In this document: positions 1 through 64,000 of the stretch, one piece after another
How the letters are laid out: every line of letters starts with the position of its first letter
Numbering within the stretch: the first letter of the stretch is position 1
NCBI GenBank assembly: GCA_030830695.1
Contig: JAURML010000026.1
Coordinates: 84,372 to 148,371 of the forward strand
Source of the DNA: Caenibius sp.
Lineage (GTDB): Bacteria; Pseudomonadota; Alphaproteobacteria; Sphingomonadales; Sphingomonadaceae
Reading direction: 5' to 3'
DNA length: 64,000 nt
The notes under the pieces: model-generated
The model's database searches: none
Told to the model about the DNA's origin: nothing
The model's input: only the letters and a program-made list of their open reading frames with translations
Program-made: the position numbers and the translations under genes

Positions 1-1822
1 GTCGATTATCGAGCAAGGTTCCCTTCACGCCCAACTCGTAGCTATTCGAGGTTTCCGACGGCTGCTGGCCACGAACGCCGGCCAGTAGCGGGTCAGTCGT
101 TGCAAGGGCCGCAAGATTGTTACCACCGGCGCGGAAGCTGCGACCGAAACTGGCGTACGCATTTATGTCTTCGGTGATCTCGTATTTAGCCGAAGCACTG
201 AATGTCCAAGGCGATTCTTTAAACAACACAGGAGCAGCGGCAGTAGTTCCAGCCGGGATCGGCACGCTGCAATAACCTGGATACTGCGAAGCCGCCCCCC
301 CTGGCACAAGTGCGCAGGTATTCGGGAAGAAAAGACCAAACGCCGGCACCGCAGGAATGTATGCAACAAGTTGCCTCGCTGCACCCAGCGTCTGGACGCT
401 CGTCGTCGTCGATGTGACGTGATTATAGCGCACACCGCCGGTAATATCGAACCGGTCGGTAGCATGCCAGGTCAAGTTACCAAAAATCGCGCTGGTTTCC
501 CCTTTGACCCTGAAGGAGCCATTGACGATGAGTTCGTAAATCGGATTGACCGGGCCGCTCGTGCGATTCAGCAACTGGAAAGTAGGGCTTCCGGTGCCGA
601 AGGCCCCGTTACGCGGTGAGTTCGTAGCGAAATTCGTCAGACTGTCAGTTTTGGAGTAATAGCCACCGATCACATAATCAAAGGCTTGGTTGCCAGTGGA
701 TTGAAGACGCAGCTCATGCGTCCAGTAACGCTGCGGGCCTCCGGCACCTGTAGCGGTATCAGCGTTGGTGACATAATTGCCAGGATCTGAGGGCCCAACC
801 TGGAGCGTGTTCTGGTTCTGATACGCACCAACATAGATCAAGTCGGCATCAAACGGCAGTGAGAGCTTTGCCTGGAGCGAAGCGAACTCACCATTCTGTG
901 ACAACTCCATCGGGAGTTCCCCAACGGCTTTGCGGTCTGCGCTTACCAGCAACGGTCCGTTGTAGCCAGCTGGTACCGCTGGAAAACCCCTCGCTGGCAC
1001 GGCGGCCAGACCCGGAAAGAAACCGGCTACCTGTGTAAACTGGCGACTATCAACTTCCAGATGCTGGTACGTGCCAACAATCTCAAGCGCATCGACTGGC
1101 TTCGCCAGGACCGTAACTCGCCCGCTCCAGGTCCGGCTGAAAGGCTTCGTTCCATTGTTAACGCTACGGATAAGCGTTCCGTCAGTATCGTCCTTCAGTC
1201 CCGACAACCGAATCGCCAGCTTGTCTTTTATGATGGGGACGGAAACGCCGAATTGCGCATTGATGCCATTGCGCGACGTGCCGGTGAACTGCGCATACCC
1301 ACCAAATTCAGTCAAGTCGGGACGACGTGATGTAATAGTAATGGCACCAGATGGCGATGGACGCCCCCGAAGAGTTCCCTGCGGGCCCCGCAGAATTTCG
1401 ATCTGACCAACGTCGTACATCGAGTTGATCGTATAGTTCGCATCTTGCGCCACATCGTTGAAATAGAAATCGACGGTCGGCGCGCCGCCGCCGGCGACGC
1501 TTTCCACACCGCGCAACGAAGCGGATGCAAAAAATCCTCCAAGGCCTTTGCTCAATGTGAGACCCGGGCTCAGCGCGGCTACATCTTCCGTCCGGAAAAG
1601 CTTCAGGTTGAGGACCTGCTCAGACGTTACAGCCGTAACAGTAGCCGCCACGTCAACGAGTCGTTCTTCACGGCGGTTTGCAGTTACGATGATTTCCGTA
1701 ATTTCGGCATCGCCATCTGGCGAATTGGCCCGCGCGCCTGCTGTAGATTGGTCCTGAGCCCACGCCGAAACCGGCGAAACCAGGGCCGCAAGAGCCACCC
1801 CAGCCAAAACTGTATGTTTCAT
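1..1822 (-). CDS. TonB-dependent outer-membrane receptor, partial (3' end beyond window)
   Basis: An open frame starts at ATG 1822 and runs off the left edge, giving about 607 residues without a stop. It opens with a signal peptide (MKHTVLAGVALAAL...). A TonB-box/plug start EIIVTANRREE follows, then the plug motif ILRGPQGTLRGR, which is characteristic of sphingomonad TonB receptors. The visible C-terminal part has beta-barrel-like strands (for example YEITEDINAYASFGRSF); the last strands lie outside. The family brings bulky nutrients or siderophores across the outer membrane with TonB/ExbBD energy. A purine-rich AGGGAGGAG precedes the start. The substrate cannot be read from sequence; the neighbours suggest an organic carbon source rather than iron. 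Confidence 0.9.
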   Translation of the reverse strand, partial: MKHTVLAGVALAALVSPVSAWAQDQSTAGARANSPDGDAEITEIIVTANRREERLVDVAATVTAVTSEQVLNLKLFRTEDVAALSPGLTLSKGLGGFFASASLRGVESVAGGGAPTVDFYFNDVAQDANYTINSMYDVGQIEILRGPQGTLRGRPSPSGAITITSRRPDLTEFGGYAQFTGTSRNGINAQFGVSVPIIKDKLAIRLSGLKDDTDGTLIRSVNNGTKPFSRTWSGRVTVLAKPVDALEIVGTYQHLEVDSRQFTQVAGFFPGLAAVPARGFPAVPAGYNGPLLVSADRKAVGELPMELSQNGEFASLQAKLSLPFDADLIYVGAYQNQNTLQVGPSDPGNYVTNADTATGAGGPQRYWTHELRLQSTGNQAFDYVIGGYYSKTDSLTNFATNSPRNGAFGTGSPTFQLLNRTSGPVNPIYELIVNGSFRVKGETSAIFGNLTWHATDRFDITGGVRYNHVTSTTTSVQTLGAARQLVAYIPAVPAFGLFFPNTCALVPGGAASQYPGYCSVPIPAGTTAAAPVLFKESPWTFSASAKYEITEDINAYASFGRSFRAGGNNLAALATTDPLLAGVRGQQPSETSNSYELGVKGTLLDNR

Positions 1823-2121
1823 AAAATCCTCTCCTCCCTTTTGAGCGGCAGCATCATTGAGCAGCCCGAATGAACAACTTCCCCCCATCGAAGGGGAGCG
1901 TTCTTGGATATCCTGCTAATAGAGATATATGAAATGTGCAACACTTGTCTGCTAGATATCTCTTCTGCTTTCGTGAAATCGTATCTTAGCTAGACAGATC
2001 GCGCTGCAAACCCGCAGTGGGCCGGTCACTTATGGTAGACAATCGGACGTGGCGGCGGCGTTGGCAGATCAAGTACGACTGTCCAACGTCCGTCGAGAAG
2101 GGATGTATCGCGAGATCAGCC
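1823..2121. other. Intergenic region upstream of the TonB receptor
   Basis: About 300 bases lie between the receptor start and the end of the downstream-facing mmsA. I see no convincing gene. The receptor promoter should be here. An 8-bp inverted pair (AGAGATAT at 1921-1928, ATATCTCT at 1956-1963) and a direct CTGCTA repeat (1913-1918 and 1949-1954) sit in a locally AT-rich stretch 90-140 bases before the start. They are possible regulatory elements but weak. Confidence 0.3.
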
Positions 2122-3621
2122 TCACTTCATCGTCGGAATGACGAAACTCTGGTCAATGACCTTGCCGCCGCTGTTCGGCCAACGCTGGGTCACCTTCTTG
2201 CTGCGGGTGTAAAAGCGTACGCCGTCCATTCCATACTGGTCCATGTCGCCGAAGCCGGAACGCTTCCAGCCGCCGAAGCTGTGATAGGCGACCGGAACCG
2301 GGATCGGAACGTTGATTCCAACCATACCCACTTCCACTTCGTGCATGAACCACCTTGCGGCCGCCCCATTCTGGGTGAAAAGCGCAACGCCGTTGCCATA
2401 CTGATGGCTGGAGGCAAGGCCTACCGCTTCCTCAAGCGTTTCGGTGCGCACCATCTGAAGAACGGGGCCGAATATCTCGTCCTGATAACTCTTCATTTCC
2501 GGCGTGACGCGATCGAGAAACGTCGGGGCCAGGAAATAGCCTTCCTCGTAACCCTGAAGTGAGAAGCCACGCCCGTCGAGAACCAACTCGGAACCTTCCT
2601 CAATTGCCAGATCGATGTAGGATTCGATGCGCGCCTTGTGCTGCGCCGATACAACCGGGCCGTAGTGGGCGTCGGGATCGGTGGAAATACCGACCTTGAG
2701 CCCTTCGATCCCCGCGATCAGCTTTTCACGCAGAGCTGCGGCGGTCTTTTCGCCAACGGGAACGACGACCGGCAAGGCCATACAGCGTTCGCCGGCAGAG
2801 CCATAGGCCGCGCCGAGAATGTCAGCCACGGTCTGGTCTAGATCGGCATCGGGAAGGACGATACCGTGGTTTTTCGCTCCGCCCATGCACTGGGCGCGTT
2901 TTCCTGCGGCGGCCGCTCTCTGATAGACATAATTTGCAATGTCCGACGAGCCGACGAAGCTGACCGCCTTGATGTCGGGATGGTCGCAGATGGCATCGAC
3001 GATGGTCTTGTCGCCATGGACCACGTTCAGGATACCCTTGGGCAGACCGGCCTCGATCAGCAGCTCGGCAAGGCGCACTGGCACCGATGGATCGCGCTCC
3101 GACGGCTTGAGGATGAAGGCGTTGCCGCAGGCGATTGCGGGCGCGAGCATCCAAAGCGGAATCATCGCAGGGAAGTTGAAAGGCGTGATTCCGGCAACAA
3201 CCCCAAGGGGTTGGCGGATCGAATAGACATCGATTCCAGGACCGGCACCTTCGGTATATTCACCCTTGAGCAGGTGCGGAATACCACAAGCGAATTCGAC
3301 GACCTCAAGGCCACGTTGGATGTCGCCTTGGGCGTCTGATACGACCTTTCCGTGTTCGGACGCGAGCAACTCGGCCAAGTCCAGCATGTTGTCTTCGATT
3401 AACTGCCTGAACGCAAACATGACGCGGGCGCGACGCTGCGGATTGGTCAGCGCCCATTCCCTTTGTGCAAGCTTGGCATTGGTAACGGCACGGTCGAGCA
3501 TCGAGACTTCGGCGAGCTCGACTTGGGCCTGGACCTGGCCGATGCTCGGTGCAAACACGTCGCCAAGGCGGCCGGGTTCGGACACGGTCTGCCCATCGAT
3601 GAAATGATTGATCAGGCGCAT
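2122..3621 (-). CDS. mmsA: Methylmalonate-semialdehyde dehydrogenase (CoA-acylating)
   Basis: This aldehyde dehydrogenase superfamily enzyme of about 499 residues converts (methyl)malonate semialdehyde plus CoA and NAD+ to propionyl-CoA or acetyl-CoA in the cytosol. Visible signatures are GITPFNFPAMIPLWM, the MmsA-type CMGGAKNH (Asn-His in place of the usual Glu base region), the catalytic cysteine in SAGERCMALPV, and EIFGPVLQ near the C-terminus. I chose ATG 3621 (MRLINHFIDGQ) because an AGGA lies 7 bases upstream; an in-frame extension to 3681 has no such support. The gene is divergent from a LysR regulator that probably controls it. It may serve valine/inositol turnover or C3 units from the acyl-CoA genes in this window. 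Confidence 0.92.
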   Translation of the reverse strand: MRLINHFIDGQTVSEPGRLGDVFAPSIGQVQAQVELAEVSMLDRAVTNAKLAQREWALTNPQRRARVMFAFRQLIEDNMLDLAELLASEHGKVVSDAQGDIQRGLEVVEFACGIPHLLKGEYTEGAGPGIDVYSIRQPLGVVAGITPFNFPAMIPLWMLAPAIACGNAFILKPSERDPSVPVRLAELLIEAGLPKGILNVVHGDKTIVDAICDHPDIKAVSFVGSSDIANYVYQRAAAAGKRAQCMGGAKNHGIVLPDADLDQTVADILGAAYGSAGERCMALPVVVPVGEKTAAALREKLIAGIEGLKVGISTDPDAHYGPVVSAQHKARIESYIDLAIEEGSELVLDGRGFSLQGYEEGYFLAPTFLDRVTPEMKSYQDEIFGPVLQMVRTETLEEAVGLASSHQYGNGVALFTQNGAAARWFMHEVEVGMVGINVPIPVPVAYHSFGGWKRSGFGDMDQYGMDGVRFYTRSKKVTQRWPNSGGKVIDQSFVIPTMK

Positions 3622-3737
3622 GACATTATCCTGTAAGAAACGTTGCTGGTCAAACTCGTTAGCACGTGTATATTCGCACAAGAACTGGATAGATTGCGAA
3701 AGGGCTGTGCGTTAATGCACAACTGGAATGAGCCGCC

Positions 3738-4616
3738 GTGAACTGGGATGATCTTCGGCTGTTCTTAGCCGTAGCCCGTGCCGGTAGCCTTACCGGGGCA
3801 GCGAAAACGCTGAGGCTGGATCACTCGACGGTGGGGCGGCGGTTGGGCGCGCTCGAATCGGCCGTGGGCAGCCGCCTGTTCGAGCGCGGCCCGCGAGGTA
3901 CGGGTCTGACCGACGCTGGCACCGCGCTTATCGATTACGCAGAGCGGATCGAAGGCGAAGTAGGTTCGGCCATTTCGGGCCTCGGAGGAGAGGATGCCCG
4001 CATCTCGGGTGCGGTGCGGCTTGCCACACCTGAGGCGTTCGGTACATATCTCGTGGCCCCGCGCATCGGAGAATTGCACAGGCGACATCCCGATCTCCGG
4101 CTCGAACTGGCTCCAGAGCCGCAACTGGTCAACCTCGCCAATCGCGAGGCGGATATCGCAGTTCTGTTCAACCGTCCGTCCAGCGGCCCGATCGTTGCAC
4201 GTCATCTCGCCGATTACCGGCTTGGCCTCTACGCCTCTCGCACATGGCTCGAGCAAAATGGCCCGGTCACGCTGGATCGGCTCGCCGAGTTTCCCTTTGC
4301 CTGGTACATTGATGCGCGGATCGATGCACCGGAACTGCGCTTTCTAACCGAAGTCTCCGCCGATGCCCGACCGGTATTCCGGTCCACTTCGATTGCCGCG
4401 CAACATGCAGCGGTTGTTGGCGGCCTTGGGCTGGGTATTCTGCATGTATTTGCTTCAGGCCGCGATCCCGAACTGGTCCGAGTGCTGCCGGACAAGGTTG
4501 AGATCCGACGCTCATACTGGATCGCGATGCACGCGGATCTCAAGGGTTTGCCGCGTGTGCGAGCTGTGGTTGATTTCATCGACGATGCAATAGCGCAGGC
4601 TCGAACGCGGCTCTAG
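3738..4616 (+). CDS. LysR-family transcriptional regulator
   Basis: This 292-residue protein has the classic LysR layout. An N-terminal winged helix-turn-helix (GSLTGAAKTLRLDHSTVGRRL, residues about 16-36) is followed by a periplasmic-binding-like co-inducer domain. It starts at GTG 3738 (MNWDDLRLFLAVARAG), 116 bases from the divergent mmsA start, the usual geometry for a LysR gene and its target. Length and domain order are normal. The inducer is unknown; an intermediate of the MmsA pathway is a reasonable guess from position. Confidence 0.9.
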   Translation: MNWDDLRLFLAVARAGSLTGAAKTLRLDHSTVGRRLGALESAVGSRLFERGPRGTGLTDAGTALIDYAERIEGEVGSAISGLGGEDARISGAVRLATPEAFGTYLVAPRIGELHRRHPDLRLELAPEPQLVNLANREADIAVLFNRPSSGPIVARHLADYRLGLYASRTWLEQNGPVTLDRLAEFPFAWYIDARIDAPELRFLTEVSADARPVFRSTSIAAQHAAVVGGLGLGILHVFASGRDPELVRVLPDKVEIRRSYWIAMHADLKGLPRVRAVVDFIDDAIAQARTRL

Positions 4617-4774
4617 AGTATCGTGCGGCATGTCTGATCCACCGTGACAGAACCGAATTTGGCGCGGTGTGAGACGCGATTAGCGAGCCATGCCCGCCGG
4701 AAGCCGGTCTGCCAGCGGCACAAGATCTAGAACCTGTTCAGCCCGATCAAGACCTGGCGCCGCGTCGCGACATG

Positions 4775-6091
4775 TTACGATCGTTGCGCGCCTATGAGGT
4801 CGTGCAGCATGCCATTGTCGGCACCGACAGCACGCGCACGTCCAGCCGCCTTCCGCAGTGAAAACAGTGCTTCGCGATCCGCCGCTGCAAGGGTCTGCCA
4901 CGCGGCAATCTCATCGGCCGTAGCTTCATGATGTGCGCAAGCGTGGGCTATTACACCGCACAACGAAATGTCGATCAGACCGCCCATGCCAGATCGCCAG
5001 ACGGCAAGTGCAGCTAGAGCACCGGTTATCCCGGCAAGAGGATCAGCTATCGCATCGCCGGCAAACATGCTGCGACCGAACGCCCTTTCCATGGCGCGAC
5101 CCAGCCCCCCGGCGATTGCAGCATCATCGCCAAACCCGATCCAGTCCGCCGCTTCGCCCTGTCTCCCATAGGCCGTGATGGAAAGCCAGGTCTTTCCCGA
5201 CGCGGCCAAACGCCGCGCATCAAGGCCGATTTGCTGCAAAGCGCGGGGACGACTGCTTTCGATCACGATATCGGCACGTGCAATCAGCCCATGCAGCATC
5301 TGCAGATCCTGCGAATCGGTCAAACGCAATGCCACACAACGCTTCTCGGCATTGAGAAGATCGAAGAAGCCTGCATGTCCCATCCGCGCCCCATCCGGAC
5401 GGAGAGGACTTTCCACCTTGACGACCACAGCACCTGCAGCAGCCAATAGCGATCCGGCCAGCGGCCCGGCCCACAGACTCGAAAGGTCGATGACAAGCGG
5501 CCTTTCGGCCTTGCACGGCGCCGTCTGACCGCCGCCCGGGACAATGGCGAACGGATCTTGTGGCGGCGGACAGTCCTCGTCCGCCGAAATCGCAAGCCCG
5601 AGCAAGCGCCCTTGGGCAACGAGCGCATCACGATCGCGTTCAGCCACATGGCGTGCCAGCGTCTGCAGGTTTGCCCCGCTTTCCTTGAAGAGCGCGGGCA
5701 GGAGTTCGAGATCGTCGGAGCGCGGGATATTGATCGCAATCCTGCCGCCTTTTGCCTTGAGCAAACGGCAGGTCCCATTGGCAGATACCTCCCCCTGCCG
5801 GGTCAGGCCCATCAGTCGCGCACGTTCCCCCAGCAGAAGCGCGCCGCTGGATGGCAAATCGGCCTCGGGAGCAACCACACGCAACGCGGCAAGCGCGCCA
5901 TCTGCAAGGGCCGCGAGCGGAATGGGCGCGACGAGGGGCGGGCCATCACTCTCTCCGGTCAGCAAATCCAATCCGGCCCGGCACCAGGCGAGAGCGGGGT
6001 GGAGCGGCGTGATGGAGACGCGAGCAGATTGGTTCAGCGCTGCCAGCAAGCGCTCGGCGTGAGCACATGCGAGATACGATGGATCATTCAA
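4775..6091 (-). CDS. Family III CoA-transferase (CaiB/BaiF type) with N-terminal extension
   Basis: The C-terminal half carries a CaiB/BaiF core that starts VIDLSSLWAGPLAGSLLAAA and continues with ADIVIESSRPRAL and the probable catalytic Asp region GFGDDAAIAGGLG. Such enzymes move CoA between carboxylic acids. About 200 residues precede the core and look like a degenerate second copy of the fold, so the protein is longer than the usual single-domain form. The start is uncertain. The frame is open back to 6214 inside the upstream crotonase gene, but a TTG at 6091-6089 overlaps that gene's stop and is the most economical start. It is probably co-transcribed with the upstream crotonase. After the stop another frame stays open for about 33 codons (see findings). 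Confidence 0.8.
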   Translation of the reverse strand: MNDPSYLACAHAERLLAALNQSARVSITPLHPALAWCRAGLDLLTGESDGPPLVAPIPLAALADGALAALRVVAPEADLPSSGALLLGERARLMGLTRQGEVSANGTCRLLKAKGGRIAINIPRSDDLELLPALFKESGANLQTLARHVAERDRDALVAQGRLLGLAISADEDCPPPQDPFAIVPGGGQTAPCKAERPLVIDLSSLWAGPLAGSLLAAAGAVVVKVESPLRPDGARMGHAGFFDLLNAEKRCVALRLTDSQDLQMLHGLIARADIVIESSRPRALQQIGLDARRLAASGKTWLSITAYGRQGEAADWIGFGDDAAIAGGLGRAMERAFGRSMFAGDAIADPLAGITGALAALAVWRSGMGGLIDISLCGVIAHACAHHEATADEIAAWQTLAAADREALFSLRKAAGRARAVGADNGMLHDLIGAQRS

Positions 6092-6866
6092 AGCCGGGAG
6101 GTATCCAATTCGGCGGCCGTTTCTCCATGAACGCACGCATTCCTTCGCGAGGCTCCTCTGCGTTGAACAGCGACCAGAACATCGTCTGGTAATCAATCGG
6201 AGCATATTGCTCATTGAGCATCCGCTTAACGTGGAGACGGGCCTCGGGTGCGGTGCGCAGCACCTCTTTCGCTGCCGAAAGCGCCGCTTCGCGGAGGTCC
6301 TCGTGGGGCACCACGCGGGAGATCAGTCCGATGTCCTGCGCCTCGAGCGCGCCGAAAGTCCGCGCCGACAACAGCAGATCACGCGCGCGCGCCATGCCGA
6401 CATGAGCGGGCAAAACCGCAGCATATGTCGCATCGATGATTCCGCGCAGCAATTCCGGCACACGGAAGGTCGCACGATCGCTGACCACGGCAATGTCGGA
6501 CATCATTGCGATTAACAGGCCGCCGCCTTGGCAGATGCCGTTTACTGCACTGATCACCGGGGCCATACTCTCGCGGATGGCGACAAAAGGCAGGATTTCG
6601 TATGACATGCCAGCTGGAATGGGATCGTCACCGCCTTCATTGCGGCCACCCAGATCACCCCCGGGGGCAAAGACATCACCAATACCGGTAAGGATCAACG
6701 CGCGCAGATCGGGATCGGAATTGGTCAAACGCACTGCCCGCTTAATACCCAAATACATCGCCGAGGTCAGGGCATTGCGAGCCTGAAGGCGATCAATCGT
6801 GCACCATCCAATCGGCCCGTCCCGATCGAAGCGCAGGCCGTTTGTACCCAGATGATCCTTTTTCAA
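6084..6866 (-). CDS. Enoyl-CoA hydratase/isomerase (crotonase family)
   Basis: The protein has 260 residues, normal crotonase length. Crotonase features are the oxyanion-hole segments FAPGGDLGG and AVNGICQGGGLLIAMMSD and the later PELLRGIIDATYAAVLPAHVG. The catalytic Glu pair of true hydratases is not obvious, so the exact reaction (hydration, isomerisation or ring opening) is open. It starts at ATG 6866 (MKKDHLGTNGLRF). The gene overlaps the probable start of the downstream CoA-transferase, which implies coupling in a small acyl-CoA operon. Confidence 0.85.
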   Translation of the reverse strand: MKKDHLGTNGLRFDRDGPIGWCTIDRLQARNALTSAMYLGIKRAVRLTNSDPDLRALILTGIGDVFAPGGDLGGRNEGGDDPIPAGMSYEILPFVAIRESMAPVISAVNGICQGGGLLIAMMSDIAVVSDRATFRVPELLRGIIDATYAAVLPAHVGMARARDLLLSARTFGALEAQDIGLISRVVPHEDLREAALSAAKEVLRTAPEARLHVKRMLNEQYAPIDYQTMFWSLFNAEEPREGMRAFMEKRPPNWIPPGFE

Positions 6867-7160
6867 CGTTCCAGACCTCGCGCGCTATAAGATACCTTTG
6901 CCATAGCCCAGCGCCAGCACACTTACTAGAGCGCTGTGGCGCCATTTTCGGATGACCATGATTGCGGCAAAAAAGGGACCGTACAGCGTTGTATCGCTTG
7001 CTGGAGCAAACAACCAATGTTGGAATTTCTTTACCGGTATCCTGACCCTAGGGCTACCCGCACAGCTCATCCATAAAGAGATTACTCTTTCTGTAGCTTG
7101 CACCCTCGGCCCCGCCGCGGCATTGTGTATTGGGTGACTGCCATCAAACTTGAACCCTGG

Positions 7161-8087
7161 ATGCTTCGGGCTGACTGGCGCGACATGCAATGCTCTTGCG
7201 TCCTGGTCGATCTTGCCAGCTGGCCTAGCGATTGCGCACTTTCGCCACTGCCGCCGTTCCCTGTCGTTGCATCAGGCCCACCGGACCACCCCTTGGCGTT
7301 GCAGTGCGATGTCGTGGAGGACAGCGCCGTTCCGATGGAGCGCCTGCTTGCGGGCATAGCCGCAGCACCCCGTGCGACTGCTACCCTCATCGGGCTTTTG
7401 CGCATGATCGGAAAGCTGCCGGCCGAGGCCGCGCTCGAGGCCGAATCGCTTGCCATGGCAACGCTGCAGGTCAGTGCCGAACATCGCAATTGGCGAGATG
7501 GACGGACTGCATCGGCGTCCCCGATCGCGTGTCCCGGTAAGGCAGAAATCTCCCGAACCGGCAGCTGCCTGGACATCGTTCTGCATCGCCCTCGCCACCA
7601 CAACGCGATAGATCGCGCGATGAGGGACGAACTGTTCGAGGCGTTCACGCTCGCCGCATATGACGATTCGATCGAGAAAGTGACGCTTCGGGGAGATGGA
7701 CGCACCTTCAGCGTAGGGGCAGATCTCGATGAGTTCGGAACTATAGTTGACGCCAGCGAGGCCCATGGAATTCGCCGCCTGACCCTTCCCGCTCGCGCGC
7801 TGTTAGGCTGCCGCCACAAGCTCGAAGCCCGGATTGGCGGTGCCTGTGTAGGTTCGGGACTGGAATTGGCAGCCTTCGCGATGAGAATCGAGGCAGAGCG
7901 AAGCGCATGGTTTCAATTGCCCGAAGTTGGCATGGGTATCCTGCCCGGCGCCGGAGGGTGCGTGTCGATCCCCGCCCGAATCGGTCGGCAGCGCGCCGCA
8001 TTGCTGATGCTTTCAGGCAAGAAAATCAACGCGGAGACGGCGCTCCGCTGGGGACTCGTCGATGCGCTGGTCGATGAGTTGCGCTGA
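7161..8087 (+). CDS. Enoyl-CoA hydratase/isomerase with N-terminal extra region
   Basis: Residues from about 130 onward form a crotonase domain: DIVLHRPRHHNAIDRAMRDEL, then FSVGADLDEFG (first oxyanion segment), RIGGACVGSGLELAAFA (second) and LPEVGMGILPGAGG. About 110 residues before it (VLVDLASWPSD onward) resemble a second, eroded crotonase-like half. The start is unclear: the frame opens at TTG 7098, and ATGs lie at 7161 and 7185, none with a strong ribosome site; I take 7161. It is divergent from the other crotonase/CoA-transferase pair, with about 290 bases between them. Confidence 0.75.
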   Translation: MLRADWRDMQCSCVLVDLASWPSDCALSPLPPFPVVASGPPDHPLALQCDVVEDSAVPMERLLAGIAAAPRATATLIGLLRMIGKLPAEAALEAESLAMATLQVSAEHRNWRDGRTASASPIACPGKAEISRTGSCLDIVLHRPRHHNAIDRAMRDELFEAFTLAAYDDSIEKVTLRGDGRTFSVGADLDEFGTIVDASEAHGIRRLTLPARALLGCRHKLEARIGGACVGSGLELAAFAMRIEAERSAWFQLPEVGMGILPGAGGCVSIPARIGRQRAALLMLSGKKINAETALRWGLVDALVDELR

Positions 8088-8114
8088 CGGATAAGCATTG
8101 GCGTATCTTCTAAC

Positions 8115-9449
8115 CTACCCATCACATGCTGGAGCCGTGTACGCGAGCTTTCCCGCGATAAAAGTGTTCTGCACATGTCTCGCATCAAGATCCGCAATAA
8201 TCTGGTCAAGTGAGCCCTCGCACAGGATGAGGTCGGCTTTAGTACCCAACTTGATATCGCCACAACAATACATCTGCAGCGCAGCGAGACCGGGGATGCG
8301 CTCATCCACCCCGATAAGTGCGCCTCTAGCAGTGAGCCTGTCGCGCGCGCTCCGCATGCCAAGCCACGGATCGACCGCAGCATAGGGCGCATCCGAGCCA
8401 GCGACGACTGGAATTCCTGCGCGTTGCAACGATCTGATCCGATACAAGTCTTCGGTATCGTCGAGCTGATCGAGATATCTGTCTCCCCGATCATGAAGGA
8501 AACTGGGGTTTGTAACCACCAACAGTCCGGCTTGGGCCACAAGCGAGATGAAGCTGTCCTGGATTATGGCTCCATGTTCGATCCGATCACCTTTCCGCGC
8601 TCCGCCGGAGGCCTGAAGTGCTGCAAGATAAATCGCCAGCTCTCCCTCGGTGACACAATGGGCTGCAACATTGCGCCCTTTTCCGCGGGCAAAGAGAATC
8701 CGGCTGGAAAGCTGATCGATCGACGGCGGATCGCGCTCGTCGACCAGGAGCTTGAGCGGTCCAAGCGTGTACCCTGCCCCCTGCTCCAGCGCCTCGCTAC
8801 CCATCAGTGTCAGCCGCTGCGGCAAAACGCCTGCCAGCGCGCATGCCTCGGACGGCCCGTTATGCGCCGTGGCGTCGGTCAGAGATGTAAGGCCCATGGC
8901 CGCGAGGTCACATCCCAGCCCGACCAGATCGGGATATCTTTTGGGGAGGGCGCTCCGAAGCCATTGGTCTTCACGCCAGAACCTGCCGGTGAGCCTGCCT
9001 TGACCGTCGCGCTCTGCGCCAGAAGGCAGACCGTCCTCTGGAAGACCAGCAAGAGCTGCGGAATTCAGTATCCATAAGGCCCCGGTCCGATCTTGGACCT
9101 TGAGGGGACGATCCGGCAACCAAAGGTCGAGCAGTGTACGATCGGGTAGCCCGGCAGACCTCTCATCATACCCCGTCGAGCGAACGAAGGGCTCCGGAGA
9201 AGCGCGCAAGCGGGCGGCGATGAGCTCTGGATCAGTGACGCCAGAAAGATCTACCGAGTGTCGTCTGGCCGCAAGCGCCAGGATATGAAGATGGTGGTCA
9301 TGCAGTCCTGGGAGCAGAGTCCCGCCACGTCCGTCCAGTTCGTCCTCACCGCTCGGCAGATCATGGCCCATTGCTACGATCCGCCCATCAGCTAGACCGA
9401 CGTCGATGCGCACGCCTCCCCATGGTCTTACGTTACGCAGGACCAGCAT
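8115..9449 (-). CDS. Amidohydrolase, YtcJ-like (amidohydrolase 3 family)
   Basis: About 444 residues. The N-terminal small beta domain (MLVLRNVRPWGGVRIDVGLADG) is followed by the metal-binding GLHDHHLHILALAARRHS, a later AAHCVTEGEL, IEHGAII and the C-terminal metal Asp in VAGSDAPYA. These are hallmarks of the amidohydrolase superfamily, which hydrolyses C-N, C-O or, in degradation pathways, C-C bonds. The frame also allows ATG 9482; I prefer 9449 because the family usually starts just before this beta strand. It probably acts in the cytosol; no signal peptide is visible. The substrate is unknown. Confidence 0.82.
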   Translation of the reverse strand: MLVLRNVRPWGGVRIDVGLADGRIVAMGHDLPSGEDELDGRGGTLLPGLHDHHLHILALAARRHSVDLSGVTDPELIAARLRASPEPFVRSTGYDERSAGLPDRTLLDLWLPDRPLKVQDRTGALWILNSAALAGLPEDGLPSGAERDGQGRLTGRFWREDQWLRSALPKRYPDLVGLGCDLAAMGLTSLTDATAHNGPSEACALAGVLPQRLTLMGSEALEQGAGYTLGPLKLLVDERDPPSIDQLSSRILFARGKGRNVAAHCVTEGELAIYLAALQASGGARKGDRIEHGAIIQDSFISLVAQAGLLVVTNPSFLHDRGDRYLDQLDDTEDLYRIRSLQRAGIPVVAGSDAPYAAVDPWLGMRSARDRLTARGALIGVDERIPGLAALQMYCCGDIKLGTKADLILCEGSLDQIIADLDARHVQNTFIAGKLAYTAPACDG

Positions 9450-9673
9450 TGGCCCCACAAAGTTTAGAATGCTTCCATGCACGTGCCATCGCCATGTCGA
9501 TGCGACCAGTGTCTGAAAGGGCCATACGACTGGCCCGCAGTGCAGAAAAGTTCAGTATCTGCCAAGCGGACGCCTCCTGCCGAGCAAGTGCCGACACGAG
9601 ATCATGAACCTTCAGATCGAGCACGGTTCAGCGAACCCTATCCATCCAGAACCATATGTTGCAGACAGGCGAA

Positions 9674-10636
9674 TCATGCCTTCAGTTGTGAGAGGAAGGA
9701 AAAAGCAGCTCGAACCGAATCCATTCGCTCACCGGGGAATGGGGGCTCCTGTTCGACATAATAGTGGGCCACGCCTGCTGCTTCCGCAGCACGAAGCACT
9801 TCGGCCCAGCGAATAGACCCGGCACCGACGTTCGCCGGGTCCATCTTGAACGCAAAGTTGGGCTTGGTCGACGCCATCACGTCCTTCACATGAACCCAAC
9901 GCACCCGGCCTTTGTGCTTGCGCAGGAAGTCGGCCGGGTCCAGCCCCGCAGCGGTTACCCAGCCTAAGTCGACCTCGAACGAAACGAACCGGGGATCCGT
10001 TTTCTCCACAAGGATTTCCCAGCCGGTGGTCTTTCCAACGGGGGTGAATTCAACATTGTGATTATGGTAGCCAAGCGTGATCCCGAAAGGACGCAGGCCA
10101 CTGCCGATTCGATTGAAATCGTCAGCCATTCGCTCCCATGGGTCTGGGCCCGCCTGTGTCATGATTCGCGAGAGCATGGCCGTGAAACCCTCTCCCTTCT
10201 CGGGGCGTGATCCCGGGGGCAAGGGCATGATCGGTATTACCGCCGCTACCGCACCAAGAGTGCCCAGCATATCCGCTACCAACTGTGGCTCGCTCGAAAT
10301 GGAGAATGACGTTGGCGGTACCATACCTGGCGGCAGTAGATGTATAGAAGTGAACCGCAGACCGGCCTTGTCTGCTGACGCGCGCAACTCCGCAGGCTTG
10401 CGACCCAAAAGGCCTGGAAGCTCCAGCTCGCGATATCCCGCTTCCGCAATCTGGGCAAACACCCCATCTATGTCCTTGAGCCCTCCCGAGCCGGACAATG
10501 TGTAAAGCTGCAAGCCAATCGGCCGGCCTATGCGCTGGAAGAAGCCTTGCCTGGCCCGGGCATAGGCGCCCGCACCAGACCCCAGCGCCACAAAAGCGGC
10601 CGCACCACCAAACAAGAAGTCACGTCTTTCCATCAT
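9674..10636 (-). CDS. Tat-exported sugar phosphate isomerase/epimerase-like TIM barrel
   Basis: This 320-residue protein has a twin-arginine-like leader (MMERRDFLFGGAAAFVALGS), so it is probably periplasmic. A xylose-isomerase-like TIM barrel follows: GRPIGLQLYTLSG, ELPGLLGRKP, LGYHNHNVEF (metal His/Glu), SFEVDLGWV, VRWVHVKDV and the final YYVEQEPPFPG Glu. Exported members of this family often sit beside GMC-type glycoside 3-dehydrogenases and act on 3-keto sugars or glycosides, for example by epimerisation or elimination. That fits the flavoprotein pair at 16.6-18.9 kb. It is divergent from the small exported protein at 10.86 kb. Confidence 0.85.
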   Translation of the reverse strand: MMERRDFLFGGAAAFVALGSGAGAYARARQGFFQRIGRPIGLQLYTLSGSGGLKDIDGVFAQIAEAGYRELELPGLLGRKPAELRASADKAGLRFTSIHLLPPGMVPPTSFSISSEPQLVADMLGTLGAVAAVIPIMPLPPGSRPEKGEGFTAMLSRIMTQAGPDPWERMADDFNRIGSGLRPFGITLGYHNHNVEFTPVGKTTGWEILVEKTDPRFVSFEVDLGWVTAAGLDPADFLRKHKGRVRWVHVKDVMASTKPNFAFKMDPANVGAGSIRWAEVLRAAEAAGVAHYYVEQEPPFPGERMDSVRAAFSFLSQLKA

Positions 10637-10857
10637 TGACCTATTTCGTTACCTCTATTACAATCTTACGCTAAACCGACCGCATCCGCAACACGCTCCA
10701 TACTGCCGGGCCGCGATAAATGAAGTTTACCCCGACCATTCATGTTGTAGAAATCTGGGATAGCGTTATCTGAATAGTGTCGCCATAATGTCGGCGCTGC
10801 CATTCCCAGATGCTTCATTCTGGCATGTGGCGCAAATTAAACTTGGAGTATATATCA

Positions 10858-11166
10858 ATGTATAAGCATTTTCTTTCTGCAGCTTCACTGCTCATCGTAG
10901 TGCCAGCGTTCGCTGAAGCGCCCGCGCCTGCGCCTGCGCAGACTGCTGCCCCCGCCTTTTCGATTGAAAAGACCGACATCGGGACATTGCTCGACACGCC
11001 GGCCACGAAGGCGATTTTAGACAAGCATTTGCCAGGTTTCTCCAGCAACCCGCAGGTCGACATGGCTCGTTCGTTGACGCTCAAGATGCTTCAGCAATTC
11101 TCGCCCGAAAACATAACAGACGAAAAGCTGGCTGCGATTGAAGCCGACCTCTCAAAGCTGAAGTAG
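10858..11166 (+). CDS. Small exported protein of unknown function
   Basis: This 102-residue protein starts at ATG 10858, with GGAG nine bases upstream. It has a signal peptide (MYKHFLSAASLLIVVPAFAEA cut after Ala) and a Pro/Ala-rich linker. The mature part is helical and charged (IGTLLDTPATKAILDKHL..., MARSLTLKMLQQFSPENI, LAAIEADLSKLK). I see no catalytic motif. Its place ahead of a cytochrome c and the sugar-oxidation genes suggests a periplasmic accessory role, which is inference only. Confidence 0.75.
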   Translation: MYKHFLSAASLLIVVPAFAEAPAPAPAQTAAPAFSIEKTDIGTLLDTPATKAILDKHLPGFSSNPQVDMARSLTLKMLQQFSPENITDEKLAAIEADLSKLK

Positions 11167-11493
11167 TCCGAGAAATTCGTGCGAGTCCATCCATGCAACA
11201 CGATCTGGAAAAGTGGAGCATATTTCGGACTCGCTGTTTTCACGCAACAGGTCAGGCTAATCGCAGGAATTCGATCGGATGTGAACGACAGCGATCAAAT
11301 TCCCGCCAGTCACGGGACGCCACTGCCCATGTCATGATGCCGGTAGCATGTAAGTTGCGATGGCACTCCTTTAACGGGTATCATCCAAGACCACGGCATC
11401 CCGCAACGGCAAAATCGTTCCCAGAACAAGACTGTGACCGAGGCAGAGCGGGGGTTTCTGCTGAATGCTCACCGCCTTTACAAGGATTTTTAC
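11167..11493. other. Intergenic region between small exported protein and cytochrome c
   Basis: About 330 bases. One frame stays open here, but its product is rich in Arg, His and Cys without any recognisable pattern, so I do not call it. An AAGGA ribosome site for the cytochrome c lies at its end. I see no clear hairpin terminator or repeat. Confidence 0.3.
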
Positions 11494-11889
11494 ATGAGAA
11501 TGAATGCTATTCTTAGTTTAACAACCATTTGCGTGATAAGCATAGGGATAGCGAAAGCGGTCACCCTGCCCGCTTATGCGCAAAGCAAAACGCTCGATGG
11601 AGCGGCGCTGTATCGTCAGCACTGTCAGTCATGCCACGGTAGCACCGCCAGACCTTCATCATTAGCGCCTTCTCTGGTTGGGGTCGAAGGCCGCAAGGCG
11701 GCCTCAACCGCCTTCAACTACAGCAGTGCGATGCAGAAATCGGGTCTGGTGTGGACGCGCCAGAACCTTGATCGCTTTCTCGCAGCTCCGACGAAGGTGG
11801 TACCTGGCACGCGGATGGTCACGCCAGTAACTGATGCATCCAAGCGTCAGGCGATTATCAGCTACCTCATCAAACCCAAAAATCGCTGA
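11494..11889 (+). CDS. Periplasmic class I c-type cytochrome
   Basis: This 131-residue protein starts at ATG 11494 after an AAGGA. It has a signal peptide (ILSLTTICVISIGIAKAV) and one haem-binding motif C44-Q-S-C47-H48. The probable distal ligand is Met108 (GTRMVTPV), and the C-terminus ends in the usual helix. Monohaem cytochromes of this size take electrons from periplasmic dehydrogenases. The GMC flavoprotein and its Tat-exported small subunit in the same strand series are the obvious donors, matching the three-part glucoside 3-dehydrogenase complexes known in proteobacteria. That pairing is inferred from context. Confidence 0.88.
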   Translation: MRMNAILSLTTICVISIGIAKAVTLPAYAQSKTLDGAALYRQHCQSCHGSTARPSSLAPSLVGVEGRKAASTAFNYSSAMQKSGLVWTRQNLDRFLAAPTKVVPGTRMVTPVTDASKRQAIISYLIKPKNR

Positions 11890-12038
11890 GGCGTGCTCAT
11901 AGCTCGATGACCGGCAGGGACAACGATAAAGCCGCTTGTGGGTGAAGTTCCGGCCCATGTTGGATCAAACGGCAATGCAGCCATGGTTGCTCGAAAATAA
12001 CGTCAAATGTTTGCGATGGTGCGGAGGAGACGAGTGAA

Positions 12039-12953
12039 ATGCTGCGAAAGATCCTGAGGGTGCTGCTGTGGCTGCTGCTTGCGTCGGTGATTTTCGTCGC
12101 AGTCCAGGCATTCCGCAATCGCGACCTTATCCAGCGCGTGTTTTTGGGCGGACTGAAAGTGTATGAAACTGTTCCGCCTCAAATCCCCGCCGATCTGCCG
12201 CGCCCTGCGATTCTGGTCTTTTCAAAGACCAACGGCTTTCGGCACGAGGAAGCGATCCCGGCCGCTAATACGCTCTTCACTAACTTCGCCAAGGCGAAGG
12301 GCTGGGGCTATTTCCAGACCGAAAACGGCGCGACCTTCCGCCCGGACATTCTCGCCAAATTCGATGCCGTGGTGTTCAACAACGTATCGGGTGATGTCTT
12401 CACCGCCGACCAACGCTCTGCATTCAAACAGTTCGTCGAGAATGGCGGCGGCTTTGTTGGCATTCACGCTGCGGGCGACAACAGCCATGAGGGCTGGCCA
12501 TGGTACCATAACGAGATGATCGGCGCGAAGTTCACCATGCACACGATGAGCCCGCAGTTCCAGGAAGCACTGGCAATCGTAGAGGATAGCAAGCACCCGT
12601 CAACCCTGGGCCTGCCCGCAAGCTGGAAGCGCACCGAGGAATGGTATTCCTTCGAAAAATCCCCGCGGTCTAGACCGGGCTTCAGCGTGCTCGTTTCGGT
12701 TGACGAAAAGACCTACAACCCGATCGGCATGTTCGGCCAGGATATCCGGATGGGCGATCATCCCATGGTCTGGTGGCGCTGTGTCGGCCCAAAAAAGCAA
12801 CGGCAGGGCCGGGTACTTTACAACGCCTTCGGACATCAGGCAGCAGCCTATTCCGAACCAGAGAACAAGCGCCTGCTGGAACAGGCTGTCACCTGGGCGG
12901 CGCGCCGGGAAGGCACCGAATGTGGGACTGCGCCCGCAGCAGCGAGCAAGTGA
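12039..12953 (+). CDS. Membrane-anchored ThuA-like protein
   Basis: This 304-residue protein has an N-terminal membrane anchor (ILRVLLWLLLASVIFVAVQ), which places the rest in the periplasm. The ThuA fold is shown by RPAILVFSKTNGFRHEEAIP, DAVVFNNVSGDV, GGGFVGIHAAGDNSHEG and the late GRVLYNAFGHQ. ThuA-fold proteins belong to the glutamine amidotransferase-like superfamily; with ThuB-type dehydrogenases they act in use of 3-keto disaccharides such as 3-keto-trehalose in rhizobia. The next gene is a ThuB-like Gfo/Idh/MocA protein starting 5 bases after this stop. The exact reaction is unknown. Confidence 0.88.
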   Translation: MLRKILRVLLWLLLASVIFVAVQAFRNRDLIQRVFLGGLKVYETVPPQIPADLPRPAILVFSKTNGFRHEEAIPAANTLFTNFAKAKGWGYFQTENGATFRPDILAKFDAVVFNNVSGDVFTADQRSAFKQFVENGGGFVGIHAAGDNSHEGWPWYHNEMIGAKFTMHTMSPQFQEALAIVEDSKHPSTLGLPASWKRTEEWYSFEKSPRSRPGFSVLVSVDEKTYNPIGMFGQDIRMGDHPMVWWRCVGPKKQRQGRVLYNAFGHQAAAYSEPENKRLLEQAVTWAARREGTECGTAPAAASK

Positions 12954-12957
12954 GGCA

Positions 12958-14097
12958 ATGAGCAGCGATCCCGTTCGTTATGGCATGATCGGTGGAGGCC
13001 AAGGTGCCTTCATCGGCGGCGTCCACCGCATCGCGGCGCGCATAGCGGGTAATTGGCAGCTGGTTGCCGGGGCTTTTTCCTCGACTCCCGATAAGTCGCG
13101 TGCCAGCGGTATTGAAATCGGCGTAGATTTGGCCCGCGCCTATGGCAGCTATGCCGAGATGATCGAGAAGGAACTGGCCCTTCCGGCCGACCAGCGGATC
13201 GAAGCGGTGGCGATCGTTACCCCCAACCACATGCACGCCGCGCCGGCCATCGCCGCGATGGAAGCCGGTTTCGACATTATCATCGACAAGCCGCTGGCGG
13301 AATCGATGGACGGCGCGCGCGCCATTGCCGAAGCCGCCGCGCGCACCGGCCGCCGCATCGCCGTGACCCACACTTACACTGGCTACCCGCTGGTCAAGCA
13401 GGCGCGCGAACTGATTGCGAGCGGCAAGTTCGGCAAGGTCCGCCGTGTCGCGGTGAAATATACCCAGGATTGGCTGAGCCGCGCCGCCGATCTAGAAGAC
13501 AACAAGCAGGCCGCCTGGCGCGTCGATCCCAAGCAGTCGGGCGACGCGGGGGCTTTTGGCGATATCGGCACCCACGCCGCTAACCTTGCCGAGTTCATCA
13601 CCGGTGAACGCATAACCCGGACCTGCGCCGAACTCACCAAGCTCGACGGCCGCTTCATCGACGATGACGGTGCAGCGCTGTTCCATCTCGCAGGCGGCGG
13701 CAAGGGCACGCTCACGGCCAGCCAGGTGTTGGTCGGCGACACCAACGACCTCGCCATCTCGGTTTATTGCGACGAGGCGGGGCTACATTGGCGGCAGGAA
13801 GAGCCGAACTCCATGCGGATCGGGTATCGCGACAAGCCCACCGAGATCTGGCACGCTGGCACCAACCGCGCCTATCTCTCCGAAGATGTGCTTTCGATCC
13901 AACGCACCCCGGGTGGCCACCCGGAAGGCTATCTCGAAGCCTTCGCCAACATCTACCAGGCGTTCGGCAGCGAACTGCGCGGGATCGCCGTTACCCAGCC
14001 GGGTTATGCAACGATAGAAGACACGCTGGCCGGGATGAAGTTCCTTGTCGCCAGCCTTGAATCCAGCCGCCGCGGCGCGGTCTGGGTCGATCTGTAA
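12958..14097 (+). CDS. Gfo/Idh/MocA-family NAD(P)-dependent sugar dehydrogenase
   Basis: This 379-residue enzyme starts at ATG 12958, four bases after the ThuA stop. The Rossmann start is YGMIGGGQGAFIGGVHR. The signature Lys is in IIIDKPLAESMDGAR, with THTYTGYP, and the catalytic-site segment GDIGTHAANLAEFITGE contributes Asp and His. The family oxidises or reduces sugar rings with a tightly used nicotinamide cofactor. No signal peptide is present, so it acts in the cytosol on imported sugars, probably interconverting a 3-keto and a hydroxy form. The frame is open further upstream inside the ThuA gene, but that part is a shadow. Confidence 0.9.
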   Translation: MSSDPVRYGMIGGGQGAFIGGVHRIAARIAGNWQLVAGAFSSTPDKSRASGIEIGVDLARAYGSYAEMIEKELALPADQRIEAVAIVTPNHMHAAPAIAAMEAGFDIIIDKPLAESMDGARAIAEAAARTGRRIAVTHTYTGYPLVKQARELIASGKFGKVRRVAVKYTQDWLSRAADLEDNKQAAWRVDPKQSGDAGAFGDIGTHAANLAEFITGERITRTCAELTKLDGRFIDDDGAALFHLAGGGKGTLTASQVLVGDTNDLAISVYCDEAGLHWRQEEPNSMRIGYRDKPTEIWHAGTNRAYLSEDVLSIQRTPGGHPEGYLEAFANIYQAFGSELRGIAVTQPGYATIEDTLAGMKFLVASLESSRRGAVWVDL

Positions 14098-14112
14098 GAA
14101 AGGTTCTTATGC

Positions 14113-15198
14113 ATGAAGGGTCCCGCAATCTTTCTCGCCCAGTTCGCTGGTGATGAAGCGCCGTTCAACTCGCTCGACGCGATCACCCGGTACATGGGGG
14201 GGCTCGGCTACAAGGGCGTGCAGATCCCGACCTGGGACAGCCGCCTGTTCGATCTCGACAAGGCCGCCGAGAGCCAGGACTATTGCGATGAGATAGCCGG
14301 CATCTGCGCAGCCAACGGGGTCGCGGTTACCGAGCTGTCGACCCATCTTCAGGGCCAGCTCGTCGCCAGCCATCCGGCCTACGACTTACTGTTCGACGGC
14401 TTCGCTCCCGCTGCGGTCCGCGGCAACGTCAAGGCCCGCACCGAATGGGCAGTCGATCAGGTGAAGAAGGCCGCCAGGGCCAGTCGGCGCTTCGGTTGCA
14501 CAGCCCATGCGACCTTCTCGGGCGCGCTGTTGTGGCACACGGTTTACCCCTGGCCGCAGCGCCCTGCCGGTCTGGTCGAGGAAGGCTTCGCCGAACTCGC
14601 CCGCCGCTGGACGCCGATCCTCGATGTGTTTGACGAATGCGGCGTCGATGCCTGCTATGAACTGCACCCGGGCGAAGATCTGCACGACGGCGTGACCTTC
14701 GAACGCTTTCTGGAGGCGGTAGGCAACCATCCGCGCGCCAACATCCTCTACGATCCCTCCCACTTCCTGCTGCAGCAGCTTGATTATCTGCAGTTCATCG
14801 ATTTCTACCACGACCGGATCAAGGCCTTTCACGTCAAGGACGCAGAGTTCCGTCCAAATGGCAAGGCTGGCGTTTACGGTTCCTACTCAGGATGGGCCGA
14901 GCGTCCGGGCCGTTTCCGTTCGCTTGGCGACGGGCAAGTCGATTTCACCCAGATATTTACCAAACTCGGCCATTATGGCTACGACGGCTGGGCGGTCCTC
15001 GAATGGGAATGCGCCTACAAGCATCCCGAACAAGGTGCTGCGGAAGGCGCGCCGTTCATCGCCAGTCACATGATCCGCAAGGCGGACAAGGCATTCGATG
15101 ACTTCGCAGGGGCCGACACCGACCCGGGCTTTTTGCGCAAGGTTCTGGGGCTAAACTCATCACAATCAAAAGGGGAGAGGGCCGATGACAACGATTAG
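14113..15198 (+). CDS. Sugar phosphate isomerase/epimerase (cytosolic TIM barrel)
   Basis: This 361-residue xylose-isomerase-like barrel has the metal-binding pattern CYELHPGEDLHDG (Glu), NILYDPSHFLLQQ (Asp/His), KAFHVKDAEF (His) and AVLEWECAYKHPEQG (Glu). Unlike the paralogue at 9.7 kb it has no export signal, so the locus has one barrel on each side of the inner membrane. Proteins of this subgroup commonly accompany Gfo/Idh/MocA dehydrogenases. It lies 15 bases after that gene, and its last 14 bases overlap the MFS gene, so it belongs to the same operon. Confidence 0.88.
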   Translation: MKGPAIFLAQFAGDEAPFNSLDAITRYMGGLGYKGVQIPTWDSRLFDLDKAAESQDYCDEIAGICAANGVAVTELSTHLQGQLVASHPAYDLLFDGFAPAAVRGNVKARTEWAVDQVKKAARASRRFGCTAHATFSGALLWHTVYPWPQRPAGLVEEGFAELARRWTPILDVFDECGVDACYELHPGEDLHDGVTFERFLEAVGNHPRANILYDPSHFLLQQLDYLQFIDFYHDRIKAFHVKDAEFRPNGKAGVYGSYSGWAERPGRFRSLGDGQVDFTQIFTKLGHYGYDGWAVLEWECAYKHPEQGAAEGAPFIASHMIRKADKAFDDFAGADTDPGFLRKVLGLNSSQSKGERADDND

Positions 15199-16480
15199 GC
15201 CGAATAATCATAAGGCTATTTTCTGGATCAGCGTACTAGCGCTGTTTACTGCGGCAATCGCCAATGCTGTTCGCGGCGGCGCTTCGGATTTGATGAAAGC
15301 AGAACTGTTCGATGCAGCCCATGCAGCCACATCCGGCCAGCTGATCGCGACTGCACTGGGCAATGCCTTCCTTGGATTTGCAATCAGTTTGCTGGTGATA
15401 AGCCCTCTGCTCGACAAGATCGGAGCCAAACGGATCATCTTGTTCGCTGCAGCCTGTTATGTGGCCGGTCCCGCGCTGATCCTGTTTGCGCCGTCCGCTG
15501 GCGGGTTCAGCGCGGTCAACACCGCGCTTAACGCCGGAATGATCCTCACTGGCTTCGGCTGGGGTGCCACCGAAGGCTCGATCAACGCGATTACGACGAC
15601 CATCTATCCCGAGGACAAGACCGGCAAGCTCAACATACTCCACGCCTGGTGGCCGGGCGGCATGATCGTAGGCGGCCTGCTGTGCGTCGCGCTGTTTGGC
15701 GCCGGGTTCGGCTGGCGCACGCCGATCGCCATGATCATGGTGCCGGGCGTGGTGCTCGCGCTTTGGGCTATGCGCTACGAATTCCCGCAAACCGAAAGCA
15801 CGGTCGCGGGTATCCCGTTCGGCGAGATGATGGCCGAACCGTTCAAGCACGCAGGCTTCTGGATCTTCCCAGCAATCATGTTCCTCACCGCTTCTGCCGA
15901 ACTAGCTCCGGGCGCCTGGGTGCAGGTCGCGCTGACCGAGACGGTGGGCATGCAGGGCGTTCTGCTCAACGTCTATGTTGCCGCAATCATGTTCGCGATG
16001 CGCCACTTCGCCGGACCGCTCGAGCACCGGTTCTCCGATATGGGCCTGCTCTGGATGAGCACGGTTCCGGCTGCGATCGGGCTCTACCTGCTGTCCACCG
16101 CCAACTCCCCCATCACCGCGCTCATAGCTGCGACACTGTGGGCCATTGGCGTGTGCTTCATGTGGCCGACCATGCTGGCTGCGATCGCCCGCCGCTATCC
16201 GCGCAGCGGCTCGTGGGGAATCGGCATCGTCAACTTCTCTGGGGCGTTGGCAATCTATCTGGTCCTGCCGGAAATCGGCAAGATCTATGACGAGGCCAAG
16301 ATCGCAAAGGCCGGTGGCCAGGCCGCCTTCGAAGCGCTCCATTCCGGCAGTGCCGGCATGCACGAGGTTCTGGCTCACGCCGCCGAGGTCTCTTTCAAGA
16401 CGATCTCGGTGATCCCGGTGATCCTGTTCGTCATCTTCGGCGCCGTCTGGTTCTTCGAGCGGGGCAAGAACACAAATTGA
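15185..16480 (+). CDS. MFS sugar permease
   Basis: This 431-residue membrane protein has about twelve hydrophobic segments (for example WISVLALFTAAIANAV and LLVISPLLDKIGAKRII) and the MFS loop motif between helices 2 and 3. It starts at ATG 15185, overlapping the preceding isomerase gene, with a GGGGAG just upstream. Position suggests uptake of the oxidised or isomerised sugar from the periplasm for the cytosolic dehydrogenase and isomerase. The closest functional class looks like the glucose/fucose-type permeases, but the substrate is not readable. Confidence 0.86.
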   Translation: MTTIRPNNHKAIFWISVLALFTAAIANAVRGGASDLMKAELFDAAHAATSGQLIATALGNAFLGFAISLLVISPLLDKIGAKRIILFAAACYVAGPALILFAPSAGGFSAVNTALNAGMILTGFGWGATEGSINAITTTIYPEDKTGKLNILHAWWPGGMIVGGLLCVALFGAGFGWRTPIAMIMVPGVVLALWAMRYEFPQTESTVAGIPFGEMMAEPFKHAGFWIFPAIMFLTASAELAPGAWVQVALTETVGMQGVLLNVYVAAIMFAMRHFAGPLEHRFSDMGLLWMSTVPAAIGLYLLSTANSPITALIAATLWAIGVCFMWPTMLAAIARRYPRSGSWGIGIVNFSGALAIYLVLPEIGKIYDEAKIAKAGGQAAFEALHSGSAGMHEVLAHAAEVSFKTISVIPVILFVIFGAVWFFERGKNTN

Positions 16481-16489
16481 AAGTCGGCT

Positions 16490-16576
16490 TGAACCTGCTA
16501 AGACGAAACGATGGCGTGGTGCGAATGGGCCATCCTAGTATGACGCTGTCACCCGCCTCTAAGCGCAGCAGGTTCA
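16490..16576. repeat. 10-bp inverted repeat pair in the gap before the flavoprotein genes
   Basis: TGAACCTGCT at 16490-16499 and its exact complement AGCAGGTTCA at 16567-16576 enclose 67 bases between the MFS gene and the small-subunit gene. The right arm lies about 40 bases before the GTG start. It could be two operator half-sites or the stem of a structured leader. No poly-T follows. Confidence 0.4.
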
Positions 16577-16617
16577 TTTTGAAAACGAACCCTCGATACT
16601 GACACAGGAGAACAAAA

Positions 16618-17238
16618 GTGCACATCCCTTTTGACATGGATCGGCGTTCCTTGCTTGGTTTCGCGACACTCGTTGCAGGTGCCGCTGCCACGGTAGCGAT
16701 TTCACCTGAAGCACTTGCAGCAGTTTCCAAACGGGGAAAACGCTTCCTCAGCAAAAAACCCTACGAAGCAATGTCAGCTCTGGCCGACATGATCATCCCC
16801 GCGACTGACACCCCAGGGGCGCTGGGCGCAAACGTGCCGGCGTTGTTGGATGCGATGCTACTCAATTGGGCCTCTGCGACAAAGCGCGATCAGGCAGTCA
16901 AAGCCCTCATTGCGCTGGAAGCTGCCGCCACTTCGCAAAAAGGCAAGCCCTTCACCGCCCTGTCTACGGATGACCGCGCAGCTGTACTGACCGAATTCGA
17001 GAAGGTCGCGCTGAAGCCCGTGCCTGCAAAGGCGGGAACCAAGGGAGGGCTGGGCTTCACCAGCGAGGTCGCCGATCCGGGCTATCTCACACTCAAGACC
17101 CTGGTAATCACGCTCTACTATTTGAGCGATATCGCCTTGACACAGGAGCAGGTCTACGAACCCGTCCCCGGCAAGTGGGAGCCCTCGATCAAGATCACAC
17201 CGGGCATGCGCCCTTACGCCTCTATCGGCCCCTTTTGA
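16618..17238 (+). CDS. Tat-exported small subunit of a GMC-type sugar dehydrogenase (gluconate 2-dehydrogenase subunit 3 family)
   Basis: This 206-residue protein starts at GTG 16618; CAGGAG eight bases upstream decides this start. The twin-arginine leader is MDRRSLLGFATLVAGAAATV. The mature part (ALADMIIPATDTPGALGANV, GGLGFTSEVADPGYLTLKTL, VPGKWEPSIKITPGMRPY) matches the gluconate 2-dehydrogenase subunit 3 family. That subunit is co-exported with the cofactor-loaded GMC subunit, which lacks its own signal. The GMC gene follows after 16 bases. Together with the cytochrome c at 11.5 kb the pair would form a periplasmic glucoside 3-dehydrogenase-like complex. Confidence 0.9.
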   Translation: MHIPFDMDRRSLLGFATLVAGAAATVAISPEALAAVSKRGKRFLSKKPYEAMSALADMIIPATDTPGALGANVPALLDAMLLNWASATKRDQAVKALIALEAAATSQKGKPFTALSTDDRAAVLTEFEKVALKPVPAKAGTKGGLGFTSEVADPGYLTLKTLVITLYYLSDIALTQEQVYEPVPGKWEPSIKITPGMRPYASIGPF

Positions 17239-17254
17239 TTCCGGAGTTGAAGCT

Positions 17255-18940
17255 ATGTTTGACGCAATCGTTATCGGCTCGGGTATGAGTGGCGGCATGG
17301 CCGCGAAGGAATTGTGCGAACGCGGCCTAAAGGTCCTGCTGCTGGAACGCGGCCGCAAGGTTGAGCACGGCGCGGACTACACCGACGGACTGATGCCGTG
17401 GGAACTACCCAACGCAAACATGATCCCGGAAGACGAGGCTCAACGTGATTATTTCATCCAGCGCGAGTGCTATGCCGTCAACGAAGCGACCAAACAATGG
17501 TGGGTGAAGGATAGCGAACACCGCTACACCACACCGGAGGGCAAGCCGTTCTCGTGGGTACGCGGCTATCACTTGGGCGGACGTTCGATCATGTGGGGGC
17601 GCCAGTCCTACCGCCTTTCGGACATCGATTTCGAAGCAAATGCGAAGGATAAGCACGGCACCGACTGGCCGATCCGCTATGCCGATATAGCCCCGTGGTA
17701 CTCGCACGTCGAAAAGTTCATCGGCGTGGCCGGGGACCGGGATGGCCTTCCACAATTGCCTGATGGCGAATTTATCCCAGCATTTGAGCTGAACGATGCC
17801 GAAAAGCAGTTCAAGGCGTCGATCGAAGCAAAGTTCCCGGGACGCAAGGTCATCTCCGGGCGCACGGCTAATCTGTCAGAAGCCCAGCCGCACCATCTCG
17901 AACTGGGCCGCAACTCCTGCCAGAACCGCTCGATTTGCGAGCGTGGCTGCAGCTTCGGTGCCAACCACACAAGCTTGAGCTCGTCCCTGCCCGCGGCGGA
18001 GGTGACCGGCAACCTCACCACCATCACCGATGCCATTGTCCACAGCCTAGTGCAGGATCCGGTTACGAAGAAGATCACCGCCGTTCGCGTTGTTGATGCG
18101 AAGACCAGGCAGGGCAAGACCTATGAGGCAAAGATCGTGTTTCTTTGCGCCTCGACTATCGGGACTGCCCAGATATTGCTCAACTCCCGTTCGGAAGAAA
18201 ATCCGCGCGGGCTGGCCAACCGTTCCGATCAGGTCGGACGCAACCTGGTCGACCATGTCTATGGCCTGCTGACCGTGGCCATGTTCCCGGGGCCGAAAGA
18301 CAGCTATTATCACGGTCGCCGCCCGACTGGAATCTACATACCGCGCTTTCGCAATGTCACCGAGCCCGGCGAAGATTTCGTCCGCGGCTTCGGCTATCAG
18401 GGGATGATTTTCCGGATGAGCAGCAAGCCAATGCCGAACATGCCCGGCTTTGGCCCCGGCCTGAAGGAAAAGGCCCGCAAGATCGGCCCATGGATGCTGG
18501 TCTTGACCAGTTTCGGCGAGATGCTGCCCTCCCCGGACAATCGGGTAACCCTAAGCGAGACGCAAAACGATCAATGGGGCATCCCGCTGGTCCACATCTC
18601 ATGCGCCCATGGCGAAAACGACCTGAAGATCGCCAGGCAGGCACAGGCGGACGCCAAGGCCATGGCGCAGGCCGCCGGGGCCATGGTCGTCGGCCAGTCG
18701 TCAGAACCGGGCACGCCCGGCCTTGGTATCCACGAAATGGGGACCGCGCGGATGGGCCGCGATCCCAATAGCTCGGTGCTCAACGGCTGGAACCAGGCGC
18801 ACGACGTACCCAACCTGTTCATTACTGATGGCGCGGCCATGGCTTCGAGCGGATGCCAGAATCCATCGCTGACCTATATGGCCCTGTCCGCACGCGCCGC
18901 AGATCATGCCGCCAAGCTGCTTAAGGAAAGCGTGCTTTGA
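17255..18940 (+). CDS. GMC-family FAD oxidoreductase (large subunit, putative glycoside 3-dehydrogenase)
   Basis: This 561-residue flavoprotein starts with the FAD-binding fold VIGSGMSGGMAAKELCERG and has the GMC signature region LGGRSIMWGRQSYRLSD. The C-terminal active-site segments are LGIHEMGTARMG (catalytic His) and SSGCQNPSLTYMALS (Asn). A four-cysteine-containing stretch SCQNRSICERGCSF may bind a cluster or stabilise the fold. It has no signal peptide, as expected if it is carried out by the Tat-exported subunit encoded just upstream. Known relatives oxidise the C3 hydroxyl of glucosides and related sugars; a rhamnoside or glucoside substrate is plausible here. Confidence 0.9.
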   Translation: MFDAIVIGSGMSGGMAAKELCERGLKVLLLERGRKVEHGADYTDGLMPWELPNANMIPEDEAQRDYFIQRECYAVNEATKQWWVKDSEHRYTTPEGKPFSWVRGYHLGGRSIMWGRQSYRLSDIDFEANAKDKHGTDWPIRYADIAPWYSHVEKFIGVAGDRDGLPQLPDGEFIPAFELNDAEKQFKASIEAKFPGRKVISGRTANLSEAQPHHLELGRNSCQNRSICERGCSFGANHTSLSSSLPAAEVTGNLTTITDAIVHSLVQDPVTKKITAVRVVDAKTRQGKTYEAKIVFLCASTIGTAQILLNSRSEENPRGLANRSDQVGRNLVDHVYGLLTVAMFPGPKDSYYHGRRPTGIYIPRFRNVTEPGEDFVRGFGYQGMIFRMSSKPMPNMPGFGPGLKEKARKIGPWMLVLTSFGEMLPSPDNRVTLSETQNDQWGIPLVHISCAHGENDLKIARQAQADAKAMAQAAGAMVVGQSSEPGTPGLGIHEMGTARMGRDPNSSVLNGWNQAHDVPNLFITDGAAMASSGCQNPSLTYMALSARAADHAAKLLKESVL

Positions 18941-19878
18941 GGTCGGCCCGGTTCAGGGCCGCTGCCGGCAGCGTGCTGCTTGTTGCGGGGCTGGGATTGG
19001 CACCGCTGGAGGCGGCCAATGCGTCACCCGCCGCGCCTTCAGGCGGCACCGGACCGGCCATCCCGCTCTATGGCGCAACCAATCCCGGTTCGCCCGCCGA
19101 CGAGATTCCGTTGAGCATATCCAATCCCGATTTGGGTTCACGCAACATAAGCTATCCAACCCTGATTCCGGTGCTGCCCGCGCCGGGCATGGCCAATGGC
19201 ACTGCGGTTATCGTCGCGCCGGGCGGTGGCTTTTTCGCGCTCTCTATGAAGAACGAGGGCTTCGATGTGGCTCACGCCCTGGCGAATCGCGGGGTCACTG
19301 CCTTTGTTCTGAAATACCGGCTTCGGCCAACGCCGCCGGCAAGTGCCGATTTCGCAGCGGCCATCGCCGCAAGGATGAAAGCCCCGCCGGGCAGCCCGCA
19401 GGGAGGCCTGGACCTCAATTTCCCACCCGCCGTGCAGGATGCTCTTGCTGCCCTCAAGCTGGTACGGAGCCGCGCAGCAGAATGGAAAATTGATCCCGCG
19501 AAGGTGGGGATGATTGGTTTTTCTGCGGGTGCGAAAACCGCGATGGACTCCATATTGACGGCGCCCAGCGATGACGATCCGGAAACCCTTGCGCCGAATT
19601 TCATCGGTTACATCTACGGGCCGATGGAAAAGATCGAGGTCCCGGCTGATGCTCCGCCGATGTTCACGGCCATCGCGTTTGATGATCCGCTCTTCAAGAC
19701 CGGCGATTTCGGGCTGCCCGCTGCCTGGCATGCTGCGAAGCGGCCGATCGAGATGCATGTTTATGAAAAAGGTGGGCATGGTTTCGGCCTTGGCCGACCA
19801 GGCTCAACGGCAGCCCTTTTGATGCCGGAATTTCTGAGCTGGATGGAGATGCGGGGCTTGCTGCCGACAAAGCCCTGA
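18937..19878 (+). CDS. Exported alpha/beta-hydrolase esterase (acetylxylan-esterase-like)
   Basis: This 313-residue protein starts at TTG 18937, overlapping the GMC stop by four bases, with an AAGGAAAG ribosome site. A signal peptide (AAAGSVLLVAGLGLAPLEAA) is followed by AIPLYGATNPGSPADEIP. The hydrolase core has oxyanion region VIVAPGGGFFALS, nucleophile GFSAGAKTA and the catalytic His in KGGHGFGLG. Such enzymes remove acetyl or other acyl groups from sugars. A clear paralogue lies at 59.7-60.6 kb in the rhamnose cluster. Its coupling to the GMC gene suggests the glycoside substrate is acylated. Confidence 0.88.
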   Translation: MRSARFRAAAGSVLLVAGLGLAPLEAANASPAAPSGGTGPAIPLYGATNPGSPADEIPLSISNPDLGSRNISYPTLIPVLPAPGMANGTAVIVAPGGGFFALSMKNEGFDVAHALANRGVTAFVLKYRLRPTPPASADFAAAIAARMKAPPGSPQGGLDLNFPPAVQDALAALKLVRSRAAEWKIDPAKVGMIGFSAGAKTAMDSILTAPSDDDPETLAPNFIGYIYGPMEKIEVPADAPPMFTAIAFDDPLFKTGDFGLPAAWHAAKRPIEMHVYEKGGHGFGLGRPGSTAALLMPEFLSWMEMRGLLPTKP

Positions 19879-19946
19879 GCATGTCGGAATGCCCGGGCGG
19901 GATGAGTTCCCGTCAATGAACCCTGGTATTCGAACCAATCCCGACC

Positions 19947-19976
19947 GGCCTCGTAGCGCCGCGGCGCTGCGAGGCC
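19947..19976. terminator. Strong GC hairpin between convergent genes
   Basis: GGCCTCG (19947-19953) plus AGCGCC (19955-19960) pair with GGCGCT (19963-19968) plus CGAGGCC (19970-19976), leaving one T/G mismatch. This 13-pair stem lies between the esterase and the convergent GH106 gene. There is no T tract, so it is a terminator-like or RNA-stabilising hairpin rather than a canonical intrinsic terminator. Confidence 0.55.
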
Positions 19977-19998
19977 TAACCGCGATCCGGATCAGCCC

Positions 19999-22900
19999 TC
20001 ACTTGCCTCCTGCCGATGCCGCACCAAGCAACCTTACCGGCCCGATCAGGCCGGACCGGCGAAGCGGGGCATTGGGCATGTAGGTTGGCGTGGCTGCCCA
20101 GGTAATCGGCGTGGCACCAGGCTGCTTGTCGCCGATCATGCGGTTGGCCCACAGGTTGGCCACGCGCACTTCCAGCCGATTCCGGCCAGGCTTGGCAAAC
20201 TGGCTGATGTCGACGCGGTAGGGCGCGTGCCATGCGTAGCCGGCGGAGCGACCGTTGACGATCACCTCAGCAACCTCGCGAGCCTCGCCCAGATCCAGCC
20301 AAAGTGCCGTGCCCCGCTTCCACCGGCCCGGGATGGTCAACTGGCGGGAGTAGGTCGCGATGCCAGAGAAATACTTGATGCCGCTATCCGCATTCTCATT
20401 GAGCGGCGCCAGCGTGGTCAATGTCGATGTTGCTGGAGCGCCGCGGCCGGGCTCGAACGCGACTGTCCACGGGCCATCGACGCGCGCCAGCTCGACTGTC
20501 TGGGCAGGCGTGACCGTAATCGCAGGTGCGATGGCGGGTTTGCGAAATACGACATGTACCGACTCCTCGCTCGCGAGAGTGAGCGGCACGACCGTCTCCG
20601 CGCCGTCGATCCGATAGCTGACCGGCTCGGCTATTCCTGACTCGGCGCGCCACAACTCTGGCGTCTTGCCCGTAACGCGGAAGCGCGCCTCGATTGTTTC
20701 GGCGCGATTTTTGCGATTGGCCAGGAAATAGCTGTCACCATCGGCAAGCTGACGATGAACGAATGGGATGTCGCTGTCGGCCAGCCCCCCTGTATAGTGG
20801 AAATCAGGCGCGATCCCGGCAGCGACAAGCCCTGCTTCGGCATTGTCGGCGACGATCACCCGACCCTTGCCAACCGCAGTCCCGCCCGGGCCGCTGCCGA
20901 TGGCTGGCCAGAGCCTGTCGGCCAGAGCGGCAAACTCCGCCGCGTCTCCTGTCAGGCCAGGATTGCCAATTGGCCTTTTGCCGATAACGGTCGCCCCTCC
21001 ATCGACCAGGGCGACGAGCTTGCGCAGGGCCGCCAGGGTCATGCGGCTCGATGAACCACCAAGGTAGATGGCGCGATAACGCGCACCGCCCGGGGTCACC
21101 AATTCGGCACCGTCATTGGCAAGCGCCCCGCTCAACGCATCGAAGTTTAGGAAGTCGTAAGCAACGCTGCGCGGCGCATCAGACACAAGAGATGTGCGGT
21201 AAAGGCCGGTCAGCGGCGCCTCCTCGCCGTAGAAATAGGCGATGTCGGCCACATTGCGGCCTTGCTGCAGCAGCAGGGCATTGCGCGCGATGTAATCCAT
21301 CCACGGCCTGGCCAGCTCGGCCCAGCTTTCGTTGCGATTAAAGTACTGGCCGAACACGGCAAGCGACAGGCCGGGCTTCTTGTCCTCGATCGGCACGTGG
21401 ACCGATGTGTGCACGACCGGGCGGTTTACCCCGGTCACGAATGCCAGATCGATCACCCGCTTGAGATCCGCCGGCCCGAAGCCCCAGGGCGAGAACGCCG
21501 CGGTCATCGATTCCGAGGCAACCAGGTTCTGGCCATAGATATGGGCGACCGAAGCCGCGCCTTTCACGTCCGCCACATAGGATGGATTCGGCCCGACATT
21601 CGTGGGATATGTCCATAGCGCAGCCATTGGAATGTCGGCATGTCGGCGCATGGCCATATCGTCACCCAGTGAGGGGCGGCCCGATTCAAGGGCTTCGCCA
21701 TAAACCTTCAGGCCGTTTTCATGCGCGACCTGGGCCACGACCCCATAATGCTCGGAAGCGATCAGGTCAGCCAGGGTCCGCCTGAAATCATAGAGGAACC
21801 GGTCGCTCTGATCGCGCGATCCCACAACAGTTCCGGTCAAGGCGGGCAGCCATGGAGCCGGATCGTAACCGCGCAAGCGCTTGAACTGCTCGATCATCCG
21901 TGGCGTCCAGTTGAACCCCCCGACCTCGATCGAATCGCTCAACAACGCCTGAACCCCGCGCTGACCCACCATATCGTCGCCAGCAGCGTCCTGGTACATG
22001 CCAAGGTAATGTTCGAGATAACGCCTGACCGCGGCACCATCGAGCTTGTCGACTTCAAGTCCGGTGGCTTCCGGCGGCGCCGGATGATTCGTCTTGCCGG
22101 TAAGCGAGTAGCCGAGGCGCACCACTCGCCAACGACCTGCTGGCGGCCGCCAGTCCAACGTACCGTCACTGGCCATCTTCGCGGTCAGGTCGATTACGTT
22201 GTCAGGTGCAATGCCGTTGCCGCCAATATCCATCGGCAAGGCGAAATAGTCTCCTGAAACGTGGAAGCCCGCCTTGGTCTCGAACCGGTCGACCCGGTCT
22301 TCGGAAGACAGGCTCAGCTCAGTGATGCGCTTGGGCTTGCCGAACAGGGCATTGCTGAGATCGCCTAAGGATTTCAGCATGCCCCCGAAATCGACACCGG
22401 GAACCTGAGGCGCAAATCCTGGCGAAGCCGTCTTCTTGGCGGCGTCAAACCGCACGCGGAAATAGCGGGCCCTGACTGGCGCGAAACCGATGGTGGTAGG
22501 CACGGTTGTCAGTGTAAAGCTGGCGACCGCACGCCAGGTGTTGCGATCATCGCTGGCTTCCAACCTCGGTTCATAAGCGCCCTCGCTGAAGGCCGTGGCC
22601 GCGCCTGGCATGAACAACCGCGCCGAGCGAACTATTTGCGGCTCAGCATAGGCGAATTCCAGCATCGGCTGCTGGCCTGCAACGGAGACCAGATCGATGC
22701 CGGTTGCCAGATCACCATCGCCCAGCGCCGCGCCGCCCAGAGGTTTGCCATCGGTTCCGCTGACCGTTTCCGGCAAGGGCAACCGAGGGGTCGTGATAGG
22801 CACCGCAAAAACAGTGATATCGGAATAGAATGGCGAAGGCGCCGCTCGCCCATCGGCTTTTTCCAGCGGGTTGGTGTAAGGCAAGGTGCCGTAGGGCCCG

Positions 22901-23403
22901 ACCACAGAGGGCGGCGCAGGAAGCTTGCCGGCAAAGCGTTTGCCCCCGGCAAGCTCCATTTCACTCCATACCAGCTTCTTTATGCCGTCCTGCGGGGCGA
23001 CCCATGGACCACCGGTTGCAGACCATCCCGGCGAAGAGGCCACCGCGAGCTCCAACCCGAGCCTGTCGGCCTCATGCGCCGCGAAACGGAAGGCATCTTT
23101 CCATTCTGGCGTCATGTAGACAAGCCGCTTGTCAACGATCTGCGGCGTATCGAGCGCAACGTCGAAACTCTGCACGCCGCCAATACCAACGCGCTGCATC
23201 CACGCCAAATCCTTGGCTATGCCTTCCTTGGAAATATTGCCGTTCATCCAGTGCCACCACACATGCGGACGCGCGCTGGCCGGCGGATTGCGGAATTGAT
23301 CTTCGAGAGTCGGAGGCGACGCATTTGCGACGGGCTGAGCAAGTACAGCCCATGCGGTAAAGGCAGTGCCACAAACAAGCGCCGCGCGATGATATTTGAT
23401 CAT
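19999..23403 (-). CDS. Exported GH106-type alpha-L-rhamnosidase
   Basis: This large 1134-residue protein has a signal peptide (MIKYHRAALVCGTAFTAWAV). The GH106-like opening is PHVWWHWMNGNISKEGIAK, with VGIGGVQSFDVAL and LELAVASSPGWSATGGP. A catalytic TIM-barrel region follows (GVQALLSDSIEVGGFNWTPR, ENGLKVYGEALESGRPSLGD), and the C-terminal beta-sandwich ends in GRNRLEVRVANLW. Family members release terminal L-rhamnose from plant or bacterial glycosides. It is transcribed alone, toward the sugar-oxidation genes. Rhamnose catabolic genes are at 58-64 kb, so the locus is split by the aglycone-type genes. ATG 23403 is the only sensible start before the signal peptide. Confidence 0.88.
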   Translation of the reverse strand: MIKYHRAALVCGTAFTAWAVLAQPVANASPPTLEDQFRNPPASARPHVWWHWMNGNISKEGIAKDLAWMQRVGIGGVQSFDVALDTPQIVDKRLVYMTPEWKDAFRFAAHEADRLGLELAVASSPGWSATGGPWVAPQDGIKKLVWSEMELAGGKRFAGKLPAPPSVVGPYGTLPYTNPLEKADGRAAPSPFYSDITVFAVPITTPRLPLPETVSGTDGKPLGGAALGDGDLATGIDLVSVAGQQPMLEFAYAEPQIVRSARLFMPGAATAFSEGAYEPRLEASDDRNTWRAVASFTLTTVPTTIGFAPVRARYFRVRFDAAKKTASPGFAPQVPGVDFGGMLKSLGDLSNALFGKPKRITELSLSSEDRVDRFETKAGFHVSGDYFALPMDIGGNGIAPDNVIDLTAKMASDGTLDWRPPAGRWRVVRLGYSLTGKTNHPAPPEATGLEVDKLDGAAVRRYLEHYLGMYQDAAGDDMVGQRGVQALLSDSIEVGGFNWTPRMIEQFKRLRGYDPAPWLPALTGTVVGSRDQSDRFLYDFRRTLADLIASEHYGVVAQVAHENGLKVYGEALESGRPSLGDDMAMRRHADIPMAALWTYPTNVGPNPSYVADVKGAASVAHIYGQNLVASESMTAAFSPWGFGPADLKRVIDLAFVTGVNRPVVHTSVHVPIEDKKPGLSLAVFGQYFNRNESWAELARPWMDYIARNALLLQQGRNVADIAYFYGEEAPLTGLYRTSLVSDAPRSVAYDFLNFDALSGALANDGAELVTPGGARYRAIYLGGSSSRMTLAALRKLVALVDGGATVIGKRPIGNPGLTGDAAEFAALADRLWPAIGSGPGGTAVGKGRVIVADNAEAGLVAAGIAPDFHYTGGLADSDIPFVHRQLADGDSYFLANRKNRAETIEARFRVTGKTPELWRAESGIAEPVSYRIDGAETVVPLTLASEESVHVVFRKPAIAPAITVTPAQTVELARVDGPWTVAFEPGRGAPATSTLTTLAPLNENADSGIKYFSGIATYSRQLTIPGRWKRGTALWLDLGEAREVAEVIVNGRSAGYAWHAPYRVDISQFAKPGRNRLEVRVANLWANRMIGDKQPGATPITWAATPTYMPNAPLRRSGLIGPVRLLGAASAGGK

Positions 23404-23745
23404 GATCCACTATCCTTGCAGTCTGATTCAATCAGGGCCTCATACAAGCCGCAGTTAGTCTTGACATTCTTCAGGTTCGCCCCCCGGCTTCGCTTCTGGT
23501 CCGAAGAATAGTCCCAAATGCGCCGTTCGCCGCAACTGGTCCTTTTGATCTAGCAGGTCGGACGCGAATGAGCCTCGGCGATGCATGAAATAGCCCTCTT
23601 AAGGTTCGCCTGGTGCTCCTCAGCCTTAGCCCCGTCCGGGCAATTCAATAACAAGAATTCTCTGTCGCGCAAGTACTCACCGGTAGCGCCGCAGCTGAGC
23701 ACCGCAATCCGTTTCAGGCTCTTTACCCGCATTCTAAAGCAGCGG
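23404..23745. other. Intergenic region between GH106 and TetR genes
   Basis: About 340 bases. It should hold the GH106 promoter. A 60-codon minus-strand frame at 23550-23732 (MRVKSLKRIAVLSCGATGEY...) has plausible composition but no ribosome site and no recognisable family, so I do not call it a gene. No repeat or hairpin stands out. Confidence 0.3.
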
Positions 23746-24366
23746 CTATGCCGAGCTGCTAAGGTAATCCCTGATCATCCCAATGCCCGTTTGTCTCACG
23801 GGCTCGATGTCCGTGCCGGGATCAACCTTCACTTGCATCGATACTCCGAAGATCAGGCATCCAACCATTAACGCTGCCATCCCCGCATCTAGTTCCGCCC
23901 TTATAGTACCCTGCGCCTGACCTTCAGCGACCCAGCGTGCCAGAAGTTGGCGCACTTTTTCGTGCAAGGCTGCAGAGATGTTGCGGTGACAGTTCATGTC
24001 CGCAACGGCAGCCGACAACAGCCGGAAATAGGCTCTGGTCTCTAGACTGGCGGCAACCCCCTGCAACGACAGACCGACATAGGCCATTACGGCATCAAGC
24101 CCCGGCAACGCTTCAAGGCGATTATTGTCGATGATCTGCTGCCGCGAATCGTGCAGATGAACAAGTACAGCCTCAATCATACCGTCCCTCGAACCGAACC
24201 GTTTAGTCACGAGGCCCCGGCTCAGTCCACTGGCCATCCCCAGGTTCTCGAATGTCGCTGCGGCAACGCCCTTCGTCGCGATCACCTCAATCGCCGCATT
24301 GAGAAGCTTGAGAGAAGATTCTTGGCGGCGTTCTGCCTGGGTTCGCCGTGTTGTTGGCACTGCCAT
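23746..24366 (-). CDS. TetR-family transcriptional regulator
   Basis: This 206-residue regulator has an N-terminal TetR helix-turn-helix (ATFENLGMASGLSRGLVTKRF, around residues 33-53) and a helical ligand domain. I chose ATG 24366 (MAVPTTRRTQAERRQ). The frame also opens at TTG 24396, but that codon lies inside a perfect operator-like palindrome, which would be odd. The gene is divergent from the P450 gene, whose -35 box overlaps the same palindrome. It therefore probably represses both itself and the P450. Confidence 0.88.
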   Translation of the reverse strand: MAVPTTRRTQAERRQESSLKLLNAAIEVIATKGVAAATFENLGMASGLSRGLVTKRFGSRDGMIEAVLVHLHDSRQQIIDNNRLEALPGLDAVMAYVGLSLQGVAASLETRAYFRLLSAAVADMNCHRNISAALHEKVRQLLARWVAEGQAQGTIRAELDAGMAALMVGCLIFGVSMQVKVDPGTDIEPVRQTGIGMIRDYLSSSA

Positions 24367-24378
24367 GGAATATACAAC

Positions 24379-24400
24379 TTGGTTGTTGGTTGACAACCAA
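24379..24400. promoter_or_regulatory. Candidate TetR operator with extra half-site
   Basis: TTGGTTG, A, CAACCAA (24386-24400) is a perfect 7-bp palindrome with a one-base centre. A further direct TTGGTTG copy abuts it at 24379-24385. It lies between the divergent TetR and P450 genes. Confidence 0.75.
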
Positions 24401-24417
24401 TTCTAAGCGCCTAAAAA
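24390..24417 (+). promoter_or_regulatory. Putative sigma70 promoter of the P450 gene
   Basis: A consensus -35 TTGACA (24390-24395) and a weaker -10 TAAAAA (24412-24417) are separated by 16 bases. The -35 overlaps the palindromic operator. The P450 ribosome site (AGGAG) and GTG start follow about 20-30 bases downstream, leaving a short leader. Confidence 0.6.
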
Positions 24418-24448
24418 GCCAAGTGCAACCATTTCAGGAGAGATAATC

Positions 24449-25699
24449 GTGCTGGCCCCTAACGAAATTGCCCAAACGGTTATCGATCCGGCTTGCTATC
24501 AGGATAATCGCATTCACGACGCGCTGCAGTGGCTACGCCGAGAAATGCCTGTGGCCAAGATCGTCACCGAACAGCACACGCCGTTCTGGATCGTGACCCG
24601 CCATGCAGACATCATGAGCGCGGAATTGCGGCCCGACGATTTCTGCAACAGCCGCATGGCCACCACGCTGCCAACCGATTTCAAAAATCTGCCGCCAGCG
24701 GCGGCCAACATGCCAATGCCGCGCGTGCTGACCTCCATGGACGGCAGCGACCACCGCGCCTTCCGGCGCCTAACCCAGTCCTATTTCGCTCCACAGAACA
24801 TCAAGAAGCTTGAAGCACGGATCCGGGAACTGGCGCGCCGTTCGATCGATGCCATGGCCGATGCTGGAGGCGAATGCGATTTCATGCGCGACGTGGCGCT
24901 TATGTATCCACTGCGTGTGATCATGGAGATCCTAGGAGTCCCCGAAGCGGACGAAGCCTACATGCTCAAGATCACACAGGAAATTTTCGGCGGCGAGGAC
25001 AAGGACCTGGCCCGCAGCGGCGATGCAGAAGGTGCCCGGACAGGCATCCGCGACGCGGTGATGGAAGCCATGGGCTATTTCGGGGCCATGGTTGCCGATC
25101 GCAAGCGCAACCCCCGCGATGACCTTGCAAGTGTTATTGCCAACGGCGAGATCGGAGGCGAACCGATCGGGATCAGCGAGATCCTCGGCTATTACCTGAT
25201 CACCGCCACGGCCGGCCACGATACCACTTCGAACACCACGGCCACCGGGCTGTGGGCCCTAGCCGAGCGCCCCGAACTGCTGGCGCAACTGAAGGCGGAT
25301 GCGTCGCTGCTGCCCGGCCATGTCGATGAATCGGTACGTTGGGCCAGCGCCGTGCGCCACTTCATGCGAGGCGCGACCCTTGATACCGAACTGGGCGACG
25401 CCCAGATTGCCAAGGGTGACTGGATGATGCTGTCTTATCTCTCGGCCAACCGAGACGAGCGGGTCTTTGAGAACCCCTTCGAATACAATGTGCGCCGCCC
25501 GCAGAACAAGCATCTGGCCTTCGGCTATGGACCGCACGTCTGCATTGGCCAGCACCTTGGCCGCATGGAAATGCGGATTTTCTGGGAAGAACTGTTGCCG
25601 CGCCTGTCTAGCGTCGAACTCGCAGGCGAAGCGAGCCTGACCGCGGCGACCTTCGTCGGCGGCCCCAAGTCGCTGCCGGTCCGGTATACGATGGCATAG
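24449..25699 (+). CDS. Cytochrome P450 monooxygenase
   Basis: This 416-residue soluble bacterial P450 starts at GTG 24449 (CAGGAG upstream). It shows the I-helix oxygen-binding AGHDTTS near residue 254, a K-helix ExxR (ESVR) near 293, and the haem loop FGYGPHVCIGQHLGRMEMR with Cys365 as ligand. The class hydroxylates unactivated carbons with electrons from a ferredoxin. A [2Fe-2S] ferredoxin is encoded at 38.3 kb, but no ferredoxin reductase is in the window. It is divergent from TetR and shares its operator. Terpenoid or steroid hydroxylation would fit the neighbours, but the subfamily cannot be fixed by eye. Confidence 0.92.
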   Translation: MLAPNEIAQTVIDPACYQDNRIHDALQWLRREMPVAKIVTEQHTPFWIVTRHADIMSAELRPDDFCNSRMATTLPTDFKNLPPAAANMPMPRVLTSMDGSDHRAFRRLTQSYFAPQNIKKLEARIRELARRSIDAMADAGGECDFMRDVALMYPLRVIMEILGVPEADEAYMLKITQEIFGGEDKDLARSGDAEGARTGIRDAVMEAMGYFGAMVADRKRNPRDDLASVIANGEIGGEPIGISEILGYYLITATAGHDTTSNTTATGLWALAERPELLAQLKADASLLPGHVDESVRWASAVRHFMRGATLDTELGDAQIAKGDWMMLSYLSANRDERVFENPFEYNVRRPQNKHLAFGYGPHVCIGQHLGRMEMRIFWEELLPRLSSVELAGEASLTAATFVGGPKSLPVRYTMA

Positions 25700-25760
25700 G
25701 CTCCAGAAGGATTACTCCCAGTCCCCAGGGTAGCCGACCCCGGGCGACTGGGCACCCTCG

Positions 25761-27011
25761 CTATTGCTCGATTTGGGGCTCACCCAACCGAAACAGCAAA
25801 GCTGCGCAAATGACGCTGGCGATAATTCCCGCGATTAGCACGGGATCATAATTGCCGTAGGCATCAAAGATGGCCCCGGCGATGACCGAACCGGTCCCTG
25901 CGCCAAGTCCGATCAGGCTGGCCATCACACCGAAGATCTTGCCGAAATTGCTCAGCCCGCCATAGCGCCCTGTGAGGAACGCACTGATCTGCAACTTCGC
26001 GCCAGTGGTATAGCCAATGATCACCATAGCAATGAGCGTCGGCACCATCTGGCCACTGCTGACGAGCAAGAGGGCAAAGGCGAGTGCCGGTGCCAGCATT
26101 GTCAGCGTCGAGATGAGCACCGCATCCCACCGGTCGGACATCCAGCCGGTAGCCAACTTGCCGATGATCGCAGCTATTCCCGCGAGGCTGGCGTACAAGG
26201 CAGCGTCGCTCCGTGCAATCCCGGTTTCGGTCAGGATCGGAACCTGGTGCACCATGATCGCCGTACCCACCATCATGGTCAGCAAAGTAGAGAGACCGAT
26301 GCGGATCAGTGGGATATTGCGCAGCGCCTGACCAAAGGTCAGTCCGCCGACGGCTACCTGCGTGCTATCGGCACGAGCGGCGATCCGCTGTTCCTGCCGA
26401 GGATCGCGCATGCCAAGGATGACCAGAACCAGCACTGGCAACGACCAGCCCAGCCCCATCACAACATAAGCCGTGCGCCAGCCATATCCGTCGACCAATA
26501 TTTGCATGATCGGCGGAATGAAGATCTGGACCAACGCACTGCCAGTCATCATCACGCCCAGCGCCAGACCGCGGCCGGTGGTAAAAGCACCCGAAACCGA
26601 TGCCGTCCACACCGTCATCTTGGTGCCAAGTCCAACGAAGGAATAAAATAGCCATAGGCCGATCCACTGGCCGATCGACCCGTTCGCCTGCGAAACCAGC
26701 GCCAACGCTGCCCCAGTGAGGCCTACGGAGACGATCGCGAGTGTCCTGCTACCCCAGCGATCGATCACCGCACCAACCAACGGGGAAAACAGTACCAGGA
26801 CAATAGCCGGAACCAGAGTGGCCAGCGATACGGTGGCACGACTCCAACCGAATTCGCGTTGCAGCGGTTCCATCGCCAGACCCAGCGAGGTGGTCGATAG
26901 CCCGCTCATTGACATACCGACGGCACAAGCGAGAACCAGCAGCCAGCCGGCGCGCCATTCGTCGGCAAGCTTGGTACGGCTTTCGCTATCAGTTTGAGAT
27001 ATGGAATTCAT
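25761..27011 (-). CDS. MFS transporter (monocarboxylate/OFA-like)
   Basis: About 416 residues with twelve predicted membrane segments. The N-terminal WLLVLACAVGMSMSGL and VGAVIDRWGSRTL show the MFS loop 2-3 motif. I chose ATG 27011 because its ATGA overlaps the stop of the upstream alcohol dehydrogenase, giving tight translational coupling. This type usually carries organic acids rather than sugars, so it may import or export an aglycone-derived acid handled by the dehydrogenase. Confidence 0.87.
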   Translation of the reverse strand: MNSISQTDSESRTKLADEWRAGWLLVLACAVGMSMSGLSTTSLGLAMEPLQREFGWSRATVSLATLVPAIVLVLFSPLVGAVIDRWGSRTLAIVSVGLTGAALALVSQANGSIGQWIGLWLFYSFVGLGTKMTVWTASVSGAFTTGRGLALGVMMTGSALVQIFIPPIMQILVDGYGWRTAYVVMGLGWSLPVLVLVILGMRDPRQEQRIAARADSTQVAVGGLTFGQALRNIPLIRIGLSTLLTMMVGTAIMVHQVPILTETGIARSDAALYASLAGIAAIIGKLATGWMSDRWDAVLISTLTMLAPALAFALLLVSSGQMVPTLIAMVIIGYTTGAKLQISAFLTGRYGGLSNFGKIFGVMASLIGLGAGTGSVIAGAIFDAYGNYDPVLIAGIIASVICAALLFRLGEPQIEQ

Positions 27012-28114
27012 GGAATCAACACCGCCTTTGTGCATTCGCCGCTGGCCTGCGCGGCAATGGCTTCTTCTATCTGCCCGAGGGCAAAGGTCTGGATCAGCTT
27101 CTCGAACGGAAAACGGCCTTCACGGTTGAGTTGGATGAGTTGGGGAATGAAGCTCTGCGGGTCGCTGTCGCCCTCCATGATGCCCATGATCTGCTGGCCG
27201 TTGGCAACCGCAAGGTTCAGGTTGACGCTCAGCGCAGCCCGATCTGGCGGCGCCACGCCGACTAATCCGAGCTTGCCGCGGACGGCCAAGGCCCCGAGCA
27301 GCTGCTCGATCGCTTCCACCCGGCCGCTGGTATCGACGGCATAGCCTGCTCCGACCGGCAGGATTGCGCGGATCGCAGCCGTCAGGTCTTGCGCCACGGG
27401 ATCGATCACGTGGGTTGCCCCCAGAGTCAGGCCAAGTTCGCGACGGGCCGCGATGGGTTCGGCGAGGATGATCGTGCTGCAGCCTTGGATCACACCTGCC
27501 ATGACCGCCGCCATGCCGACCGGCCCGCCGCCGATCACCACCAGGCTGGAACCGGCCGGGCAGGCCAGCGCGCGCATGACCGCACCGGCACCGGTCTGGA
27601 ACCCGCATCCTAGCGGGCCTAGCAGTTCCAGTGGAACGGCAGCATCTTCCACCTTTACCACGTTGCCTGCCCGGACCATCGCATGCGCCGCGAAAGACGA
27701 CTGGCCGAAGAAGTGCGAGGCGACCGGGCCATTGGCATCGCGATACGCTTTCGAGCCATCGTTCAGTCGCATGCCCGCGAAATTGAGCGGCTGGAATTGG
27801 GCACAATAGCTAGGCAGGTGTTCGCCGCATCGTGGGCAAATGCCGCAACTGGAAAAGCCGAGGACAACCTTGTCCCCTACGGCGAGTCCCTCGACCTCAT
27901 CGCCCAGCGCTTCAATCGTGCCTGCGCCTTCATGTCCCAGCACCGCTGGCAGTCCGCTCTCACCGAGACCGTCACGGAAGACAAGATCGGTGTGGCAAAG
28001 GCCCACACCAGCAATACGGACCAGCACCTCACCGGCGCGTGGACCGTCCATTTCCAGTTCCTCGAGCCGGAAAATTCCGCCGGTTTCCCTCAAGACCAGA
28101 GCTTGAGTCTGCAT
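27008..28114 (-). CDS. Zinc-dependent medium-chain alcohol dehydrogenase
   Basis: This 368-residue MDR enzyme has catalytic zinc ligands in GVGLCHTDLVF and LGHEGAGTIEALG, structural zinc cysteines in CGICPRCGEHLPSYC, and the Rossmann motif VIGGGPVGMAAVM. The sequence resembles NAD-dependent aryl/benzyl or allylic alcohol dehydrogenases. It is coupled by an ATGA overlap to the MFS gene, and is divergent from the solute-binding-like gene with 480 bases between. It could oxidise the alcohol made by the P450, but that is inference. Confidence 0.88.
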   Translation of the reverse strand: MQTQALVLRETGGIFRLEELEMDGPRAGEVLVRIAGVGLCHTDLVFRDGLGESGLPAVLGHEGAGTIEALGDEVEGLAVGDKVVLGFSSCGICPRCGEHLPSYCAQFQPLNFAGMRLNDGSKAYRDANGPVASHFFGQSSFAAHAMVRAGNVVKVEDAAVPLELLGPLGCGFQTGAGAVMRALACPAGSSLVVIGGGPVGMAAVMAGVIQGCSTIILAEPIAARRELGLTLGATHVIDPVAQDLTAAIRAILPVGAGYAVDTSGRVEAIEQLLGALAVRGKLGLVGVAPPDRAALSVNLNLAVANGQQIMGIMEGDSDPQSFIPQLIQLNREGRFPFEKLIQTFALGQIEEAIAAQASGECTKAVLIP

Positions 28115-28597
28115 GTTTTGGTCTCCAAATTCCAGTTCAGGATGGGTGCTATTGTTTAGACGAATTCATCACGATGGGCCATGACTGCCACCCGTTTGGA
28201 GACGCATAATAAGCCTAAATCCATAATCCCATTCCTCTCGCCACAACACTGCACTCTTTGATATAGAGTTGCAGGTATCAGCGGCTGCCGTCTCAACAAC
28301 CAGCCCTTCAAGCACTATCTGTGTGGCAAATGATTGCCCTCTAGGCAATTCATATATTGCTTTTCCTGCGCGAGGAATTCATTTCTGTCGACATGCTGGC
28401 CTTCAGAGTCGTGCAAGGGGGTGGACGCAATGAACTGCGAAGTCGGGCTTAACGAAGCTCTCAATACCCTTGTCATTCGTCACTATACGCGACAGACTAG
28501 GTTACATTCCCCGTCACTGGCTTTCCCTGCGGGCCAAAATTGCCAACGAAACGTCGCACCTGAATCCATAAACAGATAGCTGAATAGGAGACTCAAA
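28115..28597. other. Long intergenic region between divergent genes
   Basis: About 480 bases that should carry two divergent promoters. An open frame inside (28334-28579) gives a Cys/Ser-rich product without any family look, and I reject it. One short palindrome, ATTGCC-N5-GGCAAT (28332-28348), is a possible regulator site. The region is less GC-rich than its surroundings. It is larger than needed for promoters, so a small RNA is possible but not shown. Confidence 0.3.
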
Positions 28598-29737
28598 GTG
28601 AGCCAAGATCGAAAATCGCAAGAATACAACACTGTCGAAGGTGAGCATGGCCAGCAGGCGCTGGATCGGTACAAGCCGGTCAAGGTCGGTCTTCTGGGTG
28701 CAGACATGGGCGGAGCCTATCGCAAGATCTACCCACTGGCCTTCGAACGCGCCAAGCGGGAGGGCTGGTTGCCTCGAAATGTCGAACTGATCTACCGCGA
28801 AGAACATGGTTTGCCAACAGGTTCCGCCCAGCAAGCGATCGCGAATTTCGAAGCATTGGTGGATGAAGGGTGCATGGTGATTGCCGGCGCATATAGCTCG
28901 GACAATGCAATGTACATTGCACCTCTGGCCAAGAAGTACGAAATTCCGCTGATCAGCTGGGCCGGAACCGATCGTCTGCTCAACGAATGGACCTTCCGTC
29001 TCGGCAATGGCGATTGCGGCGGCGATCCGGCGCTCATGGTGCAGTGGTTAGTGCGCAAAGGGTACAAGCGCGCGGGCGTGATTTCGGAAATTTCCCCCAA
29101 CGGCGAAGAATACTTCATGGCCTTTCGACGGGAATGCATGCGTTGGGGCCTGGAAATCGGCGGACTGGAGCTTGTAGAACAAACGAGCTCGCGCATGGAA
29201 TACCACCTTGGCAACCTGAAAAATGCGGGCTGCGATGCCCTGGTCCACATGGGTTATGGCATGCACTTCGTGCATAACCTGTTCCGTCCGGCACTGGAGT
29301 CGCTAAACTGGGATCCGCCGCGCATCACCACCACGGCATTCATGTTCTACCTCGTCGGCTTCAGCCATTTCGAAGGTTGGGTCGGGGTTGACCAGTATTG
29401 CCCGGACAATCCCCGTGCAGCCGAATTCCTCGCTGAATACAAGGCCGCCTACAATGGCGAAGAACCGCCGCTTTGGCCCAATGCCATCCCGCTGCTGGCC
29501 TATGATACCTCGATGGTGATCGCCGAGGCCATGTTCCGCGCACCGATCCTCACGCGGGAAGGCCTGCGCAACGGGTTCGAACGCATCCGCTTCGTACCCT
29601 CGGCCACGGGTGGCCCGCGCACCCACATGGCGGGTGCCCCGGGCGATCACAATCTGTTCAAGGGAGACTGGCTGCTGCTGAGTGCGATCCGCAACGGCAA
29701 GCTGGAATTCGAAAGCCTCTACGAACCGGGCAGGTGA
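28598..29737 (+). CDS. Branched-chain-amino-acid-type solute-binding protein without signal peptide
   Basis: This 379-residue protein starts at GTG 28598 (AGGAG upstream). It has the type I periplasmic-binding fold of LivK-like proteins: VKVGLLGADMGGAYRKIYPL, NFEALVDEGCMVIAGAYSS, YEIPLISWAGTDRL, RAGVISEISPNGEEY and MEYHLGNLKNAGCDALVHMG. The N-terminus (MSQDRKSQEYNTVEG) is hydrophilic, so there is no Sec or Tat leader, and no ABC permease or ATPase gene is nearby. It may be a cytosolic ligand-binding or sensor protein. It is monocistronic and ends in a good terminator. Confidence 0.82.
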   Translation: MSQDRKSQEYNTVEGEHGQQALDRYKPVKVGLLGADMGGAYRKIYPLAFERAKREGWLPRNVELIYREEHGLPTGSAQQAIANFEALVDEGCMVIAGAYSSDNAMYIAPLAKKYEIPLISWAGTDRLLNEWTFRLGNGDCGGDPALMVQWLVRKGYKRAGVISEISPNGEEYFMAFRRECMRWGLEIGGLELVEQTSSRMEYHLGNLKNAGCDALVHMGYGMHFVHNLFRPALESLNWDPPRITTTAFMFYLVGFSHFEGWVGVDQYCPDNPRAAEFLAEYKAAYNGEEPPLWPNAIPLLAYDTSMVIAEAMFRAPILTREGLRNGFERIRFVPSATGGPRTHMAGAPGDHNLFKGDWLLLSAIRNGKLEFESLYEPGR

Positions 29738-29741
29738 TGCG

Positions 29742-29772
29742 AAAAGGGCTGGAGCAATGCTCCCGCCCTTTT
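29742..29772. terminator. Bidirectional intrinsic terminator
   Basis: AAAAGGGC, T, GGAGC (29742-29755) pairs with GCTCC, C, GCCCTTTT (29759-29772), with a 3-base loop and one mismatch. The run of T on one side and A on the other lets it stop transcription of both the binding-protein gene and the convergent CoA ligase. Confidence 0.85.
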
Positions 29773-29799
29773 TCCCTAATAACCCCGCAGCCTGGCCGA

Positions 29800-31335
29800 T
29801 CAGCCCTGCAGCCAATATTTGTCGCGAAGTTCCTTCTTCAGCAACTTGCCGGTGGGCGTCCGCGGCAGTTCATCCACGAAATCGACCGACCGTGGCGTCA
29901 GCTGCTTGCCTAGTTCGGCAGTCACCAACGCCATTAGTTGGGCCGCGAGAGCATCGCTGGGTTCCACCCCAGCCGCCAGCTGCACCACGGCCTTGACCTC
30001 TTCGCCAAGATCCTCGTTGGGTACCCCGATCACGGCCACGTCGGTAAGCGCCGGATGCATCGCGAGCACGTTCTCGATCTGCTGCGGATAGATATTAACA
30101 CCGCCCGAAATGATCATGAACGACTTACGATCAGTGAGGTAAAGGAAGCCATTTTCGTCAAGATACCCGATGTCGCCCACCGTGATCCAACCGGGGTGTG
30201 CGGGGTGTAGCGCCGCGTGGGTCTTGCCGTCGTCCTTGTGATATGAGAACGACTTGCCAGTAGGCGATTCCCCGTAGATCAAGCCCGGCTGGCCAGCGGG
30301 CAGTTCATTGCCGTCATCGTCGCAAATGTGAAATGGCGCGCCGAGCGAACGGCCGACGGATCCTGGGTGCTCCAACCATTCTTCGCTCGAAATTCGCGCA
30401 AATCCGGCAGATTCAGTGGAAGAATAATATTCGTAAATGACCGGTCCCCACCACTCGATCATCCTACGTTTCACCTCGACGGGGCAAGGCGCTGCAGAAT
30501 GAATTGCCATGCGCACGCTTGCAAGGTCATACTGGTCTCGTAATTCGGGATCCAGCTTGAGCATGCGAATGAACATGGCCGGCACGAACTGCGCATGCGT
30601 TACCCGATAGCGTTCAATCAATTGCAAGGCCATTTCAGCATCGAAGCGGTCCATTAGCACAACGGTTCCACCCACCTGCTGAACTGCGGTGGACCACCCT
30701 GATGGCGCGGCGTGATATAGCGGCGCGGGGCACAGGTAGACAGTGTCGCCATCGAGGCCGAAACCATTGATGATCGACGTTAATCCTGGAATTCCTTCCG
30801 AAATCGGACCTTCGGGCAAGGGGCGGATGATCCCTTTGGGCCGTCCGGTCGTGCCCGACGAATAGAGCATCACTGAACCGACCGACTCATCCGCAAGCGG
30901 GGTGAATGGTTGCCCTGACAGCGCCTGTTCATAATTGGCAAAGCCATCGATTTCGCCGGCGATCGCCAACTTGATCCCGCAAGCCGGCGTCACGCGTCCC
31001 AACTCTGCAGATTGCTCAAAATTAGCCGAAGCTATCAGCGCGATCGCATCACAGTCCTCGACAATATAAGCCGCTTCGCCAACGGCAAGGTGGTGATTGA
31101 TCGCAGTGAAATAGAGGCCCGAGCGCATGCAGGCCCAAATGATTTCGAAAAAGGCGACCTGATTGTCGAGAAAGCAAGCCAAGTGATCGCCGCGTTTCAC
31201 CCCTTGGGCGCGCAGATATTGCGCCAGCTGATTCGAACGGCGATCAAGCTCCGCATAGGTGAGCCCCTCACCGGTTGAGGGCCGCCACACGGCAACCTTG
31301 TCTGGCTGAAGCCGACTGTAAACACCAGGATACAT
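29800..31335 (-). CDS. Acyl-CoA synthetase (AMP-forming, ANL superfamily)
   Basis: This 511-residue ligase has the P-loop-like motif VMLYSSGTTGRPKGIIRP, the A5 region YEYYSSTESAG, the hinge TGDIGYLDENGFLYLTDR and the C-terminal catalytic Lys in PRTPTGKLLKKELR. It activates a carboxylic acid to its CoA thioester with ATP. It is the last gene of a TetR-headed minus-strand operon, after a crotonase and a fused acyl-CoA dehydrogenase, so it probably primes that beta-oxidation-like route. Chain or ring specificity is not readable. Confidence 0.9.
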   Translation of the reverse strand: MYPGVYSRLQPDKVAVWRPSTGEGLTYAELDRRSNQLAQYLRAQGVKRGDHLACFLDNQVAFFEIIWACMRSGLYFTAINHHLAVGEAAYIVEDCDAIALIASANFEQSAELGRVTPACGIKLAIAGEIDGFANYEQALSGQPFTPLADESVGSVMLYSSGTTGRPKGIIRPLPEGPISEGIPGLTSIINGFGLDGDTVYLCPAPLYHAAPSGWSTAVQQVGGTVVLMDRFDAEMALQLIERYRVTHAQFVPAMFIRMLKLDPELRDQYDLASVRMAIHSAAPCPVEVKRRMIEWWGPVIYEYYSSTESAGFARISSEEWLEHPGSVGRSLGAPFHICDDDGNELPAGQPGLIYGESPTGKSFSYHKDDGKTHAALHPAHPGWITVGDIGYLDENGFLYLTDRKSFMIISGGVNIYPQQIENVLAMHPALTDVAVIGVPNEDLGEEVKAVVQLAAGVEPSDALAAQLMALVTAELGKQLTPRSVDFVDELPRTPTGKLLKKELRDKYWLQG

Positions 31336-31363
31336 CGCTCTCTCCTTCGTCGCTGTGCGTCGA

Positions 31364-32161
31364 TCAGCTTTTGGACAGCCTGGCCTGCATCGCCTTCAGC
31401 AGCTCGGCGGATTCTTCTCCGGTTTGAAGCATACTTTGCGCCAGCCTTTCGATTTTCTTGGAATTGGAGGGATTCGATTCTGCAGCAAGGTCAATCGTCA
31501 GCTTGGCCATCGCGACCATCTCTGGAGGCTGGCTGGCGAGATGACTGCAAAATTCCATCACCGAGTCATCAAATGCATCGTCTTCGTAAAGCTCGTGGAT
31601 CAAGCCAATCGCAAGCGCTCTTTCGGCATCAATCGGGCGGTTGGCCATGATCGAATACTTCGCCCAGTGCGGTCCAACGAGATGGGTCAGCCGACTGACC
31701 CCGTTGGAAGCGGGAATCGCGCCTAGCTTGGCTTCAGGGAAGATATAACGCGCGCTACGTGCGGCTAGCCGGAAATCGCACGAAAGCGAAAGCTCGAGCC
31801 CGCCGCCGATACAGGTCGCGTGGTGTGCGACAACGAACGGTTTTTCGATCGCTTCCATTTCAGCATAGAGCGGCTGCATGCCACCGCCCATGACCGTGCG
31901 ATACCATTCGCGGATCGCTTTTGTGCTCTTCCCTGCGGGGGGTGACTGGCTACCGACCAGGTCTGCGCCCGCGCTGAAGAAGCGCCCGCTGGCCCGGATC
32001 AGGAAACAGCGCAGGTCATCGCGCCGGGCATATTCGGCGACCGCGGCGCGGATGCCCTCTACAATCTCTACATTCATCGCGTTGAGCTTTTCGGGGCGGT
32101 TGAGCCGCACCTGCACGATGGCCCCGATTTCTTCAACTAACAATGCCGATTCGCTGGTCAT
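31364..32161 (-). CDS. Enoyl-CoA hydratase/isomerase
   Basis: About 265 residues, a normal crotonase: VQVRLNRPEKLNAMNVEIVEG, FFSAGADLVGS (oxyanion), HHATCIGGGLELSLSCDFRL and FPEAKLGAIPASNGVSRL. I chose ATG 32161 because AAGGA lies seven bases upstream; an upstream TTG at 32176 has no site. It begins 16 bases after the fused acyl-CoA dehydrogenase and precedes the CoA ligase, so it is the natural hydratase for that operon. Confidence 0.88.
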   Translation of the reverse strand: MTSESALLVEEIGAIVQVRLNRPEKLNAMNVEIVEGIRAAVAEYARRDDLRCFLIRASGRFFSAGADLVGSQSPPAGKSTKAIREWYRTVMGGGMQPLYAEMEAIEKPFVVAHHATCIGGGLELSLSCDFRLAARSARYIFPEAKLGAIPASNGVSRLTHLVGPHWAKYSIMANRPIDAERALAIGLIHELYEDDAFDDSVMEFCSHLASQPPEMVAMAKLTIDLAAESNPSNSKKIERLAQSMLQTGEESAELLKAMQARLSKS

Positions 32162-32176
32162 GGCTGTCCTTCCCAA

Positions 32177-34369
32177 TCAGGCCCGGCTTCGTGGCAGGGC
32201 CAACCGTCGTTCTGCAACCATGCTACGCAGGACTTCGGACGTGCCGCCATAGATGCTGGTCGCGGTCGCATGGCGATAACTTTCTTCTACTAAGCCGATG
32301 CCAGTGCGTCCACGCACTAGCGAGGCCGGAGCGGTAAGATCGAGAAGATCAGCGCTGTCGGAAATAAAAGTTTCGGTGGTGAACACTTTTGATGCGGGAC
32401 CGTAGGCTTCGTCCGGCGCGCCTGCGCGGCTGGCATCAAGTACGCGGCGAGCTAACGCCTCGCCGATTTCGGCATGGGCCAGCACCCGCGCGAGGCGCGA
32501 AATCAGGTCGGCATCGTCCAGCCGCCCTTCCTCGCGCGCCCATTCAAGCACTTCGGTGATCATCCGGCGCTGGTTGCGGTGATAGGATGCGCCGCCCTGC
32601 TCCATCTGCAACGCCGCAGACATCACCCGGACACCACCATCGACCGGGCCAACCCGATAGTGATCGGGGATCCGGACATCGGAATAGAAAGTGGCGTTGG
32701 TCCGCTCGTCCATGAAGGTGTGCACGGGGTGAATTTCCACACCCGGCAGATCGAGTGGGACGAGGAACAGGGTCAACCCCTTGTGCTTGGGCAGATCGGG
32801 ATCGGTGCGCGTCAGCAGGAAGACATAGCTGGCCAAGTCCGCGCCCGAAGTGAACATCTTCTGGCCATTGATGACCCAGTCGTCGCCATCGCGGACGGCG
32901 CGGGTCTGGGCCCCGAACACGTCGGAGCCACAGCCGGGTTCGGTGTAGCCAAGGCTGGCGATGATTTCGCCTCGGCCCATGCGCGGCAGCACTTCCTGCT
33001 GCAGCTCCTCGCTGCCGAACTGCATCACCAGCTTGCCAATCATCCCGGTTACGCCCCGCGGCAGGGTGGTCCATTCGAACTCCTCCCACACACCAATGCT
33101 CGCCCGGTTGGCTTCGACATCCACATCGCGCCCGCCCCATTTGGTGGGCCAGTCCGGGAAAAGCAACCCGGCCTCGCCCAGCGCCTTGCTGACGCCCCAG
33201 TCGTGGCCCTCAAAGCTGTAATGCGCCTTGGCCCGCAGTTCCGGCGTCAGCACCCTGTCGAACAGCGCCCGGGTTTCATCGGCCAGGGCCAGAGCATGTT
33301 CAGGTGTAGAAAAATCCTCTTCCATCTGCCCGGCATCGGGCAGGCAGACCGTTTCGCCCAGAAAGGCCCGGCGGCCGGCGCGCAGCAGTTCGGCAGCCGG
33401 ATCGCCCAGCGGCATAGCCCAGGCCTTGGCGCGGCGATGATAGAGCTGGACATCATATTCGTTGGTCAGGCCATAACCACCGTAGGTGTGCAACGCATGG
33501 GCCACCGCCTTCGATGCCGTGCGGGCCGACCACCAGAAAGTGAGCGAGACATTCGCCGACGCCTGCGCGCTGCCTGCCGCCATGGCCTTGAGGGTGCGGG
33601 TGATCAGAAGGTCCGAACCATCAACCTCGATGATGTCGTTGGCCAGGGGATGCGAGATGCCCTGATAGGTACCGATGGGTACCCCGAACTGGATACGCTC
33701 ACAGGCATAGACAGAGGCCTGGACCAGCGCCTCGCGAGAAAGGCCATTAAGGGCCGAGGCGACTAACAGCTTCCATTCCTCCAGCCCGGCTTCGAACGCC
33801 GCCACAGCCGTCTCGCCGCTGGCAATCACGGTTCGGCGTCCCACCGCCGGATCGAACTGGCCGATCGCATTGCCGGCAAGCGTGGCAGGTGCGGCCAGCG
33901 GAGCGTCCAGCTCCACGAGCAGCAGGAAATCGCCGTCGCGGCACACGATGGCATCGGCCACCGCGCCACCGGGGACGAGCTGGGTGCGGCCATCGGCAAC
34001 GTCGTGCAGAGCGAGCGTCAGACGCTTTTCGCCGGCACCCAGTGCCGCAATCCATTGCGCCGCCACATCGCCACCCGCGGCGGCCAGCACCCCGGCTGCA
34101 GCAATTGCTTCGGCCAGCGGGGCAGAAGCAAGCCGCCGCCCTGCCTGCGCCATCATCAGGCAGGCATCGAGCAGTCGCATGCCGCCTCCGCCGAACGCCT
34201 CGGGCACGCGCATGATCGGGGCACCCAATTCAACCAGCGAACCCCACAACTGCGAATCAAAGCCCACGGGCTCCGCCGCGCGCACCCGCGCCGGCGTCGA
34301 TTCCGCCTCGAAGAAGCGTTCAAACATCTCTTGAATTGGCCGGCTATCTTCCGGAATCGTCCAGTTCAT
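32177..34369 (-). CDS. Fused two-domain acyl-CoA dehydrogenase (FadE34-like architecture)
   Basis: About 730 residues contain two acyl-CoA dehydrogenase modules in one chain. The first (residues about 1-340) ends with HTYGGYGLTNEYDVQLYHRR. The second (about 360-730) has SLGYTEPGCGSDVFGAQT for FAD/substrate binding and the C-terminal IYGGTSEVLRSMVAERRL. Fused alpha/beta forms such as FadE34 of Mycobacterium act on bulky steroid side chains, where heteromeric dehydrogenases bind one FAD per pair of subunits. I chose ATG 34369 (MNWTIPEDS); the open frame extends to 34414 without support. Cytosolic; substrate inferred only. Confidence 0.88.
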   Translation of the reverse strand: MNWTIPEDSRPIQEMFERFFEAESTPARVRAAEPVGFDSQLWGSLVELGAPIMRVPEAFGGGGMRLLDACLMMAQAGRRLASAPLAEAIAAAGVLAAAGGDVAAQWIAALGAGEKRLTLALHDVADGRTQLVPGGAVADAIVCRDGDFLLLVELDAPLAAPATLAGNAIGQFDPAVGRRTVIASGETAVAAFEAGLEEWKLLVASALNGLSREALVQASVYACERIQFGVPIGTYQGISHPLANDIIEVDGSDLLITRTLKAMAAGSAQASANVSLTFWWSARTASKAVAHALHTYGGYGLTNEYDVQLYHRRAKAWAMPLGDPAAELLRAGRRAFLGETVCLPDAGQMEEDFSTPEHALALADETRALFDRVLTPELRAKAHYSFEGHDWGVSKALGEAGLLFPDWPTKWGGRDVDVEANRASIGVWEEFEWTTLPRGVTGMIGKLVMQFGSEELQQEVLPRMGRGEIIASLGYTEPGCGSDVFGAQTRAVRDGDDWVINGQKMFTSGADLASYVFLLTRTDPDLPKHKGLTLFLVPLDLPGVEIHPVHTFMDERTNATFYSDVRIPDHYRVGPVDGGVRVMSAALQMEQGGASYHRNQRRMITEVLEWAREEGRLDDADLISRLARVLAHAEIGEALARRVLDASRAGAPDEAYGPASKVFTTETFISDSADLLDLTAPASLVRGRTGIGLVEESYRHATATSIYGGTSEVLRSMVAERRLALPRSRA

Positions 34370-34427
34370 CACATAGTTCCCAAATCGCGGCCCGCAGCCC
34401 AAAATTGGCTGCAAGGCAAGGCAGTTA

Positions 34428-34829
34428 TCAGGTCAGCAGGGTGGTGTCGTTTCTACGGATCAACCAGCCCGCGCCTTTGCGCACCAGCTGGACATCGCAC
34501 AGCGCCATGCAGACGAATGAGCCACCGGACTTCCACATGCTCACATTGTTGTAATAGCGGGCCCGCACTTCATCGCGGCTGCCCTCGGCATAGTCGCAGT
34601 GGAGGTTGCCATAGTGGTGGCGCATCTTGCCCTGCGAAAGGTTGAACTGATTGCGCGGAACTGTTTTCAACGCTTCGTGGCCGACCAGTGGCTCGGGCGT
34701 GACGCCGGTGAACACCCCGTCTTCCAGCCACAGCGCTGACCAGGCATCCTCCTCGTTGCTGTCAACCAGCCAGCAATAACGACCAAGAAAGTCGCTGATC
34801 GAAACATAATCGTCGGTTGTGACGGGCAT
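34428..34829 (-). CDS. SnoaL/NTF2-like small protein
   Basis: This 133-residue protein starts at ATG 34829 (MPVTTDDYVSISDFLGRY), fixed by a perfect AAGGAGG. The frame runs open much further upstream but that part is noise. The cone-shaped NTF2-like fold is indicated by YCWLVDSNEEDAWSALWLED, KMRHHYGNLHCDYAEGS and GWLIRRNDTTLL. Such proteins include steroid isomerases, polyketide cyclases and dioxygenase beta subunits. It is the second gene after TetR, so it is probably part of the same acyl-CoA pathway, perhaps as an isomerase or hydratase. Confidence 0.82.
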   Translation of the reverse strand: MPVTTDDYVSISDFLGRYCWLVDSNEEDAWSALWLEDGVFTGVTPEPLVGHEALKTVPRNQFNLSQGKMRHHYGNLHCDYAEGSRDEVRARYYNNVSMWKSGGSFVCMALCDVQLVRKGAGWLIRRNDTTLLT

Positions 34830-34998
34830 TGCTGGCCTCCTTGTCCAGAAAGAAAAAACTCTCCTGCTGCGCGTTCCTATATTGAGGTAATCCAATTGCG
34901 TCCAGCATGCTATTGCGGCGAGCTGGAAAATTGCGCGGCGCACTAATATATGAGCGGTTTGAAGGGTAATCCGCAGCGCTTTGCTACGGAAGCTGGAT

Positions 34999-35628
34999 TC
35001 AGACGCCAGCAATAACGGCGCCAAAAAGATTAGCCATTGAACGAATGGAATCGTCCATGTCTGGGCTGAACGACGGGTAAAGTTTGAGAACCATCACAGT
35101 AGCCTGACGCTCCAGCGCGGTGATCAGCCAGGCCGCTGTAGATTCCGGGCTACACGGCAAGCCACCAGGCACCGGTGGGTTACCGATCTGGAGCGCCAAA
35201 TGCGATATCAGCTTGCTGGTGGCGGCAATCCGCAACTTGACAAAGCGCTCGTCCCCCTGGTCGGCAAGGCGGTTGCGAGCTCTAAGCGCCGGGGCATTGA
35301 CTTTCCAATAATCGAAATAAGCTCGAACAAAAACCTCAGATCGAGCAAAACGCTCCTCCCGAGACCAAGGATCATCAAGCAGGGCAATGAGGCCATCGAG
35401 CTTCTCGCCCGTCATCCGCACCAGCGCCTCAATCGCTTCGCCAACATCCCCGAAGTAAAGATAGAAAGTCGGTGAAGTGATGCCGGCTTCGCGCGCCAAC
35501 GCTGCAAGAGTTGGGGGGACGCCACGATTCGCGCGCAACAGGCTGTCGGTAGCTTCGAGAATGCGCGCCCGTGTTTCGTTTCCTTTCTGGCCCAGTACCT
35601 GCCCCGACTTGTTCAGCTTTTTAGTCAT
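34999..35628 (-). CDS. TetR-family transcriptional regulator
   Basis: This 209-residue regulator starts at ATG 35628 (MTKKLNKSGQVLGQKGNE). The N-terminal TetR DNA-binding domain reads RARILEATDSLLRANRGVPP then LAREAGITSPTFYLYFG. It heads the minus-strand operon of SnoaL, fused acyl-CoA dehydrogenase, crotonase and ligase, and faces a divergent amidohydrolase gene. The simplest reading is that it controls both sides; the ligand is probably an acyl-CoA, as for KstR-like regulators. Confidence 0.87.
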   Translation of the reverse strand: MTKKLNKSGQVLGQKGNETRARILEATDSLLRANRGVPPTLAALAREAGITSPTFYLYFGDVGEAIEALVRMTGEKLDGLIALLDDPWSREERFARSEVFVRAYFDYWKVNAPALRARNRLADQGDERFVKLRIAATSKLISHLALQIGNPPVPGGLPCSPESTAAWLITALERQATVMVLKLYPSFSPDMDDSIRSMANLFGAVIAGV

Positions 35629-35803
35629 AAAGGTTGATCTCGCATTCACGCTTCACTGGTGCCAACATGGCGTCACCTTACATAGCCGCTGCAGCTAGGC
35701 AAGCCAGCAGGGCCAGAACAGGCTTTACTTTTCGCTTCTGCCTTAGTAGAAACCTAATACCATTCATTTTTTCTAAAAATGCCGAGAAAAGGAGAGAAAC
35801 GTG

Positions 35804-37102
35804 ATGAAAATGGAAGACATGATTCTCGTCAGCGTCGATGATCACCTAGTCGAGCCGCCTGACATGTTCGAGAAAGTGCTGAGCAAGAAGGACCTTGAAA
35901 CCGCCCCCCGCGTTATCCGCGAAAACGGACAGGACGTCTGGGTCTATGGTGATCGCCGGTTCACCAACATTGCGATGAACGCAGTGGTTGGTCGCCCGCC
36001 CGAGGAATATGGTTTCGAGCCGACCTCCTTCGGCGGCATGCGCCAAGGCTGCTGGGATGTTGACGAACGGATCAAGGACATGAACGCCAACGGCATCCTC
36101 GGATCGCTGTGCTTCGGTTCGTTCTGCGCGATCGACGGTGCCGGTTTCCTGCGCCACGCTGACAAGGCAGAGGCTCTGACTCACCTGAAGGCCTACAACG
36201 ATTGGCACATCGATCACTGGTGCGGCGCCTATCCGGGCCGCTTCATCCCGGTCGCGCTGGTGCCGCTGTGGGATGTGCAGGAGATCGTCAAGGAAATCGA
36301 GCGGGTCGCCGCCAAAGGCTGCTATTCCATCACCTTCCCGGACAATCCTGCGACCAAGGGCCTGCCCTCTATCCACAACCCCTATTGGGAACCGATGTGG
36401 CAGGCTTGCGCGGCTAACGACATCATGATCAACTGCCACATCGGTACCGGCAATGCTCCTCCGCACCCCTCGGCGGAATCGCCGATCGAGGTCTGGACCA
36501 TCACCTTCCCGATAGCGATCGCCATCGCCGCGGCTGACTGGCTTCACCTCGATGCGATGAAGCGCTTGCCGCTGAAGATGGCGCTGACCGAAGGCGGTAT
36601 CGGCTGGATTCCCTATCTGACCGAGCGTGCGGACTTCACCAACTTCCGCCACGGTGCGTGGACCAATTCCAGCTTCGGCGGCAAGCTGCCGAGCGAGGTC
36701 TTCCGCGAACACATTTATACTTGCTTCGTGGACGACAAGTTTGGCCTCGAAAACCTCGACAAGGTGGGCGAGGACAACGTGTTCTACGAATGCGATTATC
36801 CGCATTCGGATTCGGTCTGGCCCGAAAGCCCCGAATTCCTGCATCGCTCGGTTGTTGAAGCTGGCCTGACCGACCTGCAGATCGATAAGATCACGCACCT
36901 GAACGCCATGCGGGCGATGAACTACAGCCCGTTCGATCACTTCAAGCGCGAAGATTGCACCGTGGGTGCGCTGCGTCGAAAGGCAGTAGAACAGGGTGTC
37001 GATACTTCGCCGATCTATGTCGACGGCGCGGCCAAGCCGCTTGCCGATGGCGAGGAAAAGCGTGTCGTCACTTCGGCTGACGTGATGAAATTGTTCGCCT
37101 GA
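35804..37102 (+). CDS. Amidohydrolase (amidohydrolase 2 family, ACMSD-like)
   Basis: This 432-residue TIM-barrel hydrolase has an N-terminal VSVDDHLVEPPDMFEKV, where DDH takes the place of the classical HxH. INCHIGTGNAPPHPS and LTEGGIGWIPYLTERAD follow, then the metal Asp in YECDYPHSDSVWPES. Proteins of this subgroup are decarboxylases or C-C hydrolases and recur in polycyclic degradation clusters. The start may be ATG 35804 or the adjoining GTG 35801; one GGAG serves both. It is divergent from TetR, and ends in a strong hairpin. Confidence 0.87.
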   Translation: MKMEDMILVSVDDHLVEPPDMFEKVLSKKDLETAPRVIRENGQDVWVYGDRRFTNIAMNAVVGRPPEEYGFEPTSFGGMRQGCWDVDERIKDMNANGILGSLCFGSFCAIDGAGFLRHADKAEALTHLKAYNDWHIDHWCGAYPGRFIPVALVPLWDVQEIVKEIERVAAKGCYSITFPDNPATKGLPSIHNPYWEPMWQACAANDIMINCHIGTGNAPPHPSAESPIEVWTITFPIAIAIAAADWLHLDAMKRLPLKMALTEGGIGWIPYLTERADFTNFRHGAWTNSSFGGKLPSEVFREHIYTCFVDDKFGLENLDKVGEDNVFYECDYPHSDSVWPESPEFLHRSVVEAGLTDLQIDKITHLNAMRAMNYSPFDHFKREDCTVGALRRKAVEQGVDTSPIYVDGAAKPLADGEEKRVVTSADVMKLFA

Positions 37103-37114
37103 TCGAACATTGGA

Positions 37115-37145
37115 CCGGGGGGGCTAGGCCAGCCTGCCCCCCCGG
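37115..37145 (+). terminator. Strong intrinsic terminator-like hairpin
   Basis: CCGGGGGGGC (37115-37124) and GCCCCCCCGG (37136-37145) form a perfect 10-pair stem. Inside the loop AGGC and GCCT could extend it. ATTTC follows. It lies 12 bases after the amidohydrolase stop and faces the convergent Rieske gene. Confidence 0.75.
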
Positions 37146-37243
37146 ATTTCAATAGGTCTGACCAGATCTCTGTCGATCGGAGCTCAGATAAAAAGTAACG
37201 CGGGTGCCGGTGCGCCGCCTCTATCTCCAGCCATCAGCGCAAA

Positions 37244-38239
37244 TTATTCGGCTGCGGCGTCGCTTTCGAAATCATAGAACCGCGCATATTGCTGACGATA
37301 GGCCAGCAACGGCCCATCGCCTTCGACCAATAGCGGATTCGGCACATAGCGCTTGGCGTTCCAGATCGGGATATCCTGGACAATCTGCTTCACCAGGTCG
37401 CGCATGCGGGCTTGGTTCACGCGCATCTTGCCATCGCTGAGGTTCGACTGGCGATAAAGCTTCCAGCGAATGTGCGTGTTCTCCCGGTCAATCGGCGTGA
37501 CAGTCTGCAGCAAAACGACGTGAGTCACGTCGATGAACTGGGTGATAGTCTGGCCGGGGCCGGTAGCGAAATTGTCGATCTTGCCATGCATAGGCCCGCG
37601 CGGCGTGTTCATGGTCGCCTCCACGATGTTGCGGCGAACCCAGCCATCGAGGCGGAACTCACCGCTAGGCGCGCCCGGCACTCCGTGAACCGAAGCGAAG
37701 TGGGCATGGTCCTGTCCGTTCTCGGTGATTTCCTGAACGTGGATATTGACCGACCACTCGTGGCGCTCTTCCTCGACCCATTCGCCTTCGGGACAGGGTG
37801 GCAGGGCCATCACCTCCCACTTGGGTGCGCCCTTGTTCGGGTGATACCAAACATAGACCAGCCCATCGACCTCCGCCGCAGGCCAGGCCGGCAGGCACGA
37901 CCGCTTGAGCTTGGGCGGGACGAAGCGGGTATAGGGGATCTCGGTAACACCGCCTTCACCGTTATAAGTCCAGTGATGGAAGGCGCAGCGCAGATCGTTG
38001 CCGACCACCTCGCTCGCTACGCCAAGGTGGGCGCCCAGGTGCGGGCAGAACGGATCGACGGCGCGCAACTGGCCATCCTCCCCTCGCCAGATTACGAATT
38101 CGGTACCGAAATAGCGGAAGGTCTTGCGATCGCCTACGGTGATTTCTTCCGAAGCAGCCACGGCGAACCAGCCGAAGGGCAACGGTATCTTGTCATAGCC
38201 GCGGTCAAGTGTGGCGGATTCGGGAAAGGTTTTATCCAT
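37244..38239 (-). CDS. Rieske non-haem iron oxygenase, KshA/Neverland-like
   Basis: This 331-residue oxygenase has Rieske ligands C65-P-H67 and C85-A-F-H88, and a mononuclear iron site NGQDHAHFASVH (Asn174, Asp177, His180, His185). It has the single-component layout and size range of 3-ketosteroid 9-alpha-hydroxylase oxygenases and Neverland-type sterol desaturases rather than of two-subunit benzene-type dioxygenases. No beta subunit or reductase adjoins it; the ferredoxin gene 21 bases upstream is the probable electron donor. Last gene of the long minus-strand array. Steroid or triterpenoid hydroxylation is an inference. Confidence 0.88.
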   Translation of the reverse strand: MDKTFPESATLDRGYDKIPLPFGWFAVAASEEITVGDRKTFRYFGTEFVIWRGEDGQLRAVDPFCPHLGAHLGVASEVVGNDLRCAFHHWTYNGEGGVTEIPYTRFVPPKLKRSCLPAWPAAEVDGLVYVWYHPNKGAPKWEVMALPPCPEGEWVEEERHEWSVNIHVQEITENGQDHAHFASVHGVPGAPSGEFRLDGWVRRNIVEATMNTPRGPMHGKIDNFATGPGQTITQFIDVTHVVLLQTVTPIDRENTHIRWKLYRQSNLSDGKMRVNQARMRDLVKQIVQDIPIWNAKRYVPNPLLVEGDGPLLAYRQQYARFYDFESDAAAE

Positions 38240-38260
38240 TGCTTTTGGCCCTCTTGTTAG

Positions 38261-38569
38261 TCAGTCGGCAACTATGGTGGCGGTGATACCCGCGGCAGTG
38301 GGTTCGAGTGAAAGCTGGCATGCCAGCCGGCACCCGGGCGCGGCATCGAGCGCTTCGAGCATGTCCTGTTCATCGACCGAAACCGATCCGCCTGCCCAGC
38401 CATCGCCAAGCTGGACCAAACATGTGCCGCACGAAATCTCGCCACCGCAGGTGCCGATAGTCATATCCACATGCTCGCGCATCAGGTGCATCAGGTTCTG
38501 CCCCGAACCGGCAGTCAACGCATGGGCCGTGCCGGCCTTGTCGATTATGGTAAGCGAAATATCAGACAC
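38261..38569 (-). CDS. [2Fe-2S] ferredoxin, adrenodoxin-like
   Basis: This 102-residue ferredoxin starts at GTG 38569 with AAGGA upstream. Cluster ligands are C41, C47, C50 (CGGEISCGTC, the CX5CX2C spacing of vertebrate/adrenodoxin-type clusters) and C84. It lies 14 bases after an acyl-CoA dehydrogenase gene and 21 bases before the Rieske gene. It probably feeds electrons to the Rieske oxygenase and possibly to the P450 at 24.4 kb, since P450-type ferredoxins share this ligand spacing. No ferredoxin reductase is encoded in the window. Confidence 0.92.
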   Translation of the reverse strand: MSDISLTIIDKAGTAHALTAGSGQNLMHLMREHVDMTIGTCGGEISCGTCLVQLGDGWAGGSVSVDEQDMLEALDAAPGCRLACQLSLEPTAAGITATIVAD

Positions 38570-38583
38570 AATGCAGTTCCTTG

Positions 38584-39810
38584 TCAGCGCCCGCTCGGGA
38601 TTTCACGGAAGGGCACGCCCTTGTCCAACCGGACATCGCCGGGCAGGCCCAGCACGCGTTCGGCAATGACGTTTTTGAGAATTTCATCGGTACCGCCACC
38701 TAGCCGCAAGCCCGGCGCCCACAGGAAGCGGTGCTGGAAGGCTCCGTTCGCCGCAGCGTCTTCGGCATCGACCAGCAGCCCCGACATATCGAGCAGGTCA
38801 ACCGCCTGACTCGACATATCCTGGGTGGAGTTGGACCACAGCAGCTTGCCCGCCGAGCTTTCCGGCCCCGGTGCCTCGCCCCTTGAAAGCGAGGACAGCG
38901 TACGGAAACTGGTGAGTCGCACGGCCTCGGTGCGGATGTAGTAATCAGCAAACCACTCACGGAATGCCGGGTCATCCATCACCGTGCCTTCCCACGAAGG
39001 GGTCTGCCGGGCCAGTGCCATGACATCGCGCCACGACAGCCCAGTGCCCGAACCCAGCGCCGCCCGCTCGTTCATGAGGGTTGAGATCACCACGGCCCAG
39101 CCACCATCAATTTCGCCCACCCGCTGGCAATCCGGGATGCGCACGTCGGTGAGGAAAACTTCGTTGAGTTCCGCATCGCCGGACATCATCTTGATCGGGC
39201 GCACTTCAAGACCGGGCGTAGTCATATCGACCCAGAACACCGTCAGCCCCTTGTGTTTCGGGACATCGGGATTGGTGCGGGTCAGCAATAGGCCGTAGTC
39301 CGATGCCTGAGCGCCACTGTTCCATACCTTCTGGCCATTGATCACCCAGTCATCGCCATCGCGCACGGCAGCGCAGCGTGCGCCGGCGGAATCCGATCCG
39401 CTAGACGGTTCAGAGAACAGCTGGCACCAGATCTTGTCACCGCGAACCGCTGACGGGATCAAGCTGAGCGTGAGCTCATCCTGGTTGTGTTCCAGCAAGG
39501 CAGGCAACAGGAAGTGCAGCCCGGTCATGAAATAGGTGAATTGCACCCCGGCGCGGGCTTCTTCCTGGTTGAAGATCGCTTCCTGAATGTTGGTGCCGCC
39601 CGAGCCCCCCCATTCGCGCGGCCACGATATGCAGGCATAGCCGGCATCGGCCTTGACCACCTGCCACTGCCGCGCCGCTTCCTTGTGCGCCGGGTGCCAG
39701 GTCCGCCGCTCTTCGGCTGTCAGCACGGACAGGTCAGGGGCATTACCCTCGATCCAGGCGCGCACCTCGGCGCGGTAGGCGGCTTCTTCGGGATTGTCAT
39801 CGAAGTTCAT
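38584..39810 (-). CDS. Acyl-CoA dehydrogenase (subunit of a probable heteromeric pair)
   Basis: This 408-residue protein shows QLFSEPSSGSDSAGARCAAV (FAD/substrate region), WVINGQKVWNSGAQASDY and the C-terminal GGGTDEILKNVIAERVLGL. It starts at ATG 39810 in an ATGA overlap with the gene upstream, so the two products are made in step. Paired FadE genes of this kind (FadE28-FadE29 and similar) form alpha2beta2 enzymes for steroid side chains. Its C-terminus closely matches the gene remnant at 41.0-41.2 kb. Confidence 0.9.
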   Translation of the reverse strand: MNFDDNPEEAAYRAEVRAWIEGNAPDLSVLTAEERRTWHPAHKEAARQWQVVKADAGYACISWPREWGGSGGTNIQEAIFNQEEARAGVQFTYFMTGLHFLLPALLEHNQDELTLSLIPSAVRGDKIWCQLFSEPSSGSDSAGARCAAVRDGDDWVINGQKVWNSGAQASDYGLLLTRTNPDVPKHKGLTVFWVDMTTPGLEVRPIKMMSGDAELNEVFLTDVRIPDCQRVGEIDGGWAVVISTLMNERAALGSGTGLSWRDVMALARQTPSWEGTVMDDPAFREWFADYYIRTEAVRLTSFRTLSSLSRGEAPGPESSAGKLLWSNSTQDMSSQAVDLLDMSGLLVDAEDAAANGAFQHRFLWAPGLRLGGGTDEILKNVIAERVLGLPGDVRLDKGVPFREIPSGR

Positions 39811-40937
39811 GCTGCGATCCCTTCAGCTGCGACCTGCTGCTCGATGCGGGTTGCCAGCCTGCGCTTCCAGTCACGCGGCGCGCCCACAACCAGCCCGAGG
39901 TGGCGGGCGCGGCGATAGAACAAGTGACAATCAGCCTCCCAAGTGAAGCCGATTCCGCCATGAGTCTGGATGTTTTCCTTCGAGGCCTGCCAATAGGCGG
40001 CGCTGGCCGCGACGCGGGCGGCGGCGGCTGCCAGCGGCAGTTCTGGCGCCTGGGTCGATAGGGCCCAGGCACCGTAATAGGCATTGGCCCGGCCAACTTC
40101 GTTCGCGATAAACATGTCGGCCAGCTTGTGCTTGATCGCCTGATAACTGCCGATCTGACGGCCGAAGGCATAGCGTTCCAGCGCATAGTCCCGCGCCATT
40201 TCCAGACAGCGATCCGCTCCACCGACCTGCTCGAAAGCCAGCAGCACGGCGGCATGATCCTGCACCCGGGCAAGCAACTGCGCCCCTTGTCCCGCTTGAC
40301 CGATCACTTCGCCAGCGGCGCCATCGAAATGGATGCGTGCAGCGCCGCGAGTTGGATCGAGCGTGGCGACCACCTCGCGCTGCACGGATCCCTGCGAAAG
40401 ATCGACCAGCACCAGAACCGATCCTTCGTCAGAAGCTGCGAGCACAATGGCCCAGTTGGCAGCAAGTCCATCGATTACCGGCACCTTAGTCCCACTGAGC
40501 TTTCCGTCGACGTAGCGCACTTTCAATGCATCGCTGCGCAGCACGCCGGGTCCTTCGCTCGCGGCCAGCGTCCCGATGATTTCGCCCGCGCTGACCAGTG
40601 GCAGCAGGCGCTGCTTCTGCTCCTCGTTGCCGGCGATCACCAGCGCCTCGGCAAACTGATAGATAGTGGAAGCAAAGGGAACCGGAGCGAGCGAGCGGCC
40701 GAGTTCCTCTGCCAGAGCGCAGAGATCGACATAGCCCATGCCCAATCCGCCGTAGCCTTCTGGAATCGCCGCGCCGCACCATCCCTGCTCGCAGATGCGC
40801 TTCCACAACGCCGGGTCGTGGCCGATTCCGGGCTCTTCGAGCACGGCCCGCACCGCCGTGAGCGGCGATACGGCCGCCAGGAAACGACGCGCTTCGTCCT
40901 TGAGGGACTTCTGTTCATCAGTGTAATCGAAGTTCAC
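39807..40937 (-). CDS. Acyl-CoA dehydrogenase (partner subunit)
   Basis: This 376-residue protein starts at GTG 40937 (MNFDYTDEQKSLKDEARRF). The N-terminal helical domain has GYGGLGMGYVDLCALAEELG. The C-terminal part has ALERYAFGRQIGSYQAIKHK and IQTHGGIGFTWEADCHLFYR, without the GGT-EI motif of its neighbour. The split of conserved motifs between this and the next gene, and their ATGA overlap, point to an obligate heteromer. It is the first intact gene after the pseudogene remnants of the array. Confidence 0.9.
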   Translation of the reverse strand: MNFDYTDEQKSLKDEARRFLAAVSPLTAVRAVLEEPGIGHDPALWKRICEQGWCGAAIPEGYGGLGMGYVDLCALAEELGRSLAPVPFASTIYQFAEALVIAGNEEQKQRLLPLVSAGEIIGTLAASEGPGVLRSDALKVRYVDGKLSGTKVPVIDGLAANWAIVLAASDEGSVLVLVDLSQGSVQREVVATLDPTRGAARIHFDGAAGEVIGQAGQGAQLLARVQDHAAVLLAFEQVGGADRCLEMARDYALERYAFGRQIGSYQAIKHKLADMFIANEVGRANAYYGAWALSTQAPELPLAAAAARVAASAAYWQASKENIQTHGGIGFTWEADCHLFYRRARHLGLVVGAPRDWKRRLATRIEQQVAAEGIAA

Positions 40938-40977
40938 GCCTCAATCCCTTTTTTCCGCCATACGGGTGGCGGGACCC

Positions 40978-41223
40978 CTACATAACGAAGTGCAATACAG
41001 TTAGTTTTATCGCAGCGCAACGCCGCTGAGTCTTCACGAGGAGCTGATTTTGCGATTGGGGCCAATCTCTACTCGCACCGGTCCAATTGAAAGAAAGTAA
41101 TTTGTCAAAGCGCATATCGGGGGGTGGGTTTATAGTCCATTCTCCGATGACATGGCGCAAGATTTCGTCGCTGCGCCCCTCGATCCGCATCGCCGGCAGC
41201 ACAATGCCACTATAGAGGTACAT
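40978..41223 (-). pseudogene. Remnant of an acyl-CoA dehydrogenase C-terminus
   Basis: The translated stretch MRIEGRSDEILRHVIGEW, then PPPDMRFDK, lines up with GGGTDEILKNVIAERVLGL and the PGDVRLDKG tail of the intact acyl-CoA dehydrogenase at 38.6 kb. Only about 45 residues of similarity remain. After them the frame turns into unrelated sequence to its stop. The key Gly-Gly-Thr has become Glu-Gly-Arg-Ser. No N-terminal domains precede it; the racemase remnant abuts instead. It reads as the tail of a deleted dehydrogenase gene. Confidence 0.65.
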
Positions 41224-41416
41224 GAGCGCCGGCTACAGAATGCTTCGATGAACGTGTCGCGCGCCACGTTTTGCGGGGTAGACAACCACCATTGGAGCCG
41301 GCTCGATTGATGCCGATGGCTTCCGCGCCATGATTGGCCAGCATCAATCCGGCGAACGGCCCCGGGCCTATCCCGCCAAATTCTACTATCCGGAAACTGG
41401 AAAGCGGGCAGTTCAT
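41210..41416 (-). pseudogene. Truncated N-terminus of an alpha-methylacyl-CoA racemase/CoA-transferase
   Basis: The frame begins at ATG 41416, overlapping the ligase stop as ATGA. It reads SFRIVEFGGIGPGPFAGLML then ANHGAEAIGINRAGSNGG, the hallmark N-terminus of alpha-methylacyl-CoA racemases (family III CoA-transferase fold). After about 45 residues the similarity fades and a stop comes at 41210. The catalytic domain is absent. The coupling to the ligase shows it was once a regular operon gene. Racemases of this type invert the C25 centre in sterol side-chain degradation. Confidence 0.7.
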
Positions 41417-43149
41417 GCTCCTTGCCTGGCCATGCCCTCACGGAATTGGCGCAGGAAGGTTCCGCGATCGACCTTCATCGTCGATGTACGCGGTAGTGCT
41501 TCATCCAACACGAAAATCTGCTTGGGCACCTTATATCCGGCTAGGCGTTGGCGCAGCATCCGGCGCAGTTCTTCTTCGCCCGGCAGCGCTCCATCCTTGG
41601 CAACTACCGCGGCGACCACCAGTTCACCCAGCCGTTCATCCGGGAGACCGAAGACGAGGGATTCAGCCACCCCCGGGCACTCATTGAGCACTCTTTCGAC
41701 TTCAGCGGCATAGACGTTTTCGCCGCCCGATATGATCATGTTCTTGATCCGGTCCGCAATGAACAGGCGACCGTCGTCATCAAGCCAGCCTACGTCGCCA
41801 GTATGCAACCAGCCGCCACGCAGCGTCTCGGCAGTTTCGTCCGGGAAACCGATATATTCGCGCATGACACTCGCACCGCGCAGAAGGATCTCGCCATTTT
41901 CGCCGGTGGGGGCATCGCTGTCATCCGAGCGGGCGATTCGCAGTTGCAGGGTTGGCAGAGCATAGCCCGCGCTGGTTGGATGGGCGAGGTAGTCCCGCCC
42001 GTAGATCGATGTCCCCCAGGCGCCGCTTTCGGTCATGCCATAGGAATTTGCCAGCATGACCTGTGGCATCTTGAGCCGGATCTCCTCGACAATCCTGACA
42101 TCGAGCGCCGCCGCCCCATTGGCGAGCAAGTTGATCGAACCGAGGTTGCGATCGTTAGCCAGCGGCGACCGGATCATGTCGAGCAGCATGGCCGGGACAA
42201 AGCCGAGCCGGGTGACCGTTTCGCGTTCCATCAGCGCAAGCGCTGCCTCGGCATTCCAGCGGGTCATCACGAACAGAGTGGCATGAAAGCACAAGCCGCG
42301 CAGGAACGGGGTCATGCCGCTCATGTGGAACATGGGCGAAGCGATCACCGTTGCAGCACTGGCGGCACGCCGTTCGGGCGGCACAGACTGGTCGAATTCA
42401 CGCTCGAAGGTCAGATCCTGAAGATCGGCCACCAGCCCGCCAAGCACGGCCGTATGCGCTAGTGAACCGTGGGTATGCAGCACCGGCTTTGGCCAGCCGG
42501 TCGTGCCGGAGGTAAACAGGATCGCAGCGCTGTCCTCTGGCTGGACCGGCTCGGGCGCGAAGGCCGCACCGGAATGGCGCGTGGCCGCTTGTGCCAATTC
42601 ATCTTCACCCACGCATAGGGCCGCCATGTCGTCGTGAAACGAGGACAAAGCCGTCAGTCGCTCCACATCGGCAACAATGAGCTTGGTGCCGGCACTGGTG
42701 CTGGCATGGGCCAGCTCTTCGCCCGCGCCCCGGATGTTGAGCATCGCCGCTCGCGCTCCGATCCCGGTGATCGCGATGAAGGCGGCCATCAGGTCCAGCC
42801 CTGCGGGCAGTGCAATGCCCACCGTATCGCCCCCGACGATCCCCATGTCCTTTTGCAGCCATTGCGCAATGGCCCCAGCGCGGCCGAACAGGTCAGCTGA
42901 GGAATATTCACAACCCTGATCAACCAGCGCGCGCCGCGACGGCGACCGGGCCGCCTGCAGCCATAGTTCAGTCAATGTCTGCGGGTGATTGGCGAAAACC
43001 TCGACCTGCTGTCCGCCGCGCATGGCCAGGCAGGTTTCATAAGGCCCGCCCGGCTGGATAAGCGATCGGGTAGCCAGAATGCTTGCCGGATCACGCACCG
43101 GACTTGCAGCCCGCGTCAAACAGCTTTTCTGACGCTTTGAAACCGCCAT
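41413..43149 (-). CDS. Acyl-CoA synthetase (AMP-forming)
   Basis: About 578 residues. ANL motifs are AAILFTSGTTGWPKPVLHTH, LANSYGMTESGAWG and HTGDVGWLDDDGRLFIADR, and the C-terminal catalytic region is PRTSTMKVDRGTF, where Met replaces the common Gly before the Lys. The start is uncertain. The frame is open to 43230, ATG 43149 and GTG 43098 are possible, and none has a clear ribosome site. It lies in the long array between the thiolase-like gene and the racemase remnant. It probably activates a carboxylated side chain or ring-derived acid. Confidence 0.85.
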   Translation of the reverse strand: MAVSKRQKSCLTRAASPVRDPASILATRSLIQPGGPYETCLAMRGGQQVEVFANHPQTLTELWLQAARSPSRRALVDQGCEYSSADLFGRAGAIAQWLQKDMGIVGGDTVGIALPAGLDLMAAFIAITGIGARAAMLNIRGAGEELAHASTSAGTKLIVADVERLTALSSFHDDMAALCVGEDELAQAATRHSGAAFAPEPVQPEDSAAILFTSGTTGWPKPVLHTHGSLAHTAVLGGLVADLQDLTFEREFDQSVPPERRAASAATVIASPMFHMSGMTPFLRGLCFHATLFVMTRWNAEAALALMERETVTRLGFVPAMLLDMIRSPLANDRNLGSINLLANGAAALDVRIVEEIRLKMPQVMLANSYGMTESGAWGTSIYGRDYLAHPTSAGYALPTLQLRIARSDDSDAPTGENGEILLRGASVMREYIGFPDETAETLRGGWLHTGDVGWLDDDGRLFIADRIKNMIISGGENVYAAEVERVLNECPGVAESLVFGLPDERLGELVVAAVVAKDGALPGEEELRRMLRQRLAGYKVPKQIFVLDEALPRTSTMKVDRGTFLRQFREGMARQGA

Positions 43150-43349
43150 AGCGAATGCAATGCTTCGACAATCGGTTATCCTCTCTAATCCGGGCGGTGC
43201 TAGTCCGACTGGAGAAAATTGCCACTCCAACCCGGCGACACTGCTCTTGCCTGCTTCGCCTGAACACTACTGCCACCTGACCATTCGGCAAGGCTTCAAA
43301 AAGATATCTCTTTCTGTCGCCAAAGAGAATTGGCAGGCAATCCAAGCAT

Positions 43350-44522
43350 TCAGTCTCGCGCCAGTAGCAGGGCCGCCGCCATCGGTCCGCCCCCCGAAGT
43401 CGCCACGGCCAACCGGGGCTTCCCACCGACCTGACGTGCGCCGGCGCGACCGCGCAACTGAATAACCGATTCATGCACAAAGCCAAAACCATGAAGGCGC
43501 CCCGCTCCCAGCTGCCCCCCTGCGGTGTTCATCGGCAGCTCGCCATCGCGGGCGATGCGCTGCCCGCCTTCAACAAAATAGTGGCCTTCACCCTTCGCGC
43601 AAAAGCCCAGCCCTTCGAGCCAGGTTATCGGCAGGAACGAAAAACCGTCATACAACTGCACCAGATCGACATCGCCGGTCCGGTAGTCGGTATGCTGCCA
43701 AAGTTCGGGTCCGGCGGCATAGGCAGCGGGCCATTCTGCCTGGTCCCAGCTGTAGCGTTCAACCGAACCCGACATGGCCGCAATCCTGATCGGCGTGGCA
43801 GAAATCTCGTCCAACGCATCTCCGGCCGAAACGATGAAGGCAGTCGAGCCGTCGGTAAAGCGATCGCAATCATATAGGCCGAAAGGCGTCGCGATAAGTC
43901 TGGCTGCCATGTAGCGATCGAGCGTCAGCTCCTCACGGGTGATCGCCGATGCCTGCGGATTGAGCAGGGCATTGCGCGAGGCATTGATCGCAATCGCAGC
44001 CAGATGCTCACGGGTCATGCCAAACCGCTGGACGTGGCGGGCTGCAGGGATTGCGGTCCAGCAGGCCGCCGAAAGCGCGCCAAACGGCAACAACCATTGC
44101 AGCGCGCCGCCCACCTCGCCACCGCGCGGCTGCGGAAATTCGGCCGGGCGCGAAAGCGCGGCGGCTTCATAAACTGTACGGAAGCATATCGCGTGGCGAC
44201 ACACACCGCTGCGCACCGCCATGGCGGCGGCGGCAATCGCGGAAAGCTGCGCCGGCTGCTCACCCCCGCCATAATGCCAGCGCGCCTTGATCCCCAATGT
44301 CTCGATCACGTCGATGCTGCTGACCGGCGAGAACCCCGGGGGGGTGTCCATCTTGCCGGGATAGGTGAACACACCGTCGATCTGGTCCAGCGTCAGTCCG
44401 GCATCACGCACGGCTTCGCGGATTGCATCGACGGTCAGAAGCAACGGATGACGGGACAAGCGAATGCCGACTTCCGACTGGCCGGCCCCGGTGATGAATG
44501 CTTCAACGCCAGCCATGGTCAT
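43350..44522 (-). CDS. Thiolase-like lipid-transfer protein (Ltp2-type putative aldolase)
   Basis: This 390-residue thiolase-fold protein lacks the classical thiolase Cys-His pair pattern. It shows the lipid-transfer-protein type motifs FGLYDCDRFTDGSTAFIVSA, VQLYDGFSFLPITWLEGLGF and MNTAGGQLGAGRLHGFG. In actinobacterial steroid degradation Ltp2 partners with a DUF35 protein for retro-aldol release of propionyl-CoA. Here the DUF35 gene overlaps it by ATGA (44519-44522), giving the same two-gene unit. Tyrosines near the active site are present (LYDGF), but their role is inferred. Alternative: a scaffold or a true thiolase. Confidence 0.85.
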   Translation of the reverse strand: MTMAGVEAFITGAGQSEVGIRLSRHPLLLTVDAIREAVRDAGLTLDQIDGVFTYPGKMDTPPGFSPVSSIDVIETLGIKARWHYGGGEQPAQLSAIAAAAMAVRSGVCRHAICFRTVYEAAALSRPAEFPQPRGGEVGGALQWLLPFGALSAACWTAIPAARHVQRFGMTREHLAAIAINASRNALLNPQASAITREELTLDRYMAARLIATPFGLYDCDRFTDGSTAFIVSAGDALDEISATPIRIAAMSGSVERYSWDQAEWPAAYAAGPELWQHTDYRTGDVDLVQLYDGFSFLPITWLEGLGFCAKGEGHYFVEGGQRIARDGELPMNTAGGQLGAGRLHGFGFVHESVIQLRGRAGARQVGGKPRLAVATSGGGPMAAALLLARD

Positions 44523-44923
44523 TTCGCCTTCTCGAACAGCGGGAAATGGATGTCACCCTGTTCTTCAAAGGTAACGCGTACGCGGTCACCCGCAGCCAGA
44601 TCCGCTTCCTCGCAGCCCACGATATTGGTGGTCAGATAGACACCCGGCGCGCCATCGATCGCGACCCGTGCGATGATGAAAGGTACCTCCATCCCCGGCA
44701 GCCACGGTTGGTGGTTGACCGTGAAGCTATCGACCGTGCCGGTGCCCGGAACCGCAGCAAAACCGTGATCTTCCCTGCCGCAATGACGGCACAGAGGGAG
44801 CGGCGGATGGGTCCAGCCGTCACAGCTGGGACAGTGCTGGATCAGCAGCAGCCCCTTGGCCCCGCCGGTCCAGAACGGTCGGGTAAGATCGTCAAGCCGC
44901 GGGCGCGGCCGAGTCATGCTCAT
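44519..44923 (-). CDS. DUF35 zinc-ribbon/OB-fold acyl-CoA-binding protein
   Basis: This 134-residue protein has a zinc ribbon with Cys31, Cys34, Cys45 and Cys48 (CPSCDGW...CRHC), followed by an OB-fold (GTGTVDSFTVNHQPWLPG, VPFIIARVAIDGAPGVYL). DUF35 proteins work with thiolase-like partners; the best studied case is the ChsH2 C-terminal domain with Ltp2. Its stop overlaps the start of the thiolase-like gene as ATGA, which supports an obligate complex. No MaoC-like hydratase half is fused or adjacent, unlike the mycobacterial system. Confidence 0.9.
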   Translation of the reverse strand: MSMTRPRPRLDDLTRPFWTGGAKGLLLIQHCPSCDGWTHPPLPLCRHCGREDHGFAAVPGTGTVDSFTVNHQPWLPGMEVPFIIARVAIDGAPGVYLTTNIVGCEEADLAAGDRVRVTFEEQGDIHFPLFEKAK

Positions 44924-44984
44924 CGGTCAAGGCTTTCGGGTTTGGAACGCCGCAATGACCAGAGGCTGCCCACTGGTCAACATG

Positions 44985-45215
44985 CTAAATAATTTCACCG
45001 ATTTCTGTGCCGCAATCGAGCGTGCTGCCGGCTTCTGCTTTATGGATCAACTTACCGCTGGCGGGCGCCTCGATCTCGGTCGTGCTCTTGTCAGATTCGA
45101 GCAGATAGATGATCTGGCCTTCGGTAACGTCGGCGCCATCGGCGACAACCCATTCAGCGATCGTACCTTCGCTCATCGACATGGCAAGCTTCGGAACAGT
45201 GAGAATTGTAGACAT
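44985..45215 (-). CDS. Stand-alone lipoyl (biotinyl/lipoyl) domain protein
   Basis: This 76-residue protein is a single lipoyl domain with the modified Lys43 in ESDKSTTEIEAPASG. It starts at ATG 45215, fixed by AAGGA; an upstream in-frame extension overlaps the ribosome site. It has no linker, E3-binding segment or acyltransferase domain, so it is a carrier only. It lies 21 bases after the fused E1 gene and must be its partner. The E2 chemistry and E3 reoxidation would have to come from elsewhere in the genome, or the lipoyl group acts as acceptor in an unusual reaction. Confidence 0.9.
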   Translation of the reverse strand: MSTILTVPKLAMSMSEGTIAEWVVADGADVTEGQIIYLLESDKSTTEIEAPASGKLIHKAEAGSTLDCGTEIGEII

Positions 45216-45236
45216 GGTGATTTCCTTCTGTTGCAA

Positions 45237-47264
45237 TCAGGCCTTCATCGCTTCGTGGATTCGGGCGATGATCGAGCCGGAGTTCGGGACCTGCGACATT
45301 TCAATCGCGTTCGAATAGGCGATGGGAGCATAGGCAGCGCCAAAGCGCATGGCCGGTGCCTTGAGATCCCGCCACAATTCTTCGTTGATCGTGCTGGCGA
45401 TTTCTGCGCCGAAGCCGCAGAATTCGACCGCCGCATGGACGACCAGCGCGCGGCCGGTTTTCCGCACCGAAGTCAGCACGCGGTGATAGTCGATCGGTAC
45501 GAGGCTACGCAGGTCGATCACCTCGGCACTAATCCCTTCCTTGGCCAGCTCCTCGGCGGCCGCCAGACACTGGTACACCTGCCAGCCATAGGTGACTATG
45601 GTAATATCCGTGCCTTCGCGGCGCACCTTGGCGACGCCCAGCGGAATCGCATATTCGCCGAGCGGCACTTCGCCCTTCTGGGTGAACAGCAACATCATCG
45701 ATTCGAACATTACGCAAGGGTCAGGATCGTTGATGCACGAGGTAAGCAGGCCTTTTGCGTCGGCTGGGGTAGAGGGATAGACCACCTTGATACCCGGCGA
45801 GTGCAGCAGCCACGATTCCATCGACTGCGAATGCTGGGCGCCGAACCCGCCCATGCCGCCACCAGCCTGAACGCGGATCGTCATCGGCGCATGCGTGGCA
45901 GAACCCGACATGTAGCGTTGCTTGGCCGCGTGGTTGAAAACTTGGTCCATGCAGACACCAAAGAAGTCGGTGAACATGATTTCGGCAATCGGACTCATCC
46001 CCGCGATCGACGAGCCGATAGCCGCGCCGATTATAGCCTGTTCGGCAATCGGGGTGGGGCGAACCCGGTTCTTGCCGAATTCGGTCTGCAGGCCCTTGTT
46101 GGTGCCGAACACGCCGCCGTGCGGATCGCCCACGTCTTCACCCAGGATGAAGACTTCGCCATTCTTCGACATAGCGATCTGCTGCGCATCGCGGATCGAC
46201 TCAACCATCGACATGGTCTTGGCCTCGCCAGTCGGCTCGCCTTCATCGGCGCGCTCCGGGTACTGGCCGCGTTGGGGGACGCAGGTTACGTCAGCGAAGA
46301 CGTCGGTGAGCGTTTCCTCTGCCGGAGTGACAGGGCTGGCCATGGCTCGGGCAATTGCATCCTCGACCTCGGTCTTGGCGGCTGCGTCGATGCCTTCAAG
46401 CTCTTCTTCGCTGCAAATACCTGCTTCAGCCAACAGCGCACGGGTTTTTTCCAGCGGCGCGCGCTCCTTGGCGGCGGCAAGTACATCCTTGTCGGCATTG
46501 TAGTTATCACCCACGCCAGCGTGCGGACCCATGCGGTAGGTCAGCGCCTCGACGAAGACCGGGCCCTTGCCGGCGCGGACATGGTCGATCACATCCTGCA
46601 TGCCCGCATAGAAGGCCGCCGGATCGTTGCCGTCGAGCTGCACGCCACGGAAGCCGAGCGCCTCGGCGCGGCCGAAGAAATTGGGGCCGGCGGTATAGTC
46701 CGGGATGGGGGTATATTCGCCCCACTGGTTGTTCTGGCATAAGAAGATCACCGGCAGTTTCCAAGCACCGGCCAGGTTCATCGCTTCGTGAACTGCTCCA
46801 ATCGAAGTAGCGCCATCGCCGAAGTTGACGATGGTCACGCGGTCTTCGCCGCGCTCCTTGGCGGAGATGGCAAGGCCGTTGGCAATCGGAGCGCCCGCGC
46901 CGACAATGGCAGTGGTGACCATTGAGCCCGATGATGGATCGGAAATGTGCGGGGAACCGCCCTTGCCCTTGTTAACGCCGTCCTGACGGCCCAATGCTTC
47001 TGCAAACATCCCGAACAGATCAACACCCTTGGCAACTTGATCGTGAATACCACGATATGTGGTGACCATGTAGTCACGCTCGGTCGTGAGCTGTGCGATG
47101 GTTGCCGGAATGCACTCCTGACCGGTCATCGGCCAGTATGTGAACATGAACTTGCCTGCCGAAAGACCGGCCTGGATCGCCTTGTCTACTGCACGAATAC
47201 GCGACATCTGAACGTAGATCGCCTTGAGCACGTTTGGCTCGATCCCAAGATTTCCTTGCGCCAT
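45237..47264 (-). CDS. Fused E1 alpha-beta thiamine diphosphate dehydrogenase (2-oxoacid/acetoin type)
   Basis: This 675-residue chain joins E1 alpha (residues about 1-325) and E1 beta (about 345-675). The alpha half has the ThDP motif from GDG (149-151) to NN (178-179) and GMFAEALGRQDGVNKGKGG. The beta half has GEDVGDPHGGVFG, AGGGMGGFGAQHSQSMESWL (catalytic His) and VIDLRSLVPIDY. It decarboxylates a 2-oxo acid or cleaves an acyloin and passes the acyl group to lipoate. It is the first gene of the ten-kilobase array. Fused E1 is known but uncommon. The substrate is unknown; a branched 2-oxo acid from side-chain cleavage is possible. Confidence 0.9.
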   Translation of the reverse strand: MAQGNLGIEPNVLKAIYVQMSRIRAVDKAIQAGLSAGKFMFTYWPMTGQECIPATIAQLTTERDYMVTTYRGIHDQVAKGVDLFGMFAEALGRQDGVNKGKGGSPHISDPSSGSMVTTAIVGAGAPIANGLAISAKERGEDRVTIVNFGDGATSIGAVHEAMNLAGAWKLPVIFLCQNNQWGEYTPIPDYTAGPNFFGRAEALGFRGVQLDGNDPAAFYAGMQDVIDHVRAGKGPVFVEALTYRMGPHAGVGDNYNADKDVLAAAKERAPLEKTRALLAEAGICSEEELEGIDAAAKTEVEDAIARAMASPVTPAEETLTDVFADVTCVPQRGQYPERADEGEPTGEAKTMSMVESIRDAQQIAMSKNGEVFILGEDVGDPHGGVFGTNKGLQTEFGKNRVRPTPIAEQAIIGAAIGSSIAGMSPIAEIMFTDFFGVCMDQVFNHAAKQRYMSGSATHAPMTIRVQAGGGMGGFGAQHSQSMESWLLHSPGIKVVYPSTPADAKGLLTSCINDPDPCVMFESMMLLFTQKGEVPLGEYAIPLGVAKVRREGTDITIVTYGWQVYQCLAAAEELAKEGISAEVIDLRSLVPIDYHRVLTSVRKTGRALVVHAAVEFCGFGAEIASTINEELWRDLKAPAMRFGAAYAPIAYSNAIEMSQVPNSGSIIARIHEAMKA

Positions 47265-47437
47265 TATGTCTTCCTATAGAAAATTCAGGTTACTCTATAC
47301 ACATCGCCCAATCCTGCTCCTGCGTCAACAGCCAGAATTAGGCCGGGGAAAACGTCGAGCAATTCAATTAACTCTATTCAAAGGCTAAGGGATGGAGTTA
47401 GAGGGCGCTTTCTGTCCCTTCTGCCAAAGGTTATAGC

Positions 47438-47833
47438 ATGCCGGTCGAACTTCGTATTCTTGCATGGGGGGCAATCCTTGGTTTTGTTCATATCATGTTG
47501 CCGATCCTGGTCAAAACATGGGCCTACGGGCTGAAATGGAATGTTGGCGCGCGGAACGATACCCAGCCTGACCTCGGCCCGGCCACGCGGCGCCTAGAGC
47601 GTGCGCAAGCCAACTTCTTCGAGACATTTCCGCTGGCTATCGTAGCGCTGATCGGCGTGGTGGTTGCCAATCGCACCTCGCCCGAAACGGCGTGGCACGG
47701 CTGGATGTGGCTGGGCGCGCGCGCGCTTTACCTGCCTACCTATTGGATGGGTATTCCGGCCTTGCGCACGATCATATTCGGCGTTGCCGTTGCCGGAATC
47801 ATAGACATCTTGAAGGTCCTGCTGCTTGGGTAG
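47438..47833 (+). CDS. MAPEG-family membrane protein
   Basis: This 131-residue protein has four hydrophobic segments (ILAWGAILGFVHIMLPILV, AIVALIGVVVAN, WMWLGARALYLPTYWMG, TIIFGVAVAGIIDIL) and the MAPEG signature RLERAQANFFETFP with GARND before it. Eukaryotic relatives are glutathione transferases and peroxidases; bacterial members are of mostly unknown role, perhaps detoxification in the inner membrane. It is divergent from the E1 gene and convergent with the large Rieske gene. Confidence 0.88.
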   Translation: MPVELRILAWGAILGFVHIMLPILVKTWAYGLKWNVGARNDTQPDLGPATRRLERAQANFFETFPLAIVALIGVVVANRTSPETAWHGWMWLGARALYLPTYWMGIPALRTIIFGVAVAGIIDILKVLLLG

Positions 47834-47892
47834 TTCAGCCGAAAGGCACTCGGACATGAATCGATCGATGACGATAGGGTGCATGGAATAAT

Positions 47893-49566
47893 TCATAGTT
47901 CTTGCACACCCTCGATCACCTTGTCGGGATCGATATCCATCAGTTTGTCGTAGTTCTGGTGGAAGTTGCGAATCATGCCCTCCTGGTAAGCGGAAAGCCA
48001 GACATAAGGGGGCTGCTTGGCCTTAAGCCCAGCATGGACTGAAGGAGCGTTCATGATGTCTTGGTCGAGGATTTTGGCGAGCGAGAGCAACTCGGGAGCC
48101 ATAGTCCAGGGGTCATCAGCCCCTAGTGTGCGCAGTTTGGCCGGGGCTGGCTTGGATTTGCCCTCGGGCCAAGGAACAAGCAGCATGACATCCATGATCG
48201 ACTCATTTGGATTGTCCCCATTCGGACGGAAGCGGAAACTGATCCTGGCCCAGCCCCCCCACGGGCAGATGTTGGGGAACAGGTGATTGAACGATCCGCC
48301 ATCGTTGATTTCGGCGTCCGAATACTGTTCCACCTCGTCGCCGACGAGGCCGCGGAGGTGTTCACGCATGTAATCGGCTGAAGCATGGTAGTGCGCCAGA
48401 GCGTTTTCGCGCGGCACGGCCATTCCGCGCTGCGGGCTGCCGGCCGCCGACAAGATGCCCGCCCGCCCCCAATTGCCGAACACATCGTAGCGCATGTTTG
48501 CGCAATCGCCGCTCAGCAGCATTTGGTGGGGGTGCGTTGCAATAACGTGGTAGGCCTCCATGAAGGCCTCCATGATCACCTTCCAGTTTGCCCGGACAAC
48601 CTTCTCTACATGAGCCTGCTTGAACCGGTTCTCGAGTTTGAACTTGCGGTAGAAGTCGATCATCACCGGCCCGAGATGGTCCTCCAGCGGGCTGGCATCG
48701 GGATCGGGGTTTATAAAGACATAGCCGCCCCAGGTGCCGATCTTGGCGGGCGGCAACTGCGCGGCATCCTCGCGTACGCCAGGGAAGTCCCACTCGGTGG
48801 TGATTTCCTTGAGGGAGCCGTCAAGGTTCCAAGCCCAGCCGTGGAACGGGCAGCGGAATTCTCTCGCCTTGATCCCGCTGCAGTCCTTCAGCAGGCGCCC
48901 GCGGTGAAGGCAGACGTTCTGGTGGGCGCGAATCTCGTTTTCGCCGGTCCGCACTACGAGGTAAGACAGAGTGGCAATCCGGTAGACGAAGTAATCTCCT
49001 ACGTTGGGGATGTCATCCTCGCGGCAAGCCATCTGCCAAGTGCGCTTCCACAGTCGCTCGACCTCGCGGTCATGGAAGGCCTTTTCGTGATAGATGGCCG
49101 TGGGAATCCGGATGGGGCCGCCCGGCATCGGGCTGACGGCGCGGAAGGCATCGGGAATGAGTTCGGGTCGTCGATCGTTGTCGAGGTAAAATTCCGGCTC
49201 GATATATCCGGAAGAGCGCATACCTTCGGGGGTCATCATGCCCTTATCGGGCGTGTACGCGCCAACCAGAGGTGTCACGTCCCCTAGACGCGAACCAAAC
49301 GGCGCGATGACCGGCGCCGAGCCGTCGTGTACGCCGGCATCCGCCATTTGCCAGAGCACATCATGATCATCCGGCAGATCTGGACCTCCGACATAGAGCA
49401 GCAAGGCGGGATCGGCCTGCGTGACATCACCTTCAACCCATTCACCATCCCATTTGAAGATGCCGTAGGAGTCGGATTTGTCCCTGGAGACGCGGACCAG
49501 CCCGTCACCGAGGGATTCATAAATTGTTCCGCTGATTGGGTGTGGTACGCGCCTCAGGTTCACCAT
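47893..49566 (-). CDS. Rieske ring-hydroxylating oxygenase alpha subunit with N-terminal extension
   Basis: About 557 residues. I chose ATG 49566 because GAGGAG lies seven bases upstream. The Rieske cluster ligands are NVCLHRGR (Cys, His) and CPFHGWAWNLDG (Cys, His). The iron site is EAFMEAYHVIATHPHQ (two His) with a later Asp in LDQDIMNAPS. Before the usual start of the family (around IYHEKAFHDREVERLW) there are about 150 extra residues with an aromatic beta-rich part (GTIYESLGDGLVRVSRDK). No beta subunit or electron-transfer genes adjoin. It is divergent from the CoA ligase at 49.8 kb. Confidence 0.88.
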   Translation of the reverse strand: MVNLRRVPHPISGTIYESLGDGLVRVSRDKSDSYGIFKWDGEWVEGDVTQADPALLLYVGGPDLPDDHDVLWQMADAGVHDGSAPVIAPFGSRLGDVTPLVGAYTPDKGMMTPEGMRSSGYIEPEFYLDNDRRPELIPDAFRAVSPMPGGPIRIPTAIYHEKAFHDREVERLWKRTWQMACREDDIPNVGDYFVYRIATLSYLVVRTGENEIRAHQNVCLHRGRLLKDCSGIKAREFRCPFHGWAWNLDGSLKEITTEWDFPGVREDAAQLPPAKIGTWGGYVFINPDPDASPLEDHLGPVMIDFYRKFKLENRFKQAHVEKVVRANWKVIMEAFMEAYHVIATHPHQMLLSGDCANMRYDVFGNWGRAGILSAAGSPQRGMAVPRENALAHYHASADYMREHLRGLVGDEVEQYSDAEINDGGSFNHLFPNICPWGGWARISFRFRPNGDNPNESIMDVMLLVPWPEGKSKPAPAKLRTLGADDPWTMAPELLSLAKILDQDIMNAPSVHAGLKAKQPPYVWLSAYQEGMIRNFHQNYDKLMDIDPDKVIEGVQEL

Positions 49567-49808
49567 GATTCTCTCCTCAGGCATCATCATTCTCCCGCCA
49601 CATCGGCCACAACCGGCGTGGGATTTCGGATACCGAGTCTAACTTACTCAAGGGACCAGCAATAAGTGATCGAGTGGTTTTGCGCGACCGGACCAAGTTT
49701 TTCGATTTTGTCGCAGAGACGCTCTAGCCTGTTGAGTCGGGGTTACATATTGCGGCCTTCGCTCCTAGGCTTTCCGACACCGACCGAATCGAAGGGGATT
49801 TTTCAGAC

Positions 49809-51350
49809 GTGGTTGCCGTGGACAAAATTTCCGATCCGATTCTGGCTGCGAAGACTTATCCGCAATTCCTACGGGCTGTCGCATTGGCCTACGAAGATGC
49901 TCCTGCGGTAATCCTGCGTCGTCCGGGCATCGCGGATCAATCCCTCAGCTATCGTGACTTGGAAAGCCGTTCGGCATCTCTCGCCCGCGGATTACTTGCA
50001 CGGGGCATTGGCAAGGGAACGCGCATCGGCTTTATCTTTGGCAATGGGCCAGAATTTGTCCTGATCTTCTCCGCGCTCGCCCGGATCGGTGCGGTCGCAA
50101 TTCCGATCAGCACCCTGCTCAAGTCAAATGAACTTGTGCGCGTGCTGCGTCAGGCAGACCTGACTGGCCTGATCGTTCAGCGCAGCCTGCTGGGCAACGA
50201 CTATGCCGACCGGATGTGCGAAGCATTGCCTGGATTGTTGACCGGCCACAGCCCTGAGTTGCGCCTTGAGCAGACGCCGTATCTGCGCTGGATCGTCTCG
50301 ACCGGTCCAGACTTACCCCAGACGTTCCGAGATTTCTCTTGGCTTTCCGATGAGGCCGGCACGGTTGACGAAAGCCTGCTGGAAGAAGTGGAGCGCGAGG
50401 TTCATTCTACCGACCAGCTTGTCGAGATCTATACATCGGGATCGATGGCCTTGCCCAAGGGCGTCCGCCATGATCATGGGCCGGCAATCTTTCGCGGTCA
50501 CTGGATTCGCGCCCAGATGGGGTTGCGCACCGGGGAGGTCTATTGCCCGCTGCCAATGTTCTGGGTGGGCGGCCTGATGATTTCGCTGCTGCCGAACATG
50601 GAAATGGGCGTTGCAAGCCTCTGTTCGGAAGGAACCCCGATCAGCAGTCGTTACGCCATGGGCAGCGTGCTTGCTCCGGAAGATCTTGCCGAAATGAAAC
50701 AGACACCGCCATTCTGGGGCTTGGGCATGAGTGAAACGCTTGGCCCATACGCGCTTGGCAAGGAGTTTCGCGCGCCCGGCTATCCGGTTTGCGCACCGCT
50801 TGACATCGTTGCCGACCGCTTCGAAATGCGCGTTGCAGACGCCAATGGCCGACCCGTGGCAGATCGCGAAATCGGCGAGATCCAGGTGCGCGGCTATGCC
50901 CTCTCGCCCGGTTTGCACAAGATCGAGCGCGAGGAATACTATACCGCCGATGGCTTCTACCACACCGGCGATCTTGGCTTGGTGGAGGGCGAGCGCGTCC
51001 ATTTCGTGGGCCGCGATGGCGACATGATCAAGAGTGCAGGCTCCAACGTCTCCCCTGCCGAGGTGGAAATGGAGATGCAGGCGCTAGACGGCATCCATTC
51101 CGCCTATGTGGTTGGCCTGCCCGATGCGGAACGCGGCCAGCTTGTGGCCGCAGCGATCGTCCCGCGCGAAGGCAGCAGCATCGATCCCGATGCAATCCAG
51201 AAAGAACTGCGGCAGAAGCTTTCCCCATACAAAGTCCCGCAGGCTTACATCTTGCTGACCCGCGACGAAGTGCCAATGCTGTTCAGCAACAAAGTGGACC
51301 GACGCCGGATTCGGACCCTGACTGCAGAACGGCTTGGACGATCCCTTTGA
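49809..51350 (+). CDS. Acyl-CoA synthetase (AMP-forming), divergent
   Basis: This 513-residue ANL enzyme starts at GTG 49809. The phosphate loop reads LVEIYTSGSMALPKGVRHDH, with Ser-Met in place of the usual Thr-Thr. FWGLGMSETLGPYALG, YHTGDLGLVEGERVHFVGR and a C-terminal FSNKVDRRRI follow, where the catalytic Lys sits without the common Thr-Gly. These departures suggest a specialised ligase, still likely active because the key Lys and Asp are kept. It is divergent from the extended Rieske gene and followed by a TonB receptor on the same strand. Confidence 0.85.
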   Translation: MVAVDKISDPILAAKTYPQFLRAVALAYEDAPAVILRRPGIADQSLSYRDLESRSASLARGLLARGIGKGTRIGFIFGNGPEFVLIFSALARIGAVAIPISTLLKSNELVRVLRQADLTGLIVQRSLLGNDYADRMCEALPGLLTGHSPELRLEQTPYLRWIVSTGPDLPQTFRDFSWLSDEAGTVDESLLEEVEREVHSTDQLVEIYTSGSMALPKGVRHDHGPAIFRGHWIRAQMGLRTGEVYCPLPMFWVGGLMISLLPNMEMGVASLCSEGTPISSRYAMGSVLAPEDLAEMKQTPPFWGLGMSETLGPYALGKEFRAPGYPVCAPLDIVADRFEMRVADANGRPVADREIGEIQVRGYALSPGLHKIEREEYYTADGFYHTGDLGLVEGERVHFVGRDGDMIKSAGSNVSPAEVEMEMQALDGIHSAYVVGLPDAERGQLVAAAIVPREGSSIDPDAIQKELRQKLSPYKVPQAYILLTRDEVPMLFSNKVDRRRIRTLTAERLGRSL

Positions 51351-51583
51351 GGAACGGACCGTACACGGATCAAACCCACAGCATTTGAGGAACTGGCGAC
51401 ACGTCACAAAAAGCACATGCGCCAGCCTCTGCCTGAAATGTTTCGATATCGTGCGTTGCTTTCCAATACGTCGCGGCGACCTTCACGCGACCCGCTTTCA
51501 GGCATAGTCGCTCTCATATTCCAATTTAGAAGCCGCGATCCGCGCAAGCGATCAAGAGCGGCAATATGGGAGGGGCAATACCG

Positions 51584-53905
51584 ATGAAACTGAAGAGCTT
51601 TCTGCACCTGTCGTGTGGCCTCGCCGTGGCTTTTTCCGCGCCGGCACTTGCCCAGAGCGCGCCGGATCAGTCCAATGACACCGTTGGTGCCGACCGTATC
51701 GAGGACATTGTCGTAACCGCGCAGCGGCGCGAGCAGAACATGCAAGACGTGCCGATCTCGATCACAGCGCTTGGTGAGACCCAGCTCACGGCCAACCGTG
51801 TGTTCGACGTGCGCGATCTGAGCGCCATTGCGCCGAACCTTACAGTGAAGATGTCGGCTCCCGGTTCGGGCCAGCCCAAGTATTCCATGCGCGGCCTGCT
51901 TACCGCCGGCGCCGCGCCGGGCTCCGACAAGGGCATCTCCATCTACATGGACGGCGTCTACATGCAGGCCTCGGTCGGCACGCTGTTCCAGATGGCCGAT
52001 GTTGATCGGATAGAGGTGCTGAAGGGGCCGCAAGGCACCCTGTTCGGCCGCAACTCGACAGGTGGCGCCATCAGCATTGTCACGCACAATCCGTCGGGTG
52101 AATTCGCTGTTCGTCAGGAGCTGACTTACGGCAACTACAACCAGTTTCGCAGCAAGACGCGCATCGACCTGCCAAAAGTTGGCCCGCTCAGCGCCAGTTT
52201 TGCCTATGTCCATTCGCAGCGTAACGGTGATGTACGCAACCTCGGAGCCGGCACGACCTGGGACTATTCCGTCGCAAATCGCGGGCTGCGAACCTCGTCG
52301 GCACGGCTTGGCGATGAAAACGTGGAGGCGTTTTCCGCCGCGTTGCGCCTCGACCTGTCCGACAAGTTCGATCTGCTCTACAAGTTCGACTATTCCGAAA
52401 ACAACTATACTCCTGATGCGCAGGGCATGGCTTTCATCGACAGCCCCGCCATCTCGGGAACTCTGGCGATCCAGCCCGATCCGGCAGTGCTGACCCCGGT
52501 GACGAATCTGCGGCCCGAAGCGGTGAACAACGCATTCAGCACACCGAGCTTTACCTCGGGCCTGGGCCACAACGTCACCGCGTCGTACGCAATTTCGGAC
52601 AACCTGCGCCTCAAGAACATCTGGGCATGGCGCACGTCCAAGCTGATTTCGACCAACCAGCTTGATGGCCTTGGCGGACTTGGATTCCCGGTGGGCGGCG
52701 GCGTTTACCTGCCCTTGACCCTGATCGGCGCCAACATCGATTACTATAACCGTCAGTGGAGCAACGAGACCCAGATCAACTTCGAGAACGATCTGCTCAA
52801 CATCACAGCCGGCTACATCCACTTTTCCTATCACACCGAAGCCAACGCAATGCCGAACATCGCCTCCTTCGTGGGCAATCTGATTGGCAGGACGATCCCG
52901 GCGACAGGCTATGCGCGTACGATGATCGACACCCGATCCGACGCGGTGTTCGGCCAGGTTGAAGTCCATGTCACGCCGCAATTGGATCTTGTCGGCGGCT
53001 ACCGCTGGACCCACGACAAGAAGAGCGGTGTTGACAACACCCAGCAAAATGCAACCGGCGGCTCCATCCCGGTCAACGTTGCATACAGCAAGGGCAAGCC
53101 GAGCTGGATGGTCGGAGCGAATTACCGTCCGACCGACGGCGTGATGGTCTATGCCAAATATGCCACCGGGTTCATTTCTGGCGGTCAGCTGGCCGGGCTT
53201 TCCTACGAGCCAGAAACCGCAAAGTCCTGGGAACTGGGCATCAAGGCCGAACTGTTCGACAGGAAGCTGCGCAGTAACCTGGCGATCTATAACGTCGACT
53301 ATGGCAACATGCAGTTCGAAACCACCGGCGCCAACGTGATCCCGGTGGTGCCGGCTGCCGTTGTTCTGGTCAACGCCGGCGACGCCCGGGCTCGCGGCTT
53401 TGAATGGGAGAACGTCCTGGTGCCGGTCACAGGCCTCACCCTGACGGCCAACCTTGGTTACACAGATTTCAAATTCAACACGATCAGCCCGATCATCGGT
53501 ACCCTTGCCTATACACTGCCTGTGAACCGTCCGAAATGGACTGGCAACGGCTCTATCCAGTATGAAACCGGCGAAGTGCTCGCTGGCGGACATCTGGTGT
53601 TCCGGGTCGACGCGAATTATCGCAGCAAGACCTACCTTGGCACCACCACGCCCGCCAGGAACAATCAGACCGCAGTCGCCGCTGTGACGACCGACAACAG
53701 CTGGGTCGTCAATGGCCGCATCGCCCTGAATGACTTTGATCTTGCCGGAGCCAAGGCGGAGATTGCGCTGTGGGGTCGCAACATATTCGACAATCGCCAG
53801 CTGAACTCTGTAACCCAGATCGCCCTGGGCGCGTCGGGGATCATTTATCCGGGTATGTACGAGCGCGCTCGCACCTTCGGGGTCGATCTCAGCTTCGACT
53901 TCTGA
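51584..53905 (+). CDS. TonB-dependent outer-membrane receptor
   Basis: This 773-residue receptor starts at ATG 51584 with GGGAGGGG upstream. The signal peptide is LHLSCGLAVAFSAPALAQ. The TonB box/plug start reads EDIVVTAQRREQNMQDVP, then VLKGPQGTLFGRNSTGGAIS. The barrel includes YAKYATGFISGGQL and ends in the aromatic-terminated TFGVDLSFDF, typical for outer-membrane insertion. It is complete. Relatives in sphingomonads import complex organic compounds. The oxidoreductase genes directly downstream suggest a polycyclic or steroid-like substrate. Confidence 0.93.
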   Translation: MKLKSFLHLSCGLAVAFSAPALAQSAPDQSNDTVGADRIEDIVVTAQRREQNMQDVPISITALGETQLTANRVFDVRDLSAIAPNLTVKMSAPGSGQPKYSMRGLLTAGAAPGSDKGISIYMDGVYMQASVGTLFQMADVDRIEVLKGPQGTLFGRNSTGGAISIVTHNPSGEFAVRQELTYGNYNQFRSKTRIDLPKVGPLSASFAYVHSQRNGDVRNLGAGTTWDYSVANRGLRTSSARLGDENVEAFSAALRLDLSDKFDLLYKFDYSENNYTPDAQGMAFIDSPAISGTLAIQPDPAVLTPVTNLRPEAVNNAFSTPSFTSGLGHNVTASYAISDNLRLKNIWAWRTSKLISTNQLDGLGGLGFPVGGGVYLPLTLIGANIDYYNRQWSNETQINFENDLLNITAGYIHFSYHTEANAMPNIASFVGNLIGRTIPATGYARTMIDTRSDAVFGQVEVHVTPQLDLVGGYRWTHDKKSGVDNTQQNATGGSIPVNVAYSKGKPSWMVGANYRPTDGVMVYAKYATGFISGGQLAGLSYEPETAKSWELGIKAELFDRKLRSNLAIYNVDYGNMQFETTGANVIPVVPAAVVLVNAGDARARGFEWENVLVPVTGLTLTANLGYTDFKFNTISPIIGTLAYTLPVNRPKWTGNGSIQYETGEVLAGGHLVFRVDANYRSKTYLGTTTPARNNQTAVAAVTTDNSWVVNGRIALNDFDLAGAKAEIALWGRNIFDNRQLNSVTQIALGASGIIYPGMYERARTFGVDLSFDF

Positions 53906-53918
53906 ACCTGAATGGCGA

Positions 53919-53938
53919 CGCCCGCCTTTGGGCGGGCG
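53919..53938 (+). terminator. GC hairpin between TonB receptor and SDR genes
   Basis: CGCCCGCC (53919-53926), loop TTTG, GGCGGGCG (53931-53938): a perfect 8-pair stem 14 bases after the receptor stop. No T tract follows, and the SDR start is only 25 bases on, so it may attenuate or protect the upstream message rather than fully end transcription. Confidence 0.55.
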
Positions 53939-53963
53939 CGTTCCAGAAAATGCGGAGATTGGC

Positions 53964-54722
53964 ATGACAGGCAAGTTCTCGGGCAAGGTTGCCCTGGTTA
54001 CCGGCGCGGGTTCGGGGATTGGGCGCGCAAGCGCACTGCTGCTTGCGCAGAATGGCGCAAAGGTTGTCGTGGGCGACCGTGACGCAGAGTCCGCGCGGGA
54101 CACCGCAGAGCGCATCGTCGCAGCGGGCGGCGAAGCGGTTGGCATTACCATGGACGTCACCTCTGCAGCAGAGGTTCGGGCGGCGGTTGACTGCGCGGTA
54201 AATACTTTCGGCCGGCTGGACCTTGCCCACAACAATGCAGGCGTTCTGGTTACCACATCGCTTGAAGCTGATGACGCCGAGGAAGCCTTGGACCTTGCTT
54301 TCGCCGTCAATGCCAAAGGCGTAATGCTTTCCATGAAATACGAGATCGAGGCGATGCTGCGCACTGGGGGCGGATCGATCGTCAATACCGCGTCAACCCA
54401 GGGCCTCGTTGCCAGCCCTCAATGGGCCTACACGGCCAGCAAGCACGCCTGCGTCGGTCTGACCAGGGCAATCGCGATTGCCTATGCGCAACGCGGGATC
54501 CGGGTGAACGCGGTGTGCCCCGGCGCCGTGCTCACCGGCATGACCATGGGAATGGTGGAGGACCACCCTGAAGCCGCGGCCGCGGCTGCTGCAATGCACC
54601 CGCTTGGCCGGTTCGCCCAGCCAGAGGAGATTGCTTCGATAGTCGCATGCCTGTTATCCGACGAGTCCAGCTACATGACCGGCACTGCAGTGCCGATCGA
54701 TGGCGGTTACACCGCCCTGTGA
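53964..54722 (+). CDS. Short-chain dehydrogenase/reductase (SDR)
   Basis: This 252-residue classical SDR starts at ATG 53964 (GGAG upstream). The cofactor motif is LVTGAGSGIGRASALLL, with Asp at the end of the second strand (VVGDRDAES), which favours NAD+. NNAG is present as AHNNAGVL. The catalytic set is Ser in NTASTQGL and Tyr-Lys in YTASKHACVG. The end GTAVPIDGGYTAL is typical. It may be a hydroxysteroid or hydroxyacyl dehydrogenase. It forms a small unit with the OYE-type reductase 29 bases downstream. Confidence 0.92.
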   Translation: MTGKFSGKVALVTGAGSGIGRASALLLAQNGAKVVVGDRDAESARDTAERIVAAGGEAVGITMDVTSAAEVRAAVDCAVNTFGRLDLAHNNAGVLVTTSLEADDAEEALDLAFAVNAKGVMLSMKYEIEAMLRTGGGSIVNTASTQGLVASPQWAYTASKHACVGLTRAIAIAYAQRGIRVNAVCPGAVLTGMTMGMVEDHPEAAAAAAAMHPLGRFAQPEEIASIVACLLSDESSYMTGTAVPIDGGYTAL

Positions 54723-54751
54723 TCCTCTGAACCCCCGGGCAAGCGAAATCC

Positions 54752-56881
54752 ATGACACACTCACGCTATCCGCATCTGCTGTCTCCCGGGCGCCTTGGCC
54801 CACTCCAACTGCGCAATCGCATCTGCGTGACGGCCATGGGCGTCAGCCTGGCCGAAGATGATGGTTCCTGCGGTGATCGGCTGATTGCCTATCACGAGGA
54901 GCAGGCGCGCGGTGGTGCCGGCCTGATCATCATGGGCGCCACCGGCGTCTCGCTGCCAGTGGGCGGCGTTCAGCGCAACCAGATCGACATCTCGCATGAC
55001 CGGTTTCTGCCTGGCCTTTCGCGCCTTGCCGAAACAGTGCATCGGCACGGCGCAAGGATTGCCGCCCAACTGCATCATGGCGGCCTCAATGCCGGATATG
55101 CCGCAGCTGTCCACGGCGTGCCGCTGTGGACGCCGTCGCTGCCACTTCCGCCCGAGCCGGGCGATTTCTTCTCGGCCTATCTGCCCGAGGAAATTGACTC
55201 GAGCCGGATGATCATGCCCCAGATCCACGAAATGACCGAGGACGATATCGCCGGGGTCATTGCCGACTTCGTGGCCGGTGCGTTGCGGGCAAAGGCGGCC
55301 GGGTTAGATGGCGTGGAAATTCATGGGGGGCATGGCTACGTGCTTTCCTCGTTCCTGTCGCCATCCACCAACCGCCGGACCGACCGCTATGGCGGGACGT
55401 TCGAAAACCGGGCCCAGCTGATGGTGGAAACGGTCGCGGCAGTACGCGCTGCGGTCGGCCCCGACTTCGCCATGTGGTGCAAGCTGGACACCCGCGAGGT
55501 CGGGAAAGCCAACGGGATCACGATCGAGGATGCCTGCCAGACGGCGCGTTGGCTGGAACAGGCTGGCGCTCATGCGATCACTGCCACATCCTATCACAAC
55601 ACCTCGCATGGCAAGCTCCACAGCGAATCCAACATTCCACATCCACCGGAGCTGAACATGCCGGGAGCGGCAGCCATAAAGGCAGCCGTATCAATCCCGG
55701 TCATTGCTTCGGGCCGTATCGAACCCGAAGCGGCTGACGCCCGGATCGGCAAGGGCGATTGCGACTTCGTTGCGATGGGGCGCAAGCTGCTGGCCGATCC
55801 GTTTCTGCCGGCCAAGCTGGCGAAAGGCCGCGCGCAAGACGTCCGGCCGTGCATCTACTGCTACACCTGCGTGAGCTGCATCTACATCGGCACTTCGGTG
55901 CGCTGTGCGGTCAATCCGGAGCTTGCCTTCGAATATCAGCGCCCAGCTGTGGTAAACGGGCAGGCCCGGCGCAGGATTGCCGTGGTCGGCAGCGGACCCG
56001 CTGGCATGGAAGCTGCCCGGCGGCTGGCGCTGGCGGGTCAGAACGTGGCGCTGTTCGAAAGTGGTGATCGCCTCGGCGGGGCGCTGAGATTCGCATCGCT
56101 GGCCTACGAGCCCAACGAGCACCTCCTGGATTGGCTGGAGCACCAGCTGTCGCAAGTGCCGGTGGATGTCCGCCTCGGCACCTGCGCCACTCCGGAGCTG
56201 TTGCGCGAATGGGGGGCGGATGAAGTTGTCGTGGCGACCGGCGCCATTCGCGAACTGCCCCCGATCCCCGGCTCTGACCAGGCGCATGTGCTGAGCGGAG
56301 ACGATCTGCGCAGTCTCATGCTCGGCAAATCCAACCCGACGCTCAACGAGAAAGTCGGGCTTGGCGCGCGCCTCGCCGCCAAGGTCGGCGCAGCGACGGG
56401 ACTTACGGCAAATCCGGGCTTCGTGCGCAAGGCATCGCGGCAGTGGATGCCGCTCGGCTCGCGCATCGCGATCATCGGCGGCGAGCTGGTGGGGCTCGAA
56501 CTGGCCGAGTTCCTTGCCGAGCGCCATCGCGAGGTGACGGTGGTGGAGGAGAGCGGAAATCTCGGCCGCGGCTTGACTGTCGTGCGCCGGGCGCGCCTTG
56601 TAGCGGAACTGCGCGAACACGGCGTTTCTCTGCACACCGGCGCAAGCGGCATCGTCATCCTGCCCGACGGAATCGAATTCACCGGCCTAGATGGAGACCG
56701 TGTAAAGGTGAACGCCGATCATGTCATAGTCGCCACCGGTGCCCGGAGCGATTCAACCCTGGCGGACGAACTGGTGGCCGCAGGCTTCACCGTCCATGAA
56801 GTCGGCGACGGCTCCGGCGTTGGCTATATCGAAGGAGCCATGCGCAGCGCTGCCGAGGCCGTTGGCCGGATCATCATATAG
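54752..56881 (+). CDS. Old-Yellow-Enzyme-type FMN/FAD/[4Fe-4S] 2-enoate reductase (BaiCD-like)
   Basis: This 709-residue enzyme has an N-terminal FMN TIM barrel (LGPLQLRNRICVTAMGVSL, AQLHHGGLNAGY, GVEIHGGHGYVLSSFLSP, NRRTDRYGGTFENR). Cluster cysteines follow in CIYCYTCVSCIYIGTSVRC, and a C-terminal FAD/NAD(H) domain starts VVGSGPAGMEAARRLALAG with a second dinucleotide site IIGGELVGLELAEF. The family reduces or dehydrogenates activated C=C bonds. BaiCD and related enzymes act on 3-oxo-delta4-steroids, and 2,4-dienoyl-CoA reductases share the layout. Adjacent SDR and TonB receptor genes fit a ring-modifying role. Confidence 0.9.
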   Translation: MTHSRYPHLLSPGRLGPLQLRNRICVTAMGVSLAEDDGSCGDRLIAYHEEQARGGAGLIIMGATGVSLPVGGVQRNQIDISHDRFLPGLSRLAETVHRHGARIAAQLHHGGLNAGYAAAVHGVPLWTPSLPLPPEPGDFFSAYLPEEIDSSRMIMPQIHEMTEDDIAGVIADFVAGALRAKAAGLDGVEIHGGHGYVLSSFLSPSTNRRTDRYGGTFENRAQLMVETVAAVRAAVGPDFAMWCKLDTREVGKANGITIEDACQTARWLEQAGAHAITATSYHNTSHGKLHSESNIPHPPELNMPGAAAIKAAVSIPVIASGRIEPEAADARIGKGDCDFVAMGRKLLADPFLPAKLAKGRAQDVRPCIYCYTCVSCIYIGTSVRCAVNPELAFEYQRPAVVNGQARRRIAVVGSGPAGMEAARRLALAGQNVALFESGDRLGGALRFASLAYEPNEHLLDWLEHQLSQVPVDVRLGTCATPELLREWGADEVVVATGAIRELPPIPGSDQAHVLSGDDLRSLMLGKSNPTLNEKVGLGARLAAKVGAATGLTANPGFVRKASRQWMPLGSRIAIIGGELVGLELAEFLAERHREVTVVEESGNLGRGLTVVRRARLVAELREHGVSLHTGASGIVILPDGIEFTGLDGDRVKVNADHVIVATGARSDSTLADELVAAGFTVHEVGDGSGVGYIEGAMRSAAEAVGRIII

Positions 56882-56901
56882 AGGGCGCGCGTCGGGCGGC
56901 C

Positions 56902-57801
56902 CTACTGATAGAGTCCAGATGGCTCCGGGGACACGCCACGTCCGAATTGTCGGCGAAACTCGCCAGGGGTCAGCCCGATAGACTTGCCAAAAGCAAAGGT
57001 GAATGCGCTCTGGCTGGCAAATCCAGCGCGATAGGCAATGACCTTAAAAGGCAGATCGTTCTCCAGAATCAGCGACTTGGCCAATTCCATACGCGCATCG
57101 TTCACGTGCTCGTGAACCGATCGTCCGGTTGTCGTTTTGAAAGTCCGACACAGATGGCCGCGACTCATCCCGCACTGTGCCGCCAGTTCGGCAATGGTGG
57201 GCGCCTTGCCTGAAAAGTCCCTCAACATTTCGTCGATCCGCCGCAATTGCGAAAGTGCCAACTGACCGGATAGCTGATGCGAAGGTTCTACCCGGAGCAA
57301 CCGGGCAAGATCGACAAGGTTGCTGATTGTCATTGATTCAATCATCACGTCGCTCGCATAAGTGGGGTGCAGTGTTTCAGACGCCATCTGAGTCATGCGC
57401 CGGATAACACCCTCCAACCGCACGTCGAGGCACTTGTCTAGATCTTCGTTGCGGAACTCTCCAGCAATTAAACGGCTCGACGCTTCAAACACTTCGCTAT
57501 CGATTTCGCAACAGATAATCCGCGCGGTACTGCCATCGTTTCGATGGAGCATCTCGCTTCCTGCCGGGGCAAAAGTCAGTCTGCCTATCTCGCCATACTC
57601 GCCTCTGCTACCCTCAAGCATGTACTGGCCAGATTGTTTGTTCTCTACGCGTGATAAACATAGACACAAACGGTGGTATTTAGAGCGTTGAAAGCGAATT
57701 TCAGTGGGCCGATTCCATGACCAACGGCCTACGATCGCCCGAAGCCCAGGAGAATCGAAGTGCGCCTCCTCCAAAAAGTGAGTCCCAGGTACCTCGAACA
57801 T
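56902..57801 (-). CDS. AraC-family transcriptional regulator
   Basis: This 299-residue regulator has the C-terminal double helix-turn-helix: TIAELAAQCGMSRGHLCRTF, KTTTGRSVHEHVNDARM and the second helix pair at FKVIAYRAGFASQSAFTFAF, ending KSIGLTPGEFRRQF. The N-terminal part is a sensor of unknown fold. Convergent with the OYE gene. Direct repeats about 90-120 bases upstream may be its own sites. It could control the oxidoreductase unit or the rhamnose genes; position does not decide. Confidence 0.9.
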   Translation of the reverse strand: MFEVPGTHFLEEAHFDSPGLRAIVGRWSWNRPTEIRFQRSKYHRLCLCLSRVENKQSGQYMLEGSRGEYGEIGRLTFAPAGSEMLHRNDGSTARIICCEIDSEVFEASSRLIAGEFRNEDLDKCLDVRLEGVIRRMTQMASETLHPTYASDVMIESMTISNLVDLARLLRVEPSHQLSGQLALSQLRRIDEMLRDFSGKAPTIAELAAQCGMSRGHLCRTFKTTTGRSVHEHVNDARMELAKSLILENDLPFKVIAYRAGFASQSAFTFAFGKSIGLTPGEFRRQFGRGVSPEPSGLYQ

Positions 57802-58369
57802 TGCCTACCTCATGACAACCCTTTTGAATCAATATTGCCAACAAAGCAGGTGGAAGTCACGCTTTAAACACCGTAGTCGGCGTCGGAATTGACCTTGTTG
57901 GTGCAAGATACCTTGTTGGCCTTCAAGCTGCTGATCACATGCTTGATCTGATTTAAGACAATTGCAAGCAAGCAGAATCAATAGATCTCAATTGACCTTA
58001 GCGCCTTCGCTTGACCGACCACATTCAGAACATTTTCGAGCGACCAGAACAGCTTCCGGCAGGGCGTTGTTCCCACAAATCCGCGTCAGACGGAAAACAA
58101 TATCCCAGAGCGCACTTTCTGGATAGGTCTTGGACGTGGTCGGCCAGACGCCACGCTAGCCTAGTATTTGTAAGCGGTCTTGCAATCTGTCATGATGGGG
58201 CGTTGTCAGACAAATAGACCGATACGCTGTAGCTCTTATCCTCTGAAGAGATGCGCGCTTCACATGTTTCGCGATTTCCGCTTTTCCGGAGATTTAGGGC
58301 CGTCTCGTGAAACCGAAATTGAGGCCGCTATCCGCCTGAAGTCGGAGGGGATCCCCCAAAAGCGGGACT
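57802..58369. other. Long intergenic region between AraC and rhamnose isomerase genes
   Basis: About 570 bases with lower GC than the flanks. It holds the AraC promoter, since the rhamnose isomerase gene points toward it from the right. Open frames here (58011-58217; 58180 onward) have no ribosome site or recognisable family. One includes GDLGPSRETEIEAAIRLKSE, which looks protein-like but is too short to assign. Direct repeats near the AraC gene are listed separately. Confidence 0.3.
57892..57919. promoter_or_regulatory. Tandem direct repeats, candidate AraC-type binding site
   Basis: ACCTTGTTGG occurs at 57892-57901 and again at 57910-57919, an 18-base period, about 90-120 bases upstream of the AraC start. 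Directly repeated half-sites about two helical turns apart are the normal target of AraC dimers. A partial third copy (ATTGACCTT) lies near 57990. Confidence 0.5.
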
Positions 58370-59662
58370 CTATACGATCCCTGCGCCCAGCCCGACGGCC
58401 TTCCGCTCCTGAGCCTTCCGCTCTCGCCACTTGCTCTCGCGATAGACTGCTAGCACATCGATCGCACCGCCCGCTTCCATGCGCGCCTTGGCGAGGATCG
58501 GGGCTACATCGATGTTATAGGCCCGGCGCAGCGCCTGAAAGGCCATCATCGTGTCGTTGCCTTCCTGAGCAGCGTGCAGTGCGGCCCGGTCGACGAGGCT
58601 GGCTTTAGCATAGCACTGGGTAATTGCTTCGGCCGATGACAGCATCGATTCGATCGGATCGGTGACGTTGTGCGACTGGTCGATCATATAGGCCGGATCA
58701 AAGCCATCGCGCGGGTTCAGCTCGGCCTCGACCAGTTCGTTGAACACGAGGAACAGCTGGTGCGGGTTGATCGAGCCCGAATCGAGATCGTCGTCGCCAT
58801 ACTTGCTGTCGTTGAAGTGGAACCCGCCCAGCTTGCCGAAGCGGTGCAGGCGGGCCACGATCTGCTCGATGTTCACATTGGGCGCATGGTGGCCAAGATC
58901 GACCAGGCACTTGGCCTTGGGGCCCAGTTCCTGCGCGGCGAGGATCGAGCTGCCCCAGTCCGAGATCACGGTCGAATAGAACGCCGGCTCGAACATCTTG
59001 TGCTCAAGCAGCATGCGCCAATCACCCGGCAGCGCGGCATAGACCTCTGCCGCGGCATCGAGATAGCGATCAAGACTCCGCGCCAAATCTTGCTGGCCAG
59101 GGAAGTTGGTGCCGTCTCCCACCCAAACCGTCAGGTCACGGCTGCCAAGCTGCTTTCCGATTTCGATACATTCGATGTTGTGTTCCACCGCTTGCGCCCG
59201 CGCGCCGGCATCCTGCGAAGAGAGCGAGCCGTTGGCATAGGTGTGGGCCTGACCCGGCTGGTCCTGGAACGTGTTAGAATTGACGGCATCGAAACCCAGC
59301 CCAAGACTGGCAGCCTCTTCGCGCAGGGCGTTGAAGTCGCTGACCTTGTCCCACGGGAAGTGCGGGGATACGCGGGGGGTGACGCGGCTGAGCTGGTTGA
59401 TGACAGCGCAGTCTTCCAGCTTTTCGTGGATGTTGGTTGGCTCGCCCGGGATCGGGAACTTGGCAAAGCGCGTGCCACCGCGGCCCGCGCCCCAAGAAGG
59501 CACGGCAACCGAGAAGCCAGCGACGCGAGTCTTGATCGCATCGATATCGATGCCGTTTCGAGCCAGCTTGCGGCCGAGTGAGGTGTAATCGTCTTCCAGC
59601 GCATCGATCTCACGGGCGTTGGCTTGGGCGATGAGGTCGGCGGAGATAGGGAGGCCGGTCAT
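58370..59662 (-). CDS. rhaI: L-rhamnose isomerase (Pseudomonas/rhizobial type)
   Basis: This 430-residue cytosolic TIM-barrel isomerase converts L-rhamnose to L-rhamnulose. Metal ligands are visible as Glu in LLEHKMFEP, Asp and His in CLVDLGHHAPNVN, His and Asp in GGFHFNDSKYGDDD, and Asp in MIDQSHN. This matches the P. stutzeri L-rhamnose isomerase pattern rather than the E. coli RhaA family. It starts at ATG 59662 (MTGLPISADLIAQANARE). It lies four bases after the esterase gene in an operon with the fused aldolase/dehydrogenase. Confidence 0.93.
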   Translation of the reverse strand: MTGLPISADLIAQANAREIDALEDDYTSLGRKLARNGIDIDAIKTRVAGFSVAVPSWGAGRGGTRFAKFPIPGEPTNIHEKLEDCAVINQLSRVTPRVSPHFPWDKVSDFNALREEAASLGLGFDAVNSNTFQDQPGQAHTYANGSLSSQDAGARAQAVEHNIECIEIGKQLGSRDLTVWVGDGTNFPGQQDLARSLDRYLDAAAEVYAALPGDWRMLLEHKMFEPAFYSTVISDWGSSILAAQELGPKAKCLVDLGHHAPNVNIEQIVARLHRFGKLGGFHFNDSKYGDDDLDSGSINPHQLFLVFNELVEAELNPRDGFDPAYMIDQSHNVTDPIESMLSSAEAITQCYAKASLVDRAALHAAQEGNDTMMAFQALRRAYNIDVAPILAKARMEAGGAIDVLAVYRESKWRERKAQERKAVGLGAGIV

Positions 59663-59666
59663 GGGA

Positions 59667-60599
59667 TCACTTCTTTACGGGGCTGAGGAATTTGTTCATC
59701 GCCAGCCATGAAACGAACTCGTCGAGGACGAGCGTGGTGGTGGTGCCGGGACTACCAAGGCCGAAGCCGTGGTTGCCCTTCTGGTAGCCGTGCACTTCCA
59801 CCGGACGCCTTGCCTTCAGCCATTCCTGCGCGATGGCGAAGCCCTTGCTAGGGAACAGGGCATCATCGAGCGCGATGGCGTCGAACAACGGCGGAGCATC
59901 GGCCGGGACTGGCTCGGGGTCCTGCGGGCCATAGATATAGCCGACGAAGGCCGGGCGAGCGGCTGGATCGGAATCAAGCGCAACCCGGCGCGCAGTCATG
60001 GCCCCGGCGGAAAAGCCGATAATGCCGACGCGCGCCGGATCGACGTGCCACTGGGCGGCATTGGCACGGACCATGGCGATGGCGGCCCTGGCGTCTTCCG
60101 GCGCCTTGCTCTGCCGGAGCAGTTCGCCGTCCATCGGTCGGCCGATTTCCTTCATCATCTGCGTCCAGAAGAAGCGCGTGCCCTCGGCCGGATCTTTCGG
60201 CGTCTCGACCAAGCGATACTTTAGCACGAAGGCGGTAATCCCGCGATCAGCAAGAGCGCGGGCAACCTTCCAGCCTTCGTGCTCCATGGAGAGCATCATG
60301 AAAGCACCACCCGGGGCAACGATGACCGCCGACCCGTTGCCCTTGCCGCGCTTCGGCAGCACCGGGGTCAGGGTCGGTCGGGTAACGTTAAAAACGGTGA
60401 GACCGCTTGATCCTATGCTTGACCAGATTTCGGTTGCAGACGAACCGGGCGTCTGGTCGCCATAGAGCGGGATCGCATCGGGTTCGGCAGGAGCTGCTGC
60501 AGGCGTGGCCTTTGGAACCCCGGCAGGCTGCGCCAAGACAGGCGTCGAAAGGACCAGTGCTACGGCACCTGCCAGTGCAATTCCGAACCGTCTTTTCAT
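59667..60599 (-). CDS. Exported alpha/beta-hydrolase esterase, paralogue of the 18.9-kb gene
   Basis: This 310-residue protein starts at ATG 60599 (MKRRFGIALAGAVALVLST), fixed by GGGGAG; the frame is open much farther upstream, but that is a shadow of the aldolase gene. The signal peptide is followed by AIPLYGDQTPGSSATEIW, oxyanion region VIVAPGGAFMMLS, nucleophile GFSAGAMTARR and catalytic His in KGNHGFGLG. It shares its whole layout with the esterase linked to the GMC gene. Lying between the rhamnose isomerase and aldolase genes, it probably deacylates acylated rhamnosides in the periplasm. Confidence 0.88.
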   Translation of the reverse strand: MKRRFGIALAGAVALVLSTPVLAQPAGVPKATPAAAPAEPDAIPLYGDQTPGSSATEIWSSIGSSGLTVFNVTRPTLTPVLPKRGKGNGSAVIVAPGGAFMMLSMEHEGWKVARALADRGITAFVLKYRLVETPKDPAEGTRFFWTQMMKEIGRPMDGELLRQSKAPEDARAAIAMVRANAAQWHVDPARVGIIGFSAGAMTARRVALDSDPAARPAFVGYIYGPQDPEPVPADAPPLFDAIALDDALFPSKGFAIAQEWLKARRPVEVHGYQKGNHGFGLGSPGTTTTLVLDEFVSWLAMNKFLSPVKK

Positions 60600-60622
60600 T
60601 TTTCTCTCCCCATTGCTCCGGC

Positions 60623-62731
60623 TCAGCGTGTGAACGCTTGGACGTTCCCCGCATCGACGTTGATCATGTTGCCGGTCGACTTTGCCGACATCTCGCTGGC
60701 GAGCCAATAGGCGGCCTCGGCGATGTCTTCCGGCAAAACGTCGCGCTTGAGCATGGAGCGATTGCGATAATGCGCTTCCAGTTCCTCGCCGGCATCGACC
60801 TTGTTCGAGGCGGCGCGTTCCTTGCGCCAGTCGCCGTCCCAGATCTTGCTGCCCCGGATAACCGCATCTGGATTGACGATGTTGACGCGGATACCTTCCG
60901 GCGCCCCTTCGAGCGCGAGGCAGCGGGCCAGATGGTTGGCTGCGGCCTTGGCACTGGCATAGGCCGAAGCCCCCGCCGCCGCGGCCACTGCGTTCTTCGA
61001 GCCGATGAACACAACGGCCGAGCCCCCCTGCGCCTTCATCCGCTTGAGCAGCGGCCAGGCGGCGCGGCTGGTGAGGAAATAGCCTTGGGCCAACACGTCG
61101 TAGTTGCGGTTCCACAATGCGATGGTGGTATCCTCGATAGCTGCGGAACTGGCGATGCCGGCATTGGCGACGAGCACGTCGAGCCCGCCGAATTCGCGGG
61201 CGCAGGCATCGAAGGCGGCCTGGACCTGAAGCTCATCGGTCACATCGCAAACCGCGGCGCGGACGACATCCTTGCCGAATTGCGCGGCAAAGCCGTTGCA
61301 GACCTCCTGCACCGCCGCTGCATCGCGATCCGCCAGCATCACGCAAGCGCCTTCGCGTAGCAGGCGGGCCGCCGTTGCCGCACCGATGCCGCCGGCCCCG
61401 CCAGTGACCAGGGCGATCTTGCCGACCATCGGCCTGGGGGCCGGCATGCGCTGAAGCTTGGCTTCCTCCAGCAGCCAGTATTCGATGTCGAAGGCTTCCT
61501 GCTCTTCGAGCGCGATATAGCCGCCGATAGCTTCGGCACCACGCATCACGTTGATCGCATTGCCATAGAACTCGCCGGCTAGGCGCGCGGTGGTCTTGTC
61601 GGTGGCGAAGGTCATACGGCCGACGCCGGGGACCAGCACCACGACCGGATTCGAATCGCGCATCGCCGGGGAGTTGGCACGCTTGCAGCGCTCGTAATAA
61701 GCGGCATACATCGCGCGGTAGTCGGCGATCTGCTGTTCGAGATAGGTATCGTCGCAGAGCCGCGCCGGATCGAGCGTCAGCGGCGCGATCTTGGTCCGCA
61801 AGAAGTGATCGGGGCAAGAAGTGCCAAGCGCAGCGAGGCGCTCAAAGTCTGCCGAGCCGGTGAATTCCAGCGCTTCGGCATCGTCGGAGAAATGGCCGAC
61901 CTTGGCGCGCGCACCGTCCATGAAGCCGCGCAGACGGGGCATCAGGTCGGCAGCAATGGCCGCACGGTCGGGATTCGACACCACGGCCTGTCCGCCAAAC
62001 GCGGGCTTTCTGGCGAGGCGGGCGTTGAGATAATTCGCAGCATCGGCGATCAGCGCGATGGTGTGTTCATAGCAGGCCTGAGCGCTGTCGCCCCAGCAGA
62101 TGATGCCGTGGCCTGCGAGCATAACGCCCTGCAGCTGCGGGTTGGCCGCCACGAAATCGCGCAACATCACGCCCAGCGTATAGCCCGGGCGCTTCCACGG
62201 CAGCCAACCGATTGCGCCGCCCCATATCTCCCTGGTCGCGGCTTCCCCGCCCGAACTGGCCGCCAGCGCAATGATCGCATCGGGGTGGACGTGATCGACA
62301 TGGGCGAAGGGCAGCAGCGAATGCAACGGGGTGTCAATGCTGGCCGCGCGGGCATTGAGATTGAAGGTGCAATGCGGCAGGTAGCCAACCATCTTGTCGT
62401 CGTCGTCGGGGCCAGCATAGTGGGCTTCGAGCCCCAGCAACCGGGCCTGATACAGCGTCGCGAAGTCATCGAGCTTCATCGAGCCGATATCGCCGCCCGA
62501 ACCCTTGACCCACAGGACCTCGACAGACTCACCGGTCAGCGGATCGGTTTCGGTGAGCTTCGCCGAGGTATTACCGCCGCCAAAATTGGTGACCGTCAGA
62601 TCGCTGCCCAGCAGGTTCGAGCGATAGAGCAACAATTCGGCGGGGCTTAGTGTCGCGGCGTGTGTTTTATCCCAGCGACTGCTCGGCACTGCAAATGGCA
62701 AGGCAGCATAAATAGGGGTCTGGGCGTTCAT
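60623..62731 (-). CDS. rhaD: Bifunctional rhamnulose-1-phosphate aldolase/short-chain dehydrogenase
   Basis: This 702-residue fusion starts at ATG 62731 with GAGGGA close upstream; an ATG 12 bases earlier has no site. The N-terminal class II aldolase domain (to about residue 420) has NFGGGNTSAKLTE and zinc His in HCTFNLNARAAS and HVDHVHPDAI. The C-terminal SDR (about 430-702) has VTGGAGGIGAATAARL and the catalytic Tyr-Lys in YASAKAAANHL. The aldolase yields dihydroxyacetone phosphate and L-lactaldehyde, which the dehydrogenase half oxidises. This is the rhizobial/Bacillus fused form. First gene of the rhamnose operon. Confidence 0.93.
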   Translation of the reverse strand: MNAQTPIYAALPFAVPSSRWDKTHAATLSPAELLLYRSNLLGSDLTVTNFGGGNTSAKLTETDPLTGESVEVLWVKGSGGDIGSMKLDDFATLYQARLLGLEAHYAGPDDDDKMVGYLPHCTFNLNARAASIDTPLHSLLPFAHVDHVHPDAIIALAASSGGEAATREIWGGAIGWLPWKRPGYTLGVMLRDFVAANPQLQGVMLAGHGIICWGDSAQACYEHTIALIADAANYLNARLARKPAFGGQAVVSNPDRAAIAADLMPRLRGFMDGARAKVGHFSDDAEALEFTGSADFERLAALGTSCPDHFLRTKIAPLTLDPARLCDDTYLEQQIADYRAMYAAYYERCKRANSPAMRDSNPVVVLVPGVGRMTFATDKTTARLAGEFYGNAINVMRGAEAIGGYIALEEQEAFDIEYWLLEEAKLQRMPAPRPMVGKIALVTGGAGGIGAATAARLLREGACVMLADRDAAAVQEVCNGFAAQFGKDVVRAAVCDVTDELQVQAAFDACAREFGGLDVLVANAGIASSAAIEDTTIALWNRNYDVLAQGYFLTSRAAWPLLKRMKAQGGSAVVFIGSKNAVAAAAGASAYASAKAAANHLARCLALEGAPEGIRVNIVNPDAVIRGSKIWDGDWRKERAASNKVDAGEELEAHYRNRSMLKRDVLPEDIAEAAYWLASEMSAKSTGNMINVDAGNVQAFTR

Positions 62732-62806
62732 GGAATCCCTCATATTCGAAAGTGACGGCGCGCAGGTGGCCTGAGCCGGTTCTGCTACTTGCTACACTTT
62801 TTGCTA

Positions 62807-62840
62807 GAAATGATCAACAATGATTGTTATTGATCATTTC
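62807..62840. promoter_or_regulatory. Large perfect dyad, candidate rhamnose operator
   Basis: GAAATGATCAA (62807-62817) and TTGATCATTTC (62830-62840) are exact complements. A second inner palindrome, AACAAT-G-ATTGTT, lies inside (62816-62828). A direct TTGCTA repeat (62789-62794 and 62801-62806) precedes it. It sits between the divergent aldolase and kinase genes, about 20 bases before the kinase start, so a bound regulator could control both. Confidence 0.75.
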
Positions 62841-62859
62841 TTGTCGGAAGGGAAGCGCA

Positions 62860-64000
62860 TTGACCAAGGGCGCCATCATCGTCATCGATCTCGGCAAGAC
62901 GCTGAGCAAGGTCAGTTTGTGGACCAAAGGCGGGCGCATGCTCGATCGCGTGGTGCGCCCCAACGCGCCGATCGTCGACGACGGCATTAAGCGCCTCGAT
63001 CTGGCGGGTGTGGGTGTCTGGCTGATCGAAACCCTGGCCGGATTCGCAGGGCACCCGATCGAGGCAATCGTTCCGGTCGGTCATGGGGCTGGCGTGGTGG
63101 CGTTGAGCGAGGCCGGCCCGGCCTTTGCTCCGCTCGACTACGAGCAGGCGCTGCCAGCCGACCTGCTGGCCAGCTATCGCTCGGCGCGCGACCCGTTTGC
63201 GCTTACCGGCTCGCCGGCCCTGCCCGACGGGCTCAATTTCGGCGCGCAGCTCTACTGGCTCGACCGTCTCTATCCCGAAGCCATGGCCGGGGCGACGCTC
63301 CTTCCCTGGGCACAATACTGGGCCTGGTTTCTCACCGGCCGGGCGGTCAGCGAAGTGACCAGCCTCGGCTGCCATTCGGATCTATGGTGTCCGGCAGAGG
63401 GGCGCTTCTCGCCGCTGGCCGAACGCGAGGGCTGGGCGAGGCGTTTCGCGCCGCTGGTCGCGGCCGGGGACGTCGTTGGCACGCTTTCGACCCCGGTCGC
63501 AGCGCAGACCGGGCTCGCGCCCACGGTGCGCGTCCTCGCGGGGCTCCACGATTCCAACGCCGCCCTGCTTGCCGCGCGGGGCTTTACCGAGATCGCGCGG
63601 AACGAGGCGACCGTGCTGTCGACCGGCACCTGGTTCATCGCGATGCGGCTGGCGGCTGGCCCGGTCGACACGGCGGCACTGCCCGAAGCGCGCGATTGTC
63701 TGGTCAATGTCGATGCCTATGGCCAGCCGGTTCCCTCCGCGCGGTTTATGGGCGGGCGCGAAATCGAAACCCTGATTGAGATTGATACGCGCCGGGTCGA
63801 CATCAAGCCCGACCAACCTGCCCTGCTGGCCGCGGTGGACGAGGTTCTGGCCTGCGGCGCAATGATCCTCCCAACCCTTGCGCCGGGTTGCGGGCCCTGG
63901 CCGGACAGCGCGTTCCAGTTCATCAACCGGCCTGACGATTGGTTCCAGCGGCGGGCTGCGGCCTGCCTCTATGCGGCCCTGCTCGCCGATGGCGCGCTTG
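62860..64000 (+). CDS. FGGY-family carbohydrate kinase, probable L-rhamnulokinase (partial)
   Basis: An open frame starts at TTG 62860 after GGAAGGGAAG and runs off the right edge (about 380 residues seen). The N-terminal phosphate site is IIVIDLGKTLSKVSLW, the substrate region LNFGAQLYWLD, and the second-domain start LAGLHDSNAALL carries the catalytic Asp, with VLSTGTWFIAM after it. FGGY kinases phosphorylate ketoses and polyols. Its place opposite the fused aldolase across a shared operator makes L-rhamnulose the likely substrate. The sequence is of the rhizobial-type kinase rather than E. coli RhaB, as far as can be judged. Confidence 0.88.
   Translation, partial: MTKGAIIVIDLGKTLSKVSLWTKGGRMLDRVVRPNAPIVDDGIKRLDLAGVGVWLIETLAGFAGHPIEAIVPVGHGAGVVALSEAGPAFAPLDYEQALPADLLASYRSARDPFALTGSPALPDGLNFGAQLYWLDRLYPEAMAGATLLPWAQYWAWFLTGRAVSEVTSLGCHSDLWCPAEGRFSPLAEREGWARRFAPLVAAGDVVGTLSTPVAAQTGLAPTVRVLAGLHDSNAALLAARGFTEIARNEATVLSTGTWFIAMRLAAGPVDTAALPEARDCLVNVDAYGQPVPSARFMGGREIETLIEIDTRRVDIKPDQPALLAAVDEVLACGAMILPTLAPGCGPWPDSAFQFINRPDDWFQRRAAACLYAALLADGAL

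Follow-up and report, generated by a model that had tools for sequence, protein, structure and literature searches.

The window, the 64,000-nt stretch of Caenibius sp. DNA analyzed in this work, encodes a TPP-dependent E1 component of the 2-oxo acid dehydrogenase type with its alpha and beta parts fused in one chain, followed by a stand-alone lipoyl protein and accompanied by neither E2 nor E3. The reading that we favour, with somewhat better than even confidence, sees in the pair part of a split, oxidative dehydrogenase for 2-oxo acids (or acyloins) in terpenoid/steroid-type catabolism; this enzyme would work with a free lipoyl carrier and in this host would borrow E2 and E3 from the housekeeping complexes. 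In the textbook 2-oxo acid dehydrogenases the lipoyl domain is covalently attached to the E2 scaffold. Judged from gene order and alignments, the split layout belongs to a widespread family; many of its members have a separate E2 core, and its E1 shows a distinctive pocket. Split E1-lipoyl-E2 genes have already been annotated piecemeal in databases; no description of a split E1-lipoyl system has been found among 5.39 million open-access papers, and a tomatine paper on Sphingobium strains contains no mention of E1-lipoyl genes.

Organization of the E1-lipoyl locus

The ORFs, coordinates and domains of the fused E1 and of the lipoyl protein with Lys43, as given in the first-pass annotation, have been confirmed:

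45237..47264, minus strand: fused E1 alpha-beta (TPP-dependent 2-oxo acid dehydrogenase type), 675 aa
46275-47264, minus strand: E1 alpha part, residues about 1-330
45240-46232, minus strand: E1 beta part, residues about 345-675
45222..45227, minus strand: AAGGAA, Shine-Dalgarno-like sequence read from the DNA, 6 nt before the lipoyl ATG
44985..45215, minus strand: stand-alone lipoyl carrier protein, 76 aa, predicted lipoyl-lysine K43 in LESDKS

The E1 comprises E1_dh (residues 19-314, 218 bits), Transket_pyr (350-525, 116 bits) and Transketolase_C (543-662, 124 bits), that is, the domains of an alpha2beta2-type 2-oxo acid dehydrogenase E1 with alpha and beta in a single chain. By alignment its catalytic set is intact (GDG 149-151, NN 178-179, E408, H248 and H478), and across its clade and the outgroup E1s described below the alignment shows no variation in the catalytic Glu, the two His or the second Asn. 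The nearest solved chains are those of pyruvate dehydrogenase (PDH) E1, and the scores against the curated NCBIfam PDH E1 models stay below the cut-offs (231-233 bits versus 394-411 for alpha, 299 versus 321 for beta). The lipoyl gene starts with an ATG at 45215, 21 nt past the E1 stop codon; a longer ORF with a TTG start (44985-45236) represents a less likely alternative. Its product matches Biotin_lipoyl with 50.8 bits and contains the E-[ST]-D-K lipoyl motif, with K43 invariant in 13 relatives, so by fold family and motif it appears to be a canonical lipoyl domain whose K43 would be lipoylated.

The genes surrounding the pair are as follows:

47893..49590, minus strand: second Rieske ring-hydroxylating oxygenase, upstream of E1
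44519..44923, minus strand: OB-fold/zinc-ribbon protein of ChsH2 type (DUF35), in the same direction as the E1-lipoyl pair
43350..44522, minus strand: Ltp2-like thiolase-fold protein, nearest solved structure 6ok1, 4-nt overlap with the DUF35 gene
41413..43230, minus strand: acyl-CoA ligase of the same gene run, true start probably internal
38584..40937, minus strand: acyl-CoA dehydrogenase pair
37244..38569, minus strand: KshA-like Rieske oxygenase and [2Fe-2S] ferredoxin

Neither a PF00198 (E2 core) protein nor a lipoamide dehydrogenase is encoded in this neighbourhood, in agreement with the first-pass annotation, and the locus does not provide a complete 2-oxo acid dehydrogenase complex with E2 core and E3 encoded together with E1. 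The Ltp2-like/DUF35 gene pair (43350-44923, minus strand) is related to steroid side-chain aldolases, with YDGF in place of YDHF and Arg at the position of Tyr344 of Ltp2; the roles of these motif residues in Ltp2 have been described (PMC12329534). The two proteins probably form an aldolase-type enzyme with altered chemistry. It had been suggested earlier that the E1 could cleave an acyl-CoA-bound ketone. This suggestion is not supported, since the E1 keeps the catalytic residues of a 2-oxo acid dehydrogenase and the neighbours that appear suited to C-C cleavage of CoA esters are the Ltp2-like/OB-fold proteins.

Further modules were recognized in the window. Between 12039 and 19878 (plus strand) genes for ThuA, Gfo/Idh/MocA, a xylose-isomerase-like TIM barrel, MFS, Gluconate_2-dh3, a GMC oxidoreductase and a hydrolase lie in a row that resembles glycoside 3-oxidation/3-keto-glycoside lyase modules; the MFS-TIM barrel-Gluconate_2-dh3-GMC set recurs in genome G119 about 1.2 kb from its E1-lipoyl pair, with GMC proteins 68% identical. 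The segments 19999-23403 and 58370-62743 (both minus strand) hold genes for a GH106 alpha-L-rhamnosidase, a xylose-isomerase-like TIM barrel and a fused class II aldolase-SDR protein, which suggests release and use of rhamnose and hence a rhamnosylated substrate. At 32177-34414 (minus strand) a fused double acyl-CoA dehydrogenase of 745 aa with two ACAD units per chain is encoded. The Rieske, CoA ligase, acyl-CoA dehydrogenase and rhamnosidase/rhamnose-type genes together fit a pathway for the breakdown of a glycosylated plant or steroid-like compound.

Distribution of the split layout

In genome G119 of the same order a fused E1 87% identical to that of the window is accompanied by a stand-alone lipoyl gene, and four more genomes of the order (G029, G058, G235 and G240) carry fused E1-lipoyl pairs 49-50% identical to it; the occurrence of the pair in these five genomes rules out chance or an assembly artefact. 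No stand-alone E2 core is encoded anywhere in the genomes of G119, G029 and G058. Such a core is present in G235 (L184) and G240 (L185), but beside a different, remote E1; in the tree this second E1 pair stands on a separate long branch that lies outside the lipoyl clade. Among 398 sampled genomes of the order, 27 encode the lipoyl protein at 105 bits or more, and a second group of lipoyl matches (82-97 bits, many in frames of 76-82 aa) recurs in one genus of the family (g3) within the same sample.

Scanning of GTDB genomes with the lipoyl alignment yielded 441 related lipoyl stretches. Among the best 80 of these 441, an E1 pair lies beside the stand-alone lipoyl gene in 64 loci and a separate E2 core of about 250 aa directly downstream of it in 40; the adjoining cores carry DHR in 39 of 40 cases and the lipoyl motif in none. 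The lipoamide dehydrogenase (E3) signature CxxxGCxPSK is found in none of these 80 loci and in five of six control loci, the sixth holding a glutathione-reductase-like protein. E3-like matches in the Paraburkholderia loci proved to be ferredoxin reductase instead; L131, the one scanned with Pfam, has Reductase_C. The first-pass annotation had named a complete E2-E3 pair next to an equivalent E1 as a case against its interpretation; such a pair was looked for and not found. In whole genomes where no E2 core adjoins the pair, a close core is encoded elsewhere in eight of 17 (52-63% identity, frames of 240-280 aa), and the remaining nine have only full-length or distant E2s. Since E3 occurs in no locus of the family and eight core-less genomes encode a close core elsewhere, borrowing of E2 and E3 in trans is the option raised earlier that fits best.

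The Paraburkholderia, Diaphorobacter and Pseudomonas clusters of E1, lipoyl and E2 core genes share with the window the E1 clade and the 76-aa lipoyl protein and differ from it by an unfused E1 and a separate E2 core. On the Paraburkholderia and Diaphorobacter plasmids separate E1 alpha and beta genes are followed by the lipoyl gene and then by a separate E2 core of about 250-275 aa; the products in the split clusters are annotated as 'lipoyl domain-containing protein' and '2-oxo acid dehydrogenase subunit E2'. In Azospirillum B510 the lipoyl protein is encoded behind separate E1 alpha/beta genes and the E2 core is absent from the locus. Among the split members a Rieske oxygenase precedes E1 in 32 loci (at least 45% identity), and a 3-ketosteroid-delta1-dehydrogenase (KstD; NF009478, 924 bits versus a cut-off of 789) precedes it in 26 loci.

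An unrelated E1 group in sugar-transport operons of Shinella (L092, 3969-9603) and Rubrobacter (L093, 2721-5042) is also accompanied by a stand-alone lipoyl protein; in Shinella the surroundings also include a separate E2 core and a copy of lipA. Carrier and E2 seem to have become separated on more than one occasion.

E1 clade and active-site pocket

All E1s encoded with the 76-aa-type lipoyl protein fall into one clade (SH-aLRT 99) apart from the acetoin, pyruvate and branched-chain E1s, and the fused E1s cluster inside it (support 89); the tree was built by a quick method with a midpoint root and includes several long outgroup branches. When the clade was aligned with 19 outgroup E1s, a set of fixed pocket differences was revealed, and the window E1 has the full clade signature (Y/W44, H74-D75, V116-T117-T118, I155, Q177, Q409 and H445). 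At position 44, which by alignment corresponds to alpha-His63 of human PDH E1, the window has Trp and the clade Tyr in place of the active-site His that is found in 17 of the 19 outgroup E1s; alpha-His63 has a role in pyruvate binding. Residues 73-75 read x-His-Asp for His-Gly-His (Ile-His-Asp in the window), position 73 being equivalent to human alpha-His92 (in the alignment from residue 48 on), next to the TPP-binding Tyr89-Arg90. Val-Thr-Thr occupies 116-118, directly before the glycine and valine contacting TPP. In addition, Gln/Glu is replaced by Ile at 155, Glu by Gln at 177 and Gln by His at 445, and position 409 has Gln. This pattern argues for a clade substrate that is neither pyruvate nor acetoin nor a branched-chain oxo acid.

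E2, E3 and lipoylation genes of the host

The host assembly is a MAG of 2.53 Mb in 200 contigs, 97.2% complete. The search for orphan E2 cores proposed in the first-pass annotation, here carried out with PF00198, revealed none and only three proteins, all of them full-length E2s (frames of 417-432 aa) with their own lipoyl domain: SucB on contig C186 and two of AceF type on C200 and C136. Lipoamide dehydrogenases are encoded after SucB and after the C200 AceF, and the active site of the third Pyr_redox_dim protein resembles that of glutathione reductase. As the genome also encodes LipA and a LipB/LplA-type gene product, the host should be capable of lipoylating the carrier, and E2 and E3 could be supplied only from the housekeeping complexes. 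The other small Biotin_lipoyl proteins contain (E)xMK motifs and are biotin carriers, and were rejected as stand-alone lipoyl carriers. The host has another fused E1 alpha-beta (contig C3, L020, 10347-12392, 681 aa), 40% identical to the window E1. It lacks an adjoining lipoyl, E2 or E3 gene, shows outgroup-type pocket residues and is placed in the outgroup of the tree.

Proposed reaction cycle and alternatives

We propose that a pathway-specific 2-oxo acid or alpha-hydroxyketone would be the source from which the fused E1 forms a TPP carbanion, and that the free carrier would then be reductively acylated on its K43 lipoyl group. Many relatives would use the separate, lipoyl-free E2 core to move the acyl group on to CoA; because a dedicated core is lacking in the host genome, a housekeeping enzyme would serve as E2 in trans, the two AceF-type cores being the most likely candidates, and the housekeeping E3 would reoxidise the carrier and close the cycle. 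In the fused subclade as a whole E2 is probably borrowed as well. AceF-type E2s usually prefer small acyl groups, which makes them a poor fit with a bulky terpenoid substrate. With the MAG 97% complete, an E2 core could be missing from the assembly. As a counterpoint to borrowing, a close E2 core is missing from the nine core-less genomes mentioned above and also from the host, G119, G029 and G058, so the transfer to CoA may be performed differently there.

One such way, which we consider unlikely, would be that the E2-less members need no E2 at all and that an alpha/beta-hydrolase or another transferase releases the acyl-lipoyl unit, after which the CoA ligase encoded in the cluster would activate the acid. 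The acetoin dehydrogenase (AcoA/AcoB/AcoC) offers a precedent: it has a PDH-fold E1 alpha/beta, its E2 need not be PF00198, and Paracoccus AcoC, labelled E2, consists of a lipoyl domain and an alpha/beta-hydrolase; the N-terminus of AcoC is the top NCBIfam match of the window lipoyl protein. A conserved alpha/beta-hydrolase is encoded near the pair in G029, G235 and G240, and in the window, G029, G058, G235 and G240 the fused-clade clusters contain CoA ligase genes or have them close by. However, that hydrolase is only 24% identical to the AcoC domain and has no close homologue in the host, G119 and G058 genomes, which led us to reject it as a universal E2 substitute, and CoA ligases are common to all such clusters, including those with an E2 core. 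Unlike the acetoin system, the window locus has no AcoC fusing carrier and hydrolase, and its E1 belongs to a clade separate from AcoA/AcoB with other pocket residues.

It seems rather improbable that these E1s are a separate subfamily of TPP-dependent enzymes whose remodelled pocket serves to cleave a bulky ring-derived ketone (a cyclic acyloin, a diketone or a large 2-oxo acid) in the catabolism of terpenoids or steroids and to load the free carrier, with a non-E2 acceptor used in the fused, E2-less branch. Doubtful to a similar degree or slightly more is acyloin or diketone cleavage by an E1 resembling that of acetoin dehydrogenase: neighbouring Rieske/KstD-type enzymes would produce a cyclic alpha-hydroxyketone or 1,2-diketone, and the E1 would open the ring and hand the acyl end on to lipoyl. 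The position of relatives directly behind a Rieske oxygenase and 3-ketosteroid-delta1-dehydrogenase and the many fixed pocket positions that differ from pyruvate and branched-chain E1s speak for it, but the acetoin E1s carry PDH-type pocket residues, not those of the stand-alone-lipoyl clade, and near the window E1 there are only Rieske oxygenases and no KstD. A degenerate or orphaned, non-functional remnant of a complete complex, as the absence of E2 and E3 from the locus might suggest, is very improbable given the intact ORFs, catalytic residues and lipoyl motif, the 87% identical E1 in another genus and a different gene context, and the presence of the same pair in many genomes.

The split 2-oxo acid dehydrogenase that we favour may be compared with further known systems. 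It shares with the PDH complex of heterotetrameric E1 type the E1 fold, the TPP motif, the active-site Glu and the two His, and differs by the separate lipoyl protein, the absence of E2/E3 genes and scores below every NCBIfam PDH cut-off. The LbpA lipoate-binding proteins associated with Hdr-like sulfur oxidation (PMC6067878) are likewise single-domain lipoyl carriers outside a classical complex, whereas the partner in the window is a TPP-dependent E1. By analogy only, EdcC of estrogen degradation, a 2-oxoacid:ferredoxin oxidoreductase, illustrates that a large 2-oxo acid from ring cleavage is oxidatively decarboxylated to a CoA ester in sphingomonads (PMC12507874); unlike the window E1, it belongs to the indolepyruvate:ferredoxin oxidoreductase family and works without lipoyl.

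In this family separate genes encode E1, the carrier and any E2 core that is present. None of the loci supplies an E3, and in some genomes a dedicated E2 is lacking as well, which makes the need for an E2 scaffold directly testable. The active-site signature and the operon link with Rieske oxygenases and ketosteroid dehydrogenase point to a C-C bond step in catabolism, which would concern sphingomonads, Paraburkholderia and Pseudomonas.
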